Shown piece by piece: positions 1 through 64,000 of a stretch of 64,000 bases of DNA (within the stretch, counting starts at the first letter, position 1; every line of letters starts with the position of its first letter). The position numbers were made by a program, and so were the translations under genes. The notes beneath the pieces are model-generated. The model was not told the origin of the DNA. It made no database searches and saw nothing but the letters and a program-made list of their open reading frames with translations. Source of the stretch: Marinobacterium mangrovicola (lineage in GTDB: Bacteria; Pseudomonadota; Gammaproteobacteria; Pseudomonadales; Balneatricaceae). The stretch covers positions 1-64,000 of the forward strand of contig NZ_SMFU01000013.1 of the NCBI RefSeq assembly GCF_004339595.1. Direction: 5' to 3'.

Positions 1-87
1 AACCGCCAGCGGCCACATCGTGCGAATGGTGGCATCAGTCCGCTGGCGGCGGAAGAAAAACTTAAAACCGTGTCCGGGATTAGTTGA
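1..87 (+). pseudogene. C-terminal end of IS3-family transposase (OrfB), cut by window edge
   Basis: Reading frame 1 is open from the first base to a TGA at 85-87 and gives a 28-residue tail. It includes RQRPHRANGGISP, which resembles the conserved IS3-family OrfB ending (RPH-x-AL-G-x-x-(S/T)P). The rest of the element lies left of the window, so whether the gene is intact is unknown. The bases after the stop, up to about position 98, would hold the right terminal inverted repeat. Identification rests on this short motif only. Confidence 0.55.
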
Positions 88-98
88 CCACTACACAA

Positions 99-505
99 AC
101 GAGCAAACGCTCATCAGGCTCGCCACTATCTTATTGAGAAGCTCAGAGCCTCTCGCGTAAGAGGAGCACTCTCGATTCTAAACACTGGAGATCCAACACA
201 CACGCTAGAACGTCAGACTTTGGAAGATGCACTTACAATGAGATTAATATCTGTAATGACTAGAAATAACTCTATAAAAAGGAAAAAAGCGGACACAACC
301 ACTAAGGTTGGCCCGCAATACGAGGCAAGAAGAGTAATGGGAACCTCACAGACTTTCCTTTAATGAACAAAAGTTCCTCTCTTGCTCGGGCCACTTCATT
401 TACCAAATCGCTAATAATCGGTTTCTTATTACCTTTAATAGTATTGTGATCAAATAAAAAATTAGAACTCAACTAACTTTTCAGTCCAGGTTTAGCAACA
501 AACTT
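99..505. other. Intergenic stretch without a recognisable gene
   Basis: About 400 bases between the IS3 tail and the thiolase stop codon. I see no credible ORF, tRNA or strong terminator. A small hairpin (CCTCT/AGAGG, around 150-165) and one copy of the recurring AGCGGACA motif (near 289) are the only structure noticed. Confidence 0.5.
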
Positions 506-1711
506 TTAGACCGCCTCAATGATTGAGGCTATGCCCTGGCCAACACCTATGCACATGGTAGCCAGTCCATATCGCCCTCCGATGTACTTCAACTCAAGAG
601 CAGCTGTTCCGATGAGACGTGCTCCCGACATCCCTAAGGGGTGACCAAGTGCAATTGCTCCGCCATTAGGGTTCACTCTGTGGTCGTCATCTTGCAATCC
701 TAAATACCTAGCACTGGCCAACGCCTGGCTCGCAAATGCTTCATTGAGTTCAATAACATCAAGCTCGTCGATCGAAAGCTTCAACCTTTTCAGCAACTTC
801 TCACTCGCTGGAGCCGGTCCGAAACCCATAATTTTCGGCTCCACTCCTGCCGTTGCGCCTCCGACGTATCGCGCAATGGGAGTCAACCCATATCTGTTAA
901 CGGCCTCTTCCGAGGCTAGCAGTAAGGCAGCTGCGCCATCATTCACCCCAGATGCATTTCCTGCTGTAACCGAGCCGTTCGCTTTAAAAGGAGTGGATAG
1001 CTTTGCCAGATCGTCCAGCGTTGTGCCCGGGCGAAGATGTTCATCTTTGTCGGCTATAAATCGCTCGCGCTTTTTCACCACCTCGACCCCGACAATCTCC
1101 TTAGCAAAGCGGCCACTACTATCAGCCCGTGACGCCTTTTGCTGAGAAGCTAGTGCAAACTTATCTTGATCAGAGCGCGAGATATGGAACTGTGTTGCAA
1201 CGTTTTCCCCCGTTTCTGGCATCGAGTCAATGCCATACATCGCCTGCATCTTCGGGTTTACAAAACGCCATCCAATAGTAGTGTCATACACTGAGTTACT
1301 TCTGGAGAAAGCAGATTCGGCCTTTGGCATGACAAACGGAGCCCGGGACATACTCTCAACCCCACCCGCAATTGCCAGATCGGTCTCGCCTAAAGCAATC
1401 GCACGCGCTGCTGTTAAAAAAGCGTCCATTCCTGAGCCGCAGAGCCGGTTCAGCGTTGTACCTGGTACGGAAGTGGGCAGCCCCGCGAGCAACAATGACA
1501 TACGTGCTACGTTTCGATTATCTTCGCCCGCCTGATTGGCACAACCGTAGACAACTTCGTCCAGTTCCGACCAGTCAATCTGCTTGTGCCGCTCAATGAT
1601 CGCTTTAAGAGGAATAGCACCCAGATCGTCAGCGCGGACAGAAGAAAGGCAGCCACCGAATCGCCCAATCGGTGTCCTTACATACTCACAAATGTAGACA
1701 TTCCGGCTCAT
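506..1711 (-). CDS. pcaF: beta-ketoadipyl-CoA thiolase
   Basis: Cleaves 3-oxoadipyl-CoA with CoA to succinyl-CoA and acetyl-CoA, the last step of the beta-ketoadipate pathway. The 401-residue length is normal for a type II thiolase. The nucleophilic Cys is in LNRLCGSGMDA (about residue 90), followed by NEAFASQ, the catalytic His in GGAIALGHPLG and the second Cys in MCIGVGQG near the end. The start overlaps the stop of pcaJ by 4 bases, so it is the last gene of a pcaI-pcaJ-pcaF operon. The CoA-transferase partners favour oxoadipyl-CoA over acetoacetyl-CoA as substrate, but a general acetyl-CoA acetyltransferase role is not excluded. Confidence 0.9.
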   Translation of the reverse strand: MSRNVYICEYVRTPIGRFGGCLSSVRADDLGAIPLKAIIERHKQIDWSELDEVVYGCANQAGEDNRNVARMSLLLAGLPTSVPGTTLNRLCGSGMDAFLTAARAIALGETDLAIAGGVESMSRAPFVMPKAESAFSRSNSVYDTTIGWRFVNPKMQAMYGIDSMPETGENVATQFHISRSDQDKFALASQQKASRADSSGRFAKEIVGVEVVKKRERFIADKDEHLRPGTTLDDLAKLSTPFKANGSVTAGNASGVNDGAAALLLASEEAVNRYGLTPIARYVGGATAGVEPKIMGFGPAPASEKLLKRLKLSIDELDVIELNEAFASQALASARYLGLQDDDHRVNPNGGAIALGHPLGMSGARLIGTAALELKYIGGRYGLATMCIGVGQGIASIIEAV

Positions 1712-2397
1712 ACACCCTCCGGCACGACTAAGTCTTTTACACTGGCTCCAAGATGAAGTTGTGCACCGGTCAGAGACTGAAGCTCCTCAACGCTGATATT
1801 CGGGATCTTCTCTTTCAGCACAAACTTACCGTCTTCAATATCAATAACGGCCAACGAGGTATAAATCCGATTTACACAGCCAACACCAGTCAATGGAAGA
1901 GAGCAGCTTTCAACCAGCTTGGCCCCCCCTTTTTTGGTAATATGATCTGTGACTATCGCTACCGTTTTTACCCCGTTAACCAGATCCATTGCCCCCCCTA
2001 CAGCGGGAATACCTCCTTTTCCGGTAGACCAGTTAGCCAAATCGCCGTTCTGGGATATTTCATAGGCGCCAAGAATCGCAACATCGAGGTGGCCGCCCCT
2101 TATCATCGAGAAGCTATCGGCATGGTGAAAAATCGAACAACCCGGTTTGAGGGTAATCGCCTTTTTACCGGCATTGATAATGTCCCAATCCTCTTCACCT
2201 GGCGCCGGTGCCTCACCAAAACCCAGTACTCCGTTTTCAGTATGAAATACCACTTCACAGCCTTCCGGCTGATACTTTGCAACCATTTCTGGAAAACCGA
2301 TGCCCAGGTTGACGTAAGCACCATCAAACAGGTCTTGTGCGGCTCTCCAGGCTATTTGTGAGTTAGTTAGCTTCAACTCCTGAATTTTTTCTAGCAT
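1708..2397 (-). CDS. pcaJ: 3-oxoadipate CoA-transferase, subunit B
   Basis: Beta subunit of the succinyl-CoA:3-oxoadipate CoA-transferase, which activates beta-ketoadipate for the thiolase encoded next. It is 229 residues, a normal length. The catalytic Glu is in HTENGVLGFG (about residue 53). The family signature GKGGIPAVGGAMDLV and the C-terminal LTGVGCVNRIYT region are present. The start overlaps the end of pcaI by a few bases and the stop overlaps the pcaF start, indicating translational coupling. Related CoA transferases acting on acetoacetate (ScoB) are very similar; the substrate is assigned from the neighbouring genes and regulator. Confidence 0.88.
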   Translation of the reverse strand: MLEKIQELKLTNSQIAWRAAQDLFDGAYVNLGIGFPEMVAKYQPEGCEVVFHTENGVLGFGEAPAPGEEDWDIINAGKKAITLKPGCSIFHHADSFSMIRGGHLDVAILGAYEISQNGDLANWSTGKGGIPAVGGAMDLVNGVKTVAIVTDHITKKGGAKLVESCSLPLTGVGCVNRIYTSLAVIDIEDGKFVLKEKIPNISVEELQSLTGAQLHLGASVKDLVVPEGV

Positions 2398-3101
2398 GGG
2401 TAACAGGCTCCTTCACGGTTCAGCACTTCTTCCTGCTTAGGTGACTTAACTTCAACAATGGTGTCGACGAAGATTCCCGGCGTTATCACCTGATCAGGAT
2501 CTATTTCGCCGGCCTGAACGACATTTGACGCTTGTGCGATCGTTGTCTTCGCAGCCATGGCCATAAGTGGGTTGAAGTTCCTCGCGGCACGTCGATACGT
2601 CAGGTTACCCACGGTATCGGCGAGGTCCGCTTTTATCAGCGCGTAGTCCGCTTTTAGCCAACGTTCCTGGAGATACCGTTTGCCGTCGAAGATTGCCTCT
2701 TCTTTACCTACAGCAGTCTCTGTTCCCACCCCTGTAGGTGTATAGAACGCCGGAATCCCAGCCCCTCCGGCACGGATTCGCTCGGCCAAGGTGCCCTGAG
2801 GAACGATCTCCAACTCGATATCCCCTGCCAGGTAGAGTTCGTTAAACACTCTCGGATCTGCTGATCGGGGAAAAGAACAGATAATCCTCGCAACACGCCT
2901 CTGCTCAATTAACGCAGCTATACCAACGTGCCCGTTTCCAGCGTTGTTGTTAATGACGGTCAAATCCTTCGCTCCGCTGTCTATCAGAGCGTGGATAAGT
3001 TCGATCGGGGCTCCGGATCCACCAAATCCACCGATCATCACCGAAGCGCCATCACTAATAACGGAAACCGCTTCGAGAAGGTTACTTCCAACCTTGTTCA
3101 T
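2391..3101 (-). CDS. pcaI: 3-oxoadipate CoA-transferase, subunit A
   Basis: Alpha subunit of the CoA-transferase. It is 236 residues with the glycine-rich CoA-binding motif GGFGGSGAPIELI near residue 24, then INNNAGNG and the C-terminal RRAARNFNPLMAMAAKTTIAQ typical of PcaI/ScoA. It is the first gene of the operon. The start ATG (3099-3101) lies just inside a CGAACACC repeat that mirrors a repeat at the divergent regulator's start, so transcription is probably controlled by that IclR protein. Confidence 0.88.
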   Translation of the reverse strand: MNKVGSNLLEAVSVISDGASVMIGGFGGSGAPIELIHALIDSGAKDLTVINNNAGNGHVGIAALIEQRRVARIICSFPRSADPRVFNELYLAGDIELEIVPQGTLAERIRAGGAGIPAFYTPTGVGTETAVGKEEAIFDGKRYLQERWLKADYALIKADLADTVGNLTYRRAARNFNPLMAMAAKTTIAQASNVVQAGEIDPDQVITPGIFVDTIVEVKSPKQEEVLNREGACYPC

Positions 3102-3105
3102 ATCG

Positions 3106-3230
3106 CGAACACCTATGTATCTTTAAATCAGTAAAAAGAATATATTTCTGATTTATTATCCTTTCTACGGCAATTTAAAATAGTTAAGGATATGTTCGCC
3201 AAGCACAAAAAGGTGTTCGTAATATGAACA
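3106..3230. promoter_or_regulatory. Divergent pcaI/iclR promoter with candidate PcaR-type operator repeats
   Basis: CGAACACC (3106-3113) next to the pcaI start is exactly mirrored by GGTGTTCG (3212-3219) next to the regulator start. A third half-like copy, ATGTTCG, lies near 3192-3198. The right-hand copy extends into GTTCGTAATATGAAC (about 3214-3228), a gapped palindrome that covers the regulator's ATG. PcaU/PcaR proteins bind arrays of such repeats. Assignment as their operator is inference from position and symmetry. Confidence 0.5.
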
Positions 3231-3979
3231 AAAAAGATGTAATAGGCTCTCTTGGCAAGGCCTTATCAGTTCTTGAGTGTTTTTCCGCCGATACACCCCG
3301 CTTAACGATCAGCGAAGCAGCAGGACTTACGGGATTGGACAGGGCGGCAGCAAGGCGCTACCTGATCTCGCTGGAATATTTTGGCTATTTAGAATCGGAT
3401 GGAAAGTTTTACCGGCCCACAATCAAGGTTCTTCGCTTAGGCGTCAGTTCCCTAAGCTCGATGCCCCTCCCCCAAATTGTTCAGCCCTGGCTGGATCAAC
3501 TATCGGAGGAGCTACAACAATCGTGCTCTGTCAGCGTTCTCGACGGTGATGAAATTGTTTACATTGCAAGAGCGAGCCAGAAGCGTGTCATGTCCGTCGG
3601 CTTGATGCCAGGTTCTCGGTTGCCGGCGCACTGCACCTCCATGGGCAGGGTTCTTTTAGCCTACTCCGATAGCACGATCGTCAATGAACTGCTGAGTAAC
3701 ACCAACCTCACCCCCCTAACGCCATACACGCTGAGTAATCTCGACGCGATTAAAGCAGAGCTCGAAAAAGTTAAAAAAGAAGGGTTTGCAGTGGTTGACC
3801 AAGAGGTCGAGCTCGGCTTGCGCTCAATCGCCATCCCTTTATATAGCCTACAAGGAAACGTGGTAGCAGCTCTCAATACCGGCATACCTTCGATCATCGC
3901 CGAGCCGGAACAGATGCGAAAGCTTTACCTCCCCGCGATGATCAAATTTCAAAAAGGGGTGCGCCGTTTCATACACTAG
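3224..3979 (+). CDS. IclR-family regulator, PcaR/PcaU-like
   Basis: 251 residues. An N-terminal winged helix (LTISEAAGLTGLDRAAARRYLISLEYFGYL, residues about 27-57) is followed by an IclR effector domain with the SVGLMPGSRLPAHCTSMGRVLLA signature (about 125-146). Members of this branch respond to protocatechuate or beta-ketoadipate and control pca or pob genes. It is divergent from pcaIJF and separated by 122 bases holding inverted GGTGTTCG repeats, so control of pcaIJF and of itself is likely. The ligand is inferred, not seen. The start ATG lies inside a candidate operator, which suggests autorepression. Confidence 0.85.
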   Translation: MNKKDVIGSLGKALSVLECFSADTPRLTISEAAGLTGLDRAAARRYLISLEYFGYLESDGKFYRPTIKVLRLGVSSLSSMPLPQIVQPWLDQLSEELQQSCSVSVLDGDEIVYIARASQKRVMSVGLMPGSRLPAHCTSMGRVLLAYSDSTIVNELLSNTNLTPLTPYTLSNLDAIKAELEKVKKEGFAVVDQEVELGLRSIAIPLYSLQGNVVAALNTGIPSIIAEPEQMRKLYLPAMIKFQKGVRRFIH

Positions 3980-4045
3980 TAACGAACGGCGAACCCAACT
4001 GTCATACGACGGTGAAATAGTGAATACAGCGCTTGTTTATACTCG

Positions 4046-5224
4046 TTAAACCGTCTCTACAGACAGCACGGGTAAAGAGTTCAAGCTTCGCGTCATATTC
4101 GCCAGCTTGATTTCAGGCTCTCCAGCCTTAAAGCTTTTAATACGGCGGACAAAGGCCGAAAGAATTGCATTCGCCTCAATTCGAGCAAGATTCTGCCCTG
4201 CACAACTGTGTACACCACTGCCAAAGCTTAATTGGGCTGATGCATTACGCGTGACTAAATATTGATCTGGATTCTCAAACTTACGTGGATCTCGGTTCGC
4301 TGATGCAAGCATAAGTGCAACCTGACTGCCAGCTGGAATTTTCGTATCACCAATCACAACATCTTGCATGACCAAACGCCCAATCAGACCCAATGGACCC
4401 TCCAAGCGCAGCGACTCGTTAAACGCAGAGCGCACCAAAGATGGATCATTGACCAGTAGAGCATATTGATCGGGGTTCGCAGCCAAATGTTTTAGCGTAT
4501 TTCCAATCGCGGCTATCGTCGATTCGAGCCCCGCTGCAATGTATTGGTGAATGATTGGCCCACAGCTCTCCCGTGCAATTTCGCCACGGTCCGCCGCTTC
4601 AAAAATACCTCGTCCCAAGCTACCTTCCGTTAGCTCCTCCGGCTTAACATTGGCGCAAAACTCGAAGAGTTCTCCAGCCAGAGGCAGGTTCTCAGCTGCA
4701 CGCTGGTTCATTGGTCCCAAAACGTTAAACGCTGCATCTCCCCAAAGCAGTACTTTTTCACGCGCTTCTCCCTGAACGCCCAGCATATCTGTAACTACCT
4801 CTAGTGGAAACGCGCGTGCAACGTCCTCAATCGCATCAAAGGAGCCTTTCTCAACCACACCAGCGATCATCGTCTCCGCTTTTTTAGTGATATCGTCCTG
4901 AATTTTCTTCAGCGCAATCGGCGTCAAAGGCGCAAGAAGCGTTTTGCGCAGTTGAGCGTGTTCAGGCGGATCTGTCGCGAGGCTCGTTCCTTTCAAGGCC
5001 TCGTTCATTACATCGTTAAATGCCACTTTTGTTGAGGAGAAGACCTCAGTGTTACTCAACGCGTCACGAACATCATCGTATCGGGTTATTGCCCAAACCT
5101 TATATTTATCCATCCAGACAACGGGAGCCATTTCACGCAATTCGGCAAACACTGGATTGGGATTTCTGAGCGTCTCATCAGAAAAAAGGTCGATATTACT
5201 TGTCTGCATAGCGTCTTTATTCAT
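4046..5224 (-). CDS. Cytochrome P450, CYP199-like
   Basis: Haem monooxygenase of about 392 residues. I chose the ATG at 5224 because GAGGAGG stands 5-11 bases upstream; the frame is open further to 5290. The heme-ligand loop is FGSGVHSCAGQNLAR (Cys near residue 341), the ExxR motif is in NESLRLEGP, and SANRDPR lies before the heme loop. From memory the protein resembles CYP199A aryl-ether O-demethylases over most of its length. The I-helix reads AAGLEST where most P450s have AGxDT, so Glu-Ser replaces the acid-alcohol pair. The gene lies after a reductase gene, probably its electron donor, and a TTATAACA palindrome in its promoter ties it to the GntR regulon near 21.6 kb. Confidence 0.88.
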   Translation of the reverse strand: MNKDAMQTSNIDLFSDETLRNPNPVFAELREMAPVVWMDKYKVWAITRYDDVRDALSNTEVFSSTKVAFNDVMNEALKGTSLATDPPEHAQLRKTLLAPLTPIALKKIQDDITKKAETMIAGVVEKGSFDAIEDVARAFPLEVVTDMLGVQGEAREKVLLWGDAAFNVLGPMNQRAAENLPLAGELFEFCANVKPEELTEGSLGRGIFEAADRGEIARESCGPIIHQYIAAGLESTIAAIGNTLKHLAANPDQYALLVNDPSLVRSAFNESLRLEGPLGLIGRLVMQDVVIGDTKIPAGSQVALMLASANRDPRKFENPDQYLVTRNASAQLSFGSGVHSCAGQNLARIEANAILSAFVRRIKSFKAGEPEIKLANMTRSLNSLPVLSVETV

Positions 5225-5297
5225 GGGGCCCTCCTCGGGCATATTCGACCAACCATCACAGAATTCAGCCTGATCTCTTTCTGCAACCAAATGGTCA

Positions 5298-5313
5298 TAA
5301 TATTATAACATTG
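5298..5313. promoter_or_regulatory. Candidate GntR operator before the P450
   Basis: TAATATTATAACATTG lies about 75 bases upstream of the P450 start. It shares the 12-mer TATTATAACATT with the cobW promoter site (23501-23516) and the core TTATAACA with the perfect palindrome at 21558-21573. Its position outside any gene and the reuse of the motif support regulation by the GntR protein; binding is inferred. Confidence 0.45.
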
Positions 5314-5380
5314 GCTTGGCTATTTTAGCCTCGAAACTCTTTATTGAGTTGTAGCTTTACCAGCGCGAGAGTTCCCAGAC

Positions 5381-6349
5381 TCACTCGAGCAAACGAATTG
5401 TTAGGCGGTCACTCTGAGCACGAGAAACACATGGCATGATGTAATCGTCGCGCTGATCATCGGTCAAAACCTGATCCCTATGGTCCGGAACTCCATCAAC
5501 CAACTCGCATACACAGGTCCCGCAGGTGCCACTCTCACAGGAGTAAGGTATTTGAACACCAGAGTTTTCGAGACTCTCGATGATCGTTTGACCTACCCCC
5601 ACGAGCACTTCAATATCCGTATCAGCAATCGCCACTTTAAACGGCTCATTATTGGCACTATTCGGCGCCCCCATGACACCAAAATCTTCAAAATGAACGC
5701 TAGCTGGCAACCAGTGCCTCGACTTGTCTCGCACATCATCCATCAATCCCGCTGGGCCACAGCAATAGAGATAAGAACCTTTTTCGTTTTCAAGAAGCGA
5801 GCTCAGATCAACGCGGCTTTCCGACTTACCCTGGGTATGATGAATCGTAATGTTGCCGCTAAAACCTCCCAGCCCAAGCTCATTTAGGAAAGCAGTGGAT
5901 TCAGGGTTACGTGTTAGATAGTGAAGCTCCCATGCGGTTGATCCACTCATCTCTAAGTATTGGATCATTGAATATATAGGGGTAATGCCTATTCCACCTG
6001 CAATAAAAATATATTTTTCAGGATCACCTACAAGCGGAAAATCATTTCTGGGTTCAGAGATCAGCAAGGTGTCGCCCACCGCTGAATCTTCAATCAAACT
6101 TCTTGACCCCCCTTTACCCTCAGGCTCATATTTAACCGCAATCTTGTATAAACCTCCTTCCGCTATCGATCCATAAAGAGAATATTGCCTTTCTTTACCA
6201 TTCGGAACTCTAACAATTATATGCGATCCTGGCTCAAAGGCTGGCAGCTCTTCTCCCTTCTCACTCGCAAGCTCAAAACTATAAATACCCTGGGCTATTT
6301 TGTTTTTCCCAGAAATCTTAACTTTTATTTTTGTTAATTTGCTTGTCAT
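5381..6349 (-). CDS. Phthalate-dioxygenase-type reductase (FMN/FAD, NAD(P)H, C-terminal 2Fe-2S)
   Basis: 322 residues in the PDR/VanB order: an N-terminal flavin-binding barrel (RQYSLYG, about residue 75), a nucleotide-binding domain (FIAGGIGITPIYSM, about 114-127) and a C-terminal plant-type 2Fe-2S ferredoxin with Cys in SCESGTCGTCVCEL and a last Cys in IMPCVSRA. It transfers electrons from NAD(P)H to an oxygenase. The oxygenase is most likely the adjacent P450, an unusual pairing since this reductase type more often serves Rieske oxygenases; no Rieske protein is encoded in the window. The ATG at 6349 is preferred over the in-frame TTG at 6352. Confidence 0.87.
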   Translation of the reverse strand: MTSKLTKIKVKISGKNKIAQGIYSFELASEKGEELPAFEPGSHIIVRVPNGKERQYSLYGSIAEGGLYKIAVKYEPEGKGGSRSLIEDSAVGDTLLISEPRNDFPLVGDPEKYIFIAGGIGITPIYSMIQYLEMSGSTAWELHYLTRNPESTAFLNELGLGGFSGNITIHHTQGKSESRVDLSSLLENEKGSYLYCCGPAGLMDDVRDKSRHWLPASVHFEDFGVMGAPNSANNEPFKVAIADTDIEVLVGVGQTIIESLENSGVQIPYSCESGTCGTCVCELVDGVPDHRDQVLTDDQRDDYIMPCVSRAQSDRLTIRLLE

Positions 6350-6623
6350 CAATGGCCCCTCAATAATAATTTTGTTTACGGTACCACGGCCGAATAGCCA
6401 AACAGGTCGTTTAACTGCGTTATTTAAAATAAAGCAGCTTTAGAACCCTAAGAATTTTCCAGAACAGCAATGCCGCTCAGTGATCGGTAAACACATACGC
6501 GCAGTCTTTTAATCAAGTAGATATATGTCTCTCGAAGCCGCTTCCCTTCCTACGGAGCAAACCGGTTCTTCACTGGCTCCTTATTTGTGGACTAGGAATC
6601 TATCAAGGTAATGAAACGTCCGA

Positions 6624-7565
6624 TCACCAATGATAAATATCGAGATCATTCGCTATTTTGAACTCACCGCTATACAGTTCGCCCATCTCCGTCTGTACTT
6701 CCGACACCTCGTCCGCAATCACGTGGTTTAGTACCAACATCCCTGGCTGCACAGTCTCAGCTATCTCAGCCAACTGACTGGTACTGGTATGCGCATCTAG
6801 CATGTAATACTGCCAACTCGGTGGCATGCGGCTGAGCGTGGCTTCGCCTATTACTTCATGAATTAGAAGGTCAACTCCCTGATAAATCTCAAGGGATTCG
6901 GGCTGGCGTGTATCACCGCTGAGCACAATAGTTTTGCCGTCGCGAGTTTCAATACGGTAACCAACACTCATACCTTCATCCCAATCGCCATGCGGGACGT
7001 AGAATGAGGATACAATCACCTTATCGTCTTGATAAACCATCCCCTCCTCATCGATCTCCGTTACATCAGCGCGATAGCCCGTCGGATTGGCAGGCTGAGA
7101 CCCATAGAGACGGTGGTCGATATCCTCGCGATAGCCTTTGAGGATGTGGTGCACCATAGATTTAGTGCCCTTGGGGCCGACGACCTGAACTTTATTTTCG
7201 CGTCCTAGCGTCCAGGGTCTGAGCAGAAGTTCGGGTAATCCCAGCACATGATCGGAATCAAGATGGGTAATGAAGACCTTATCCAGCAGCGTATAGGCTG
7301 TCTCTCCACCGAAGCTGAACGATGACACCTTTGGCATAAACGCCTGGTCCTTCAATGCGTCCATATTACGCAGTGCTCCTGGGCCTGCTTCAAACAGGTA
7401 GAGCGACTTGTCGACGACAACGAGTATACCTTGCCCGGCACGATGGAGATTTACAGCGGGAACGCCTGTACCAAGCATCACGACAGTGGTCTCGGCCCTA
7501 AGTCCAAAGCACGTAAATATCAGAAAAAAAGGGATTAACCTCGAAGCGAACGATTGAATTTTCAT
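6624..7565 (-). CDS. Exported metallo-beta-lactamase-fold hydrolase, RNase Z/arylsulfatase-like
   Basis: 313 residues. An N-terminal signal peptide (about 1-24, cleavage after GLRA) places it in the periplasm or outside. The metal-binding motif THLDSDH (about residue 97) is followed by LSGDTRQPESL, LIHEVIGEA and the late LVLNHVI, all expected for the RNase Z-like branch of the MBL fold. Members of this branch with signal peptides include lactonase- and arylsulfatase-like enzymes, so a secreted esterase or lactonase role fits better than tRNA processing. It follows a small membrane-protein gene on the same strand. Confidence 0.8.
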   Translation of the reverse strand: MKIQSFASRLIPFFLIFTCFGLRAETTVVMLGTGVPAVNLHRAGQGILVVVDKSLYLFEAGPGALRNMDALKDQAFMPKVSSFSFGGETAYTLLDKVFITHLDSDHVLGLPELLLRPWTLGRENKVQVVGPKGTKSMVHHILKGYREDIDHRLYGSQPANPTGYRADVTEIDEEGMVYQDDKVIVSSFYVPHGDWDEGMSVGYRIETRDGKTIVLSGDTRQPESLEIYQGVDLLIHEVIGEATLSRMPPSWQYYMLDAHTSTSQLAEIAETVQPGMLVLNHVIADEVSEVQTEMGELYSGEFKIANDLDIYHW

Positions 7566-7618
7566 TTAAAACTTCCATTTATTTTTATTGGAGAAGTTAT
7601 TTACTCATATAAGCGGGC

Positions 7619-7840
7619 TCAGCTTTGACGTAGATTTCCTGCCTTTTTTAAAGCAACCATGACGCCAATAAACCCGCTAAGCAGACCGCTTACTAGTCCG
7701 GTGATACCATGACCAACGGTGTTATCCATACTGGTTTGCGGAAACGGTACGAGAAAGTGATTAGCGAGCATGCTCAGCCCCCCTGCGATGACACCACCGA
7801 TAATGCCAGCGATAATTGCTTCTTTAATTTCGACAGTCAT
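7619..7840 (-). CDS. Small hypothetical membrane protein
   Basis: 73 residues with two glycine-rich hydrophobic stretches (about residues 8-28 and 44-66), most likely two membrane helices linked by a short polar segment. A GGAG sequence lies about 10 bases before the ATG. It sits between the MMPL transporter gene and the exported MBL hydrolase on the same strand and may be cotranscribed with them. I do not recognise a family. The glycine-rich helices recall small membrane proteins that insert as oligomers, but that is only an impression. Confidence 0.6.
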   Translation of the reverse strand: MTVEIKEAIIAGIIGGVIAGGLSMLANHFLVPFPQTSMDNTVGHGITGLVSGLLSGFIGVMVALKKAGNLRQS

Positions 7841-7893
7841 TGTTCTTATTCTCCGAATTAATTTTCATTGGATAGATTCTTGCGTAAGTCAGT

Positions 7894-7924
7894 GGACGCG
7901 GCGAAGGCTTATATCCCCGCGTCC
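7894..7924 (-). terminator. Hairpin after the MMPL gene
   Basis: GGACGCGG (7894-7901) and CCGCGTCC (7917-7924) form a perfect 8-bp stem with a 15-base loop, 25 bases after the transporter stop codon on the minus strand. There is no T run, so it could be a weak terminator or an mRNA-stabilising hairpin. Confidence 0.35.
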
Positions 7925-7948
7925 CGTAGCCTCGTTTAAAAGAACTGA

Positions 7949-10417
7949 TCAAGAGGCAGAAATACAGGTACTCTCTTTGTTACTCTCCCGGCAATTAAGC
8001 TCTTGGGCCCCGGAACCTAACTCCGTCGAATCGGATGTTTTCTCAGTCTTACGAACTTCGACCTTGAGCAAAAAGCGAGCAAGAGCGGGCAGAAGAATCA
8101 AGGCAGCCAGCATGTTACCGATGAACATGAATGCCAGCATCAGCCCCATATCCGCCTGAAACTTGATAGGACTGAACGTCCAAGTCACCACACCGATCGC
8201 CAAGGTGGCACCGATCAACATCACCACCTTGCCAGTCAGTAGCAACGCCCGATAGTAGGCCTCTGATAGCGAACGCCCTTCCCTAAGCTGATTCAGTGTT
8301 ACCGAAAGGATGTAGAGTGCGTAGTCGACACCTATTCCCACCCCTAGTGCTATAACCGGCAAGGTGGCAACTTTCACGCCGATACCCAGTACGACCATCA
8401 GTGCTTCGGCAAGAATAGAGACAAGAAACAACGGCAACATCGCAACCAACACTGCACGCCAAGAACGGAAAGTCAGCATACACAGCAGGAATACCGCGCC
8501 GTAAACAAGCAGCGTCATTTTGTGCCAGGCTTCACCCACGACAATATTAGTCGCTGCGTTAATACCGGCCGTACCAGCTGCGAGCAGGAACTTCACATCA
8601 TCGGTATTGTTTGCAGCCGCAAACGCCTCCACGTGTTCTACCACACGCGTGAGCGTATCGGCCTCATGGTCACTCAGGTAGACATACAGCGTTAATAGAG
8701 AACAGGAATCGTTATAAAGCCCTCGCGGCGCACTGGAAGTCACTAGGTTTAGCATCTGCTGATTGTGGTTAAACTCATACCATTTGGGGCTACCTTCATT
8801 CAGGCCTGCCAACATACGTCGGTTTAAAAGAGACAGCGTGTTAGTACCCTCGACCCCCTTGAGCTGACGCAGTTCCCATTCCAGCGCATCCACTTTGTTC
8901 AAAGTTGCGTAGTCAGAACAGTAACCCGTCGGCGTCTCGACCATAATTGCAAGTACATCGCTGGAAGCACCATAAACACCGTTCATAAAGGCTATATCTC
9001 TGTTATAGGTACTGTCTGCGCGCAGTTCAGGTGCGCCGGGATCTAGGTCGCCGACCTTAAGCTGAGTCGAAATACTGTATCCGAGACCACCAAACAGAAC
9101 CGCCACGCTTATCGCACATATGGCCCAGCGCTTAGTCGTGAACAGATCCAAAAACCGCCAGACCGGGTGTCTAGCTAATCCGGTCAGGTCCGCCTGCTCC
9201 GCCTTCAGGCTTCGCACGGCGGCGGAGTCACTGACGCCAACATAGCTAAGCAGCACCGGCAGCAAAATCAGGTTTGAAAAGATCAGCAGGCCCACACCGA
9301 GCGATGCGGCCAGAGCCAGCTGCTGAATCGCGCCGATATCGATCACCAGCAATACGGCAAAGCCGACTGCATCAGACAGCAGCGCGGTCACACCGACCAC
9401 AAACAAGCGCCGGAAAGTCAGGCGTGCCGCCACTAACTTGTGCATACCCCGACCCACATCCTGCATGATGCCGTTCATCTTCTGCGAGCCATGACTCAAC
9501 CCTATGGCGAAGACAAGGAAGGGCACCAGGATCGAATAAGGATCTAGGACATAACCCAAGGTTGGAAGCAGACCAAGCAGCCAGGTCACTGCCACCAATG
9601 AGACCAGCACCACCAGCAGCGTCGAACGCCAGCAGCGTGTAAAGGCAAAGATGAAAAGCGATGCGGTGACGATGGTGATGGCAAAGAACAGCATCACTGA
9701 ACTCACGCCCTCAATCAAATCGCTGATCAGCTTGGCGAAACCGGTAACGTGGATGTAAACACCTTGTTCCTCGTACCTGCTGCGCAGCTCCTCAAGCCTG
9801 TCTCCGAGCTCGCCATAATTCAGCCCCTCGCCATCCGGTGTCTGTGCCAACAGCGGTAAGAAGATGATGCTGGAACGATAATCTTCCGCTACTATCTGAC
9901 CCACTTCTCCCGAGCGCGCGATGTTCGCTGCCAGCTGATCCAGTGATCGTTGCGAGCCGTCGTATCCCTCAGGAATAACGGGGCCGCCTTCCAGACCGAA
10001 CTCAGTGACACCAGTCCAACGAGTGTTCGGTGTCCAGAGCGACTTCATCTGACTGCGATTCACACCGGGCAGTAAAAACACTTCGTCATTGAGCTGTCGG
10101 AGCGTTTCCAAGTAGTCGGCGTCGTAAATGCTGCCTCTAGGGTTTTCAACGGCAATGCGAATCACATCACCCAACCCCATCAGATCATTCTCATGCTTTG
10201 TAAAGTTCTGCACATAGGGGTGCGCCTGCGGGATCATCTTTTCGAAGCTGGCTCCCAGTTCCAGTCGCATTGTCTGATAACCCAGTAACACAGTCGCCAA
10301 AGCACATAGCATCAGCACAAACCAACGGTGATTGAAAATCACGCGTTCCAGCATAGACCCGCTTTTAAGGTCGAACCCGCGCAGGTTCTGGTTTATATCT
10401 GTCTTTCTTGTTGTCAT
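7949..10417 (-). CDS. MMPL/RND-superfamily transporter
   Basis: About 822 residues. An N-terminal helix (about 30-48) is followed by a large periplasmic loop, a block of five or six helices (about 220-400), another helix and loop, and a second block (about 630-790). This is the two-fold repeated RND architecture. VGVTALLSDAVGFAVL and the repeat LPVIALGVGIGVDYALYI are the typical proton-relay helix segments. Such lone RND proteins move lipids or hydrophobic molecules across the inner membrane. It is last in a set with YCF48-, DUF1329- and DUF1302-type genes. The ATG at 10417 follows AGAAGG at a good distance and is preferred over a GTG six bases upstream. Confidence 0.85.
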   Translation of the reverse strand: MTTRKTDINQNLRGFDLKSGSMLERVIFNHRWFVLMLCALATVLLGYQTMRLELGASFEKMIPQAHPYVQNFTKHENDLMGLGDVIRIAVENPRGSIYDADYLETLRQLNDEVFLLPGVNRSQMKSLWTPNTRWTGVTEFGLEGGPVIPEGYDGSQRSLDQLAANIARSGEVGQIVAEDYRSSIIFLPLLAQTPDGEGLNYGELGDRLEELRSRYEEQGVYIHVTGFAKLISDLIEGVSSVMLFFAITIVTASLFIFAFTRCWRSTLLVVLVSLVAVTWLLGLLPTLGYVLDPYSILVPFLVFAIGLSHGSQKMNGIMQDVGRGMHKLVAARLTFRRLFVVGVTALLSDAVGFAVLLVIDIGAIQQLALAASLGVGLLIFSNLILLPVLLSYVGVSDSAAVRSLKAEQADLTGLARHPVWRFLDLFTTKRWAICAISVAVLFGGLGYSISTQLKVGDLDPGAPELRADSTYNRDIAFMNGVYGASSDVLAIMVETPTGYCSDYATLNKVDALEWELRQLKGVEGTNTLSLLNRRMLAGLNEGSPKWYEFNHNQQMLNLVTSSAPRGLYNDSCSLLTLYVYLSDHEADTLTRVVEHVEAFAAANNTDDVKFLLAAGTAGINAATNIVVGEAWHKMTLLVYGAVFLLCMLTFRSWRAVLVAMLPLFLVSILAEALMVVLGIGVKVATLPVIALGVGIGVDYALYILSVTLNQLREGRSLSEAYYRALLLTGKVVMLIGATLAIGVVTWTFSPIKFQADMGLMLAFMFIGNMLAALILLPALARFLLKVEVRKTEKTSDSTELGSGAQELNCRESNKESTCISAS

Positions 10418-10431
10418 TTTCACTAACCTTC

Positions 10432-11487
10432 TCAGCGATCAACCTGGCTCACCCGAACACCCTCCATGGTCAGCAGTACTAGCTGGTCCTCACTGAACGC
10501 GAAGGTATTAATGGGTGGGAAACGCTCTCCTTTGGCCGGTTTCAACCTGCCATCGGAAAGCTCAAGCAACACTCCCGCCTGGCTGCCCAGGAGCAGTTCA
10601 CCTGACGCCGATAGGAGTGAGCTGGTGATTGACGCGTCAATAGGGTTTGGCAACGACGTCCAGGTGTCACCGCTATCGTCACTTCGCCAAACATTACCTT
10701 TCAATCCAGCGGCCACAATCGACTCGTCGCTTGGCAACTCAACGGTAAAAAAGCTTCCGCTATAGGGCGTGTGAATCTGAGCCCAGGTGACACCACCATC
10801 CTCTGACAGGGAGACCAATCCCCGCTCGCCTACAGCAACCAAACGATCACCCCGTTTACGAAGTGCATAGAAATGGGACATCTCAGGGTTAGCCATGCGC
10901 GACATAATCGGATGCCAGGAGCCTCCACCGTCACTCGTTTCATATGCCAGCCCATATGCGCCGACGACGATGGCGTGTTCGGGGCTGAGCAGAAGCAGAT
11001 CTAGAAAGGGCTTATCCGCGCCCTCGTCAACTAGGCGCTGAGCTTCCCAAACCGCCCGCTCATCCCCACTTTTCTCAGCTGATTCCAGCGCCAACTTAGC
11101 GGCGCGTTTGCCGTCGAACAGCAGCTGCCAGGTCTCGCCCCCATCTTCTGTTCCGAGAACCACGCCAGCATGGCCAACTGCCATACCTACTTGATCATCA
11201 ATAAAGCGTAAGGCGGTCAAACCAGTACTGACTGGCACCTTTCCCTGCCGCCAGCTCGTACCATTATCGTCGGACAGCAGAACTAAACCGCGCTCCCCCA
11301 CGGCAACAATGGTCGACCCCGCCCTTGCCACGCCAATCATGAATGCCCCTTGCGGATTACCGACTTCAATCGCCGACCGAGCCAACGGCTCGACAACAGC
11401 TTCAGTGCCCAGCGCCACCCCGGAGGTAGCGCTCAGCAATACAGCCACCATGAGCACACGGGGAAAGTTACTGCTATTCAGTCTCAT
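10432..11487 (-). CDS. YCF48/photosystem II stability-factor-like beta-propeller, exported
   Basis: 351 residues with a signal peptide (about 1-27, ending GVALG). The rest consists of repeated units of the type VGERGLVLLSDDNGTSWRQG, VGHAGVVLGTEDGGETW, VGAYGLAYETSDGGGSW, VGERGLVSLSEDGGVTW and SDDSGDTW. These are the Asp-box/YCF48 repeats of a bacterial seven-bladed propeller. The usual role in non-photosynthetic bacteria is unknown, but it recurs between DUF1329 and RND-transporter genes in clusters for hydrophobic substrates. It lies 12 bases after the DUF1329 gene and just before the transporter gene, so it probably acts with them in the periplasm. Confidence 0.82.
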   Translation of the reverse strand: MRLNSSNFPRVLMVAVLLSATSGVALGTEAVVEPLARSAIEVGNPQGAFMIGVARAGSTIVAVGERGLVLLSDDNGTSWRQGKVPVSTGLTALRFIDDQVGMAVGHAGVVLGTEDGGETWQLLFDGKRAAKLALESAEKSGDERAVWEAQRLVDEGADKPFLDLLLLSPEHAIVVGAYGLAYETSDGGGSWHPIMSRMANPEMSHFYALRKRGDRLVAVGERGLVSLSEDGGVTWAQIHTPYSGSFFTVELPSDESIVAAGLKGNVWRSDDSGDTWTSLPNPIDASITSSLLSASGELLLGSQAGVLLELSDGRLKPAKGERFPPINTFAFSEDQLVLLTMEGVRVSQVDR

Positions 11488-11499
11488 TCCTATGACCCC

Positions 11500-12867
11500 T
11501 TAACGGAAGCTGCTGCCTGCCATGGCATCGGGCGTATACATTATGTCCGAGCGAGGTTTTACCAGGTATTCAAACTGATTTTCTTTCTCATTGTTTATGT
11601 GAGCAAAGAACGCTGAGCCCTCTATCAGGTCATACATACCGAAAGCTCCCATGGAAATGCCCGGCAAATCAGGGGCCACGAACGTACCAGCCCACAGCAC
11701 TTTCCACAGCTGACCATTGGCGTCCCAGCGATCGCCTAGCACGCAGATCCAGGTATCTTCGTCGCAGTAATATCGGCTCTTCGAAACCTGGTGACGCTCC
11801 CCGTCGCGCAAGTTGGCTTCGACGACCCATACACGATGCTTTTCCCAGCGCATGTAGTCCGGGTTCCAGTGATGCGTGCCTAATACATCATCGTCGGAGG
11901 TCGGCTGCATAAAACCGTTGGTGTTGTAGGGGATAAACATCTCCTTCTTACCGACGATATTCCAGTCGAAACGATCCAGCTTACCGGTCCAGACATAGAG
12001 TTCGTCAAAGGTCATCTCACCTGCCGACGCTGGCTGAGGGGTATCGCAACAGGCATTCGGCAGGCGACGCACACGACGCTGACCTGTCAAGTAAACCCAG
12101 GTCTGGGTGTTGTCCTGATCAAGATACTCATGGGCTAGAAGCGCTTGGCCAGCACGGATCGGCGGACCTATATTTTCGATCTTCACTTTCCAAAACGGCT
12201 GGTTATCTTCGACAAACTTTTCCAAGGTGTTGTCGTGGAAGTAATACGGTACCTGCTCATTCACCTCAGCATCGGAGATCAGCACTCGACGACCATCGTC
12301 CAGGATCTGGTACCAGTTGTCCTTATGGATCAGGTCACCGCCGCGCCAGCGAAGCTGGTGGTTCCACATCACTTCAGCGCCCGACTTAGGGATAGGGAAA
12401 GGAATGCCCCCAAATGCATTTTCAGGCACATTACCCTTCATCGTTGAACGGATGGCATTTTCGTAGGTGTTGTCATAAACCCACTGCGGCGCCGCTGCCG
12501 TGCGATGCGTATTGTAAACATCGATACGGAAAGTATCGGGGTACTTTCTCAATAGAGCTTCAGTACCCGGAGTCAGATTATCGGTATACTCCGCCATATT
12601 CTCAGCGGTGATGCTGAACTGCGGGCTCTCGTCTGCAAACGGGTCTGCACGGCGACCGCCGCGTTCATAATCAGGGTTCGGATCGGTAAACCCTCCGTTC
12701 CATTCTGGAATACTTCCATCGGCATTACCGGCGCGCTCAGCACCAAAAGGCGTAAGCTCACTCTTGAGATGCAATGCCTCCTCGGCCGTGACAGCAGCAA
12801 AGGAGATGTTGCCGAAACTCAGGGCCGATATAAGTGCGACCAATGCGTATTTGTTTCTAATAATCAT
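11500..12867 (-). CDS. DUF1329 family outer-membrane-associated protein
   Basis: 455 residues with a signal peptide (about 1-24, cleavage near SFAA). The mature start, with AEEALHLKSELTPFGAERAGN and then IPEWNGG, is the hallmark of DUF1329 proteins, a LolB-related lipoprotein-binding-like fold found with DUF1302 proteins. Two close cysteines occur at NACCDTP near residue 268. It lies 15 bases after the DUF1302 gene, so the two are cotranscribed. A biochemical role is not established for the family; a part in moving hydrophobic compounds across the envelope is inferred from recurrent clustering. Confidence 0.87.
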   Translation of the reverse strand: MIIRNKYALVALISALSFGNISFAAVTAEEALHLKSELTPFGAERAGNADGSIPEWNGGFTDPNPDYERGGRRADPFADESPQFSITAENMAEYTDNLTPGTEALLRKYPDTFRIDVYNTHRTAAAPQWVYDNTYENAIRSTMKGNVPENAFGGIPFPIPKSGAEVMWNHQLRWRGGDLIHKDNWYQILDDGRRVLISDAEVNEQVPYYFHDNTLEKFVEDNQPFWKVKIENIGPPIRAGQALLAHEYLDQDNTQTWVYLTGQRRVRRLPNACCDTPQPASAGEMTFDELYVWTGKLDRFDWNIVGKKEMFIPYNTNGFMQPTSDDDVLGTHHWNPDYMRWEKHRVWVVEANLRDGERHQVSKSRYYCDEDTWICVLGDRWDANGQLWKVLWAGTFVAPDLPGISMGAFGMYDLIEGSAFFAHINNEKENQFEYLVKPRSDIMYTPDAMAGSSFR

Positions 12868-12882
12868 AATTAATCTCCGTGA

Positions 12883-14547
12883 TCAGAAACGACGGCTGAT
12901 AGTGAAGGAGAGGAAGTCGCGATCCTTCCTGGCCTGCTTATAGCTAAAGGCTGGATCGCCGAAGGGGTCATCTGCGCGCTCGACCAAATGGCCATCGCTT
13001 GCCCCAAAGAAGTTGGTATAGGCCAGATTAATCTGCCAAGTGTTTAGGTAGGTGCCGTTCAGACCAAGGGTAAAATCGCCACCGCCTTCTGGCGGATACG
13101 CCAAACTAAAGCCTGAACGTGAGCCTTTGGGCGAGTAGCCAACACCGATAGGCACGCCAAGATCGAGGCCGGAGACAACCTGTCGGTAAACTGGTTCGAA
13201 TACGAAGCGCATCGCAACGGCATCGCGACTGGCATTAGGATCCATAGCAGCGCAGTTTTCGTCGCAGTCTAGTACCCGATTCCACGCGACTTCACCAACG
13301 AAGGTTGCTTCCTGCCAGAGCGGCCCTGGATCCAGCAACCAGATCGCTGACAGGTTAATATGGGCTGTATCACCCACCGCATACCCCGGATTATCCTTAT
13401 TGTCGGTGGCCGGCAGACCAAGCGCCGAAAAATCATGGGCACCAGACGATACCAGCGCCTGATCTTTGCGAAGTGACGCTTCGGCCGCTAAGTTCACAGA
13501 GCCAAAGCTTCGGCTAACACTGACGCCGTAAGCGGTGGTGTCTTCGTGATAAGTCAGATAGTAGCTCTCGGGCCCGGAAGGACCGATGTTGACGACCTGC
13601 TGGTAGTTTTTGTCATGGAAACGTACGACGTAGAACCCTAGGTCGGTATAACCCAGGCGCCAGCGCAGTTGCAGACCGAATTGACCGCCGTCGTCAGCCT
13701 CCTCCTCGCGGGTGAGTGGAATCGATGTGAATGGACCAACCCACATGTTCTCGGCTCCAGTAACACCTGTATCCTGAGTCGACATGTAGCTGCCGACCGC
13801 TGGCAGACGGTTCGGCTCGAAACCAAACTGGTAATAGGCACCAAGGGTGATATCGGGGTTAAGCTGGAAGTCTACGCCGATCTGCGGCACCGGCAGCACA
13901 AACTCTTTGGCTTCGGCTGTCGGATCTCGCATAAGTCGATCGATATCGAAGGCGTTCTGAGCGCCGGCAATACCGTTATCGGCAAAGAATAGACTCTCCC
14001 CCCAAACCGATGCGAACTGCCCGGCTCTGAAACGAAGAACCGAATTCCCAATATTGGTGCGGCCGAAAACAAAAGCGTCTCGCAACTCAATATCCCGACC
14101 CAGAATCTCTTCGGTGTCGTCGGTAAACTCGGCGGCGTCATAGCCTGAAGATACATGGTTGGGAATAGCCGAGCCGCCGGGCGGGAATCCGGAGTTGTCG
14201 TTGCTCTGGTTATAGATCTCGTCATACCAGGCAATACCGCTGATGCGACCACCCCAGCCGTTTTCATAAACAACATCAAGCTCACTGAGCAACTCGACGC
14301 GGTTGGATACTATGCCCTTATCGAAGTTAGCATTACCGTCGTCGATATTGGCGCTCTTGTTGTTCTCACCGTTGAAAAGCAGGTTTGAATCCTGATCATT
14401 CAATCTGTACATAGCGTTGTACTGAACATTATTAGTCCAGTTGAACCGCGGGCTACCAAAGTCCCCCATGGCATGGGCCGGGTTTCCCTGCACAGCAACT
14501 GCAATCAGGAAAGATAGCGGTAATATCCTGTTTTTATTACATTCCAT
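12883..14547 (-). CDS. DUF1302 family outer-membrane beta-barrel-like protein
   Basis: About 554 residues. The ATG at 14547 is preferred because AGAGGTGG lies just upstream; an in-frame GTG nine bases earlier is possible. A signal peptide ends at PAHA, followed by FGSPRFNWTNNVQYNAMYRLN. Alternating aromatic and polar residues and a terminal FTISRRF strand ending in Phe fit an outer-membrane barrel. DUF1302 proteins are almost always encoded beside DUF1329 proteins in proteobacteria that degrade steroids, aromatics and other hydrophobic compounds. It probably takes up, or inserts near, such a substrate. It opens the four-gene envelope block. Confidence 0.87.
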   Translation of the reverse strand: MECNKNRILPLSFLIAVAVQGNPAHAMGDFGSPRFNWTNNVQYNAMYRLNDQDSNLLFNGENNKSANIDDGNANFDKGIVSNRVELLSELDVVYENGWGGRISGIAWYDEIYNQSNDNSGFPPGGSAIPNHVSSGYDAAEFTDDTEEILGRDIELRDAFVFGRTNIGNSVLRFRAGQFASVWGESLFFADNGIAGAQNAFDIDRLMRDPTAEAKEFVLPVPQIGVDFQLNPDITLGAYYQFGFEPNRLPAVGSYMSTQDTGVTGAENMWVGPFTSIPLTREEEADDGGQFGLQLRWRLGYTDLGFYVVRFHDKNYQQVVNIGPSGPESYYLTYHEDTTAYGVSVSRSFGSVNLAAEASLRKDQALVSSGAHDFSALGLPATDNKDNPGYAVGDTAHINLSAIWLLDPGPLWQEATFVGEVAWNRVLDCDENCAAMDPNASRDAVAMRFVFEPVYRQVVSGLDLGVPIGVGYSPKGSRSGFSLAYPPEGGGDFTLGLNGTYLNTWQINLAYTNFFGASDGHLVERADDPFGDPAFSYKQARKDRDFLSFTISRRF

Positions 14548-14696
14548 CCTGTCCACCTCTGGTTATTTTTATTGTGAAACTGATCTACGGGCGCGAGTTA
14601 GCCCCCGTAGAGGAACTTATATCTCCACGTACTCGTTCGATCTCGTAATGGAACCCTCTCGACTGAGAGCGCTCCTCTTAATCCGACAAAGGTCGG

Positions 14697-16382
14697 CTAG
14701 TGGTCGACTGACACAAACGGCAGTACAAGACGCGACAAGTGCTTAGCATCTCGATAGACCGTGTGTGTTACGGATCGCCCGACAGGCAGATGGAATGCAT
14801 CTGGGGGTAGCAGAGAGTTATGATCGTCAACTAGGGGCTCGTTACACATGAGCTCAACAACCAGCTTGTGGCCAACCCGGAAGTCATTGGCAAAGGGGTA
14901 GATCCGGATCACATATTCATTGATGGTGCCAGGTTCGACCGGCTCGCTACGGGTATGTGGGTGGTAGGGGTTACCCTCGCTGGTACGTTCATCAAGCTCA
15001 TTGTGTGATGCCTTGAGGAAGCCGGTCGTAACCAACTGACGCTTACCCGAAGGTGCCTCATCCCAGAACCGCAGGATAAAGTTGGTATCGGGCTGATCGA
15101 TCTCGACATACAGATGGGCTGCACCTACACCGTGTATCGAAGTCACTTTTTCGAAGGGCTCGGTTGCCCATGAGAGCTTTTCTACTTTGTCGGTTATGGT
15201 GAGTGGCGCCTGAAAAAAACCTTCCGGGTGTGCAACCTCAACACCGTACGGCTCGGGCTCGAAAGCCAACTTACCACGTGATCTCAGGTAGAGGGGCCGA
15301 TACTCAACGTCCTTCACAGGCCATTGCTCACCTGTTGCCCAGTGCCGTGTACCTTCGACATGAACTTTGACGCTAGGCTCATCCATGATGCCGTTATCAA
15401 TACCCTTCAGCCAGTAGTCGTACCAGCGGAACATCGTGTCATGTTCGTCCACCCAAGGGCGCGTTTGCATCGGTGGGTAAGGCCCAATCTCAAGCTTCTT
15501 GGGACAATTAAGGACATCAAATAGCTCGATAGTGCCATCAAGCGTCCAACCGCGCCCTTGGTTGATCTGCAAATACACCGGGATATCGATGTTTTTGGCT
15601 AGATTGATTGGGTTCTGTTCCTCATACCACTCGCCATCGACTTCGTTGGTGATGATGTCGAACCAGGACTCGTGATGAATTGGGTAATTGAGCACGTGTA
15701 CCAGGTTGGGCCAAGCGGCCACATCGGGATCTGCCAAGCGCTCAGCTACGCGTCGCTTAACCTCTTCCTCAGAGTAGGTCTCCAGCATGCGAGACTTATG
15801 CCGGTGCGTGAATGCCCAACCTGAGTCTCCCCCGCGTCCCTCGCGCGCTGCGCGTGGCATAAACCACATAACACCACCGTGGTAGGTCGTCTCATAGAAA
15901 TCGAAATGACCTCCACTGACGAAGATAGCCTTAAGACTGGGTGGGCGCTCAGATGCAGCAAATACCTGCATCGAGCCGAAGTAAGAAATCCCTATCATGC
16001 CAACGACGCCGTTACACCAGGGTTGAGCAGCCACCCACTCGATGAAATCGTAGGCATCCTGGCCCAGAGGTACCCCGCCGGCATTGTAGTTACCAATGTG
16101 TTCGCCCTCCGAACCGCCTGACCCGCGTACATCGCCAATGACATGCACATAGCCTTCTTTTACGACGCGAGAAATGTCACCCGCTTCTATACATCCATCC
16201 CACAAGGGAGATGGACGTTTCTGGGGAGGAATAGTCAGCGCCAGGGCTTGTAACTCTTTGCCATACGGGCTCAGTGCAACCAGGGCAGGACGCGGCTCGT
16301 CGCCTTCTGCATGGTAGGCATCAGCAGCCAGATGAACGCCGTCACGCATTGGGACATGCAGGTCTTTGTGAACTACCATCAT
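14697..16382 (-). CDS. CocE/NonD family hydrolase (X-Pro dipeptidyl-peptidase S15 type)
   Basis: 561 residues. The N-terminal alpha/beta-hydrolase domain has the nucleophile elbow GMIGISYFGS (Ser near residue 121), and GDVRGSGGSEGE before it builds the oxyanion region. The C-terminal jelly-roll typical of CocE begins around residue 310. Members cleave esters such as cocaine or beta-lactam side-chain esters. The start overlaps the stop of the MBL gene by 4 bases, so it is the last gene of the six-gene operon. No signal peptide is seen, so it acts in the cytoplasm. The natural ester is unknown. Confidence 0.87.
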   Translation of the reverse strand: MMVVHKDLHVPMRDGVHLAADAYHAEGDEPRPALVALSPYGKELQALALTIPPQKRPSPLWDGCIEAGDISRVVKEGYVHVIGDVRGSGGSEGEHIGNYNAGGVPLGQDAYDFIEWVAAQPWCNGVVGMIGISYFGSMQVFAASERPPSLKAIFVSGGHFDFYETTYHGGVMWFMPRAAREGRGGDSGWAFTHRHKSRMLETYSEEEVKRRVAERLADPDVAAWPNLVHVLNYPIHHESWFDIITNEVDGEWYEEQNPINLAKNIDIPVYLQINQGRGWTLDGTIELFDVLNCPKKLEIGPYPPMQTRPWVDEHDTMFRWYDYWLKGIDNGIMDEPSVKVHVEGTRHWATGEQWPVKDVEYRPLYLRSRGKLAFEPEPYGVEVAHPEGFFQAPLTITDKVEKLSWATEPFEKVTSIHGVGAAHLYVEIDQPDTNFILRFWDEAPSGKRQLVTTGFLKASHNELDERTSEGNPYHPHTRSEPVEPGTINEYVIRIYPFANDFRVGHKLVVELMCNEPLVDDHNSLLPPDAFHLPVGRSVTHTVYRDAKHLSRLVLPFVSVDH

Positions 16383-17314
16383 GATCTATAACCTTTATTA
16401 AAATAGCCGTGCATCGTGGTGAAGAATGGCGATGGCTCCAGCGTCGGATCACCGTCGTAGCGCAGATAATCAGCAATACAACAAAACGGAGAACACAGCG
16501 CTTTGGCTATTTCTGCGCCATCGATACCCACCTCATCGGTGACATTACGAACACGGGCCTCTATATCGAGACTCTCCTGAATTTTCTCTGTGGCCTGCTC
16601 TCGGTTGAGCTCCACCCCCAGAGGTTTTTCACCCTGGCTTCGATATGGATGTCCGAGGAATAAGCGGTTTGGCTTAACCTGATCACGCAGGTGCAGCAGG
16701 CTGGCACGATAGGCGTCAGGATCCGCATAGCTCGGGAATCCATTGGCCGCCCCGTGAATCTGAACGGCATCGCCCACAAAGACGTCACCCTGGCCCTTGA
16801 CCTCGTAGGCAACCGAACCTTCAGTGTGACCCGGCACGGAATGGACCTTGATAGTCACATCCGGACCAAGTGACAGCTCGTCGCCATCACGCACCACTAT
16901 ATGAGGTTCCATTTCGCCAGAGATCGCCGCGAGACAAGCTGCCATCACCTTGGACTCGCCGTCGCTATCATTGATGTAACGCCCCCTCGCAGAGAGGTAT
17001 TCATCAACATGCGCACGTCGAGACTGAAGAAACGGAACATCGGCCTCGTGGATAACTACCTTGGCTTTGCGACCCGTCATCTCCCAGAGTGCATACGCAC
17101 CACCGATGTGGTCGATGTGCCCGTGGGTGAGGAGTATCCAACGCACATCTTCGATGCGCCGTCCCAGCTTCTCCAGGCCCGACGCAATGCCACCGGCGGG
17201 CGAGCTGGCGATACCGGTATCGATAATTGCCGGCTCGTTACCATCGATAAAAAAGCTGTACAGACCGAAACGCCCCCACTCCGAGTACAGCGAATGAATA
17301 TCTACGGCACTCAT
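16379..17314 (-). CDS. MBL-fold metallohydrolase, glyoxalase II/lactonase-like
   Basis: 311 residues. Zinc ligands appear as LLTHGHIDHIGG (HxHxDH, about residues 64-69), VPGHTEGSV, VGDAVQ and FLGHPY, a complete set for a dinuclear site. About 80 residues after the last ligand form a helical extension. The family covers glyoxalase II, lactonases and related thioester or ester hydrolases. Both ends overlap neighbours by 4 bases (esterase upstream, CocE-type gene downstream), so it belongs to the same pathway. The CobW protein of this cluster could help supply its metal. Confidence 0.85.
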   Translation of the reverse strand: MSAVDIHSLYSEWGRFGLYSFFIDGNEPAIIDTGIASSPAGGIASGLEKLGRRIEDVRWILLTHGHIDHIGGAYALWEMTGRKAKVVIHEADVPFLQSRRAHVDEYLSARGRYINDSDGESKVMAACLAAISGEMEPHIVVRDGDELSLGPDVTIKVHSVPGHTEGSVAYEVKGQGDVFVGDAVQIHGAANGFPSYADPDAYRASLLHLRDQVKPNRLFLGHPYRSQGEKPLGVELNREQATEKIQESLDIEARVRNVTDEVGIDGAEIAKALCSPFCCIADYLRYDGDPTLEPSPFFTTMHGYFNKGYRS

Positions 17315-18249
17315 CCCTGCCCCCTCAGAAACGCCGCCGTCTCTGCAAACACGCCGTGAAACTCAGGCAACCAAGAGAAGTGCTGAACAAATCCATGGCC
17401 AGCCGACTCGTAGCGCCGCACCGTTACCGACACGCCGGCTTCGGCCAGTTTTTGACCATATACTTCACCTTCGTCGCGAAGCGGATCGCATTCAGCGGTG
17501 ACGATGAGCGCGGGGGGTAGTCCAGCAAGATCCTGTCGCTTGATCGGCGACACCAGAGGGTCGGCAGGATCGGCACCACTATCGAGGTAGAAAGCGTTGA
17601 ATGGTTTCAGCATGGCTGTCTCCAATCCATTACCCACCGCATTGGTCTTCAGTGACTCGTAGCGCTCAGTATCAAAGTCAAGATCGAGCCCCGGGTAATA
17701 AAGCACCTGGTGGGTGATAGATGTCAGTCCCTCGTCCAAAGCCTTTGCTGCAATCGCAGCGGCAAAACCGGCGCCCGAGCTATCACCGGCGACGGCCAAT
17801 GTTTGCCCATCCCAGCCGATCCCATCACTCTCTTCCTGCCCATGTTCCGCGACCCATTGCACCACGGCGTAGCAATCGCTCAGACCAGCGGGAAAAGCGT
17901 GTTCAGGCGCGAGACGATAGCCAACTGAAATAACGACACAGTCAGTCGAATTGGCAAGTTCGCGAGCCACGTGATCATGCGTATTAAGGCTGCCGAGAAA
18001 GCCCGCTCCGCCGTGGAAATAAACCAACGCAGGATGGGTTTTTGCTGCCGACGGCGTGTAGACGCGCACCGGCACATCGCCTATTGCTGTCGATACAGCC
18101 CTGTCGATCACCGAATGCACCGGCAGACGTTTTTCCAGCGAAGGTACATTGCTTTCATCAACCGCTCGCATCGCTTCTGGGTTAAGCGGCCCGGGAGGCG
18201 GCGCGGGCAACTCGGCGATGAACTTAGCTACAGTAGGATGTAATGGCAT
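17311..18249 (-). CDS. Alpha/beta hydrolase of the hormone-sensitive-lipase family
   Basis: About 312 residues. The oxyanion motif is YFHGGAGFLGS, the nucleophile is in AGDSSGAGFA (GDSxG), and Asp and His occur in AECDPLRDEG and SAGHGFVQ. It lacks a signal peptide. The ATG at 18249 is chosen because it starts one base after the FAD-monooxygenase stop and precedes PLHPTVAKFI; the frame continues further upstream inside that gene. It hydrolyses a short acyl ester, probably an intermediate or the entry substrate of the operon. Confidence 0.88.
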   Translation of the reverse strand: MPLHPTVAKFIAELPAPPPGPLNPEAMRAVDESNVPSLEKRLPVHSVIDRAVSTAIGDVPVRVYTPSAAKTHPALVYFHGGAGFLGSLNTHDHVARELANSTDCVVISVGYRLAPEHAFPAGLSDCYAVVQWVAEHGQEESDGIGWDGQTLAVAGDSSGAGFAAAIAAKALDEGLTSITHQVLYYPGLDLDFDTERYESLKTNAVGNGLETAMLKPFNAFYLDSGADPADPLVSPIKRQDLAGLPPALIVTAECDPLRDEGEVYGQKLAEAGVSVTVRRYESAGHGFVQHFSWLPEFHGVFAETAAFLRGQG

Positions 18250-18250
18250 A

Positions 18251-19369
18251 TCAGCTCCGTGCGGCAATCTGGCCCTGGTGCTGATTGGGGAAGACATCGT
18301 TGACCTCATCTTCGCTCCAGCCTTGGCGGGACTCGTGTTGTAGGACGTCTGTTACGGGCTTGCGATTTGCCTGATAGTGCGAAAGTGCGTCAGAAACAGA
18401 ATTGGCCTCTTTGAGGGAGTCAGCGAGAGCCCCAGCATCGAGAACAGCAGAGTTGGCGCCCTGACCTTGGTGATGGCACATTGCATGAGCTGCATCGCCA
18501 ACCAGAACCACTGAGTTAGAATGCCAGTTATCAACCGGGTCGATATCGTAAACGGCGCGCAGGTTAACCTGGTCCATATCAAGACCTTCGGTGATATCTA
18601 TCAAGCGCTGATCAAAGCCCTCGACCACTTTAAGTAACTGCTCTTTACTCGAAACCGGTGCCGGCGTGGAGTCGGTGGCGAGGCAGGTAACGTCAAAAGA
18701 CACCTCGTTACGATGGAGCAGCGGGAGCAAATAAATCTTGGTCCCACGCCCCATGTACATACGCAGATTTCCGTCGTCCACCAGACCATAGGTGTCAGCC
18801 ATAGGTATCACTACTCGGTAAGCGTGCTCACCAGCAAAAACAGGGGGCTTATCACTAAACAACTGATTACGAACTTGAGAGCGAATACCATCAGCACCAA
18901 CAATTAAATCAGCATTCACTGTTACTCCATTGTCAAACACAGCGGTAGCACTAGAGCCGTTATCAATGATCTTGCTGAGGCGGTGCCCAAGTTTCACCAT
19001 TCCTGCCGGCAGCACGTTCAGCAAAGCATCAATAAAGTCACCGCGGTGGACAAAATGGGTATCAGCAGAAAAAGCGTCTTTTTCGGGCCACTCTTCCATA
19101 GCAATGCGCTGGCTATCTGCGGTCAGAATTTCAAAATAATCACTTGGTGAAGTTACCGCATCAATCGCATCAAATATCCCAAGCTGGCGGAACTGGTCCA
19201 TAGTTGAGGGACGTAACCCAATACCTGCCCCTACCTCCTTAACCTCTTGCGCTTGCTCATATACAGTGACTTTTGCGCCCATCAGATGGAGAGCATATGC
19301 AGTAGTTGCACCGGCATACCCAGCACCGATTACAGCTACATTTAGGTCTTTTAAGGCTTCTGGTTTCAT
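18251..19369 (-). CDS. FAD-dependent aromatic-ring monooxygenase, salicylate-hydroxylase family
   Basis: 372 residues of group A flavoprotein monooxygenase. The Rossmann motif is VAVIGAGYAGATTAYAL (about 10-26), the DG motif is LIVGADGIRSQVR (about 160) and the FAD/ribityl motif is VVLVGDAAHAMCHHQGQGAN (about 290-309). These enzymes hydroxylate or decarboxylatively hydroxylate aromatic or N-heteroaromatic acids with NAD(P)H and O2. It is in the middle of the operon, between the phosphotriesterase-like genes and the esterase. The position suggests that an aromatic or enol ring is oxidised before or after ester hydrolysis. Exact substrate not inferable. Confidence 0.87.
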   Translation of the reverse strand: MKPEALKDLNVAVIGAGYAGATTAYALHLMGAKVTVYEQAQEVKEVGAGIGLRPSTMDQFRQLGIFDAIDAVTSPSDYFEILTADSQRIAMEEWPEKDAFSADTHFVHRGDFIDALLNVLPAGMVKLGHRLSKIIDNGSSATAVFDNGVTVNADLIVGADGIRSQVRNQLFSDKPPVFAGEHAYRVVIPMADTYGLVDDGNLRMYMGRGTKIYLLPLLHRNEVSFDVTCLATDSTPAPVSSKEQLLKVVEGFDQRLIDITEGLDMDQVNLRAVYDIDPVDNWHSNSVVLVGDAAHAMCHHQGQGANSAVLDAGALADSLKEANSVSDALSHYQANRKPVTDVLQHESRQGWSEDEVNDVFPNQHQGQIAARS

Positions 19370-19407
19370 GTTTTTCTCCAGTCTTATTGTTTTCGTTACT
19401 TCGGCTG

Positions 19408-20382
19408 TTAATCGGAGATCGGCTGCAACGTCAGGAAGTCTGCTGTGTTGTGCACAAATAGCTGATCGATTAAAGAATCATCGATACCTTCCTCGCGGAG
19501 GTCTGGAATCAGTTGTTCAAATAGGTAGTTAACAGTGTGTCCCTTCACACCCGGCCAGCCGAGCGGAGAGCAGTTCGCATCTGCCGACGCAAGAACTTGA
19601 TCGACCAAACCACTGTTGATGAAACGAAGGAAATGCTTGAGGCGTTCCGCACGAGCCCTCCCCCAAAATGGCGGATCAGGCAATTCCAGGTCGTAGCCAA
19701 AAGTATCAAAACCAATTCGACCGCCTGCATCGAGGAGGGCTTTTTCGTTGATCTTGCCTTGGCTTACGCCATCATCTGCATGCCCAAACAACACCCGATG
19801 GCAAGGAAGGCCCTCTTCAGCAAAAATGTTCAAAGCAGGTTCACAGTCGACCGCTAGATGAGTAAAAATCGGCGCCCCTGTAATCTTTGATGCCCTGGCA
19901 GCGGCACGATAAATACGTAGATCCAGCTCCTTCATTTTAAAACCACGGCTCACGCCGACTTTGATGATCCCGGCTTTTGCCCCGGAGTCACCGATACCCA
20001 CGGTGATCTCGTGAACAAACTGATCAGTCAAATACTCGACACTTGCTCTCTCAAAGAAAGGTAGAGCGGTATCGCCACCGACAAAGCCAGTACTGGCCAC
20101 AATGTGCACACCGGTCTTTGCCGATAGAGATTTGTAGTAATCGATATCCCGGCCATTGCAGATACCAGTAGCTTCTACAAAAGTTGCTGCGCCCCACTTC
20201 TGCGTGTTTTCGTGGAATTTCCGCAGCTTAGGTACTGTCTCTTCATAACGCTCTTCGGGTGTTTTCCACCAGCGACTGTCGAGTTCACAACCCGGCATTC
20301 CGTAACCTATATGCTCATGAATGGCAACGAAGCCGAGTTCCGCAGCCGAAATAGTGCCAAGCACTGTGTTAACGCGAGTCAT
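19408..20382 (-). CDS. Phosphotriesterase-like metal-dependent hydrolase with intact metal site
   Basis: 324 residues, amidohydrolase superfamily. The expected binuclear site is complete: HEH (IHEHIGYG, about residue 22), the Lys likely carbamylated in GIIKVGVS (about 142), His in IFTHLAV, His in LFGHADD and Asp in ASADAN. Family members include organophosphate hydrolases and lactonases; a lactonase activity is more probable in a carbon-degradation operon. It overlaps by 4 bases the upstream gene for a paralogue that lacks all these ligands, so the two proteins may form a pair. Two zinc, iron or manganese ions are needed. Confidence 0.87.
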   Translation of the reverse strand: MTRVNTVLGTISAAELGFVAIHEHIGYGMPGCELDSRWWKTPEERYEETVPKLRKFHENTQKWGAATFVEATGICNGRDIDYYKSLSAKTGVHIVASTGFVGGDTALPFFERASVEYLTDQFVHEITVGIGDSGAKAGIIKVGVSRGFKMKELDLRIYRAAARASKITGAPIFTHLAVDCEPALNIFAEEGLPCHRVLFGHADDGVSQGKINEKALLDAGGRIGFDTFGYDLELPDPPFWGRARAERLKHFLRFINSGLVDQVLASADANCSPLGWPGVKGHTVNYLFEQLIPDLREEGIDDSLIDQLFVHNTADFLTLQPISD

Positions 20383-21440
20383 TTAACTTCTCCACTTACA
20401 CTCAGCAGGTGCGCTGCGTTGGTGGTCAGCATCATTGCGACGTTTTCTTCGGATACCCCTGCATCCAGCAGCATGGGGACAAAGTGAGTAAGGACATTAC
20501 TGTATGGAAGGTCATTGCCAGGCTCGCCAAACGACACGCCTGTGGCACTTGAAGACAGAGTAATGCGATCTACATAGCCCGCATCGATCAGCTCCTTAAC
20601 CAAAGCAACACGCTCTGAATCATCAAGGTAATTTGAAGAGGTGGACCCTATGTGATCGATACAAACATGAGCACCGGCATTAACGACCTGCATAGGCCAG
20701 CCATTTTCCACGGCGTCACGACGATCCATTCCTGCCATAACAATTCGCTGCAAGTCGAGAGATTCATCACGGGCTAGCTGCATCTCAGCGATAGCATCAG
20801 ACCCACACCGGATAAAAACTGGCACCCCATATGCAGCCCCTGCACGAGCAGCGCCGCGAACTAAGCTGGCATCAGTGGGTGTCATCCCTTCCTCTGTAAC
20901 AGCGGTACAAATCATTCCAGCTGGAGCTCGGCGCTCCAGACGGGGAACGACCATGCCGTCGTTCACCTCACGGCCAAAGAGTTCGGCGAACTTTTGCGCT
21001 GGCCACGGAGTAGGTGGATTGGTCTGCGGTGTTAGGAAGTATCCGCCAAGCATAGCCTCCGGCCCCTGGCCCGTGGTGGCGACGATATGAACACCAGTGG
21101 CACGCGATAAAGCTTCATACAAACGTAGGTCGCGACCGTGAAACATACCGGTAGCATCAACGATTGTTCCACCACCTGCCGCCTTGAACTCCAGAAGCTT
21201 AGCTTCCAGTGCATCAAAGACATCAGCACGATCAATCCTGATGTCGTAAGCGTATTCCGCTCCCGGCAAGACATTCATCAACGATTCACTGAGAAGCGTC
21301 ACGCCCAACTCATTGGAGCGGACGGAACCAAGCACGGTATTGACTGACGCCACGGTGGGGTTGTTGGAAGGGCGATCGAGAAAGAGAGATGTAAACGGCG
21401 GGACCGACTCAGATGCCCCCTTGCTGTGTTTAAGGCACAT
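20379..21440 (-). CDS. Phosphotriesterase-like protein without metal ligands (probable pseudoenzyme)
   Basis: About 353 residues, aligning along its whole length with the next gene's product (VNTVLG, then the DATG and GRD segments, then GVHIVATTG). Every metal ligand is changed: HEH becomes SES (LLSESLM), the bridging Lys becomes Cys (GMICTAV), FTH becomes FIR, FGH becomes MAG and the Asp of ASAD becomes Ser (LSSS). It therefore should not bind the catalytic metals. The ATG at 21440 has AAGGAGG 6-12 bases upstream; the frame is open to 21485. It is first in the operon, 4 bases overlapping the active paralogue. Likely a structural or regulatory partner; a different chemistry cannot be ruled out. 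Confidence 0.82.
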   Translation of the reverse strand: MCLKHSKGASESVPPFTSLFLDRPSNNPTVASVNTVLGSVRSNELGVTLLSESLMNVLPGAEYAYDIRIDRADVFDALEAKLLEFKAAGGGTIVDATGMFHGRDLRLYEALSRATGVHIVATTGQGPEAMLGGYFLTPQTNPPTPWPAQKFAELFGREVNDGMVVPRLERRAPAGMICTAVTEEGMTPTDASLVRGAARAGAAYGVPVFIRCGSDAIAEMQLARDESLDLQRIVMAGMDRRDAVENGWPMQVVNAGAHVCIDHIGSTSSNYLDDSERVALVKELIDAGYVDRITLSSSATGVSFGEPGNDLPYSNVLTHFVPMLLDAGVSEENVAMMLTTNAAHLLSVSGEVK

Positions 21441-21557
21441 ATCGACCTCCTTGAAGCATGGAAGAACCATGCATCCCCCAAGCAAAGAGTAAAGTCATGT
21501 CATTCAAGCGGAGACTCCTTCTTATTATCCGGACCGAGTCGAATCAGCCTATCATTA

Positions 21558-21573
21558 TATTGTTATAACAATA
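21558..21573. promoter_or_regulatory. Perfect palindromic operator, TATTGTTATAACAATA
   Basis: A perfect 16-base palindrome in the gap between the GntR gene and the phosphotriesterase-like operon, 118 bases before its start codon. The shape (AT-rich, full two-fold symmetry) fits a UTRA-type GntR regulator. A second near-copy lies 41 bases further from the operon, about four helical turns. Confidence 0.65.
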
Positions 21574-21598
21574 GACCAAAAACTCGTCTCATTTGTCA

Positions 21599-21614
21599 TA
21601 TTGTTATGACAATA
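21599..21614. promoter_or_regulatory. Second palindromic operator copy, TATTGTTATGACAATA
   Basis: Differs from the first site at one base. The centre-to-centre spacing of 41 bases would put two bound dimers on the same DNA face. It lies just downstream of the GntR stop codon (21637) and upstream of the operon. Confidence 0.6.
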
Positions 21615-21636
21615 TATTCCACAGAAAAACGGCCTG

Positions 21637-22386
21637 TCAACCGCCAAGGCCAAACGAATACTTAAAGTCTTCTGCGCGATGCACCGCACGCCTCCATCCT
21701 CCTGGTTGCCCATCATCGGTGTACATCGTTGTCTCGGCGACAAGAACCGGTGTCCCTACACTCAATTCCAAAGCTTCAGCTTCTTCCTCGTTCGCACCGG
21801 AAGCCCAGATGTTCTGCGTTCCCTTTGTGAATTTCAATCCAAGCTTTCGCTCGATCAAACCAAATACAGAACCTAGACGCTCAAGTTCTTCTATCTCTGG
21901 AAAAAAATCTGGCGGCGTATAGAGGTAGCTCGAAACCCAGGCAAGAGGCGTACCTTTAACGAAAATTACCCGTTTGAGGTGCAGCATTTTCGCCGACTTC
22001 CCAAGACCAAGAGCTTCCGTAACCTCCTCAGGTGCCTCGACCCGTTCAAGCCCAACAATCCGAGAGTTCGACTTTAACCCCTGCTCTGCCAAGTATTTAC
22101 TAATTCCACCAAGCTCCATAGCAGGAGGTAGGCTGACATTGAGACGACGAACTGGAAAAGTACCTTTAGCCCTGTGCCGCACTACATATCCCTCATCCTC
22201 CATCTCCTTCAAAGCTTGCCGAATCGGTGCTCGACTAACCTGAAAACGCTTCATCAGCGTATTCTCGGTGAGAACAAGCTCGGATACCTTATCGATATCC
22301 CTCATCTCGTGAATAAGGATTTCCTTGATCTGACTGTACAGTGGTACCGAAGAGCTGCGGTCGAGTAGACGATTCATTACGTACAT
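21637..22386 (-). CDS. GntR-family regulator with UTRA domain (HutC subfamily)
   Basis: 249 residues. The N-terminal winged helix is seen in SVPLYSQIKEILIHEM and in LMKRFQVSRAPIRQALKEMEDEGYVVR (about residues 45-70). The C-terminal UTRA ligand domain covers about 95-240, with MLHLKRVIFVKGTPLAWVSSYL as its central strand block. HutC-type members are usually repressors released by a pathway metabolite. It is encoded between cobW and the hydrolase operon on the same strand. Palindromes in front of the operon, cobW and the P450 are its probable targets. ATG codons at 22386 and 22377 are both possible starts. Confidence 0.87.
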   Translation of the reverse strand: MYVMNRLLDRSSSVPLYSQIKEILIHEMRDIDKVSELVLTENTLMKRFQVSRAPIRQALKEMEDEGYVVRHRAKGTFPVRRLNVSLPPAMELGGISKYLAEQGLKSNSRIVGLERVEAPEEVTEALGLGKSAKMLHLKRVIFVKGTPLAWVSSYLYTPPDFFPEIEELERLGSVFGLIERKLGLKFTKGTQNIWASGANEEEAEALELSVGTPVLVAETTMYTDDGQPGGWRRAVHRAEDFKYSFGLGG

Positions 22387-22435
22387 TCTGTAGCGGTTAT
22401 TAGATTATGCATTTAGCCTTTTAGACGCGCCTCTT

Positions 22436-23479
22436 TCAAGCGAGAGATGCATCTAATCCTTCTTGCAGTATTTTGTTAGGTAGATCCACCCCAATAAACA
22501 CCATTTTACTTTGCCGTACTTCGTCTGGCTTCCACTCTGGACCGAGATCGCTCCCCATAACTTGATGTACACCTTGGAAAATGACTTTCCGGTCTGTTCC
22601 CTTCATGTCCAATACCCCCTTATAGCGCAGCATTTTTGGCCCATGCACTTCAACAACGGCACCGAAAAAATCTTCAAGACGAGTAGGGTCGAAGGGTCGA
22701 TTCGCCCTGTAGACGAAGCTTTTGACATCATCATCGTGATGGTGGTGACTACCATGCTCATGCTTATGCGAGGAATGACCACACTGCTCATCGTGATCAT
22801 GATGACTGTCCGCCCCGCCTTCCTCGCTGAGAAAGTTCGGGTCGATATCAAGTTTGGCGTTAAGGTTAAAGCCTTGCAGGTCTAGAACCTTTGTTAATTG
22901 TGTTTCACCAAAGTGCACAGCCTCGACAGGCGCCCTTGGATTCATTTTTTTGAGTCTGGGAATTAGAGCATCCAACACTTCCTCATCCACAAGATCTGAT
23001 TTACTGACAAAAATCTGGTCTGCAAAACCAACCTGTCTACGCGCCTCTTGACGATCGTTGAGCTGTTGAGCTGCATGTTTAGCATCTACGAGCGTGATTA
23101 TGGAATCCAGCATATAGCTCTCGGCTACATCCTCATCCATGAAAAAAGTCTGAGCTACTGGGCCAGGATCGGCAACTCCCGTCGTTTCAATGATGACCCG
23201 ATCAAAATCCAGCAAGCCATCATGCCTTTTCGCCGCGAGCATCGTCAGCGTCTCGCGCAGATCTTCTCGAATGGTGCAACAGATGCAGCCATTACTCATC
23301 TGAATTATCTGCTCTTCGCTGTCAGCTATGAGGATATCATTGTCTATATTCTCCTCGCCGAATTCGTTTTCGATGACAGCGATTTTCTGCCCATGAGCCT
23401 CGCTGAGGACTCGCTTGAGCAGAGTGGTTTTACCCGACCCAAGAAAGCCTGTAAGTATCGTGGCCGAAATAATCTTCAT
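22436..23479 (-). CDS. CobW/G3E family GTPase, metallochaperone with His-rich loop
   Basis: 347 residues. The P-loop GFLGSGKTTLL (about residue 9), the CXCC metal motif NGCICCTIRED, SKSDLVD and the C-terminal CobW_C domain (about 250-335) are present. A histidine-rich insert around residue 220 (HHDHDEQ, then HSSHKHEHGSHHHHDDD) is typical of zinc-handling members. These proteins load metal into target enzymes or manage zinc stress. Shared operator sequences and the same strand link it to the metalloenzymes (phosphotriesterase-like, MBL) of this cluster, so it may deliver their metal. The ATG at 23479 is preferred; the frame starts at 23494. Confidence 0.87.
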   Translation of the reverse strand: MKIISATILTGFLGSGKTTLLKRVLSEAHGQKIAVIENEFGEENIDNDILIADSEEQIIQMSNGCICCTIREDLRETLTMLAAKRHDGLLDFDRVIIETTGVADPGPVAQTFFMDEDVAESYMLDSIITLVDAKHAAQQLNDRQEARRQVGFADQIFVSKSDLVDEEVLDALIPRLKKMNPRAPVEAVHFGETQLTKVLDLQGFNLNAKLDIDPNFLSEEGGADSHHDHDEQCGHSSHKHEHGSHHHHDDDVKSFVYRANRPFDPTRLEDFFGAVVEVHGPKMLRYKGVLDMKGTDRKVIFQGVHQVMGSDLGPEWKPDEVRQSKMVFIGVDLPNKILQEGLDASLA

Positions 23480-23500
23480 ATTCACCCCTACCAATCATCA

Positions 23501-23516
23501 TATTATTATAACATTA
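23501..23516. promoter_or_regulatory. Candidate GntR operator before cobW
   Basis: TATTATTATAACATTA matches 14 of 16 positions of the palindrome at 21558-21573 and shares TATTATAACATT exactly with the P450 promoter. It lies 22 bases before the chosen cobW start codon, where a bound repressor would block transcription or initiation. Confidence 0.5.
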
Positions 23517-24052
23517 CCAATCGCACCGTATGCGACTTCCAAGCGTAATGCGATGCATAATCGCAGGTCAACAGAATCAAGCTTTGTAACGCCCCCCGGA
23601 TCCGCTCAATGCTGCGTAGCAAAATTTCAACCTAGATTCGATCACAAACGTTCCAGCTACCGCGCCCATGGCGAGGAGATGACATATCTACTCTCGACAC
23701 CTTAAGCTCAAACATGTTTACAAGCTAAGTCGTAGGCGGAGTCGAGGTATCAGCGAGTTTCTGATTTCAGAGGGGGGGGCGGCGGCCGCTATCTGGTCCG
23801 TATACTAATCAAAGAGTCCGATCTTATCTGCAATTAACCGGGGCCGAGCTACTGACTATGCCGATATATCTAATATGGGCAGTTGTACCAAAGGCGGTTT
23901 TGACCACTTTGGTCCACTTTCAAACTCTTGGGCACCGGAGCATCGTCTGCTGGCCGGCCATCAAACCCAAATAAGAGCATTGACCATAGGCTTCTCAACT
24001 AGCTGAATACCTATAAAATAACCATCTGTCTCATTCATGACACGGAGACGTC
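23517..24052. other. Intergenic stretch without a recognisable gene
   Basis: About 540 bases between divergent cobW and the NERD gene. It contains a run of nine G followed by CGGCGGCCGC near 23771-23788. No ORF with a plausible start, and no RNA gene, was recognised. It probably marks the join between the catabolic cluster and the accessory genes that follow. Confidence 0.5.
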
Positions 24053-25027
24053 ATGCCAATTGTTACATCGAAACAGGACAAAGCCTTCGCCGATGTCCGA
24101 CAAGTTGCAGGCGACAAACAAGAGCGCGATGTCGCCTTCTACTTACGACGAGCGTTTAAGGACCGTGAAGATATCTATGTGTTTAACGATTACGCCTTTC
24201 GCTACAAGGGTGAAAATGCACAGATAGATCACCTTATCGTGCACAAGTACGGGTTCATGCTCCTAGAGTCCAAAAGTATCTACGGTGAGGTCAAGGTCAA
24301 CTCGACCGGCGAGTGGTCTCGTAGCTACAAAGGCCTTTGGTCGGGCATCGCCTCTCCAATCAAGCAGGCTGAGTTGCAGCAGAAGCTGCTCAAGCAGATG
24401 TTGAGTGACAATGTTGAGCAGTTTCTAGGCAAAATGCTATTGGGTATTCAACAGGGTGTAGGGGGACGAAAATGGGATACTCTTTGTGTTGTCTCCAATT
24501 CTTGTATTCTTCATCGCGACAACATTCCATCCAATATCAACGCTCAGATCATTAAAAGTGAAGCCGTCGCCGAAGCGGTTGAAAAAGTCGGTGGTAAGGG
24601 GTTTCTCAAGGCGTTTATAGATACCTCACCAGCATTTTCAAAAGAAGAACTAGAGCAAATCGTAGAGCATCTGTTGAAGCAAACCGCTTCAGCACCAGAG
24701 CTACGTAAAACCCCTTCGGCCCCCGAAGAGCCCAATGCACCTGAGCCAGCAGAACCTGTCCAACCGGCTCCAGTTGTCGATTCCAACGCTTCCCGACACC
24801 TCAAATGCAAAAAGTGCGGTGAAGCCAACCGTTTGACAGGCTGCTACGGAAAATATGGCTATTACGTAAAGTGTGATCTCTGCGGTACGAACACGTCAAT
24901 GCGGATAGCTTGCACACAATGCGGCGGTACAGATGTCAAAATAACCAAGAATAAGAATCAGTATTGGGCGAACTGTGCATGTTCTGAGCCCGTACTGCTT
25001 TTCAAGCAATCGAATCTTGGTGAATAG
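24053..25027 (+). CDS. NERD-domain nuclease-like protein with C-terminal zinc ribbons
   Basis: 324 residues. The nuclease-related NERD domain spans about 18-130: ERDVAFYLRRAF, then AQIDHLIV (Asp), LLESKS (ExK), the PD-(D/E)XK-like core. After a proline- and glutamate-rich linker (about 218-242) there are paired cysteines in CKKCGE, CDLCG and CTQCG, arranged like topoisomerase-type zinc ribbons, suggesting nucleic-acid binding. A GGAG lies before the ATG. It converges on a helicase IV-like gene, so the two may act together on DNA. NERD proteins are thought to cleave or process DNA, but direct proof is sparse. Confidence 0.82.
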   Translation: MPIVTSKQDKAFADVRQVAGDKQERDVAFYLRRAFKDREDIYVFNDYAFRYKGENAQIDHLIVHKYGFMLLESKSIYGEVKVNSTGEWSRSYKGLWSGIASPIKQAELQQKLLKQMLSDNVEQFLGKMLLGIQQGVGGRKWDTLCVVSNSCILHRDNIPSNINAQIIKSEAVAEAVEKVGGKGFLKAFIDTSPAFSKEELEQIVEHLLKQTASAPELRKTPSAPEEPNAPEPAEPVQPAPVVDSNASRHLKCKKCGEANRLTGCYGKYGYYVKCDLCGTNTSMRIACTQCGGTDVKITKNKNQYWANCACSEPVLLFKQSNLGE

Positions 25028-25031
25028 TTAG

Positions 25032-25096
25032 GAGCCTCCTTGGCAAACCAATCCGCAAGCGGTTATCTCAACCAAGGAGGCTCGGCACTTGTGCCG
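25032..25096. repeat. Nested inverted repeats between convergent genes
   Basis: GAGCCTCCTTGG (25032-25043) and CCAAGGAGGCTC (25072-25083) form a perfect 12-bp stem; the loop holds a smaller CCGC/GCGG hairpin. A second hairpin CGGCAC-TT-GTGCCG (25083-25096) follows at once. There is no T run on either strand. It lies just past the NERD stop and could end transcription from both sides or be a recombination-prone cruciform. Confidence 0.55.
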
Positions 25097-25201
25097 TCAC
25101 CTTAAACACTCGATGGGAGTAGCACAGCGGGACAATACTCCTAACCTGATTAGATATCATTTGTCTTAACCTGGCTTCTGCGCATGACTCAGACGATGCT
25201 T

Positions 25202-27982
25202 TTATACACTGACGGTATAACGACAAACCGGAAATTCGCTACACCCCATAAATTTACTGCCGTCCTTGGCCGAGCGTTGAACCATGTGACCTTTGCCACA
25301 ATCGGGGCACAGTTCTAGCGGACTGCCGTCGAGGTTCTCAAGGCAGATATTCTCTCCCCCTATCTGTATTAGCTCATCAATATATCGGGACCTTCGCGCT
25401 TGATTAGTAAGCATGAATACCCCTCTGCTTGCCCGGGTCAATGCTACATAAAATAAGCGGCGTTCCTCCGCATATGGATAGGTCTCTGGAAACGGAATCA
25501 CTAGTTGCAGCAGTTCATCATCTTCAATGCGACTGGGCACACCAAAGTTGCCTTCACTCACATCCAACAATACGGAGTAATCAGCTTCTAGCCCCTTCGC
25601 TCGGTGAAATGTCATGCAACGCACTTCAATGTATGAGAAGACAGGCACCTTCCCCTGAAACGGGTTTTGCATGTTGTATCGTGATAGCACGAGCACACTG
25701 AGCTTAGGTTTTGCCTTGGTCTGCCACTTAGGAGCGATCTTGGCCGCAAAGCTGTTAAGCCTGTTGAGCATCTGGTGACAGGCCTTGTCCATGCTGGGCT
25801 TATCCCACACGACCTTTACCGGAATGACCCTGATGGAACGCGGTATTGCTGGGCGAACCGACTGAACCTCTTTCGCCATCTGTTCAGGGTTTCTCTGCAC
25901 AAAATCTGCTGCGACGCCTGCGATAAGCTGATTGCAGCGGTAGGTCTGTTGCAACCGCCCTATCCAGCTGGCACCGAACTGCTCCTCAAACTCGGTGAAC
26001 AGCGTTATGTCCGATCCTGCAAACCGATAAATGGACTGCCAGTCGTCACCAACTGCAAATACCTTTGTAAAAAGCCGTTGTGCACGCAGGGCCTTGATGA
26101 GCTTCGCGCGCGGTGCGGAGATATCCTGGAACTCGTCGACCAAGATGAGCTTGAATGGGCTGGTGTAACGCCCGTTTTCAATCAGTTTGACGGCATCGCC
26201 AATCATGCCCTCAAAGTCGATGCGCTGAGCCTCATCCAGCTTCTGTGAATAGGCCTGGGCCAATTGCCAGACGGCGCGGGCAAATCTATCGGCACGTGCC
26301 CTGTGCTTCAGCGCCTTAGAGCGCTCGACCAACATCTCCTGAGTCAGCTGGGCTGAACGGATATGCTTGATACAGACGGAGACCAGATTGTGGTATCGCC
26401 TAATAACATCGGGCTCCAGAGCTTTCAGAATCTCATCAGGGTGACGAGGAACCGGTTTGATGGCGCGCTTACGGAGCTGCGCCTCTAGGACTTCCAGCAG
26501 CGTATCATCAGTTGCTTGCGCGCTGATCGTTTCAAAGAAGTCGATCTTAGCGTGGCGATACCCTTCACGCTTCTCTTGGGCTTGTTCGACGTAGTTCTCA
26601 AATGGAGAAGTACCATCCTGGTTGATAGCAAAGTGCTCATGATAGGTATCGATTTGGGGATAGTAGAAATCAGGCTGTACATAGAGTGCATCGCTTCCTT
26701 TCCCTTCGATTTCCACTTGGCGTTCGTACTCGAACGGAATTGAGTTCAACCACAGCCAGTTCGCAATACGTTGCTCCTGAAGCGATCTCACGTAGATACC
26801 AGAGAGCGTTGAAATAGTGCCACCATCATGTTGGGCACGGTCGCTTACGTACTGCCGGTAATCTTCCTCGGAGTCGAACACCTCGACCGGAATATCCGCC
26901 TTGGGATAAAGCGCCAACAACTCGGTCCATAATCGCTGAAATGCCGGGTTACTCAGCCGCAAGTCATCGATGAGTTGTTCTATTATTTGTGACTCCCCGG
27001 CAGGGTGCTCCGCCCAATTTGCCAGCTGGGGAGGCTTACCCTCAACCTGTTCAATGATACGGCGCCCGAGAGCATGAAAGGTGGATACCTGACAGCGCAG
27101 ATCTGAAGTGCTGACCTTGAGCTGCTTCGCCAAACGCTCACGGAGCTCTTTTGCAGCATCGTTGTTAAAGGCGAGCAAAAGAATCTCTTCAGGCCGATAA
27201 AGCCCTTTATCCAAGACGTAGGCTACCTTGCCGACCATGGTGGCGGTCTTTCCTGAGCCAGCGGACGCTACCAGCAGGTTGTTGTCCTCAAGACGAATAC
27301 AGGCTTCACGCTGTTCGTTAGAGAGTGAGCGGCCATCCAGGTCACTGAAGAAGCTGTCGAACCGTAGCAGCTCTGAACTAACGAAATGCTCGTTGTAACG
27401 CTGACGCTCACCTGGATCGACCAGCATGGATAATGAAGCTGGGAATTGCTCTACAAGGGACGTCGGCAACTGCTCGACCTTGAATAATGGATGCGAGATC
27501 GCTCTGGCAGCTTCACCCGGTACGGTGGAAATCGTCTGGTTAATATCAGCGAGAGCGAGGTACTGATGACCGTTCCGGGTCAGCGTTTGAATCGCCTCAT
27601 CGATTTCAATCAGCTGAGCCTTGTCGGCTTCAATCGCAGTGATCAGATGCTCATTAATAGCCCCAAGAAGCATCGTAGATAGCTTTTCGGCAGCTTCACG
27701 ACTGAGACCACCCAACACGTCGGTTCGGTTCTGCGAGCGTATTTCTACAGCTGACCAAAGCAGCCCTTTAGTGATGTCGATCGCTGCGATGGTATCGAAC
27801 GGCAATTCAACGCTTTGCTGAAGAGACAAGAACAGCCGGCCTGGCGTCCGAGGGTCGAAGGTCAACTTCCATTTTTGGGGTAAAAATAATCGCGCCCAAA
27901 ACCCCGGTTTGACCGTGAGCTGTTTTGATACCAAAGGGGATGCCCTATCTCCATGCTGAACGGCGCCGATAGTATCATTCAA
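25202..27982 (-). CDS. UvrD/Rep-type helicase, helicase IV-like, with C-terminal zinc finger
   Basis: 926 residues, longer than E. coli HelD (about 680). An N-terminal HelD-like region (about 1-200) precedes motif I ASAGSGKTATMVGK (about 239), motif II LVDEFQDI (about 616) and GDDWQSIYRFAG. Motif VI is in EERRLFYVALTRASRGV. The C terminus is a topoisomerase-type zinc finger, CPDCGKGHMVQRSAKDGSKF followed by CSEFPVCRY. The central insert (about 370-520), with QVEIEGKG and QPDFYYPQ, may be an added nuclease-like fold. It unwinds DNA 3' to 5'. The frame starts with TTG at 27982 with no clear ribosome site, so the start is uncertain. Confidence 0.87.
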   Translation of the reverse strand: MNDTIGAVQHGDRASPLVSKQLTVKPGFWARLFLPQKWKLTFDPRTPGRLFLSLQQSVELPFDTIAAIDITKGLLWSAVEIRSQNRTDVLGGLSREAAEKLSTMLLGAINEHLITAIEADKAQLIEIDEAIQTLTRNGHQYLALADINQTISTVPGEAARAISHPLFKVEQLPTSLVEQFPASLSMLVDPGERQRYNEHFVSSELLRFDSFFSDLDGRSLSNEQREACIRLEDNNLLVASAGSGKTATMVGKVAYVLDKGLYRPEEILLLAFNNDAAKELRERLAKQLKVSTSDLRCQVSTFHALGRRIIEQVEGKPPQLANWAEHPAGESQIIEQLIDDLRLSNPAFQRLWTELLALYPKADIPVEVFDSEEDYRQYVSDRAQHDGGTISTLSGIYVRSLQEQRIANWLWLNSIPFEYERQVEIEGKGSDALYVQPDFYYPQIDTYHEHFAINQDGTSPFENYVEQAQEKREGYRHAKIDFFETISAQATDDTLLEVLEAQLRKRAIKPVPRHPDEILKALEPDVIRRYHNLVSVCIKHIRSAQLTQEMLVERSKALKHRARADRFARAVWQLAQAYSQKLDEAQRIDFEGMIGDAVKLIENGRYTSPFKLILVDEFQDISAPRAKLIKALRAQRLFTKVFAVGDDWQSIYRFAGSDITLFTEFEEQFGASWIGRLQQTYRCNQLIAGVAADFVQRNPEQMAKEVQSVRPAIPRSIRVIPVKVVWDKPSMDKACHQMLNRLNSFAAKIAPKWQTKAKPKLSVLVLSRYNMQNPFQGKVPVFSYIEVRCMTFHRAKGLEADYSVLLDVSEGNFGVPSRIEDDELLQLVIPFPETYPYAEERRLFYVALTRASRGVFMLTNQARRSRYIDELIQIGGENICLENLDGSPLELCPDCGKGHMVQRSAKDGSKFMGCSEFPVCRYTVSV

Positions 27983-28215
27983 CGCTTCGGGTGTTTACCA
28001 AGTCCCCCTTCATCAGGATGTGCGAACCGACCTCCATCCACACATACCTATGCTAGCCGCAAGAAAGCCCGCTAGTCTCATTAAGAATGATTGCCAGCAA
28101 AAGAACAAACGCAAGAGACAACATTTGGAGAGGCTTCAATTTTTACTGTATGTTTATACAGATCCATGGATAGATTATTATTAAAAAAAGTTGAGCTTTG
28201 GGGGGAACACAGACG

Positions 28216-28524
28216 ATGGTTGATAAAGTCACATTCCAGAAAGAGAACTCTCTGCGCAACAAGAGCACTGCTTACATGCTGCTCCTGTTTGCAGGTGTTG
28301 TCGGTGCTCATCGATATTACTTAGGCCGCCGGGTCTCTGCTGTCATTATGACTCTTTTGGGAATTGCAGCCGTGTATGCAGTCTTGAACGAGCTACTTGG
28401 CTGGCAAATCTTATTGGCGGCAATATTTCTGTGGTGCTTGCTAGACGTGCCTTACATCTATCATGTCATCCGCCAACGGCGCAGAGAGGTCTACGATCTG
28501 AAGCCTCGCATCACCATCTATTAA
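28216..28524 (+). CDS. TM2-domain small membrane protein
   Basis: 102 residues from the ATG at 28216, which has GGGGGGAA about 10 bases upstream. The segment STAYMLLLFAGVVGAHRYYLGRR (about 13-35) is the TM2-domain signature: a membrane helix, then GAHR-YLGR before the second helix (about 38-75). Charged RQRRREVYDLKPR follows. TM2 proteins are small membrane proteins of unknown bacterial function. No operon partner; the helicase gene is transcribed away and the SRAP gene is 180 bases downstream on the same strand. Confidence 0.75.
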   Translation: MVDKVTFQKENSLRNKSTAYMLLLFAGVVGAHRYYLGRRVSAVIMTLLGIAAVYAVLNELLGWQILLAAIFLWCLLDVPYIYHVIRQRRREVYDLKPRITIY

Positions 28525-28706
28525 GCGGCTCAGAAGTAAAGAGTGGATGCACGGTAACCGCTTCCCCTTTCGAGATCCGTGACTCTCAGGATCGTCAAAA
28601 GAACTATGCCCTTAGTGGAATCCTAGGCTGGAACATTCAAAATGCCTGGACCCATGGTTACATTTGCTAAGGTACTTAGGATGCTGCCAAAATTTTGGGA
28701 GGCTAT

Positions 28707-29378
28707 ATGTGTGGCCGCTTCAACGTAATTGATGACCCCTTCACTCAGGATTTGCTAGAGCAGCTAGAAGTTAAGGCTCGTCTAGATACCCAGTACAACA
28801 TTGCCCCCACCGAAGATATACAAGTAGTCATGCAGGAAGACGGCGCCAACCGTTTACGCCATATGCGTTGGTGGCTGATTCCGTCCTGGGTTAAAGAACC
28901 AGGCACAAAATATTCGATGTTCAATGCCAGGGCTGAAACGCTGGAACAGAGCCCTGCATTTCGGGGGCCTTTCAAGCACCAGCGCTGCATTATCCCGGCA
29001 AGCTCGTTCATAGAATGGAAGAGTGAAAACGGGCATAAGCATCCTTACTCAATCAGGCCATCCGATCAAGCGTTTGCGTTCGCAGGCCTGTGGGACCATT
29101 GGGGGCATGGAGCAGAAAGGATCTACAGTTGCTCAATGATAACGACCGATGCCGTACAGGCCTTTCAAACTATCCATAATCGTCAGCCGGTGATGTTGCC
29201 TCGCGACGCCTTCGATCAATGGTTGAATCCAGATATAGAGGGCGACGAACTGATACACCTACTACGGCCCACTTTGCCCTGCGCGCTTGAAGTGCTCGAA
29301 ATCGACCCCGCAATCAACAACAGCCGGCACAAAAAACAAATTAAGCCGACGGGAGAGCCCTTTCAGATATGGGTTTAA
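28707..29378 (+). CDS. yedK: SRAP-family protein, abasic-site DNA-protein crosslinker (YedK/HMCES)
   Basis: 223 residues. The start must be the ATG at 28707, since removal of Met exposes Cys2 of MCGRFNV, the residue that bonds covalently to abasic sites in single-stranded DNA. GGGAGG precedes it. The conserved YNIAPTEDIQVV, NARAETL, RRCIIPAS-type RCIIPASSFIEWK (Glu) and HNRQPVMLP (His) are all visible, so the active site is complete. It protects single-stranded DNA at stalled forks. It sits beside NERD and helicase genes, a small DNA-maintenance group. Confidence 0.9.
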   Translation: MCGRFNVIDDPFTQDLLEQLEVKARLDTQYNIAPTEDIQVVMQEDGANRLRHMRWWLIPSWVKEPGTKYSMFNARAETLEQSPAFRGPFKHQRCIIPASSFIEWKSENGHKHPYSIRPSDQAFAFAGLWDHWGHGAERIYSCSMITTDAVQAFQTIHNRQPVMLPRDAFDQWLNPDIEGDELIHLLRPTLPCALEVLEIDPAINNSRHKKQIKPTGEPFQIWV

Positions 29379-29506
29379 GAGAGGGCAGTTACTAGCGAGC
29401 CCAAGAGTCTAAGAGAGCTGCTTGGAGCACCTTCCCGACCTTACGAATGTATTGTCTCATCCAGAAAGCCGACATTCGGTAAAATCTGGTTTAACCGCCG
29501 CTACCG

Positions 29507-30737
29507 GCTGTGGATTCAACTGATCGACGCAACACACTGACTAAACCGTTCTGCCGGGGTATCGTAGTCGAGTGTTTTTCTTGGCCGAGTATTCAGTTGT
29601 CTGGCTACTTCATCTAACTCACCTTGTGAGTGAACAGATAGATCGGTTCCTTTCGGTAAGTATTGTCTGAGCAACCTGTTTGTATTTTCGTTGGATCCTC
29701 TTTGCCAAGGGCTTTGTGGGTCACAGAAGTACACCTGTATATCCGTGGCCACAGTGAACTTTTGGTGCGACGCTAATTCTGAACCTCTGTCCCAGGTTAG
29801 TGACTTATAAAGCTCTTTGGGGAGGCTTTGTGACTGTCTTACAAGCTCTGGGACCACTTCGTCGGTTTTGCGACCGTTCACTTTTACCAATAACACATAC
29901 CTAGAATGCCTCTCTACCAGTGTGGCCACATAGCTGTTCTTCGAACCAGCTATCAGGTCACCCTCCCAATGGCCAGGGACTGCCCGGTCCTCAACTTCCG
30001 GTGGTCTTTCGTGGATAGATACGGCATCTACTATCTTCCCGAGTCCCTTTTGCTTCAGTGAAGCTGTCTTGGCCCGTCGGATTGATCTTTTGGAGCGTAG
30101 ATAAGCCTGAAGCTCCTTTTTTAGTGCTCCCCGACTTTGTATAAACAAGGTCTTGTAGATGTTTTCGTGTGACACATGAAGATGCTCGTGTTGGGGCAGT
30201 TTCCGTTTGAGCCAGCCGGCAATTTGCTGAGGTGACCAGCGTTCCCTGAGTTTTATTTCAACGACAGCACAAAGCCCTACGTTAGAAGCCAGTTTACATG
30301 TCTTAGGCCTAAGCGCTTTGCGCAGCGCCTCCTGATCTGCACTTACGGCTCTGTATAGATGTGCACCACCGTTACGCGTTACTTCACGGCTGATAGTAGA
30401 TGGGGCTCGCCCCAATTTAGCTGCGATTTGTCGAAGCGAACAGCCTGCAACCAAACCTCGAGATATTTCCTCGCGCTCGACCAGGGTTAGGGCTCGAGCA
30501 GATCGCTTCCGTTCAGAAGGACGAATCCCTCCGGTACGAGCCAAGAGCTGATGAATGGATGAAGAGGGTCGGTGAAAAAGCCTACCAATGTCCTTAAGAG
30601 AAACGCCTTCATTCCAGCGATCCCAGATGACTTTCCGTTGATCTTCGCTGTAGAAAATCCTTTTGCGCCGCTGCATGGATGCCTCCATCGTTTAGAGCCT
30701 ACGATAGAGTGTTGCGATCACCAATTGAATCCACAGC
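29507..30737. mobile_element. Complete IS30-family insertion sequence
   Basis: About 1.23 kb bounded by GCTGTGGATTCAA (29507-29519) and its exact inverse TTGAATCCACAGC (30725-30737). Imperfect similarity extends inward to GCAACAC on both sides (total about 30 bases). The outer GC on each end may be a 2-base target duplication, which would set the element at 29509-30735. One transposase gene fills it, with its stop codon inside the left repeat. It is inserted between the SRAP gene and the oxaloacetate decarboxylase gene and breaks neither. Confidence 0.85.
29516..30688 (-). CDS. IS30-family transposase
   Basis: 390 residues. An N-terminal helix-turn-helix (SLKDIGRLFHRPSSSIHQLL) is followed by the IS30 helix-turn-helix LTLVEREEISRGL with LRQIAAKLGRAPSTISREVTRNGG. 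The DDE catalytic core carries GHWEGDLIAGSKNSYVATLV (first Asp), LTWDRGSELA (second Asp) and PWQRGSNENTNRLLRQYLPKG (Glu). The C-terminal LNTRPRKTLDYDTPAERF is the classic IS30 ending. The gene looks intact, so the element may still be active. Met at 30688 or 30676 can start it. Confidence 0.93.
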   Translation of the reverse strand: MEASMQRRKRIFYSEDQRKVIWDRWNEGVSLKDIGRLFHRPSSSIHQLLARTGGIRPSERKRSARALTLVEREEISRGLVAGCSLRQIAAKLGRAPSTISREVTRNGGAHLYRAVSADQEALRKALRPKTCKLASNVGLCAVVEIKLRERWSPQQIAGWLKRKLPQHEHLHVSHENIYKTLFIQSRGALKKELQAYLRSKRSIRRAKTASLKQKGLGKIVDAVSIHERPPEVEDRAVPGHWEGDLIAGSKNSYVATLVERHSRYVLLVKVNGRKTDEVVPELVRQSQSLPKELYKSLTWDRGSELASHQKFTVATDIQVYFCDPQSPWQRGSNENTNRLLRQYLPKGTDLSVHSQGELDEVARQLNTRPRKTLDYDTPAERFSQCVASIS

Positions 30738-30771
30738 ACTAAGCGGACATTAGTAGTTTGTTCGGCCCTTA

Positions 30772-31620
30772 TTATTCAGATATATCCAAATAACGTCTTA
30801 CTGAACTATCGAAACGCTCCTGTTCAGTGTATTTGCCAATCAGCGACCTATAATGAAGGTCATCCGCCGATACCGGCTTACCTGCCAGGCTCGACAGTGC
30901 GTGGTACGCGGCGACGATAGACGCCTCGAACGGCGTATGCCCGCTCAACAGCAGCTTTACGTTGCAGTTCTTGTAGTGCTCATTGGTCAGCGTATTTTTC
31001 TTGCCATAGGTGATGAGCATCTTCGGTTTGTCGCTGCCCCGGGAGATAAATTCCAGCTGCTCGGGATCGGTCACACCTGCCAGGCAGATGCCGTCAACGC
31101 CAGCATCGGAGTACTGGAACACCCGCTCCGCAACGGCTTCAAGTTCTTCTCCGGCGACCACCTGGGTTCGGGCGATAATACCAAAGCGGTCCGAGCTTCT
31201 CGCATCCAGCGCCGCGGCTAGTTTATCGAGCTGCTCCCGAGGAGAGATCAGCTTGGTCTTGGTTTGGCCGTATGAGATTGGCAGCTTGGTATCTTCAAGT
31301 GTAACGGCACTGGCACCGGCCATCTCCAGCTCGACGACAGTTCTCATGGTGTTAAGCGCATTGCCATAGCCGGCATCGCCATCAACGATGATCTTCAGGC
31401 TCGAAGATTGACTCGTACGTTTGACTAGGTCGCACAACTCTGTCGAGGTAAGCAGCATCAGGTCCGGCGTTCCCAGCATACTTAGGGAAGCCACGGATCC
31501 CCCGACCATGCCGTAGTTGAATCCCAGATCCACCGCCATCCTGGCAGCGATAGGACAATGCACCGAGGCCAGGACTTCGTAGCCATCTGTCTCTGCAATG
31601 GAGTTATAAAACGCAGTCAT
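30772..31620 (-). CDS. Oxaloacetate decarboxylase-type enzyme, ICL/PEP-mutase superfamily
   Basis: About 282 residues from the ATG at 31620, which follows AGAGG. Metal and substrate motifs are VDGDAGYGNALN (about 83), VTLEDTKLP and a late LLLSGH. It lacks the Cys of the KKCGH motif needed for isocitrate or methylisocitrate lyase. The sequence closely recalls the oxaloacetate decarboxylase branch typified by Pseudomonas PA4872, including the RTVVELE, IIARTQ and GICLAGV segments. It would convert oxaloacetate to pyruvate and CO2 with Mg2+. It lies downstream of TRAP and tartrate-dehydratase genes on the same strand, which supplies oxaloacetate. Dimethylmalate lyase is an alternative. Confidence 0.78.
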   Translation of the reverse strand: MTAFYNSIAETDGYEVLASVHCPIAARMAVDLGFNYGMVGGSVASLSMLGTPDLMLLTSTELCDLVKRTSQSSSLKIIVDGDAGYGNALNTMRTVVELEMAGASAVTLEDTKLPISYGQTKTKLISPREQLDKLAAALDARSSDRFGIIARTQVVAGEELEAVAERVFQYSDAGVDGICLAGVTDPEQLEFISRGSDKPKMLITYGKKNTLTNEHYKNCNVKLLLSGHTPFEASIVAAYHALSSLAGKPVSADDLHYRSLIGKYTEQERFDSSVRRYLDISE

Positions 31621-31776
31621 CGGAAAACCTCTTGAGAAATCTGCTCGTTGCAGGTGCAAGCGTGGATTGTTGAAGCCAGATGCTTAGGGCAACTTCTGAA
31701 ATAGCGGTGATAAAGGAAAGCGGGACAATGTCATCGATAGGTCGCGACACGTCTAGAAAACACTGGATAAGCGGTC

Positions 31777-31812
31777 ATTCTGTGCCCGGGCATCCCGCCC
31801 CAGGCACAGAAT
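31777..31812. terminator. Strong 14-bp hairpin after the TRAP permease gene
   Basis: ATTCTGTGCCCGGG (31777-31790) pairs with CCCAGGCACAGAAT (31799-31812) with one G-U-type mismatch and an 8-base loop. It lies between the TRAP permease stop (31846) and the decarboxylase start (31620). There is no T run, so it may be an intercistronic stabiliser or partial terminator rather than a full stop. Confidence 0.5.
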
Positions 31813-31845
31813 CGCCTTCAGTTTAATGCGTCAGCTCATCGCTGC

Positions 31846-34077
31846 TCAGGCGCCTGCCACGGCAGACTTGGCACCCACCATCTTGCGCAGCAGAAACACC
31901 GCAACAGCAAGACTCAGACCAATCAGATCAGTCATCAGCCCACCAGAGATCATCAGGAAGGCCGCAGCCGTCAAGACAAGGCGAATCGCCAGATTTGCGC
32001 GGCTACCTATAAACCAGCCCTGAACAGCGCATGCCAGCAAGAAGATACCGAATGCAGCAGTTACTCCTGCTCGCAGCACATCGATGATTTCACCTTCCAT
32101 AAGCAGAGTGGAGTTATAGAAAAACATGAACGGTACAACAAAGGCCGCGATGCCGATCTTGAACGATGCCATTGAGGTCTTGAGCGGGTTCGCGCCCGAA
32201 ATACCGGCCGCCGCGAACGATGCCAGGGCCACTGGGGGCGTAATGGCAGAGACCACCGCGAAGTAGAACACGAAGAAGTGGGCAGTCAGCAGTGGAATCC
32301 CCAGATCCACCAGACCAGGCGCAACCACCGAGGCTGCAACCGCATAGGCCGCTGTAGTGGGCATTCCCATACCCAGTAGAATCGCGATACACATGGCAAA
32401 GAACATAGCGAGTAATTGCGATGTATCCGCCAGGCTCAGCAGCAGGTTGGAGAAACGCGCACCGACACCGGTAAGCGAGATAACACCGACGATAATACCG
32501 GCACAGGCACAGACGGCGATGATCTGAATCGACATGTGACCGGCGATCTCGAATGCGCTGTAGACTCGCTTAAGGTTCATGCGATAGGGCGTGAACCAGC
32601 TTACGACAACCGCCGCAATCGTGGCCAGGGTACCTGCACGAATAACCGAGTAGCCCAGGAACAGTGCGACGATCAGGATCAGTATCGGCACAAACAGGTA
32701 TACCTGACGCACCATGGTAGCAACGCGCGGCAGTTCCTCCTTGCGCATCCCTTTCATGCCCATCTTGGCCGCTTCGAAATCGACCATAAAGAAAATCGAC
32801 ACGAAATAGAGGATGGCAGGAATAATCGCCGCGATCGCTATATCCGAGTAGGGAATACCGGTAACTTCCGCCATGATGAAGGCGCCGGCCCCCATGATCG
32901 GCGGCATAATCTGGCCACCTGTCGAGGCAGCTGCTTCGATGGCGCCGGCGGTATTTTTCTCGTAGCCGACCTTCTTCATCAGCGGAATGGTCAGCGAGCC
33001 TGTAGCAACAACGTTACCGGCAGACGTACCGTTGATCATTCCCATCAGGCCGGATGCGAATATCGCAACTTTCGCAGGGCCGCCTCGCGCCTTACCGGCA
33101 ACAGCAAAGGCAAAGTTGACGAAGTAATCACCCACTTTGGATGCCTGTAGAAAGGCCGCAAAGATGATGAATAGGATGATATAGGTTGAGGATACCGCCG
33201 TGGTCGGCCCCAGTACGCCGGCATCGGTGTAAACCTGGCTGAAGAACCGTTCCCAGGTGATGGCCGGTGAACTCAGGAAGCCGGGTAGAAATTCGCCGAC
33301 AAACACGTAAACCAGAAACACCGTGGCGATCACGACGAGCGCCATGCCGGCCACTCGACGGGTCAGCTCCATAATCAGGGCCGTACCGGCCACCGCCGCC
33401 ATGGAAATCCCCACCGGTGCAAAGGGAGTACCGGTCGAGTTGCGCATCAGCGTGCCATAGATGGTGATCAGATAGACAGCCACCGACAGCGCGCAGGCAG
33501 CCAGCACAAAGTCGTGGGGCGCAAACCTGCCACGGCTCTGCTTATCGAACCAGGAAAGCATGATCGAACCGGCCGTTGCCACCCACAAAGGCGCCCCGTA
33601 CAGCCAGATTTCATTGAAACGGATCCCCTTATCGATACCGTTCCACATGGTCCCGGATGCAATTTCCCAGGCAAAATAGAACGCCATGCCCAGTGAGAAC
33701 AGCGCACTGAGCAGCAGAGGATAGGCGAGAAAGCGTACTGCTTTCGGGCGACTCTGTTCCTCTTCAGGGAATTTGGTTGCCGAGAACATCAGAAAACCCA
33801 GTACCAACGCACCCGCCACATGAGCAATACGGAAGTTCCAGGTTTCGATGGGAAAGTCCGGCAGAAACGTGATATCAACCAGGCCACCGGTTAATGCCTT
33901 TAAACCCAGTCCATTGAGGGCAAGCATATGAAACGCAGCATAGACGGCTGCGATAAGCGTTATAACCTGGTATGAGCGCCCTTTATAGGTTCTGAGATTG
34001 GACTCAACAGGCTCATCATCAACCCCGTGGGCGATGAGGTGGTCTGGCTCTTTAGCCAGATTATTATCGTTATTCAT
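31846..34077 (-). CDS. TRAP transporter fused permease (4TM + 12TM), TAXI type
   Basis: About 743 residues from the ATG at 34077 (GAAGG upstream; frame open to 34149). Roughly 16-19 hydrophobic helices are visible. The small DctQ-like half fills about the first 200 residues; the large DctM half includes GLMGMINGTSAGNVVATGSLTIPLMKKVGY, STGGQIMPPIMGAGAFIMAE and LGMGMPTTAAY, hallmarks of TAXI-associated fused permeases. It imports an organic acid using the Na+ gradient. The TAXI receptor gene is 84 bases upstream on the same strand. The substrate is inferred to be tartrate or a related diacid from the dehydratase genes. Confidence 0.9.
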   Translation of the reverse strand: MNNDNNLAKEPDHLIAHGVDDEPVESNLRTYKGRSYQVITLIAAVYAAFHMLALNGLGLKALTGGLVDITFLPDFPIETWNFRIAHVAGALVLGFLMFSATKFPEEEQSRPKAVRFLAYPLLLSALFSLGMAFYFAWEIASGTMWNGIDKGIRFNEIWLYGAPLWVATAGSIMLSWFDKQSRGRFAPHDFVLAACALSVAVYLITIYGTLMRNSTGTPFAPVGISMAAVAGTALIMELTRRVAGMALVVIATVFLVYVFVGEFLPGFLSSPAITWERFFSQVYTDAGVLGPTTAVSSTYIILFIIFAAFLQASKVGDYFVNFAFAVAGKARGGPAKVAIFASGLMGMINGTSAGNVVATGSLTIPLMKKVGYEKNTAGAIEAAASTGGQIMPPIMGAGAFIMAEVTGIPYSDIAIAAIIPAILYFVSIFFMVDFEAAKMGMKGMRKEELPRVATMVRQVYLFVPILILIVALFLGYSVIRAGTLATIAAVVVSWFTPYRMNLKRVYSAFEIAGHMSIQIIAVCACAGIIVGVISLTGVGARFSNLLLSLADTSQLLAMFFAMCIAILLGMGMPTTAAYAVAASVVAPGLVDLGIPLLTAHFFVFYFAVVSAITPPVALASFAAAGISGANPLKTSMASFKIGIAAFVVPFMFFYNSTLLMEGEIIDVLRAGVTAAFGIFLLACAVQGWFIGSRANLAIRLVLTAAAFLMISGGLMTDLIGLSLAVAVFLLRKMVGAKSAVAGA

Positions 34078-34161
34078 GGCTAGACCTTCGCTTTCTGTAG
34101 CGCGAGATTGCATGTTTAAAAAGGCGTGACATCGCGTTAACGATGCCACGCTAAAAGCTGA

Positions 34162-35139
34162 TTACTGATGAATCAATTCCGCTTGGATATTGCCGCCATT
34201 TTCATTGAACCAACGTGCAGCGCCCGGGTGCCAGGGCAGAAAGGTGTTTTTATCCCAATGTTCAGGCAGCGTAGTGCGCGCACCTTTATGCGCCTGAACC
34301 ATCCGCGCGTTGTCTCCCATCACCGCTTTTACCGCTTCGTACACGAAGGGCTCGGGCAGGTCGCAGTTGGCGATGGCAAAGTTCCACATGGATACAGAAC
34401 GTACCGGCGCATCGATGCTCTTATAGGCTCCGGGTGCGATCTCATAGTTGGTCACAGGGAAGGCCGCAGTGATTTTCTTCTGCTCATCCTCGGTGAACTC
34501 AATAATGTTGATATCGGTTTGGACTTCGAGCTGGCTCACCGCCGGTACCGGCACACCGGCCGCAAAGGCAACCACATCAAGTAGGCCATCCTGCAACTGA
34601 CCACCGAGATCCGACCAGCCTCCGTTACGCCGTTCAAACGTCAGACCCAGCTCTTCCAGCATACGCGGGAAGTAGGTATCGGAGGTGGAACCTGCCGGGC
34701 CAAAGCCGATCTTCGCCCCCGCCGGGATGTCGGCCACAGAGGTGATACCGGATGAGGTCAGTGCGGTGATTGAAAACGGCGTCTGGTACATCGGGAACAT
34801 GGCGCAGGCGTTATCCATCGGCAGACCCGGGGCGATGGCGTTATTACCCTCCATCGACTCACGAGCCGGGCCCAGGGTTGTCATACCGAAATGGTTATCA
34901 CCGGTATGTACCAGTGCCATATTCTGCATCGGCCCGCCGGTAACCTCGGCGCCGCCTGGCACACCGGTTTCTTCCGACACTATATTGGCCCAGGCGGTAC
35001 CGTAACCAAAATAGGCACCACCCTGGGAGCCGGTTCCAACGGTAAAGCTTTCCGGCCAGCCGGTTTTGTCAGCCGCCATCAGAGATGTCGATGCAGCCGC
35101 TACCGCTACAGAAAGACCAAGGGTTTTAATTATTTTCAT
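34162..35139 (-). CDS. TAXI-family TRAP transporter substrate-binding protein
   Basis: About 325 residues. The signal peptide (about 1-22 from the ATG at 35139) ends SLMA-AD. The mature protein begins with FTVGTGSQGGAYFGYGTAWANIV, the characteristic TAXI start, and contains GPAGSTSDTYFPRML, also typical. It binds the substrate in the periplasm and hands it to the fused permease encoded next. Frame open to 35157, but the later ATG gives the standard signal peptide. Confidence 0.88.
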   Translation of the reverse strand: MKIIKTLGLSVAVAAASTSLMAADKTGWPESFTVGTGSQGGAYFGYGTAWANIVSEETGVPGGAEVTGGPMQNMALVHTGDNHFGMTTLGPARESMEGNNAIAPGLPMDNACAMFPMYQTPFSITALTSSGITSVADIPAGAKIGFGPAGSTSDTYFPRMLEELGLTFERRNGGWSDLGGQLQDGLLDVVAFAAGVPVPAVSQLEVQTDINIIEFTEDEQKKITAAFPVTNYEIAPGAYKSIDAPVRSVSMWNFAIANCDLPEPFVYEAVKAVMGDNARMVQAHKGARTTLPEHWDKNTFLPWHPGAARWFNENGGNIQAELIHQ

Positions 35140-35218
35140 AGGTATCTCCAGGTTCACTTTATTTTTAGAATGAAATACTGTGGGTCATGAGAATCGATAT
35201 TAAATAATCACGCAGACG

Positions 35219-35827
35219 TTATTTTATGAATTTAACCTGTTCGCTAATTTTTTCTAATACAATCGATTTACGCTCGTTGTAGGTTTTCTTATTGATCTCG
35301 AAGATGTTGTTTCCATGTGTATCGATGGAAATAATCAACGGCCCAAAACCTTTTACACGGTTTATCCAGAGCGTTTCCGGCATACCCAAATCTTTCCACT
35401 CAGCGCCCTCTATAGCTTCCACCTTGGTCGCTGCAACCACGGCACACCCGCCGGGGAAAACCGCGTGAACTGCCTTGTTTTCCTGGCAGCCTGCGGCGGT
35501 TTCCGGGCCCATACCGCCCTTGCCAATGATTAGTTTGACGCCGGTTTTTTCGATAAACTCGCGCTCGAACTTTTCCATACGCATGCTGGTGGTGGGTCCG
35601 ATGGAGACCATTTCAAAGCTACCATCGTCTTTTTCCCGCACAATTGGGCCTGCATGAAAGATCGCACCGCCGGCAATATCCACCGGCAGTTTCTGGCCAT
35701 ACTCAATCAAACGGCGATGCGCCACGTCCCGGCATGTCACCAGGGTTCCATCCAGGTAAATAACGTCGCCGACTTTAAGGTCTTCCAGATCCTGGGCTGA
35801 AATCGGTGTCTTCAGTACCTTCTTCAT
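35219..35827 (-). CDS. L(+)-tartrate dehydratase/class I fumarase-type hydro-lyase, beta subunit
   Basis: 202 residues, the length of Ttd[35 protein letters not shown] (about 76-110) is the characteristic fumarase C-terminal-domain motif, with [19 protein letters not shown] after it. It forms the small subunit of a heteromeric iron-sulfur dehydratase. The start overlaps the alpha-subunit stop by 4 bases. Two-subunit fumarases of this class are very close, so L-tartrate (to oxaloacetate) is a choice made from the LysR, TRAP and decarboxylase neighbours. Confidence 0.8.
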
Positions 35828-36723
35828 AGCTGTACATCCTGATGGGAGATAATTTCGTAGGAGAGGTCTGCATTGACCTTGATTTGACCGCGACGGTGCG
35901 CCCAGCAGCCGGTGGAAACAGCCACACCGATAGTAGAAGGGTGGCGCGCAGACGATTCGATATTCACACCCATCACGGTGTTGTCGCCGGTGAGCCCCTG
36001 AGGTCCGATACCCAGCTCATTAATGCCGTCGGTCAGCAGCTCTTCGAGCAGCGCAGCCTGCTCATTCGCGTTGCGGGCATTTACCGGTTTCAGGATCGCT
36101 TTCTTGGAAAGTCGTGCAGCAGTCTCTGCTGAGGTGGAGACACCCACGCCTACAAGAAGTGGCGGGCAGGCGTTGAGGCCGCGGGAGGTCATCACATCGA
36201 GAACGAATTCTGCCACACCCTCGTAGCCCTGCCCCGGCATCAATACGGTTGATGCGCCCGGCAATGTACAACCGCCACCTGCCATATAGACATCGATGAT
36301 GGCGTAGTCTTCGCCCGGAAGAATTTCCCAGTCGAGCCAAGGAATCTTGGAGCCCGTATTCGTGCCGGTATTCTTCTCGACAAACGACTCAACGGCGTTG
36401 TGGCGCAGAGGGCCAATTTCGGTTGCCCCCCGGGTCGCCCCTTCCAAAATCGACTCTAGTTCACCCAGCAACGGAAAGGAGGAACCCGCCTGGATGAAAT
36501 ACTGAATAACGCCGGTATCCTGACAGCTAGGACGATCCAGCTTGTCGGCGGCGTCCTGGTTTTCCGCCATCACGTCAAAGATCTCGATCGCCATGGGGTT
36601 GGTTTCTTTGGTGCGCAACTCTGCCTGTTTTTCTTTAACGTCTGTTGGAAGACGTTTTCCGATATAGGCCGTGAATTTCGCGAGAGTGTCAGTCAGAGAC
36701 TGGACTGCGGCTTCTTTCTCCAC
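35824..36723 (-). CDS. L(+)-tartrate dehydratase/class I fumarase-type hydro-lyase, alpha subunit
   Basis: About 299 residues from the GTG at 36723, which has AGAGG about 8 bases upstream; the frame is open to 36840 but that extension lacks family character. Three 4Fe-4S cysteines appear in [23 protein letters not shown] and [10 protein letters not shown], and [14 protein letters not shown] lies between. E. coli TtdA is 303 residues, so the length fits. The dehydratase turns L-tartrate into oxaloacetate, matching the decarboxylase downstream. A fumarase role is possible. First gene of the TtdAB-type unit; divergent from a LysR regulator. Confidence 0.8.
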
Positions 36724-36857
36724 GCTTGTATCCTCTTCGTGTAGTGTCCCGGCTCCCCTTATAGGAACAAACCGGATGGAACGTGTGGCTATCATAGGAG
36801 GTAGAAAGCGTGTAAAAATGCACCAAAAGTAAAAATACAATTTCTTAAAGGTGAAAT

Positions 36858-37769
36858 ATGGATGCTGAAGACTCGATGCGATTCTTCGTCAGCCTGGCCC
36901 AAAAGCGATCCCTTTCGGGCGCCGCGCAAGAGCTGGACCTGTCCCCGTCCGCAGCGACAAAACGGCTCGCACAGATCGAAGATCGAATGGGGGTAAAGCT
37001 GGTTAATAGGACGACAAGGCGTATTTCACTGACACCAGAGGGCGAGATCTATCTTGAGTACGCCCAGAGTATCCTCAGTCAGATGGAGGAGATGCAGGAT
37101 GTGATTCGCAACCAGTCCGGAACCCCGACCGGCCAACTGAACGTCCACGCCCCACTAGGCTTTGGCAGAAAATATATTGCGCCGCTGGTGTCCGAGTTTG
37201 TTTCAGAATACCCCGATCTGGTTGTGCGACTCACCCTAAGCGACAGGCATGTTTCTCCACCGGATGATGCCGTCGACATCCTGATTCGTTTCGGTGACGT
37301 ACCGGATTCACGTTTAATTGCACGAAAGATTGCGCCAAACAGGCGGTTTATCAGCGCCAGTCCTGGCTACCTGGATAAGATGGGGCGTCCTGCCGTACCA
37401 CTGGACTTAAGCAGTCACCAAGCGATAGCTCTACGCCAAAATGATGAAACCGCCAACCTCTGGCGGCTAACCAAAGATAACCAGACCCAGGCGGTTCGCG
37501 TGCCGGTAAAGCTGAGTACGAACGATGGCCATGTTGCTCTTCAGTGGGCGATCGAAGGACATGGGTTGTTGATGAGAGCTCAATGGGATCTCGCGAAGCA
37601 CCTAAGAAGTGGTGATCTAGAGCTGGTCCTGCCGGAATATGAAACTCCCCCTGCCGATATTTATGCGGTCTATCTTCAGAAAGCCCGACTCGCTACACGT
37701 GTTTCTCTGTTTCTCGATTACCTTGAGGCGTCATTCCTAACCAAGACAACGACTAGTGACTACTGGTAA
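36858..37769 (+). CDS. LysR-family regulator, TtdR/DmlR-like
   Basis: 303 residues. The N-terminal helix-turn-helix is in RSLSGAAQELDLSPSAATKRLAQIEDRMGVKLVNRTTRRISLT (about 16-58), and the effector domain follows from about 90. AAGGTG precedes the ATG. It is divergent from the dehydratase gene by 134 bases, the usual layout for a LysR protein that activates its neighbour in response to a substrate such as tartrate or malate. The AANRRFISASPGYL-type segment is common in the DmlR/TtdR group. Confidence 0.85.
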   Translation: MDAEDSMRFFVSLAQKRSLSGAAQELDLSPSAATKRLAQIEDRMGVKLVNRTTRRISLTPEGEIYLEYAQSILSQMEEMQDVIRNQSGTPTGQLNVHAPLGFGRKYIAPLVSEFVSEYPDLVVRLTLSDRHVSPPDDAVDILIRFGDVPDSRLIARKIAPNRRFISASPGYLDKMGRPAVPLDLSSHQAIALRQNDETANLWRLTKDNQTQAVRVPVKLSTNDGHVALQWAIEGHGLLMRAQWDLAKHLRSGDLELVLPEYETPPADIYAVYLQKARLATRVSLFLDYLEASFLTKTTTSDYW

Positions 37770-38159
37770 TTCACAGCATGTATCTGAGCAGATGCTGATT
37801 TATCTTTAATTTAATTACATAGGTGCACTAGCGATGTAAGCAACTGAAGCTATATCCAGCTAATTCCGAAATGTGCGCCAACTCATTGCCATGACCCGCT
37901 TTACCAAAAAATGTCCCACATCATAGCCAATGAGTCGGTAGTTGGCCCAAAGCCGACCGTTAGAAGTGGCTAATATTCGTTGATAGGTGCATCTGAGAGT
38001 AGTCCAAACGCGGACATTTCAGTAAGCCTGCTCTGATGACTCCTGCTGCGACTGAGCGGCCATTATTCACGCTGCTCCGTATCTACCAAAAGAGGCTGAA
38101 ACGGAGGCAGTTGATGGCTGATTCACATCAACCGCCTTTCCCTTCGCTAGCCTCGTATC
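37770..38159. other. Intergenic stretch with a recurring motif and a hairpin
   Basis: About 390 bases with no credible gene. It contains one copy of the GCGGACATTTC motif near 38012 and an imperfect 11-bp hairpin (GGCAGTTGATG/CATCAACCGCC, about 38108-38138) just past the carboxypeptidase-type gene, which may act as a terminator for it. Confidence 0.45.
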
Positions 38160-39392
38160 CTATTCGCCGGCCAGTTTTCGCACCACATTCAGCAGTACAT
38201 TCGCCCCAGCCTCGATATCATCGGGGCTAGTGTACTCCTCGATGTTATGGCTGAGCCCCTTGACGCTGGGTACGAAGATCATCGCCGTCGGGCAGTTAGG
38301 CGCGAAAGCCTGTGCGTCATGGCCAGCGCCGCTTGGCAGGCGTTTTACTCTGTAGCCCTGGCGGTCAGCTTCCATTTCTACCAGGCTGATGAGCCTTTCA
38401 TCAAAGGGGGTAGGGTCGAACCTGACCAATTGCCGCGTTTGGATAGTGACCCCCTCTTGCTCGGCAATTTCCTCAATAAACTGCTGGAGTCTGCTCTCTG
38501 CTTCCTGCAACTTATCATTCTCGGTATTGCGCAGATCGACCGTCATCTTGACGCTGTTGGGGATGACGTTCACCAGGTTTGGCTTCATCTCGATGCAGCC
38601 GACGGTCGCCACCTGGTAGCCCCCCATTTCTTTGGCTAAAGCGCGCGCAAAGGTGGCGATAGCCATAGCGGCATAACCAGCGTCATGCCGCATCGCCATC
38701 GGAGTCGTGCCGGCGTGGTTGGATACGCCGCTGACAGTGATTTCGGTCCAGGATATTCCCTGCACGCCCTCTACTGCACCAATGGTGAAGCCTTCCTGCT
38801 CCAACACTGGTCCCTGTTCGACGTGAAGTTCGATAAAGGCGTGAGCCCGCATGGAACCGCAGGGCTCTGAACCGTTGTAGCCAATCCTCTCCAGCTCCTC
38901 ACGCAGAATCGTGCCATCCGTTCCTCTGGTATTGAGCACGGATTCAAGCTCAATATGGCCCTGATGCACCATGCTTCCCATCATGTCAGGCGTGAAACGA
39001 ACCCCTTCTTCGTTGGTGAAAAAACCGATAGCAATCGGACGTCGAGTGCTTATGCCAGCTTCATTGAGGGTCTGCACCACTTCAAGGCCTGCAAGAACCC
39101 CCAGGTTGCCGTCATACAACCCACCAGTGGCGACGGTATCGATATGGGATCCCACGAGCACCGGCTTGCCCGGCTGCTGGCCTTCGCGAACAGCCAGCAC
39201 GTTACCCAGTTGATCAACGCTGATTTTCAGCCCTAGCTCTTTCATCCAGGACACCACCTGGTCGCGTCCTTGTTTGTCTTGCTCAGTGAGCGCGATTCGT
39301 GCGGCGCCGCCGCCTGCCAGTGCTCCGCATTGACCCAGTGCTTTGATGCGTTCGATAAGTCGCTGGATGTTGATGTTAGCTGTTTGTGTCAT
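38160..39392 (-). CDS. Carbamoylase-type amidohydrolase, M20/hydantoinase-carbamoylase family
   Basis: About 410 residues from the ATG at 39392. Metal ligands can be followed: GSHIDTVATGGLYDGNLGV (His and Asp), NEEGVRF (Glu), HVEQGPVLE (His) and SGAGHDAQ (last His). GVSNHAGTTPMAMRHDAGYAAM is the dimerisation-domain signature of N-carbamoyl-L-amino-acid hydrolases, ureidoglycolate hydrolases and allantoate amidohydrolases. It releases NH3 and CO2 from an N-carbamoyl amino acid. It lies downstream of a symporter gene on the same strand; the diaminopropionate lyase near by suggests a ureido-amino acid as substrate. Exact substrate unknown. Confidence 0.85.
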   Translation of the reverse strand: MTQTANINIQRLIERIKALGQCGALAGGGAARIALTEQDKQGRDQVVSWMKELGLKISVDQLGNVLAVREGQQPGKPVLVGSHIDTVATGGLYDGNLGVLAGLEVVQTLNEAGISTRRPIAIGFFTNEEGVRFTPDMMGSMVHQGHIELESVLNTRGTDGTILREELERIGYNGSEPCGSMRAHAFIELHVEQGPVLEQEGFTIGAVEGVQGISWTEITVSGVSNHAGTTPMAMRHDAGYAAMAIATFARALAKEMGGYQVATVGCIEMKPNLVNVIPNSVKMTVDLRNTENDKLQEAESRLQQFIEEIAEQEGVTIQTRQLVRFDPTPFDERLISLVEMEADRQGYRVKRLPSGAGHDAQAFAPNCPTAMIFVPSVKGLSHNIEEYTSPDDIEAGANVLLNVVRKLAGE

Positions 39393-39551
39393 ATCACTAC
39401 CTGTCTGTAAAAGTAACAAGCGTCCCTCTATGCTGGAAAGTAAGCATTAAAAAGGAAGGCGCTTAGGTTTTCCTCTCGAATAATATTGCGGAATATGTCC
39501 TTCACTGTGGCCATTGAAGGGGCCAGCAACTCGCCGAACCCCTAGTTGCCG

Positions 39552-40997
39552 TTAGCGCATCTTTAGTAAGTGCTCTGGACTTCCTTCAGCCAAGCTGCTT
39601 GCTTCTTCTGGGTGAACCCACGCGGTTTTATCCAGATCAAGGTCGTTGAACTGGTTGATATCCAGTTGTGGCTCCTCAACACCTTGATTTAGCTGTTGAT
39701 CATAGTCATTAAGGATGCGTTTTACCGGCTTGATCAGCAGCGCCAACGCGACCAGGTTGATGATGGCCAGCAGGCCCATGGTCAAATCGGCAAAGGCGAA
39801 CACCGTGCTCAAGTTCTGCGCTGATCCCCAGACCACCAATACCAGGAACAGGAATCGGTAAGCGTTAAAGATCGTTGTTTTTTCCCCGAACATGAAACTC
39901 AGGCTGTTTTCCCCTAAGTAGTAGCTATACATCACCGAGGTGAAGGCAAATAGAGCTAGCGCGATACTGACGAAATAAACACCCCATCCACCCACGTGTT
40001 CGGCCAACGCATTCTGCGTCAGCGCAACGCCGCCCAAGTCAGTGCCAGACTGATAAATGTCGGAGAGGAGGATGATGATTGCGGTGCAGGTACACAAAAT
40101 CACGGTATCAACAAACACGCTGAAGGCTTGCAGGATACCCTGCTCTACAGGGTGCTTGACGTAGGAGATGGCTGCGGTATTCGGAGCGCTGCCTAACCCT
40201 GCTTCATTCGAAAAGAGGCCTCGTTTAACGCCCATCAAGATGGCCGCACCGACTCCTCCGCCAACGGCTTGCTCCAGACCAAATGCGCTGTTCACAATAA
40301 GGCTCAGAATATCCGGCACCGATTCGATATTGGTGCCAATCACCCTAAGGGCAACCACCAGATAACCAATGGCCATAAAGGGAACGACGTATTGAGCCGC
40401 ATCAGCAATACGGCGCACACCACCAAAGATAATAATGCCGACAACAGCAGCAAGCGCGATTCCGGTTGCATAGGCCGGGATGCTGAAGGCGCTTTCAAAT
40501 GAAGAGGAGACGGTAAACGACTGTAGGGACGGGAATGCAAAACCAAAGGTCAGCATCAGTAGGACGGAGAACAGATGTGCCATCCATCGGTTCTTCAGGC
40601 CGTGTTTGATGTAGAACGCCGGTCCGCCACGGTAACTGCCATCCGGCTCGGTCTGCTTGAACAGTTGAGCCAGGGAGCACTCGTAAATGCTGGTCGCCAT
40701 ACCCATCAGGCCTACGACCCACATCCAAAAAATTGCGCCGGGTCCCCCCAAAGTGATAGCGACAGCAACTCCTGCAATGTTGCCCGCACCAACGCGGCCC
40801 GCCACGCTCATAGCGAGCGCTTGGAATGAACTCAGGTGGTTGCCTTCGTGCCGAAAGGATCTCCCAAGCAAGCGAAACATGCGCCCGAAGTAGCGGAACT
40901 GAGAGAAGTTGGAAGCGACCGTGAAGGTAACCCCCAAGGCGATCAGTAGGGCGATGAGCACCTTGCTCCATAAAAGATCGGTTATTAGGGACAGCAT
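39552..40997 (-). CDS. Sodium:alanine/glycine symporter (AGCS family)
   Basis: About 481 residues from the ATG at 40997. Eleven or so membrane helices are visible. Family motifs SVAGRVGAGNIAGVAVAITLGGPGAIFWMWV (near 65) and FSNEAGLGSAPNTAAISYVKHPVEQG (near 260) are complete. It imports a small neutral amino acid with Na+. Situated between an Lrp-type regulator (divergent) and the carbamoylase gene, it probably brings in the amino acid degraded by this cluster. Confidence 0.9.
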   Translation of the reverse strand: MLSLITDLLWSKVLIALLIALGVTFTVASNFSQFRYFGRMFRLLGRSFRHEGNHLSSFQALAMSVAGRVGAGNIAGVAVAITLGGPGAIFWMWVVGLMGMATSIYECSLAQLFKQTEPDGSYRGGPAFYIKHGLKNRWMAHLFSVLLMLTFGFAFPSLQSFTVSSSFESAFSIPAYATGIALAAVVGIIIFGGVRRIADAAQYVVPFMAIGYLVVALRVIGTNIESVPDILSLIVNSAFGLEQAVGGGVGAAILMGVKRGLFSNEAGLGSAPNTAAISYVKHPVEQGILQAFSVFVDTVILCTCTAIIILLSDIYQSGTDLGGVALTQNALAEHVGGWGVYFVSIALALFAFTSVMYSYYLGENSLSFMFGEKTTIFNAYRFLFLVLVVWGSAQNLSTVFAFADLTMGLLAIINLVALALLIKPVKRILNDYDQQLNQGVEEPQLDINQFNDLDLDKTAWVHPEEASSLAEGSPEHLLKMR

Positions 40998-41143
40998 TTC
41001 TTTCTCCACTATTTGTTGTGTGATTTGTTGTTATTGGCTTATCCAACACGAGAGGATTGTCATCATGCTACCGGCCATACGATGGACAGATGCATCGAAG
41101 TAACTCACCATTGCGAGGTTATTCACACAATTTGAACTTATAA

Positions 41144-41635
41144 ATGAAGAATAAAATCATGGCTGATATAGACGATTTTGATCGCCAAATTTTGGAAATC
41201 GTACAGCGCTCGAATCGCACCACATCGGATGTCATCGGCGAGGCGGTCGGGCTTTCACCTGCTGCTGTTCAGCGGCGTTTGAAGCGGATGAGGCAGGAAG
41301 AGATCATTGAGGCTGATGTCTCGGTCGTGTCACGGCAGGCCGTGAACAGATCCATGACGTTTATCGTGCAGATCACGCTGGAGCGGGAGCGTGTTGACCT
41401 ATTGGTCGATTTCAAACGACAGATGCTGAACAACCCCCATGTTCAGCAGTGTTACTATGTCACCGGTAGTTATGACTTCATCATTATTTTAACAGCGGCT
41501 GATATGGCGGCCTACGAGCAGTTCACAGAGAAGTTCTTTTTCAACAACAAGAACATCAAAAGCTTCTACACTAACGTGGTGATGGATTCGGTGAAAACCG
41601 GCATGTATATCCCGGTGGTTCAAGAGCCAGTTTGA
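41144..41635 (+). CDS. Lrp/AsnC-family regulator
   Basis: 163 residues. The helix-turn-helix covers FDRQILEIVQRSNRTTSDVIGEAVGLSPAAVQRRLKRMRQE (about 10-50), and the RAM/AsnC ligand domain follows (VQQCYYVTGSYDFIIILTAADM, about 105-126). It lies between the symporter gene, from which it diverges, and the ammonia-lyase gene, with which it converges. Local control of both by an amino acid is expected for the family. Met at 41144 or 41159 could start it; neither has a strong ribosome site. Confidence 0.87.
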   Translation: MKNKIMADIDDFDRQILEIVQRSNRTTSDVIGEAVGLSPAAVQRRLKRMRQEEIIEADVSVVSRQAVNRSMTFIVQITLERERVDLLVDFKRQMLNNPHVQQCYYVTGSYDFIIILTAADMAAYEQFTEKFFFNNKNIKSFYTNVVMDSVKTGMYIPVVQEPV

Positions 41636-41644
41636 ACAAACGGA

Positions 41645-41675
41645 AAAGGGGCGACATGAGCCGCCCCGTTTTATT
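41645..41675. terminator. Bidirectional Rho-independent terminator
   Basis: GGGGCG (41648-41653) and CGCCCC (41662-41667) make a stem with an 8-base loop. On the plus strand GTTTTATT follows (lrp end); on the minus strand the same stem is followed by TTTTCC (ammonia-lyase end). It serves both convergent genes. Confidence 0.8.
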
Positions 41676-41690
41676 AACTCTTCTCAGTGG

Positions 41691-42890
41691 TTAACGCTCG
41701 CCGTGGAGTATCTGCTGATACAACTCAGGGTCGGTTGCGCCTTCCGTGCCGATAATCAGAATCGAGCTGTTGTTATCAACTCCCATTAATTTGCGCATCG
41801 CCTCATCCCCTTGGATACCTAGGAGCGCCGCAATACCAGCCACGGCCGACTCTCCTGCTTCGATGGAGGGATCATCTCCACAGCCCCTGGCCAACAACCG
41901 CATGCTTTCGGGCACCAGTGCCTCCGCGACGGTGGTGAAGTCATCCGCGCCCGTTTCCAAAATTTTCCACGCCAGCAGCGACACCTCGCCGCAAGCTAAG
42001 CCCGCCATCAGTGTCTCTAGTTTTCCGTCGACTATCACCAGCTTTTCTTCAACAGCGCTGAGTTGCAGGCAGTTCGCCTGCTCCGGTTCGACGACGATCA
42101 GGCGTGGGCGTTGATCGCCCCAAAGATCCCAAAAGAATCCGCAAACGGCTGATGCTAACCCCCCACATCCTCCCTGAATGAATACATGACTGGGAATATG
42201 TCCGTCCAATTGATCAACGGCTTCCTGGAGCATCACGCTGTAACCTAGGGCGACACTCTTGGGGATCTCCATATATCCCTCGTAGCTGTTATCGGAGACA
42301 ATGATCCAGCCATTTTCCTTGGCGGCTTGGTCCGCTTCCTTCACCGAGTCGTCATAATTACCGGCAATACGGATCACTTCAGCACCCAGTTCTGCCATAG
42401 ATCGTTCACGACCGACTGAGACGTCGGCGTGAATGTAGATGACACAGGCGCAGCCAAACATACGGGCACCCCAAGCGACCGAACGACCATGATTTCCATC
42501 GGTAGCAGTCGCCACGGTGACCTGACGAATCACCTCGGCATATTTGCCGCTGAACAGGTCTTCAACTTTTGCCTGCTTGCCAGTTTCTAGACGGATCGCC
42601 AGCAGCAGCTGCATGGCGACCGCATAGGAGCCGCCCAGGGATTTAAAGCTTTTCAGCTCGAACCGAGTTGACTCATCTTTATAAAACAGCTTACCGACTT
42701 CGATCTGGTCGGCCAGTCCCGCTAGCTCATGCAAAGGCGTGGCGCTATATCCAGGCCAGTGCCGCATATCCGCCATCGCCTCACGCGCTTTGCTCGCACT
42801 GAGTATCGACCGCATTGCATCAGTATAAGGAGCGTTTTTATTCGCTTTAGGGTTACGGTAGTGGGTCAGGTAACGGTTCTTATTAAGCAT
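41691..42890 (-). CDS. dpaL: 2,3-diaminopropionate ammonia-lyase
   Basis: 399 residues of a fold-type II PLP enzyme. The PLP lysine is in FELKSFKSLGGSYAV (about residue 79). ATATDGNHGRSVAWGARMFG carries the Asp that acts in the D-isomer reaction, and IQGGCGGLASAV is the phosphate-binding loop. The length matches E. coli YgeX (398). It degrades L- or D-2,3-diaminopropionate to pyruvate and two NH3. It lies 18 bases after the M20 amidohydrolase gene and converges with lrp. In combination with the carbamoylase it suggests that a carbamoyl- or acyl-diaminopropionate is used. Confidence 0.87.
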   Translation of the reverse strand: MLNKNRYLTHYRNPKANKNAPYTDAMRSILSASKAREAMADMRHWPGYSATPLHELAGLADQIEVGKLFYKDESTRFELKSFKSLGGSYAVAMQLLLAIRLETGKQAKVEDLFSGKYAEVIRQVTVATATDGNHGRSVAWGARMFGCACVIYIHADVSVGRERSMAELGAEVIRIAGNYDDSVKEADQAAKENGWIIVSDNSYEGYMEIPKSVALGYSVMLQEAVDQLDGHIPSHVFIQGGCGGLASAVCGFFWDLWGDQRPRLIVVEPEQANCLQLSAVEEKLVIVDGKLETLMAGLACGEVSLLAWKILETGADDFTTVAEALVPESMRLLARGCGDDPSIEAGESAVAGIAALLGIQGDEAMRKLMGVDNNSSILIIGTEGATDPELYQQILHGER

Positions 42891-42908
42891 CTTAAAGACT
42901 CCTTGGTT

Positions 42909-44072
42909 TTATAGCTGTTGTTCCACCAGCGCCGTCCAGTAGAGAGCTCCGGTTTCTAGGATGTTGTCGTTAAAGTCGTAATGGGGGTTATGCAGCATGC
43001 ACCCGCCTCGGCTGTCCGCCCCGTTTCCCAAAAACACGTAGCAGCCGGGGACAACCCGCTGTAGGCAGGCAAAATCTTCCGAAAAACTCTTGGGTGGAAC
43101 GTCCAGCAACACCCGCTCGGGGCCGTTTACTTTCAGGGCCGCACATTGAGCAGCCTGTGTTTGTGCTTCGGCATTGTGGGTAACGAAAAACTCGCGGGAA
43201 AACGTCACCTCGACCAGGGTGTCAAAGGCTTCACTGATACCTGCTGCAAGCGTCCTGATTCTTCGCTCCACCTGATCGGTGGTCGCATCGTTGAAGGTTC
43301 TGCAATCGCCTTTGAGAGTGACGGTGCTTGGAATCACGTTGCGCGCACCATCGGTCAGCACTTCGGTAACGGAGACCACCACCGCCTCCGATGGATCCAC
43401 GGTTCTTGAAACGATGGTCTGTAACCCCTGAACAAGGTGGGTGGCAGGAATAATGGGGTCATTAACCAGGTGCGGTGAGGAGGCGTGGCCGCCGCAGCCG
43501 TTGATCTGGATCTCAAGCAGGCTTTCACTGGCCATAATTGCCCCCGCACGCAGCGCCAACACCCCCGCTTCCAGTCCCGGAAGGTTGTGCATGCCGTACA
43601 CTTCGGTTGCCGGAAAACGCTCGAATAGACCATCGTCGATCATGGCTTGAGCACCCAACCCATGCTCTTCATTGGGCTGAAAGATAAAAACGACAGTACC
43701 TTCAAACTCACCGCGTTTGGCTAGCTGGCATGCAGCCCCAAGCAGCATAGCGCTGTGTCCATCATGACCGCAGCCGTGCATTTTCCCATCAACGCTGGAG
43801 CGATGATCGAATGTATTCAGCTCAGTGATCGGTAACGCATCAGTGTCGGCGCGCAATGCGATCATCTTTCGGTCAGGCCGATCTCCTTTACGCAGGACGG
43901 CAACAACGCCGGTTTGGCCAATCCCCTCATGGACCTCAAGCCCCCACTCCTTGAGCAGCGAAGCGATTAGCTGTGCCGTCATATGTACATCGAATCCCGT
44001 TTCAGGAAGGCGGTGCATCTGGTGCCGCCACGTGGTCATCTGCTCAACGAGTCCGTCTATTAGTTGGGTCAT
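42909..44072 (-). CDS. M20 amidohydrolase, hippurate/N-acyl-amino-acid hydrolase type
   Basis: About 387 residues from the ATG at 44072 (frame open to 44141). HRLPETGFDVHMTA near the start, GCGHDGHSAMLLGAA (about 100), FIFQPNEEHGLGAQ, YGMHNLPGLEAGVLA and the closing PKSFSEDF motifs mark the AmhX/HipO group of M20 enzymes with two metal ions. It removes an acyl group from an amino acid. It is first of a two-gene unit with diaminopropionate ammonia-lyase, so an N-acyl-diaminopropionate is a reasonable substrate. Confidence 0.87.
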   Translation of the reverse strand: MTQLIDGLVEQMTTWRHQMHRLPETGFDVHMTAQLIASLLKEWGLEVHEGIGQTGVVAVLRKGDRPDRKMIALRADTDALPITELNTFDHRSSVDGKMHGCGHDGHSAMLLGAACQLAKRGEFEGTVVFIFQPNEEHGLGAQAMIDDGLFERFPATEVYGMHNLPGLEAGVLALRAGAIMASESLLEIQINGCGGHASSPHLVNDPIIPATHLVQGLQTIVSRTVDPSEAVVVSVTEVLTDGARNVIPSTVTLKGDCRTFNDATTDQVERRIRTLAAGISEAFDTLVEVTFSREFFVTHNAEAQTQAAQCAALKVNGPERVLLDVPPKSFSEDFACLQRVVPGCYVFLGNGADSRGGCMLHNPHYDFNDNILETGALYWTALVEQQL

Positions 44073-44262
44073 CACAAAATCCAGAAGTCTTGTTTGTTCA
44101 GGACTCCCATTATCCCAACGAGCGCCAAGGGCATTCTGCATAGCGCAGAGTGGACATGAGGAATTTCTTCGAATTAAGCTTGGTTAACGCGGAAAAAACC
44201 GAATAAAAGATGGGGTTCGGGAAAGCTAGGCTTGAGTGGTTACATCGTTGCAAGCGGAGAGT

Positions 44263-44339
44263 CAGGCACCAAGCCTCCAAGTCTTAGGAGGTGTGTCTGA
44301 TGACGAGTAAGTGCCCTTATCGGACCATAAGGGCTTTCT
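44263..44339 (+). ncRNA. Candidate structured leader: SD-covering hairpin plus terminator
   Basis: CAGGCAC (44263-44269) and CCTCC (44274-44278) pair with GTGTCTG (44293-44299) and GGAGG (44287-44291), giving a 12-bp stem with a small internal bulge that would hide AGGAGGTG. A second stem, GCCCTTAT/ATAAGGGC (44313-44334), is followed by TTTCT and looks like a Rho-independent terminator. Between them begins a 13-codon ORF. The layout recalls an attenuator or small regulatory RNA; the controlled gene is not evident. Confidence 0.4.
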
Positions 44340-44341
44340 AA
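44300..44341 (+). CDS. Possible 13-residue leader peptide
   Basis: ATG with an ideal ribosome site (AGGAGGTG, 44286-44293) opens a frame MTSKCPYRTIRAF ending in TAA. The terminator stem lies inside the frame, so ribosomes passing through would stop it from folding. No family known. Real translation is unproven; a chance match is possible. Confidence 0.3.
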   Translation: MTSKCPYRTIRAF

Positions 44342-44955
44342 TATATCCGGATAGCGGACATTTCTTTCGGCTGTTCAGATCAATAAAAATCGTCACTTTC
44401 GACCCGAAGCGGACGAAACGCTTGAGCAGCTGATAAGTCGGATATGCGCACTTTGCTGACGTAGTCTGATTGAACAGAAATCCCCAGAGCAGACATTCGC
44501 AAAAATCCGCTCAACCGCAACTATCGACCCAAAACAGTCACTGGCGAGATAAGGTATCTCCAATTGGTTCAGTCAGTCAGCCGTTGCTTCACATGTACAG
44601 GAATATCTTCGCTAAAATCCCCACCATTATTCGGCTCTTTTGCTCGCGTATAGCTCGTTTGATGTAAGATTATGAGACGGAGAAGACTCCCTTTCTGCTG
44701 GAAAAGGAATGGTTTCTGTACGAGAATCAAAGGCATGGATAACCATGTGGATTAGATATAGAGGCTTCTATCAGAACGACATAATATGTGCATTCGAAGT
44801 TTTCAGAGAAGCTGAGTTAGGCTTGTCATCAAGATTTTTCTTCTCTTTTGGTTCGATATCTAGATATTGTGATCTTCGCTTTTTAAGAAACCGAAAATTC
44901 TCTATATAAGATTTATACCTTATAGCTAGAAAACGATTAAAAACAGGAAATTGGC

Positions 44956-46917
44956 ATGGAAAGCATTCAGACGAGTTCAACTTCTGTGAGAAATGAATTC
45001 AATAAGTTTAGTCAAAGTAAAGTAATAGCTGAATATATATGGAATTCATTCGATGCTGATGCAAATGAAGTTCATTTGAGATATACCGTTGATGACCTAG
45101 ATACTGCTCTGTCATTATCAATAACAGATGATGGCGTTGGTATTAACCCAGAAACCCACGAGCAAACATTTGGTAAATTTAAGGACTCCCCCAAAAGAAA
45201 ACTATCATCTCCAACAATAAGAGGAAAAAAAGGACTTGGGCGATTTTCATTTCATAAAATTTCTAAATCTATTATTTGGGATAGTTTCACCTCAACATCA
45301 TCATGCTCTATCATAATCGACTCAGATACACTTAATAATTATGAAGTGAATAATGTTCGCGATAGCTTTCGTCCGGTTTCTACTGGAACGAGAGTAGAAT
45401 TTATTGGAGTGTCAAATAATGGAGTTAGTGGTCACTTTATAGAGAGCCAAGTGTTACCAATTTTGTCGCAAGAGTTTTCTTGGCTTTTAGCATCTAGCAA
45501 TAAAAAAAGAATCATTGTGAATGGTGAAGATTTAAGAATACTTGAACGAACAGTAAAAGATGTTGATTTTACTTTGTATGGCAATATATTTATTGCAAAT
45601 CTAGTTAATTGGGATGTGAATCCAAAAGAAGGCTCTTTTATATATTTTTTGGATTCTACAGAAAAAATAGTTCATAAAATAAATTCAGGGCTTAACAAAA
45701 AGAACGGTTTTTATTCGAGTGCTTACGTTAAATCAGATTTTTTCGATGAATACATATTTTCTGACTCTGACTTATTGGATGGGAAAACGGAGCAACAGTT
45801 CGCGATCTATTCTGAAGTAAAGGATAAATTAATATCCTTGCTGAAAGACTTACACGATAGCTTTCGTGAAAAAGCGGCAGAAAAGCTAATAGATATATAT
45901 GAAGAAGAAGGAATATTTCCAGATCATTCAGGTGACTCAATTCCACTAAAAAAGTGGAAGGATGAGTCACTCAAGAACACAATTCGTGTTTTGTACAGTG
46001 CAGAACCTAGTCTATTTTCTTCACATCTAAACAAAACACAAAAGCGGATAATTGTTAAACTGCTAGATAAACTGACGGTAAGCCCTAGTAATGATTTATT
46101 TGATGTTCTAAATGGTGTTGTTTCACTCAACAATGAAGAGCAGAAAAAACTTGCTGATATATTAAAAGAGACTAGCTTAGGTAATATTGCTAACGCAATT
46201 TCTGAAATAAGGTCTAGACAAAAAGTCATCAATATAATAAACGCTCTTAACGAGGAGCACACAAAGACAACCAAAGAAGTCGGTGAAATTCAAAGTATTG
46301 TAGAAAATAATCTATGGTTATTTGGTGAAAAATATCATTTATTAACAGCAGAAGAACCGGATTTTGAACAGGCACTTAGAAAGCTACTTTCCATTCATGG
46401 TAATGAAGAATATTACCAAAAGGGAACGGTAGTACATCCAGATAAGAATAAAGAAATGGATATATTCGCTATTCGAAGAAATTTTGATGTGGATGAAAGA
46501 GGGAATGAATTTTATAGATGTTTGGTTGTTGAGCTTAAGAGACCTTCAGATACACTTAAAGATAAACACTTAGAACAAATACTAAATTACTTCAAAGTTA
46601 TTTCTTCTCATCACATATTTAATGATGGCCTACATAAATGGGATTTAGTTCTTGCTGGACGCAAGATAACTGAGACACCAACTGCAAGGACCATGATCGA
46701 TGCTCAATTAGATAACTCAAAAAACCATGGTGAGCCAGGGTTGTTAATGAAGACAGAAAATTTCAAGGTATCAATCAAGCCATGGGGGCAAATATTCTCG
46801 GAGCATAGTATTCGACATAAGCATCTTTTAAAGCATCTGGAAACCAATAAGACTAAAATTGGGGATAATAAAGATGACTTGGTATCCGTTGCTGTTTCTG
46901 TTGGTAAATCTATTTGA
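44956..46917 (+). CDS. GHKL ATPase fused to a PD-(D/E)XK nuclease-like domain
   Basis: 653 residues. The N-terminal GHKL (Hsp90/MORC-like) ATP site has E26-x3-N30-x2-D33A34 (EYIWNSFDADA), D58DGVG and G90KKGLG95. The middle (about 180-440) is unassigned and partly helical. The C-terminal region (about 440-560) starts VENNLWLFGEKYHLL and has D502 in EMDIFAIRR and E526-L-K528 in VVELKRP, the (D/E)XK pattern, resembling Shedu-like nucleases. AGGAAA precedes the ATG. Codon use is strongly AT-rich unlike the catabolic genes. The architecture fits a phage-defence effector: ATP-dependent clamp plus nuclease. Function is inferred from domains; I know no named system with this exact form. Confidence 0.75.
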   Translation: MESIQTSSTSVRNEFNKFSQSKVIAEYIWNSFDADANEVHLRYTVDDLDTALSLSITDDGVGINPETHEQTFGKFKDSPKRKLSSPTIRGKKGLGRFSFHKISKSIIWDSFTSTSSCSIIIDSDTLNNYEVNNVRDSFRPVSTGTRVEFIGVSNNGVSGHFIESQVLPILSQEFSWLLASSNKKRIIVNGEDLRILERTVKDVDFTLYGNIFIANLVNWDVNPKEGSFIYFLDSTEKIVHKINSGLNKKNGFYSSAYVKSDFFDEYIFSDSDLLDGKTEQQFAIYSEVKDKLISLLKDLHDSFREKAAEKLIDIYEEEGIFPDHSGDSIPLKKWKDESLKNTIRVLYSAEPSLFSSHLNKTQKRIIVKLLDKLTVSPSNDLFDVLNGVVSLNNEEQKKLADILKETSLGNIANAISEIRSRQKVINIINALNEEHTKTTKEVGEIQSIVENNLWLFGEKYHLLTAEEPDFEQALRKLLSIHGNEEYYQKGTVVHPDKNKEMDIFAIRRNFDVDERGNEFYRCLVVELKRPSDTLKDKHLEQILNYFKVISSHHIFNDGLHKWDLVLAGRKITETPTARTMIDAQLDNSKNHGEPGLLMKTENFKVSIKPWGQIFSEHSIRHKHLLKHLETNKTKIGDNKDDLVSVAVSVGKSI

Positions 46918-47049
46918 AGAGGGATGGTGTTACAGAGCACCGCTAAAAAGGTTTTCTGGAATATTTTAATTTAAGTTTATTATCCGCCAAAAATAAGAGC
47001 GCTATCGTTTATGGATATAGAGACTATATATAAGTAAGTTAATGTCTGG

Positions 47050-47565
47050 TTGAATAATAACCAGGGTACTTTAGCCGTTATTATTTTCTCAGTCACACTT
47101 CTTTTTGGATGGATTAGTGGAATTTTTTCCGCATTGAGAAAAAGGCCAAAATTTAAAATAGATTTAATGGATGGACCAACGTTCTGCTGCACCTACCTTA
47201 CAGGTAAGATGTATGATGAACATGAAATACACCGCACTGGAATAGCATTATATCTTTGCATAACTAATTTTGGTTCCGCGCCTTCAGACATCAAACAGAT
47301 ATCTATCGGTTACCATTGGAATCTTAATAGGCTCAGTATGCTTTGGTTGAGGAACACTATTGGTTGGTTTTGGGTTACTAGGCAAGCGGTCGCTCTAGAT
47401 GATTTTCAGGTTAGTATTGGAGACCGAATAAAGGTATATCCGTTCCTAACTCAAAGAAACAACTTATCGCCGGCCGAAAATAAATCATATCTTCAAATTG
47501 GAGAATCAACTAGAGGGGTTGTTTACTTTGAGCAAGACGACAGTTGGGGGGATGCTTCCCCATGA
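47050..47565 (+). pseudogene. Membrane-anchored hypothetical protein, 5' part of a frameshifted gene
   Basis: 171 residues from a TTG start. One N-terminal membrane helix (about residues 7-28), then a soluble domain with TNFGSAPSDIKQISIGYHW and, at the end, RGVVYFEQDDSWGDASP. That closing motif normally continues into a strand segment that is found instead at the start of the next frame (GRVLLKVRVQDVFGRKYSRKF). The two frames meet in an ATGA overlap at 47562-47565. The simplest reading is a single gene broken by a frameshift. No function known; it may have worked with the upstream GHKL-nuclease. Confidence 0.5.
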
Positions 47566-47741
47566 TCATTAAAGGTCGTGTCTTGCTAAAGGTACGAGTA
47601 CAGGATGTATTTGGAAGAAAGTATTCTCGAAAGTTCTGGGTTCCGGCAGTTTCATTCCAAGATGCCCTAAAATACAATCCATCCTTTGGCCAAACACTCG
47701 CTGAGCTGCGAGGAGAAGGCCCGTCGGGTAGCTTGGGCTAA
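47562..47741 (+). pseudogene. 3' part of the frameshifted hypothetical gene
   Basis: 59 residues from the ATG at 47562, which overlaps the preceding stop as ATGA. The sequence MIIKGRVLLKVRVQDVFGR and the later ALKYNPSFGQTLAELR looks like the C-terminal strand-and-helix of the same domain as the upstream frame. A separate translationally coupled small protein is the alternative reading. Confidence 0.4.
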
Positions 47742-47936
47742 TCTAACAATTAGTTTAACTTCGGCCGCTTCCTGTCAACAGACCAGCGGGGGGGACTGAA
47801 CGCTAAGTGCCAATCTGCGACCTCCTCTGAGCCAGACACTGATGATGGGCTGAGAGAGCAGAAACGACCCGAAGTGGTCTGACAGGCGATATTAGGAATG
47901 TTACTCTGACCTCGGTATCTTCGAATATTCCATTGG

Positions 47937-48731
47937 TTATTCTCCACTCTCGTTGAAATCTGGTATCCAGTAACTTCCGTCTGAATATGCAGCGAATGGA
48001 CTGGTGTTGGCTTCTCTATGCATCTCTGCAATACCAAGTAGTGCGTGATGGCACAGCTCTAAGAAAAAACCTACAGGATATGTAAGTTCCCAGTGATTAC
48101 TTAGAATAAGTCCTTGTTCTTCCGTGTATCCTTGAATGGTCGATGCTTCTATATAATATGGTAGTGACTCATTAAGTCTCATAGTATTGAATCCACCGCC
48201 GGGGCTTCTGTATTCATGTACTAGCCTATTTCTGTATAGCCATAACATATGCTTATGCTGAAGTTGATATGGCTTAATGCTGCCAATGGATAAAAATTCA
48301 TCATTGTTATCCCTAGGCCAAATATTCTGGATGTCCAAGAGGTGTGGATCACGGTTAATCAAAGGTGAGGCCGAAAGAATTCTTCTAGAAACTGGGAACT
48401 CAGTCCGGAAAAGAGAAATACTCCATTCTCTGAGTTCTTCAAATTCTGGAGGAATATTAGTATAAATATCGAAGGCCCTTACTAAGTGAAGCAAGCTAAT
48501 TCGATCACGATCTTCCCAATTTGAGTAGGAGTCTATCGTCGTTTTAAACCTGCGGGAATTATTTGAGATGTTTGCGAATGCACTTTTCGATAGTGAATCA
48601 AAAATAGAGCATAAAAGAACTTTGGCGTGTATAGCGCCATTTTGAAGATTTCGTTCCGATACAGCAACTTCTATCATTTGCTGATTATGGGCTATAAATC
48701 GGTCGCATTTTTCTGAAATTGACTCACACAT
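47937..48731 (-). CDS. Helical protein with HEPN-type Rx4H motif
   Basis: 264 residues from the ATG at 48731, which has AAAGGAGAG upstream (frame open to 48779). The protein is largely helical. LWLYRNRLVHEYR near residue 180 has the Rx4-6H pattern of HEPN ribonucleases, and HAKVLLCSIFDSLSKSAFA (about 35-53) looks like the paired HEPN helix. HEPN proteins are common toxins and defence effectors that cut RNA. The neighbourhood (GHKL-nuclease, CoiA-like nuclease) supports that. No antitoxin partner such as an MNT nucleotidyltransferase is seen. Family not firmly recognised. Confidence 0.55.
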   Translation of the reverse strand: MCESISEKCDRFIAHNQQMIEVAVSERNLQNGAIHAKVLLCSIFDSLSKSAFANISNNSRRFKTTIDSYSNWEDRDRISLLHLVRAFDIYTNIPPEFEELREWSISLFRTEFPVSRRILSASPLINRDPHLLDIQNIWPRDNNDEFLSIGSIKPYQLQHKHMLWLYRNRLVHEYRSPGGGFNTMRLNESLPYYIEASTIQGYTEEQGLILSNHWELTYPVGFFLELCHHALLGIAEMHREANTSPFAAYSDGSYWIPDFNESGE

Positions 48732-49233
48732 ATGGTTCTCTCCTTTTACGGTGAGTGTACTCATGCTGCCTTTAGCCATGACAGGTTTCGCGTAGCCTGA
48801 TCTCAGAAACCTACCTAATTTATGAGATTCTGTCCAAACTGGCGTGTTGAATAGCCCAAAATTTTCTCGTTACATCGACGCCTCCGGGGCGGCCTTTTAA
48901 ATGAGTCACGAGCGGCCGCTTCGTGCCGATCAGTGCACATTGGTAAGGCATACCTAACGTCCGCTTTGGGCCAGAACCGGAAGGATCTTCAATCCAACCA
49001 GAGCACGTCGCTGAGCAGTCGGGTCAACACTGGATAATCCAACCAATAACAGATCTTGACCAACTGCCCAGCAGGTTAGACTTCCAAGCTCAGAATGCAA
49101 TTAGCCGCAATTTTAAATAGACTTCTTAGCAGCGTACGGGGATGGTTTCAGCTGTCTGCCACACTGACCACCTATCGAAGAACCTGGGTTAGCGTCGCGG
49201 GGCGACTCGTTGAGAGCTGTCCATGAGGCGTAC
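48732..49233. other. Intergenic stretch without a recognisable gene
   Basis: About 500 bases between two minus-strand genes. It has sequence like AACGTCCGCTTTGGGCCAG near 48957, a member of the recurring AGCGGAC motif set seen in other gaps. No ORF or RNA was recognised. Confidence 0.45.
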
Positions 49234-50517
49234 TTACACATCAAGACGGTCTGTCGAGTGATTACGTCTGAGATCTGAAACTACGGCTATCAAGCGATTG
49301 ACAGGTTCGGCCAATCGTTTCGGCAATACACGGTGCTCTGAAAACGTTTTTTTATCGACAATCCAGCGCTTTGCGACCCACACATCGTCTTCAGGATGAT
49401 TGTTGTCGACTCCGTTGCAATACTTGTAGCCAACCAACGCATTGGTGTGCGATAGCAGTATACGCGCCATGGTCATGTGAAAACGGTGAGCTTGAAGATC
49501 ACCCGGCCCCTTGGGACGAGGAAGGGTTAGGCGAAGACATTTCTGATCATTGAAGTCCTGCCAGTCAGGACCAACAACTTGCCCGGCACGCTCCAACATC
49601 TTGCGGGCTTGGTCGCTCTTACCGTTCACTAATGCTACAGCTACCACTCCCTTCGGATACTCCAGCTTGTCTGCCAACAGCTTCATCCACTGCACCAATT
49701 TTTCCAACGTCTGATCATCGGCAAACACCAGGAACTGGTGTCGCTGCTCGTCATCAAGAAAGGTTGGTAGTTGTGCATAGAGGGGGTATAGCAGGTCATG
49801 GAGATAGATGTAGGTCTGTCGGCGTCCTTGTTCATGACTACGCGTGGTTGTTGTCAACACTCGCTGTGCCCACTCTGGCGTCAGTTCGGTCAGTTTCATT
49901 TCGGTTATGTCGATGGAAATAAGTGGAAATCCGAGAGACTTTCCAATCAGCGCTTTTCGCCCGTCAAAGGCGTGACCGAGTTCGATTTCAACCCCACCAA
50001 GCACCATCGGTTCAGCCTGAACCGGTGGGCCGAGCACAGCAACGTCGAGTCGAAACTTGCTGCCAAACGGCGTCTTCAAGGAGTGTTCGGTTGCAACTTG
50101 GTCGGCCCCAAGCAATAAGTTGCCTTCCAGAGGATAATCCGATGCATCTTCATCTTTGAACGTCCAGGGCATTGCAAGCCCGGCATTCAAACGTCTGGAG
50201 AGTTCTTCCGCGACTAGTTCTTTAGCCCGTCGGTGTTCCGGGCTTTCCTGCACACTGTGCCATCGAATAGCTTCTTCATCATCAAAGTGCTCTTTAGGCT
50301 TAAAGGTGAGCTGGTCAGGCAGTACCCGAAAGTGCGATCGTCGGCGCAATTTCCCATTATCAAAGGAGGGGCTGACCCAGGTGACCATTCGCCGTGATTC
50401 GTCGGGCGAAACCAAAGGCCAAAGCTTGCGGGCATGTTCCCGGCTACGCACATCACGTGCCGTGATCGTGGTCTTGAAGATCCCTTTCCTCGAGAAAACA
50501 ACAATCGCTTCGTCCAC
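49234..50517 (-). CDS. Putative PD-(D/E)XK nuclease, CoiA-like
   Basis: 427 residues. The region about 110-200 reads SKFRLDVAVLG (Asp), then GGVEIELGHAFDGRKALIGK, then GFPLISIDI. That order of a strand Asp, an ExE strand and a following Arg/Lys helix resembles the CoiA-type competence nuclease fold. The remaining sequence (YKYCNGVDNNHPEDDVWVAKRW) does not match anything I know. It may be a DNA-cutting defence or competence-related protein. Base composition is nearer to the host than that of the GHKL gene. Sits upstream of nothing obvious on its strand; the yegP gene is separate. Confidence 0.5.
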   Translation of the reverse strand: MDEAIVVFSRKGIFKTTITARDVRSREHARKLWPLVSPDESRRMVTWVSPSFDNGKLRRRSHFRVLPDQLTFKPKEHFDDEEAIRWHSVQESPEHRRAKELVAEELSRRLNAGLAMPWTFKDEDASDYPLEGNLLLGADQVATEHSLKTPFGSKFRLDVAVLGPPVQAEPMVLGGVEIELGHAFDGRKALIGKSLGFPLISIDITEMKLTELTPEWAQRVLTTTTRSHEQGRRQTYIYLHDLLYPLYAQLPTFLDDEQRHQFLVFADDQTLEKLVQWMKLLADKLEYPKGVVAVALVNGKSDQARKMLERAGQVVGPDWQDFNDQKCLRLTLPRPKGPGDLQAHRFHMTMARILLSHTNALVGYKYCNGVDNNHPEDDVWVAKRWIVDKKTFSEHRVLPKRLAEPVNRLIAVVSDLRRNHSTDRLDV

Positions 50518-50639
50518 AGTTTATCCCTTTACGCCGATTGTAGTGGTTCAATGGTTCCGGACACCGATTTAGATTTCCTATATTCCCCTTCACACGAAAG
50601 TTAAGCGGAACTTGTGGTTCCGCTCATATCCCAGAAAGA

Positions 50640-50972
50640 TTAGGTCAGATCTACCACTGAGGCGTTGGGCGCGTTGACTTTAACTGAGTTGACCCCAACT
50701 TCACGTCCCGTCGGTGACTGATACATCTGGCTCGTGCCAATGACCTGATAGTTGTTAGCAAGTAGGTTGAAGTAGTACTTGCTGTTCTGGGAAGTGAGCC
50801 GACGATAGTTCGAGTCGTATGGAGCATTGTTCTTCACAGACTGAATCCCGTTAGTACACCCGACTTTCTGAAGGTAGCCTTCACTAACCAAGATGACCTC
50901 ACCGTTTCCGGCTTTAAGCCGAAAACGGTACTGACTCTGCGCGTCGGTATAAATCTCAAATTTTGCTGACAT
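50640..50972 (-). CDS. yegP: YegP family protein (two DUF1508 repeats)
   Basis: 110 residues from the ATG at 50972, with AGGAG upstream (frame open to 51041). It has two repeats: FEIYTDAQSQYRFRLKAGNG near the start and YYFNLLANNYQVIGTSQMY in the second half, each followed by a G-x-x-SV-x-x-NA segment. The length equals E. coli YegP. Function unknown. The small basic gene immediately upstream is probably cotranscribed. Confidence 0.85.
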   Translation of the reverse strand: MSAKFEIYTDAQSQYRFRLKAGNGEVILVSEGYLQKVGCTNGIQSVKNNAPYDSNYRRLTSQNSKYYFNLLANNYQVIGTSQMYQSPTGREVGVNSVKVNAPNASVVDLT

Positions 50973-50982
50973 AGTGTTTCTC

Positions 50983-51162
50983 CTATTTCGACTTTTCTTT
51001 ACGTACACCTTTGAACGGCTTCTTGTCGGATGTCTTAACATCCATAAACCGGCCAGTTTTCGTATCCCGCTTCACATAGTGTCCAGACGACGTTTTGGTC
51101 TGGGAGCGGCTCTTGACAGCACCGTTACGGTGGCCGTCTCCAGTTGGTGGGTTTGTAGCCAT
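50983..51162 (-). CDS. Small basic protein cotranscribed with yegP
   Basis: 59 residues from the ATG at 51162 (GAGGATAG upstream). Rich in Lys, Arg, Thr and Ser (NGAVKSRSQTKTSSGHYVKR) with no membrane helix or cysteine. It ends 10 bases before the yegP start. Proteins of this kind often accompany yegP in proteobacteria, though no function is known. Nucleic-acid binding is conceivable from charge. Confidence 0.65.
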   Translation of the reverse strand: MATNPPTGDGHRNGAVKSRSQTKTSSGHYVKRDTKTGRFMDVKTSDKKPFKGVRKEKSK

Positions 51163-51244
51163 ATCTGCTATCCTCATTTCGCTTTGAAGTGTTGGTTGAA
51201 GGGCAAAGCTTTCGTGAAGACGATTCTTGCCCCTCATAAACTTA

Positions 51245-51298
51245 AGACGGGTAAAAAAAGAAGAGCGGACATGTCCGCTACAAAAAAAAATCCCGTCT
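51245..51298. promoter_or_regulatory. Nested palindromes before the sigma-factor operon
   Basis: A perfect 16-base palindrome AGCGGACATGTCCGCT (51264-51279) is flanked by A-rich runs and by outer arms AGACGGG (51245-51251) and CCCGTCT (51292-51298). It stands 17 bases before the sigma gene's ATG. On the minus strand the stem is followed by TCTTCTTTTTTT, so it may also act as a terminator for reverse transcription. Operator role is inferred from symmetry and place. Confidence 0.5.
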
Positions 51299-51314
51299 AT
51301 TAGGGAATAGAGGC

Positions 51315-51881
51315 ATGGAGCAGAAGAGTACTTACCTCAGTGCGGATGAGTTCGCTGAAAGGATAGCGAAGCTAAGTAGTGCAGATTACAAGCGGTTGCT
51401 GGTAATTGCGGGGAGCTTCTCTCGGAGGTACAACCTCGGAAACGACCCCGCATCGCTTATACAGGATGCTTATGAACGTGTCTGGCGTGGAACTCGCCGC
51501 ATACCAAGGGATGTAAATATAGTTAAAGCTCTTGGCAATATCATTCATAGCATTGCTGGAGATCATCCTTATAGAAAGTTCGGAGAGAATGAAAGTGCAT
51601 TCTCCGACCTTGGAGTAGATGACGCTGATTCATGGGTAGGCTCTGCGTTAAAACCTGGGCCAGAAGAAATAGCTATAGCAGAGCAAACTATCGAGCGTAT
51701 AGCCAGTCACTTCGAAAACGATACTTACGTTAATGTTCTAATTCAGGCATATTCAGCAAATATGAAGCAGCAACAAATAATCGACATTGTTTTTAAAGGA
51801 GATAGAAAAACATACGAGGCTACAAGGAAACGTTTTAGACGAGGAATAACAAAAATTCAGGACGAAGGTACGGGGTTATGA
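51315..51881 (+). CDS. Sigma-70-like (ECF-type) RNA polymerase sigma factor
   Basis: 188 residues. A sigma region 2-like helix block is seen in DPASLIQDAYERVWRGTRRI (about 51-70), with NIVKALGNIIHSIAGD after it, and a region 4-like helix-turn-helix in QQQIIDIVFKGDRKTYEATRKRFRRGITKIQ near the end. AGAGG lies before the ATG. The stop overlaps the start of the next gene by 4 bases (ATGA). It is the first of three overlapping genes ending with an ImmA/IrrE protease. A regulator whose activity is released by proteolysis is the likely scheme. Confidence 0.65.
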   Translation: MEQKSTYLSADEFAERIAKLSSADYKRLLVIAGSFSRRYNLGNDPASLIQDAYERVWRGTRRIPRDVNIVKALGNIIHSIAGDHPYRKFGENESAFSDLGVDDADSWVGSALKPGPEEIAIAEQTIERIASHFENDTYVNVLIQAYSANMKQQQIIDIVFKGDRKTYEATRKRFRRGITKIQDEGTGL

Positions 51882-52300
51882 GCAAAATAAAAAATCCAGA
51901 CTGGCTAAGTGATCTGATCATAGATGACATTATGGCCTTGTCTGAGGATGAGTTGGACCATGAGCTAACCGAAAACGGTTTAAATCCAAAGCATGCTGTT
52001 GATGAGCTTCGCAGCTCCCTTGGCTCCCTGTCTGTTGATTTAAGAAAGAATAGATTCAGTAGTATTAAGGCGGAATTAGATCGAAAGAAAAAAATACTAA
52101 CGCCTGATTCAGATCGCTTTATTGAAAAATTTCTTGATTCCGGGAAAAATGCAAAAGACTTTCTAATTGAAATAATAGCTTCAGGAAAGGCTCCTAGTGA
52201 TTTAACTGTTGCTTTTAGAGATGGGAAAGAGATAACCGACGACGAAGCTGCGAGCATAATAAAAGATTTAATGGATCTAGGATACATCAAGGATTTATGA
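51878..52300 (+). CDS. Unknown acidic protein, possible anti-sigma or antitoxin partner
   Basis: 140 residues, rich in Asp, Glu and Lys, with mostly helical character and no membrane helix. Segments such as ALSEDELDHELTENGLNP and DEAASIIKDLMDLGYI are not of a known family. It overlaps the sigma gene by 4 bases at its start and the protease gene by 4 bases at its stop, so the three proteins are made together. By analogy with ImmR/ImmA modules the middle protein may be the protease substrate that holds the sigma factor. This is inference. Confidence 0.55.
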   Translation: MSKIKNPDWLSDLIIDDIMALSEDELDHELTENGLNPKHAVDELRSSLGSLSVDLRKNRFSSIKAELDRKKKILTPDSDRFIEKFLDSGKNAKDFLIEIIASGKAPSDLTVAFRDGKEITDDEAASIIKDLMDLGYIKDL

Positions 52301-53118
52301 TGAAAGCGATAATAGATGACATCTACAGTCTATACTATAGCCTTGGAATTACAGAGCCCTATGAAATAGACCTAGAAGCCATCGCTTATTTTAAAGGCGC
52401 AGAAGTGAAATATGAGCCATTAACAGGCTGCGAAGCCAGAATAATAGGCTATGACGATCGAGCTATTATCACCCTAAATAAAGAATCTATACCAGAAAGA
52501 CAAAAATTTTCGCTAGGGCATGAGATTGGACACTGGCTAAAAGACAGAGGACGTATAGGAAATCTTTGTTCTAAGTCTGAGATCAACGAAAAGTTTGAGG
52601 ATAACCCCTCTGGTGGAAAGCACGCCCATAGGGAAAATATAGCCAATAACTATGCATCAGAGCTTCTGATGCCATACTTTCTGATAGATCGCGCCGTAAA
52701 AGGCTCACGATTAAACTTTGACCTACTAAGGACTATCAGTGCTAAATTCGGTACAAGTTTAATCGCGACGGCATTCCGCATCATTCGGCTAGAAAATCAT
52801 GTAGGATTTTTAGCAGCGTATGACCAAAGCTGTCAAAGAAAATGGTTCATACCTAACAAAAATTTACCGTACTCTTTCCTACCTCCGAGAGTCGCTCCGG
52901 CCGAATCAGGCATTGCTCGTATTATAAAGGCGAACATCACGAGTATGTTTAATGATAAGGTAGATGGCAGTGTATGGTGCAAAGACTCGTGGGCCGATCA
53001 CTCATCGGTACATGAAGAGGCTATTCATTATCATAACGGCACCTATCTTACTTTGGTCTGGTGGGAGGATGAAGAGCCGGTTTGGGAATCTATATGTCAT
53101 AAAGAAGGTATTGAGTAA
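52297..53118 (+). CDS. ImmA/IrrE-family metallo-endopeptidase
   Basis: 273 residues. The zinc motif HEIGH lies at 75-79 (SLGHEIGHWLKD), and the third ligand is Glu113 in RENIANNYASELLMP, the IrrE/ImmA pattern. A helical C-terminal half (about 140-273) is specific. These proteases cut a repressor or other regulator when a signal arrives. The ATG overlaps the stop of the 140-residue gene (ATGATGA). Together with a sigma factor this gives a protease-switch module. Confidence 0.88.
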   Translation: MMKAIIDDIYSLYYSLGITEPYEIDLEAIAYFKGAEVKYEPLTGCEARIIGYDDRAIITLNKESIPERQKFSLGHEIGHWLKDRGRIGNLCSKSEINEKFEDNPSGGKHAHRENIANNYASELLMPYFLIDRAVKGSRLNFDLLRTISAKFGTSLIATAFRIIRLENHVGFLAAYDQSCQRKWFIPNKNLPYSFLPPRVAPAESGIARIIKANITSMFNDKVDGSVWCKDSWADHSSVHEEAIHYHNGTYLTLVWWEDEEPVWESICHKEGIE

Positions 53119-53314
53119 TAGTATAAAACTTATATTAGTAATTTTAAAAAACAATTCAACAGAATTACTAATTTTAATTTTCTACGACTTAACCGTCTTT
53201 TAGGTCATTAAAATCTACCCATTCGCTGCCGCTGCAAATATATTCCAGCTCCGGAACTAACTGTTGGGAAAGGTCAAGATTAATGGCAGATAACCATTTG
53301 CGACTATCACCTAG

Positions 53315-53659
53315 TTAGTAAGATAACTGGCTTACATGTAATAACTCACGAGAAGGCCCCCATAAATAAAATACTTTCCCCCACACTTCCTGCTTTATTG
53401 ATGAAATTTTCATTTTATAGGAAGATCCCGAACACAATTGATGTGCTAATCTAATATCAGACACACATATATTTAGGAATTGATTTTTCGCAACCGACAG
53501 GTAATAAAAATGCTGTATTAAAAATGATGCTCCGTTATTCATCAAATAAAAATAATCTTCTGATATTTGCTCTATATCGAATCCGATTTCAGAATAAAAG
53601 CAAAGAGACTCATCCAGATTATTTACCTGAATCATCCCTTTTATAGATGTAGCATTCAT
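53315..53659 (-). CDS. VOC-superfamily (glyoxalase/bleomycin-resistance) protein
   Basis: 114 residues. It has the VOC pattern: IKGMIQVNNLDESLCFYSEIGFDIEQ, YFYLMNNGASFLI, then a second half with FLNICVSDI and KVFYLWGPSRELLHVSQ. Typical metal ligands (His, Glu) are only partly kept, so binding rather than catalysis is possible. It is the last gene of an operon with the HipS-like gene and an unknown protein (gaps of 3 and 6 bases). Function of a VOC protein in a toxin-antitoxin-like locus is unclear. Confidence 0.65.
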   Translation of the reverse strand: MNATSIKGMIQVNNLDESLCFYSEIGFDIEQISEDYFYLMNNGASFLIQHFYYLSVAKNQFLNICVSDIRLAHQLCSGSSYKMKISSIKQEVWGKVFYLWGPSRELLHVSQLSY

Positions 53660-53665
53660 ATAAAG

Positions 53666-54304
53666 TCAATATATTGGGTCGCCTATTGTTGCGCCGTTAC
53701 GTTCCATGTGTTTCATAGAATTTATATTATCAGGACTAAAACCCTGGCGTAAACGTTGGTAATCCTCTATCGAAACTTCGACTTCCTTGTATGGTTTTTT
53801 TAAGCGATAGTCACTTCCAGACTTCGTATAAACTACTAATTCTTCATCATTCTCATACGCGCTAATAGCAACGGAAGTGATCATCCATTCACAGTGTCGC
53901 AATTCGAAGGTCTTTACGGGCGCTCCCCAGCCAAGACGTCCGACCCGCTCTTTACCATCTTGTGTAGTCAAATGGATTAGGTACGAGCCTGGCTGAAGAA
54001 CCGCAGTCGCTGGTTCTACAGCCACTGTTCTTTCTATCACTTCAAGACTGTTTAAGATTTCGTCAGCAAAATATCTATAACTTTTAGTCTTATAGGTTTC
54101 CTTTAATCTTTCACCGCACCAGAATGTATAACTTCTAGATTTTATGCAAACATCCTTTTTTCCAGGCTCTCTAAAAACAGCATTGGTTAACTCATAGTCG
54201 CTTAGCATCTCACTTCGTAGCGGCTCTGGAATATTTTTTACAGCGAGCACAGGGCCAGAGACTGGCACACTCATCATTAATTGCAAAAGGTCTCGTATCT
54301 TCAT
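53666..54304 (-). CDS. Unknown protein of the HipS-like operon
   Basis: 212 residues, no recognised family. It lacks the P-loop, kinase and catalytic-loop features of HipA/HipT. Segments GSYLIHLTTQDGKERVGRLGW and VYTKSGSDYRLKKPYKEVEV suggest a mixed alpha/beta fold. It follows the HipS-like gene by 3 bases and precedes the VOC gene by 6, on the minus strand. In a normal hipBST locus a kinase would sit here, so this protein may be the effector that replaces it. Confidence 0.6.
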   Translation of the reverse strand: MKIRDLLQLMMSVPVSGPVLAVKNIPEPLRSEMLSDYELTNAVFREPGKKDVCIKSRSYTFWCGERLKETYKTKSYRYFADEILNSLEVIERTVAVEPATAVLQPGSYLIHLTTQDGKERVGRLGWGAPVKTFELRHCEWMITSVAISAYENDEELVVYTKSGSDYRLKKPYKEVEVSIEDYQRLRQGFSPDNINSMKHMERNGATIGDPIY

Positions 54305-54307
54305 TTT

Positions 54308-54607
54308 TTACATAACTCTTTTGAAGGTTATCGCGCCAACAGTGTTGTCATAATCGCTTGTTATCAAACCGAAAATATCATCTTTATCTATACCCTCCGG
54401 AATCGGAAATCCTTCGATTAACATATTTTCAAAAAATGGAAATAATTTATCCGATGTGTAGGTCTTTTCACTCAGGGGTAACCTGTAAGCGATGGAAACA
54501 CCATCTTTTATAAACTCTTTATCATATGTGAATTCATAGCAACATCTATTGTATTCAACTAATTTACCCGCGACTTTTCCGTTATAGTAAACCTCAGCCA
54601 CTCTCAT
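54308..54607 (-). CDS. HipS-like protein (isolated HipA N-terminal subdomain)
   Basis: 99 residues matching the N-subdomain 1 of HipA: an initial VYYNGKVAGKL, then FTYDKEFIKDGVSIAYRLPL and FPFFENMLIEGFPIPEG, then a terminal DNTVGAITFKRV. In HipBST this domain is a separate gene, hipS, that neutralises HipT. Here no HipT kinase follows. It is divergent from the HipB-like repressor gene, with two operators in the 185-base gap. Confidence 0.72.
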   Translation of the reverse strand: MRVAEVYYNGKVAGKLVEYNRCCYEFTYDKEFIKDGVSIAYRLPLSEKTYTSDKLFPFFENMLIEGFPIPEGIDKDDIFGLITSDYDNTVGAITFKRVM

Positions 54608-54746
54608 TTTTTACCACTCACTCCTGGCGAAACAGATGGAAAACCCGTTATTAATAGGTGAACCAAGTGACTCACCACTATAAAAGAAATTCTATTGAAA
54701 TAGACGTTCCGCGTGCTGGTCTCGAATGTATTGAATTAATATGATT

Positions 54747-54765
54747 TGTCCCTAATTTGGGGACA
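54747..54765. promoter_or_regulatory. HipB-type operator 1
   Basis: TGTCCC-TAATTTG-GGGACA, a palindrome with 6-base arms and a 7-base spacer, 27 bases centre to centre from operator 2. HipB proteins bind paired palindromes in their own promoters (for example TATCC-N8-GGATA in E. coli). Confidence 0.65.
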
Positions 54766-54774
54766 TTTTAGCGC

Positions 54775-54791
54775 GTCCCTAAGATAGGGAC
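54775..54791. promoter_or_regulatory. HipB-type operator 2, adjoining the start codon
   Basis: GTCCC-TAAGATA-GGGAC lies one base before the ATG of the HipB-like gene. Its right arm may also serve as a weak ribosome site. Bound repressor would block its own expression. Confidence 0.65.
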
Positions 54792-54792
54792 A

Positions 54793-55059
54793 ATGGATAA
54801 ATCGACAAGAAATTCTCGTTATGCGCTGCTCATCGAATGGCTGCGCCAAGAACGGATCGCTCGGGGCCTGACGGTAAGGGAGGTCGGAACGCTCATTGAC
54901 GAGCCTTTCCAGTTTGTGAGCAAAGTAGAGAACGTAGAACGGAAGTTGAACGTTTACGAGTTCGTTCAATATTGTGAAGCACTCGGGATTGATCCCGTGG
55001 TGGGTCTTGGACTGCTTAAGTCAAAAAGTCATACGCAACTTGAGGAAGACTACTTTTAG
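54793..55059 (+). CDS. HipB-like helix-turn-helix repressor
   Basis: 88 residues. A Cro/XRE helix-turn-helix covers LRQERIARGLTVREVGTLIDEPFQFVSKVENVERKLNVYEF (about 18-58), with an extra helix (VQYCEALGIDP). This is the HipB size and shape. It is divergent from the HipS-like operon with two GTCCC-N7-GGGAC palindromes between. Autorepression is expected. Confidence 0.8.
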   Translation: MDKSTRNSRYALLIEWLRQERIARGLTVREVGTLIDEPFQFVSKVENVERKLNVYEFVQYCEALGIDPVVGLGLLKSKSHTQLEEDYF

Positions 55060-55257
55060 TTAAAGCAGGTAGAACATCAGCTGAACAGCTGTAATCGACA
55101 GAGTCACTGCACTACCTGATCTTCGCCCTAAGCAGCCAGTCCAGCAGACCTGCGCTTAGCCCAAACCCGACAGTCATTCTAAGAGCCGCATTTACTTTGG
55201 TGTTAGCCATTGGCCCCATCAGAATTCGAGTAGTGAAGACACTAGTTCGTGTCTGGT

Positions 55258-55301
55258 GGAAAAAAGAACGCCCCTCTGGTCCAGAAGCCTTTCGGGGCGC
55301 A
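55258..55301 (-). terminator. Rho-independent terminator of the 55.3-56.1 kb gene
   Basis: CGCCCC (55270-55275) and GGGGCG (55295-55300) form the outer stem, with a TCTGG/CCAGA inner stem. On the minus strand TTCTTTTTT follows. It stands 20-60 bases after that gene's stop. Confidence 0.7.
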
Positions 55302-55321
55302 CTATTTCGAACGATTAGATG

Positions 55322-56149
55322 CTAATCATCATCCCAAGGGTCCGGATCTTCTTCAACAGCCATGATCTGATCATCGGTTATGTCGAAGTCACCCTCCAGA
55401 ATTTCCACTGACGTAGTACTAGGTGGTGAGCCTGGAACCCAAGTTACACGCAGTTCGAGCCCTGAGTTCCAGTAGATATATAATACCGATCCGTCACTAC
55501 CATCTTGTTCCGGGCTAAATTCACCAGCACCTACGCGTAGCTCATCGCCATCACTATTCACAAGATCAACATAGCCGACAATGCCCATTTTCCATTCTCC
55601 GTTAAAACCTGAATCCACGTCTTCCGAGAATAACTCGTCCGAGCTAGCGCTCTCATCTGTTACCTCAAAACCTTGATCGGCCAGTTCCCACTGTCCGGAC
55701 CGCCAACGGGTCCATAACTTTCCAGTAAGAGCCAACGAATGCCCAGAATAAGGCCGATCAATATCCGGTTCGCCTGTGTACTCAAAAGATACATTGCTTA
55801 TGAGAATGCCGGTATCTGGATCGTAACTACTTGAAGCTACGTCAAGGTTCTCAATCATGAACATGGTTGCATTCATATCAGCGATCGTGCCAGCCACTTC
55901 GTTCTCAACAGCAAGGTCTAGCTCTCTATAAATGTTATCCATATACACGACATTCGACTCCCAATCAGGGCCAAACGCATAGGTTCCTAGCCGGGGATCC
56001 AGTGGATTATGTCTAGCGAGGGTCTGCATCTCATGATACGTCGAGAAACCACCAACTCTGGCAGCTCGCTCGTAGGCTTCCGATAATGAAAGATCCGGAT
56101 ATATCGAACGTGCAGTTTGCTTGATTACATCTAAGTACAAGTACGCCAT
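55322..56149 (-). CDS. Unknown protein with acidic C terminus
   Basis: 275 residues from the ATG at 56149 (GTGGAG upstream; an in-frame GTG lies 4 codons earlier). The N terminus (MAYLYLDVIKQTARSIYPDLSLSEAYERAARVGGFSTYHEM) is helical and similar in look to a small DNA-associated domain found in other plasmid- and island-borne proteins. The middle is beta-rich and the end is strongly acidic (DPDPWDDD). No known family. It has its own terminator and seems a single-gene unit. Could be a defence or inhibitor protein; not established. Confidence 0.6.
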   Translation of the reverse strand: MAYLYLDVIKQTARSIYPDLSLSEAYERAARVGGFSTYHEMQTLARHNPLDPRLGTYAFGPDWESNVVYMDNIYRELDLAVENEVAGTIADMNATMFMIENLDVASSSYDPDTGILISNVSFEYTGEPDIDRPYSGHSLALTGKLWTRWRSGQWELADQGFEVTDESASSDELFSEDVDSGFNGEWKMGIVGYVDLVNSDGDELRVGAGEFSPEQDGSDGSVLYIYWNSGLELRVTWVPGSPPSTTSVEILEGDFDITDDQIMAVEEDPDPWDDD

Positions 56150-56344
56150 GTCGATCTCCACGGCACCTGCTACAGAGTTGTTCGCTCACCCCACGGTGCC
56201 TGAAGTTCTGGCTATGGGTTAATTTAAATCAATTGTGATGATGGGGAAGGGTTTGCCAATTGCGAACGGCTAGCGTCCATCAGCGCTTCGTCCACCCTAG
56301 CGTAATTTTTGAACACGAGCAAGGCAGCCCCATCTTAAAAATCT

Positions 56345-56533
56345 TTACCAAGGGCAAACGGCTCTATACTTCAAATTGATGGTGCACGAGCTTGCGTTAC
56401 CCAACTTCAACTCGACCACCAACTTCTTCAGCCGATGGTTGTCCTGCTTTAGCTTATTTAACCGCATCAGCAAAGATGCCAAGCTCGCCATATTTCTTAC
56501 AACAAGTGTAAACCTAGCATTCGACGTGCCCAT
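56345..56533 (-). pseudogene. Remnant of IS3-family OrfA
   Basis: 62 residues. The segment RNMASLASLLMRLNKLKQDN followed by HRLKKLVVELKL resembles the conserved YGG-M-x-L-x-x-LKxLExENxRLKKLxAEL zone at the C-terminal end of IS3 OrfA. NARF before it also fits. The helix-turn-helix and OrfB are missing, so it is debris. Short and degenerate; moderate confidence. Confidence 0.45.
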
Positions 56534-56891
56534 CTTTCAGCACACTCAGGGGAAGAGGGAACATCGCTTGGTTTGCTTGAAGGCAAAGGTGGGCCGCAGC
56601 TCAGTTCAACAGGAAACATGGATGAAAAAGACATCCTCTATTTCGTTCCATTCTTACCACCTGTGGTATATCCTGAAGCGAATCCCTAAAAGTTCCAAAA
56701 TCATAAGTTTTAGAGCGATTCATCATTGAAAACAGGGCATTCTGGAACCATATTCACCATTTACCATGTCAAACTTACCATGAAGACATGGCAAGTGACT
56801 GATAGTAAAGATTTATTCCAGCAAACCCTGAGTTTTGGAACGTTTTTTTACGGATTATATATAACGAACCCCACAAAATAATCTTTTGATG

Positions 56892-56924
56892 AAAGGGCCT
56901 CTATATCTTGAGGCCCTTTGCTTT
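56892..56924 (+). terminator. Rho-independent terminator before pilD
   Basis: AAAGGGCCTC (56892-56901) and GAGGCCCTTT (56910-56919) form a perfect 10-bp stem with an 8-base loop, followed by GCTTTT. No plus-strand gene is evident upstream, so it probably once ended a gene now displaced by the island. Confidence 0.75.
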
Positions 56925-56946
56925 TAACTAGCCGAAGCGAACTGTT

Positions 56947-57819
56947 GTGATCTTAATCCAGAACCTTTACTTCCTGCTCGCCGAGCCAGGCCTTTTTGCC
57001 CTGCTGACCGGGCTCGTTATCTCGCTTTCCGTTGGCAGTTTTCTTAACGTCGTCATCTACCGGTTACCGGTGATGATGGAGCGCGAATGGCAGTCGATGA
57101 CCGCTACTGCTGACTCAGCCGATGCCCATCAGGAAGCGTTCAATCTGGCAGTGCCTGCCTCACGCTGCGGACAATGCGGCCACCGTATCCGCTGGTACGA
57201 GAATATCCCGGTGCTCAGCTACCTTGCCCTGCGAGGCCGCTGCAGCGGCTGCAAAAGTCCGATATCACTGCGATATCCATCAATTGAACTACTAACAGGA
57301 ATACTTGGCGGTTTTATTGGCTGGCAATTCGGCCTGGGGTTGGCCGGCGCAGGGATGCTGCTGCTGACCTGGATACTGGTCGCACTGACCTTTATCGATA
57401 TCGATCATCAACTGCTTCCTGACAGGCTAACGCTGCCACTGATGTGGATTGGTCTGCTGCTAAATACTCAGGGAATTTTTACCTCCCTTGAACACGCCGT
57501 TATTGGTGCCGCGGCAGGATATCTTGTGCTCTGGAGCGTGTATTGGCTATTCAAGCTGCTTACAGGCAAGGAAGGCATGGGCTATGGAGACTTCAAACTG
57601 TTGGCGGCTATAGGAGCCTGGGGCGGTTTTGAAGTACTGCCTCTGACTATTTTGCTGTCATCGGTGGTGGGTGTTGTTCTGGCTCTGGTACTGATGGCAA
57701 CCAAGCGTCACCAAATGGCCAACCCTCTTCCCTTTGGGCCCTATCTGGCGATTGCCGGCTGGATAGCCCTGATCTGGGGAGAACAGATCAACGGTTGGTA
57801 TCTGAGAATGCTGCTGTAG
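56947..57819 (+). CDS. pilD: Type IV prepilin peptidase/methylase
   Basis: 290 residues, the normal length. Two zinc-ligand pairs (CGQCGHRIRW and RCSGCKSPIS, about 77-104) belong to the cytoplasmic N-terminal domain. The membrane aspartates are in FIDIDHQLLPDRLTL (about 150) and GMGYGDFKLLAAIG (about 212). Seven or eight helices. It cleaves and methylates type IV pilin precursors at the inner membrane. It normally follows pilB and pilC, which are missing from this window. The GTG start has no clear ribosome site. Confidence 0.92.
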   Translation: MILIQNLYFLLAEPGLFALLTGLVISLSVGSFLNVVIYRLPVMMEREWQSMTATADSADAHQEAFNLAVPASRCGQCGHRIRWYENIPVLSYLALRGRCSGCKSPISLRYPSIELLTGILGGFIGWQFGLGLAGAGMLLLTWILVALTFIDIDHQLLPDRLTLPLMWIGLLLNTQGIFTSLEHAVIGAAAGYLVLWSVYWLFKLLTGKEGMGYGDFKLLAAIGAWGGFEVLPLTILLSSVVGVVLALVLMATKRHQMANPLPFGPYLAIAGWIALIWGEQINGWYLRMLL

Positions 57820-57944
57820 AAAGGGGCTCTCCGCCCCATCGTGCCGGGCACGACAGCGAATAGAAATCACAGCGGATAATCCCCATGGGAAAGCAGCCAC
57901 CGCATAATTTTGTAGGAGGCCCACAACCTTTTGGGCCACCCGAT

Positions 57945-58157
57945 TTAATGCCGAGTCGGAGTAAAAGGCTGCTCTTCCGGGTCCAGGCCGGTGCTGTAAT
58001 CCTCCAGTGAGGGCTCTGCGGCGATCTGATAACCTTCGCTCGCCCACTCTCCCAAATCGATCATACGGCAGCGTTTACTGCAGAATGGGCGAAACTTGTT
58101 TTCCGGGCTGTAAACAGTTTCTTTGCCACATTGCGGACATTTAATCGCTTTACTCAT
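57945..58157 (-). CDS. yacG: DNA gyrase inhibitor YacG
   Basis: 70 residues. The zinc site is CPQCGKETVY then FCSKRCRMIDLGEWASEGY, exactly the family pattern (CxxC, x15, CxxxC). YacG inhibits gyrase by binding GyrB. Situated between pilD and coaE, its conserved place in gammaproteobacteria. Confidence 0.93.
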   Translation of the reverse strand: MSKAIKCPQCGKETVYSPENKFRPFCSKRCRMIDLGEWASEGYQIAAEPSLEDYSTGLDPEEQPFTPTRH

Positions 58158-58215
58158 ATTTATAGTTGCTCCGCTTTGCTCTCGGTTTACAGACTAGCGT
58201 TTTACAGACTTCAGG

Positions 58216-58845
58216 TTACACAGGCTCGAGACCGACATAATCGCTCAGCTGACGATGCAGGGATTCCACCTGCGCTCTCAAATGCTCCAGGCTACCGCCG
58301 TTGTCGAGCAGGTAATCCGCCCTTCGGGTTCGTTCCACTCTGCTGCACTGGGATGCCAGGATCTTTGCCACCTGGTCGGCACTCACCTGATCCCTTTCAA
58401 TAGTGCGGTCGATCTGAGTTTGCTTATCCACATCGACCACAATCACCCTGTCCACCAAATCGACCTGGCCCGACTCGATCAGCAGCGGTGACACCAGCAT
58501 AACGTAGGGTGCGCCGGACGCTTCCAGACGCTCCCGAATCCGGTGGTTAATCAGTGGATGCAGCAGCTGCTCCAGCCATTCACGCTCGGAGGGTTCTGCG
58601 AATACACGCTCCCGCAATACCCTGCGATTGAGAGCACCGTCACCTTGAATCACTGCTTTCCCGAAATGCTGAGCGATAGACTCAAGCGCGGGCTCTCCAG
58701 GTTCAACCACCTCACGCGCTATCAGGTCCGCATCAACAACGGGCACGCCGAGACCGGCAAACATATCAGCCGCAGCACTTTTACCGCTACCGATTCCTCC
58801 GGTCAGGCCGACCTTTAAGGGCTTGCGGCCATCCACGTCACTCAC
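58216..58845 (-). CDS. coaE: Dephospho-CoA kinase
   Basis: About 209 residues. The P-loop GLTGGIGSGKSAAADMF (near residue 12), PVVDADLIAREVVEPG and ASQCSRVERTRRADYLLDNGG are characteristic. It phosphorylates dephospho-CoA, the last step of CoA synthesis. The start is uncertain: several GTG codons overlap the preceding gene's TGA; I use the GTG at 58845, which forms a GTGA junction. The frame reaches 58857. Confidence 0.9.
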   Translation of the reverse strand: MSDVDGRKPLKVGLTGGIGSGKSAAADMFAGLGVPVVDADLIAREVVEPGEPALESIAQHFGKAVIQGDGALNRRVLRERVFAEPSEREWLEQLLHPLINHRIRERLEASGAPYVMLVSPLLIESGQVDLVDRVIVVDVDKQTQIDRTIERDQVSADQVAKILASQCSRVERTRRADYLLDNGGSLEHLRAQVESLHRQLSDYVGLEPV

Positions 58846-59828
58846 CTTGGCCACCAATCCGAAATCGAAGCGATGCCCTGAGCTCCCTGTTCCCAGGCAA
58901 AAGGCAAATCTTGTCCAGTCACACCACCTAGCGCATAGACTGGAATTACGGCTTTCTCGGTAAGATCAAAAAAGCGCGGCCAGCCCAGCGTCTTGGCACC
59001 CGGGTGCGAAAGCGTCTGCTGCACAGGGGAGAGGGTTGTGAAGTCCAGGCCAAGCTCCGCAGCCCGGCGCAACTCAGATTCATCGTGACAGGATGCACTG
59101 AGCCACTCGCCTTTAAACTGCTTACGCGTTTCAAGAGCATTTAGCCGGGATGAGGTCAGATGCAGTCGCTCAGCTCCCAGCTCATTTGCCAGCTCAACAC
59201 TGGCATTAAGAATCAGGGCCAAGCCCTGTTCTTCACACCAAGGTTTCAGCTGCTGAAAAAGCTCCCCCAACGACCGCTCATCAAGCTCAGGATCGCGCAG
59301 CATAAACTGGACAGCTCCGGGCTCCAGTTCCGCCCCTTCGATGGCTGAGCTGATTCGTTGCTTGAGTGACTCTGCGGTCTCCTTACCAAGACTACCGGCA
59401 ATCCAGAGTCTCGAAGGCAACTGCGCCGCACTCACGATCGGCCGGTTGGCCGCCGGGAACTCATAGTCATTCAGCTGAGCCGGGCTAACCCAGCGCACCG
59501 GCTGCCCTTCGCGACCATGCGCTTTACCAGCAAAACCATCGACCTGCCACACATCAAGCAGCACCGACTTGTCCGGGTAATGATGGCTGATACGGATCAG
59601 CGGACGTGCCGTCTTCACCTGAATACCCAGCTCTTCATCCAGCTCCCGCGCAAGCGCGGCCTGCACAGGTTCGCCCGGCTCCACCTTGCCACCGGGAAAC
59701 TCCCAGAGGCCACCTTGATGCTTGTCGCTCGAGCGTTTGGCGATCAGGATCTGGTCGGCCGCGTCAGTGATCACTGCCGCGGCCACATGGATCAAACGCT
59801 TTTCAGGCTGCTCACTCAACTCTCTCAT
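58842..59828 (-). CDS. Nudix (MutT) hydrolase fused to a ThiE-like domain
   Basis: About 328 residues. The Nudix box GGLWEFPGGKVEPGE and ARELDEELGIQ lies at about 40-70. From about 185 on, a thiamine-phosphate-synthase-like barrel follows (LGELFQQLKPWCEEQGLALI, LHLTSSRLN, ASCHDESELRRAAELGLDF, and the closing PVYALGGVTGQDLPFAWEQGAQGIASIS). The Nudix part hydrolyses oxidised nucleotides such as 8-oxo-dGTP. The second domain probably does not make thiamine. This fusion is well known in Pseudomonas and relatives, at the same place near argJ and coaE. Confidence 0.88.
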   Translation of the reverse strand: MRELSEQPEKRLIHVAAAVITDAADQILIAKRSSDKHQGGLWEFPGGKVEPGEPVQAALARELDEELGIQVKTARPLIRISHHYPDKSVLLDVWQVDGFAGKAHGREGQPVRWVSPAQLNDYEFPAANRPIVSAAQLPSRLWIAGSLGKETAESLKQRISSAIEGAELEPGAVQFMLRDPELDERSLGELFQQLKPWCEEQGLALILNASVELANELGAERLHLTSSRLNALETRKQFKGEWLSASCHDESELRRAAELGLDFTTLSPVQQTLSHPGAKTLGWPRFFDLTEKAVIPVYALGGVTGQDLPFAWEQGAQGIASISDWWPR

Positions 59829-59846
59829 CTCACAAAACAACCGCGA

Positions 59847-61061
59847 TCAGCTGCGGTAGTCCGCATTGATATGCACGTAGTCAGTAGAGAGGTCAGTGGT
59901 CCAGACCGATTCGCGCACTTCACCACGGTTCAGAACCACATGGATCAGAATCTCTTCACCATTCATGACCGCCTGCCCCTGCTCTTCGGTATAGCTCGCA
60001 GCGCGCCCACCCTTTTCAACGATGCAGACATCGTTCAGGTAGATCTCGATAGCGTTGAGGTCCAGGTTCTCCACGCCAGCGCGGCCTACACAGGCCAGAA
60101 TCCGGCCCCAGTTTGGGTCGGAAGCGTAAAGCGCTGTCTTTACCAGCGGAGAATGAGCAATGGTGTAAGCCACATCCAGCGCCTCACGAACACTGACAGC
60201 CTTCTCAACACGCACCTCGACGAACTTCGTGGCGCCCTCACCGTCGCGCACAATAGACTGCGCAAGATGCAGCATCAACCGGTTCAGGGCGCTGACAAAC
60301 TTTTCGGCCGCCTCGCCGCTGCTTTCAACTTTCACACCACTACGACCGGTCGCAGCAAGAATGCAGGAGTCGTTGGTAGAAGTGTCGCCGTCTACGGTAA
60401 TGCGGTTAAAGGATTGCTCAGTTGCCGCTGTCAGCCAATCCTGAAGCAGTGCCTGATCGACTTCAGCGTCTGTGGCCACATAACCCAGCATGGTCGCCAT
60501 ATTGGGCATGATCATGCCGGCGCCCTTGGAGATTCCCGTCAGGGTGACGGTTTTGCCTTCGTGCTCAAACTGTTCGCAACCCGCTTTGGCGCGTGTGTCA
60601 GTCGTCATAATGCCGTGAGCGGCATTAAGCCAGTTATCTTCGTTTAGATCAGCTTTGGCAGCATCCAAAGCTGAGACAATCTTATCCACCGGCAGAGGCT
60701 CGCCTATTACACCGGTCGAAAACGGCAGAATCGCTTCGACAGTAACACCGGCGCGCTCCGCCAGCGCTTCACAGCAGGCAGTCGCGTCACGCATCCCCTG
60801 CTCACCGGTACCGGCATTGGCGTTACCGGTGTTCACCAGCAGGTAGCGTGTGGCGCTGGCGGCAAGATGTTTCTTGCTCAACACAACCGGCGCTGCACAG
60901 AAAGCATTTTTGGTGAACACGCCTGCCACCGTTGCGCCTTCGCAGAGTTCCATCAATACGATGTCGCGTCGCCCCGGCTTCTTGATACCGGCGGATGCCA
61001 CGCCAATCCGAAAGCCATCGACAGATTTAAGTTCAGGCAGGGTATCGGGACCAACAGCCAT
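59847..61061 (-). CDS. argJ: Bifunctional glutamate N-acetyltransferase/amino-acid acetyltransferase
   Basis: 404 residues, normal length. The autocleavage and catalytic Thr is in PNMATMLGY (about residue 190) after KGAGMIM. TGNANAGTGEQG lies near 108-119, and the C-terminal VHINADYRS is typical. It recycles the acetyl group in arginine synthesis, converting N-acetylornithine plus glutamate to ornithine and N-acetylglutamate. Next to secA, its usual place. Confidence 0.94.
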   Translation of the reverse strand: MAVGPDTLPELKSVDGFRIGVASAGIKKPGRRDIVLMELCEGATVAGVFTKNAFCAAPVVLSKKHLAASATRYLLVNTGNANAGTGEQGMRDATACCEALAERAGVTVEAILPFSTGVIGEPLPVDKIVSALDAAKADLNEDNWLNAAHGIMTTDTRAKAGCEQFEHEGKTVTLTGISKGAGMIMPNMATMLGYVATDAEVDQALLQDWLTAATEQSFNRITVDGDTSTNDSCILAATGRSGVKVESSGEAAEKFVSALNRLMLHLAQSIVRDGEGATKFVEVRVEKAVSVREALDVAYTIAHSPLVKTALYASDPNWGRILACVGRAGVENLDLNAIEIYLNDVCIVEKGGRAASYTEEQGQAVMNGEEILIHVVLNRGEVRESVWTTDLSTDYVHINADYRS

Positions 61062-61085
61062 GGTGCTTCCTCGCTGATTGTGGGT

Positions 61086-61110
61086 AAAACGCCGGCAATT
61101 GCCGGCGTAA
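61086..61110 (-). terminator. secA terminator
   Basis: A perfect 20-base palindrome ACGCCGGCAATTGCCGGCGT (61089-61108) lies 37 bases after the secA stop. On the minus strand TTTACCC follows, so it ends secA; on the plus strand AAGTTTTTC follows it, giving weak activity there. Confidence 0.75.
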
Positions 61111-61144
61111 GTTTTTCGCGTCTACAGTGCATCAGGCTCTAAGG

Positions 61145-63901
61145 TCAGAGACGGCCATGGCACTGCTTGTATTTCTTGCCTGAGCCACAGGGGCAGGGGT
61201 CATTGCGCCCCACCTTAGGCTGATCGCGGACGACCGTCTGCTGTGCTTCAGCCACGGCCTGTTCACTCTCGTTTTCCGGCTCGTTCTGCTGCTCCGCTTC
61301 CACCGCTGAGCGCTGCTCATGCTGGAAGTTCATCTGCTGACGCTCAGCCTGTTCACGACGCTCCTGCTCCATCGCTTCTACATCTTCCGGCTGGCGGACT
61401 TTAACGTGGCTGAGGATACGGACCACATCGCGCTTGATGTTATCAAGCAGATTCTGGAACAGGTTAAACGCCTCGCGCTTGTACTCCTGCTTCGGGTTCT
61501 TCTGCGCGTAACCGCGCAGATGAATCCCCTGACGCAGCAGATCCATGGTCTGCAGGTGCTCTTTCCACAGGGTATCGAGTACCTGAAGCATCACCTGCTT
61601 CTCGAACATGCGCATGGTTTCGGCGCCAACCTGCTCCTCTTTCGCGCGATATTCGCCCAGAATGGTTTCCTGGATGCGCTCACGCAGAGGCTCTTCGTGC
61701 AGGCTGTTATCCTCATCCAGCCACTGCTGCACGGGCACCTTCACAGCAAAGTCTGTTTCGAGAGATTTTTCCAGACCAGCCACGTCCCAGGTTTCGGACA
61801 GGCTCTGCGGCGGGATAAATTCGCTGATCAGGTTATCGACAACCTCTGCACGCACCGCATCGACGGTTTCAGAGATATCATCCGCGGCCATGAGCTGATT
61901 ACGCTGATCATAGATTGCCGAGCGCTGATCGTTGGCCACATCATCGTATTCAAGCAGCGTTTTACGGATATCGAAGTTACGGCCCTCGACCTTACGCTGG
62001 GCTTTCTCGATGGCGTTGCTGACCATCTTGTGTTCGATCGCCTCGCCCTTTTCCATGCCCAGAGCCTGCATGAACTGACGTACACGCTCGGAGGCGAAGA
62101 TACGCATCAAGTCATCTTCCAGGGAGAGGAAGAAACGAGAGGAACCCGGGTCACCCTGACGACCGGCACGGCCACGCAGCTGGTTATCGATACGGCGTGA
62201 TTCATGGCGCTCGGTACCGATGATATGCAGACCACCCGCCTGGATAACGACCTCGTGGCGCTGACGCCACTCTTCGGTCGCCTTGTCCACGGCGGCCTGA
62301 TCACTGCCTTCAGCCAGGGCATCAAGCTCAGCCTCAAGCTTGCCACCCAGCTTGATATCGGTACCACGACCCGCCATGTTGGTGGCGATGGTGACCGCGC
62401 CGGGACGACCCGCCTCGGCGATAATATCCGCCTCACGTCCATGGTTCTTGGCGTTAAGCACGTTGTGCGGTACGCCCTCTTTTTTCAGCATGGCCGAAAT
62501 CAGTTCGGAGGACTCCACCGACGCGGTACCGACCAGCACCGGACGGTTAGTCTCACGACAGTGTTTGACCTCTTTGGTGATCGCCTCGTACTTCTCCTGC
62601 ATGGTGAGGTATACGAGGTCGTTGTAATCGATACGGGCAATCGGACGGTTGGTGGGGATAACCACCACGTCGAGGCCATAGATCTGACGCAGCTCGAACG
62701 CTTCGGTATCGGCGGTGCCGGTCATACCAGAGAGCTTTTCGTAGAGTCGGAAATAGTTCTGGAAAGTGGTGGAGGCCAGAGTCTGGCTTTCCTGCTGGAT
62801 CTGAACCCCTTCTTTCGCTTCCACCGCCTGGTGTAGACCTTCGGACCAGCGACGACCCGGCATGATACGACCGGTGTGCTCATCGACGATCACCACCTGA
62901 CCGTTCTGAACGATGTAATCCTTATCGCGCTGGAACAGGTAATGGGCACGCAGTCCCGCCAGCACGTGGTGCAGCAGGTTCAGGTTTTGCGGTGCATACA
63001 GGCTCTCACCCTCTTTCAGCATACCCGCCTCGATCAGCAAGTCCTCGACCAGCTGGTGACCCGCTTCGGTCATTTCAACGCTGCGGTTTTTCTCATCAAC
63101 GGAGAAGTGCTCCTCGATCACCTGCTCAGTGTCTTTCGGGTCGATCTCACCGTGGAACTGTTTCAGCTGCGGAATCAGCTGGTTGATCGCCTGATAGGTC
63201 GCGGAACTGTCTTCGGCCGGGCCGGAAATAATCAGCGGCGTACGCGCTTCATCGATCAGGATGGAGTCAACTTCATCGACCACCGCGTAGTGGAAATCAC
63301 GCTGCACCTTATCCTTGATGCTGAACGCCATGTTGTCGCGCAGGTAGTCGAAACCGAATTCGTTATTGGTGCCGTAGGTGATATCGGCGTTGTAGGCTGC
63401 ACGCTTCTCTTCCGGACTCTGCCCGGAAAGGATCACCCCGACGCTGAGACCCAGGGCTTCATACAGCGGACGCATCCACTCGGCATCACGGCTGGCCAGG
63501 TAGTCGTTGACGGTTACTACGTGGACGCCACGAGCCGGCAGTGCATTAAGGTAAACCGCCAGTGTACCCACCAGGGTCTTACCCTCACCGGTTTTCATCT
63601 CAGCGACCTTGCCATCATTGAGACTCATACCGCCGACCAGCTGCACGTCGAAGTGACGCATGCCCATAATACGCTTGGACATCTCACGCACATTGGCGAA
63701 AGCTTCCGGCAGCAGCTTGTCCAGGTCTTCCCCATCAGCCAGCCGCTTGCGGAAGCTTTCAGTCAGTGCCTTGAGCTCTTCGTTGGAGAGTTTTTCGAAC
63801 TCCGGCTCCAGCGCATTGATCTGTTTGACGATCCGTCCCATCCGTTTGAGTTCGCGATCGTTCTTACTTCCGAAAACTTTCTTAAGTAGTGATGTCAGCA
63901 T
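61145..63901 (-). CDS. secA: Preprotein translocase ATPase SecA
   Basis: 918 residues, the usual length. Walker A is in [14 protein letters not shown] (about 102-115), and the [15 protein letters not shown] box follows near 209. Motif VI is in [15 protein letters not shown]. The zinc-binding tail [18 protein letters not shown] closes the protein, so SecB binding is expected. It drives Sec-dependent export at the inner membrane. The right end of the window lies about 100 bases upstream of its start; the following gene is not included. Confidence 0.97.
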
Positions 63902-64000
63902 AATTCGACTTTTAACCGGTTGAATGCAAAGCGGGTCGGGCTCATCCCGAGAGGGGCCTGCATGACAGGATTAACGCAGCATTCTACCTATATTGGGCCT
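63902..64000. other. Region upstream of secA, cut by window edge
   Basis: About 100 bases before the secA start. GCGGGTCGGGCTCATCCCGA near 63930 may form a small hairpin. No other feature could be supported. Confidence 0.3.

Follow-up and report, generated by a model that had tools for sequence, protein, structure and literature searches.

Why should a bacterium keep, immediately in front of an intact phosphotriesterase-family gene, a second member of the family that has lost its metal-binding residues, and what might such a protein do? The question is raised by two adjacent genes of Marinobacterium mangrovicola, which we analysed within a stretch of 64,000 nucleotides (the window). A sequence-only reading had described the product of the upstream gene as a phosphotriesterase-like protein without any metal ligand, and had proposed that it partners its intact neighbour.

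20379..21440, minus strand: pseudo-phosphotriesterase P0001, 353 aa, first gene of the catabolic run; PF02126 128.6 bits, ligand positions SSCRGS
19408..20382, minus strand: intact phosphotriesterase-family partner P0002, 324 aa; PF02126 151.9 bits, cut-off 22.4

The gene boundaries proved correct as first read: the P0001 frame starts with an ATG at 21440, preceded by an AAGGAGG ribosome site, and ends with a TGA at 20379–20381, with ATGA common to this stop and the start codon of the gene that follows, confirming the 4-base overlap. Profile alignment to the phosphotriesterase family places both proteins far above the PF02126 cut-off, and by its full-length score P0001 is a member, with residues 42–345 lying on positions 3–296 of the 298-position profile. 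The two proteins are 27% identical and are the only two matches in a search of their own genome. Phages gave five weak matches of 24–26% identity and at most 62 bits. Like the established members of PF02126 (PTE, the phosphotriesterase-like lactonases GkaP and SsoPox, and E. coli PHP), P0001 also matches solved structures in sequence and keeps framework positions of the family (V33, T35, V36, G38, D95, G102, R103, T123, G124 and D262, among others). It differs from them in that the window protein lacks all six metal ligands, in an insert after the TG motif, and in adjoining an intact sister in the loci sampled.

The fate of the metal site was followed in an alignment of 96 family sequences, in which H22, H24, K141, H175, H201 and D268 of P0002 face S51, S53, C178, R211, G237 and S298 of P0001.

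21282..21290, minus strand: codons of S51-E52-S53, equivalent to the HxH motif (alignment to P0002 H22/H24 and to PHP, 4lef)
20907..20909, minus strand: codon of C178, equivalent to the bridging Lys (96-sequence alignment)
20808..20810, minus strand: codon of R211, equivalent to the third His (alignment); Arg in 20 of 25 members
20730..20732, minus strand: codon of G237, equivalent to the fourth His (alignment); Gly in 22 of 25
20547..20549, minus strand: codon of S298, equivalent to the metal Asp (alignment); N 13, S 7, G 3, D 1, R 1 of 25

A phmmer alignment of P0001 to E. coli PHP (4lef), run separately, matches the same positions, with the bridging Glu of PHP, at what we take to be its position, facing T179. 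The substitutions originally read by eye (HEH to SES, Lys to Cys, His to Arg, His to Gly, Asp to Ser) are therefore exact. P0001 has seven histidines (5, 101, 118, 258, 263, 319 and 344), none of them in an HxH motif, and the possibility that the ligands are present in shifted places was rejected because HxH is missing and the two alignments agree.

To describe the clade to which P0001 belongs, hereafter the dead clade, we counted residues in 25 near-complete proteins from Pseudomonadota and Actinomycetota, including that of the window and leaving out two loci that carry only pieces of the gene (L022 and L023). The two-metal site (HxH, bridging Lys or Glu, two His and Asp) is incomplete in P0001 and in all 25, with the second His, the Lys, the third His and the fourth His each lost in every member (the third-His position reads R in 20, Q in three, G in one and V in one). 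Relatives that retain catalytic residues do exist: the first His is kept in 21 of 25, with Ser in three and Arg in one, and one of these His-keepers also has the Asp, so that the claimed loss of every ligand applies to the window protein (none of six) and not to its clade. No member retains more than two of the six.

The neighbour, by contrast with its dead sister, is intact as first supposed: all six ligands of P0002 are invariant in 15 aligned sequences and likewise in all 24 full-length proteins of its own clade. Among 47 other family proteins, 39 carry the full ligand set, four are degenerate (HHEYQG twice, HHV-GG and --VEGG) and four read --EHHD, the first-motif columns of these last being empty in the alignment. 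Three of the degenerate proteins, from Actinomycetes (L049, L050 and L111; HHEYQG twice and HHV-GG), keep HxH and have lost the later ligands, and they cluster in a quick tree. The fourth comes from Candidatus Leucobacter sulfamidivorax (L034:203-2520), where a second dead/intact pair, distant in sequence, is found; its dead gene overlaps a Glu-type intact gene by 4 bases, and the dead protein scores 27.3 bits against PF02126 with ligands --VEGG and empty first-motif columns in the alignment. This pair hints that the family has perhaps taken the dead/intact route more than once.

How widely the dead clade occurs was assessed in two ways. A scan of a contig collection with six short peptides of P0001, which detects close relatives only, returned 21 loci, comprising Paracoccus salipaludis (76% identity), a piece in a Rhodobacteraceae MAG (90%), 18 Actinomycetota (49–60%) and a piece in a nineteenth (64%); a further relative, at 75% identity, lies on a plasmid of Caballeronia insecticola. 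Alignment-based searches of sampled genomes found the clade in one of 193 relatives (the own genome), five of 394 Actinomycetes, one of 295 members of the Paracoccus family (Paracoccus itself) and one of 398 genomes of the phylum (again the own genome). These searches scored at most 11 candidates per genome among the 193 relatives, at most seven in the Paracoccus family and at most five in the Actinomycetes and the phylum, with an E limit of 1e-30 for the 193 relatives and 1e-40 otherwise, so that distant members may escape. With so few hits, the dead clade appears rare and patchy, and it has probably spread by transfer.

In the loci sampled, the dead gene does not stand alone. In all 24 loci with both genes at full length, the window included, it lies directly before the intact gene on the same strand, with a spacing that ranges from the 4-base overlap to 56 bases, measured from its stop to where the match of the following protein begins. 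The 25th dead gene belongs to Microbacterium elymi (L008), in which a frameshift, either genuine or introduced in assembly, breaks the following intact-clade gene (L008:9007-9961) and the dead gene is open; this locus was excluded wherever an intact-clade gene was required. Of the 394 Actinomycetes sampled, five carry the dead clade (E≤1e-40), and it is these five that carry the intact clade as well (E≤1e-178), and no others; one of them (G194) was the search centre with the pair known beforehand, the remaining four being new. With the limit relaxed to 1e-40, the intact profile also picks up the dead sisters in two of these five genomes and, at 1e-41 in two further Actinomycete genomes, intact members from another branch of the tree.

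Maximum-likelihood trees under a site-mixture model place the origin of the pair. In both a quick tree (13 of 25 dead and 13 of 24 intact rows with all 47 others) and a careful tree (nine, nine and 26), the dead and intact clades are sisters, with support of 99 and 97/96, respectively; each clade is monophyletic with support of 100, and both are long-stemmed. The sister relationship points to an old duplication, and descent of the dead gene from a distant family member was rejected, since its sister is the clade of its operon neighbour. The simplest reading is that, after a duplication, one of the copies lost its metal site and that the spread to two phyla came later. The first-His position is Ser in all three full-length proteobacterial dead members and Arg in L016; most simply, and subject to the branching order at the base of the dead clade, the first His was lost later in the proteobacterial branch and again in L016.

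The dead gene is under purifying selection. In six of ten close pairs tried, those with dS below 0.4, three of which share members so that not all are independent, dN/dS is 0.17–0.34 for the dead gene and 0.02–0.27 for the intact one; the remaining four pairs, with larger or saturated dS, gave 0.067, 0.200 and 0.208 for the dead gene and one no value. These values indicate that the dead gene is kept, under a constraint somewhat weaker than that on its partner in the six pairs. Mean protein distances are 0.346 for the dead protein, 0.222 for its intact partner and 0.341 for the FAD monooxygenase encoded next to them. P0001 accordingly has the properties by which a maintained pseudoenzyme is recognised, namely lost catalytic residues in a protein that is otherwise conserved and selected.

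Conservation within the dead clade also extends to features of its own. At 102 positions at least 24 of the 25 proteins are identical, and 48 of these positions, among them R240 and a PRxERR stretch, are unlike the most frequent state, counting gaps, of the partner and of other intact members.

20985..21077, minus strand: residues 122–152, nearly invariant new block TGxGPE..LGGYFLTPQTNPPTPWPA with insert; 25 of its 31 positions shared by 24 or more of the 25 members

A density as high as that of this block was reached in none of 5000 shuffles. It contains an insert around TPQTNPPTPW that the partner does not have, and it comes after the TG motif, where lactonase-like intact rows read TG-I-Y-x-Y. 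The block presumably falls in the loop that in SsoPox bears Y97 and I98. SsoPox residues 97 and 98 are described as lining a groove at the chain interface that joins both active sites, and the authors suggest that the dimer might be indispensable for activity (PMC7084321). At position 240, at least 24 of 25 dead proteins have Arg and the partner has an invariant Asp. We take this Asp to be a second-shell residue. With R211 (20 of 25) and R240 at these places, the former metal pocket is probably basic now.

The genes around the pair suggest the context in which it works. Downstream, on the same strand, follow:

18251..19369, minus strand: FAD monooxygenase, conserved next gene; nearest solved relatives tropone 2-monooxygenase and 6-hydroxynicotinate 3-monooxygenase
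17311..18309, minus strand: alpha/beta hydrolase of the hormone-sensitive-lipase (HSL) type (profile match), conserved
16379..17314, minus strand: metallo-beta-lactamase-fold (MBL) hydrolase (profile match), conserved in the majority of loci
14697..16382, minus strand: CocE/NonD family hydrolase (TIGR00976 224.6 bits, cut-off 66.3), conserved in the majority of loci

Upstream lie:

21558..21573, no strand: perfect palindrome TATTGTTATAACAATA, candidate operator (palindrome search of the window)
21599..21614, no strand: second copy of the palindrome, one mismatch (same search)
21637..22386, minus strand: GntR/UTRA regulator (profile match); homologue upstream of the pair in eight of 22 related loci, two of them partial
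22436..23494, minus strand: CobW/COG0523-type GTPase (putative metal chaperone), matched at the corresponding place in Paracoccus by a homologue of 76%

The dead copy, described as first in its operon, is indeed first among the catabolic genes; upstream of it, on the same strand, stand the regulator and then the CobW-type gene. Of 20 loci with a near-complete dead gene (L003–L021 and L065), all have the genes for the FAD monooxygenase and the alpha/beta hydrolase, 17 have the MBL-fold gene (on the opposite strand in three, and cut by the contig edge in one more locus) and 17 the CocE gene, one of these partial in the best segment. The operon is likely under the control of the GntR/UTRA regulator. 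The window has three matches to the palindrome TATTGTTATAACAATA when three mismatches or fewer are allowed, against 0.16 expected, and a search upstream of eight relatives did not find a shared operator. The third and weaker copy, with two mismatches, lies at 23501–23516, just upstream of the CobW-type gene. That gene has counterparts in two of the 22 related loci, Paracoccus (76%) and, in pieces, the Rhodobacteraceae MAG, and no match in the other 20. Further along lies a P450 gene; among solved structures its product is closest to CYP199 enzymes, and 12 of the 22 related loci hold homologues at 47–56% (two partial), a raw count that carries no correction for the background rate of P450s.

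At 506–3979 the window holds genes for the final part of the beta-ketoadipate route, namely pcaF and pcaJ/I-type CoA transferase subunits, together with a regulator of the PcaR/PcaU/PobR type. Genes for an MMPL-type transporter, a YCF48-like protein, DUF1329 and DUF1302 follow one another on the same strand at 7949–14556, and none of the 22 related loci gave a match to them at the chosen cut-off. This context indicates that the operon is probably catabolic, and it probably breaks down an aromatic or an ester/lactone compound. The solved relatives of its enzymes merely bound the kind of substrate, and a literature search for this gene set, judged by the titles among those listed, found nothing that would name it.

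What the dead protein does is answered by two claims of different strength. That it is a maintained pseudoenzyme accompanying an intact paralogue is well supported by gene order, co-occurrence, selection and phylogeny. That it serves as a non-catalytic subunit of its neighbour, a conserved pseudoenzyme from an old duplication that would contact its partner directly, is the explanation we favour and hold to be slightly more probable than its opposite. A metal-less sister kept beside the intact gene in two phyla suggests a non-catalytic helper subunit over a decaying copy. Of the partnership first proposed, the part that stands is that the dead copy is maintained and travels with its paralogue (24 of 24 loci, the same five of 394 genomes, dN/dS, trees); that the two form a heteromer, or that the dead one is a sensor, is inferred. 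In a mirror-distance test of the dead protein against the operon proteins, over 16 of 23 loci, the correlation was 0.81 for dead and intact, below 0.85 for dead and HSL-type and 0.89 for dead and MBL-fold proteins, so the pair was not singled out. Pairing alone likewise fails to single out these two, as the operon genes travel together, the FAD monooxygenase and the alpha/beta hydrolase in every one of the 20 loci.

In the mechanism we propose, a common ancestor was probably duplicated, and the copy that has lost its two-metal site would be kept as the non-catalytic subunit of the other. The dead and intact chains may pair across the groove where family dimers form, with the new loop and the basic pocket of the dead chain stabilising or shaping the partner's site; the Arg residues that have replaced metal ligands may bind an acidic group on the substrate. 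The intact chain would then be one of four hydrolases that act with a flavin monooxygenase in a catabolic operon. More tentatively, at somewhat short of an even chance, we suggest a heteromeric enzyme of the phosphotriesterase family with an obligatory dead subunit, common to Pseudomonadota and Actinomycetota; the invariant insert of that subunit would complete the living partner's pocket or gate it.

Such arrangements have precedents. Pseudo-dihydroorotase and the phosphotriesterases belong to one superfamily of amidohydrolase type. The pseudo-dihydroorotase of Pseudomonas (pDHO, PyrC') is reported to be inactive, yet needed by aspartate transcarbamoylase, and is thus also an inactive amidohydrolase-type relative serving a catalytic partner; that partner is a transcarbamoylase of another fold, whereas the neighbour of P0001, to which it would bind, is its own intact paralogue (PMC7053772). 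The pairing of the gene with that of a catalytic partner, in 24 of 24 loci and the same five of 394 genomes, is what a pDHO-type subunit would show. In Trypanosoma brucei, the prozyme of S-adenosylmethionine decarboxylase is a dead paralogue in a functional complex with its living sister, a different enzyme in a eukaryote, and the complex is demonstrated there, where for P0001 and P0002 it is presumed (PMC5201418).

Loss of ligands is no proof of inactivity: one dihydroorotase paralogue that lacks the zinc residues is reportedly active (PMC2770081). The main rival, a metal-free enzyme or binding protein, is for this reason a serious one. P0001 would then have built a new active site in the old barrel and would carry out its own step of the same pathway, which we consider unlikely, although the conserved E52, E128, R167, R170, R171 and R240, the Arg that most members have in place of a former ligand, the 48 dead-specific positions with R240 and PRxERR, and purifying selection would all fit such a site. 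An independent enzyme could separate from its neighbour, and in the sampled loci the dead gene was not found without its intact sister; this argument is weak, however, because the FAD monooxygenase gene is an equally constant neighbour. The variable third-His position (R, Q, G or V) also speaks against a metal-free enzyme.

It is improbable that P0001 is instead a ligand sensor, which would be no subunit but would bind a pathway compound and pass a signal on, for example to the intact enzyme or to the GntR regulator. The retained framework and the regulator gene upstream, with two palindromes in between, are compatible with this, but the GntR protein has a UTRA ligand domain of its own, and 14 of the 22 related loci, where the dead gene or a piece of it is present, yielded no homologue of that protein at the chosen cut-off. 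Marginally less probable still is an assembly factor that helps to fold or metallate the intact enzyme together with the CobW-type GTPase, the linkage of a COG0523-type gene in the window, Paracoccus and the Rhodobacteraceae MAG being offset by its absence from the other 20 related loci. A decaying duplicate without function is very improbable, and a pseudogene was rejected: the catalytic residues are lost and the dead protein is more variable than its partner, but the frames are open in two phyla down to about 50% identity, dN/dS is well below 1, a new motif is conserved, and the operon's FAD monooxygenase is equally variable.

Literature searches that combined 'phosphotriesterase' with 'pseudoenzyme' or with 'COG0523' found nothing in the collection covered, and papers returned for phosphotriesterase with catalytically inactive and paralog concern other subjects, judging by their titles. 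Dead/live paralogue pairs are already known; one within the phosphotriesterase family, conserved across phyla, appears to be new. Phosphotriesterases are model enzymes for evolution and for the breakdown of organophosphates and quorum signals, and they are generally regarded as homodimers that need no other subunit. If a dead sister is conserved and selected, helper subunits would have evolved in this family too; such a sister would explain why the intact enzyme alone might look weak when expressed, and would provide a natural case for testing how a two-metal barrel turns into a partner that does not catalyse.
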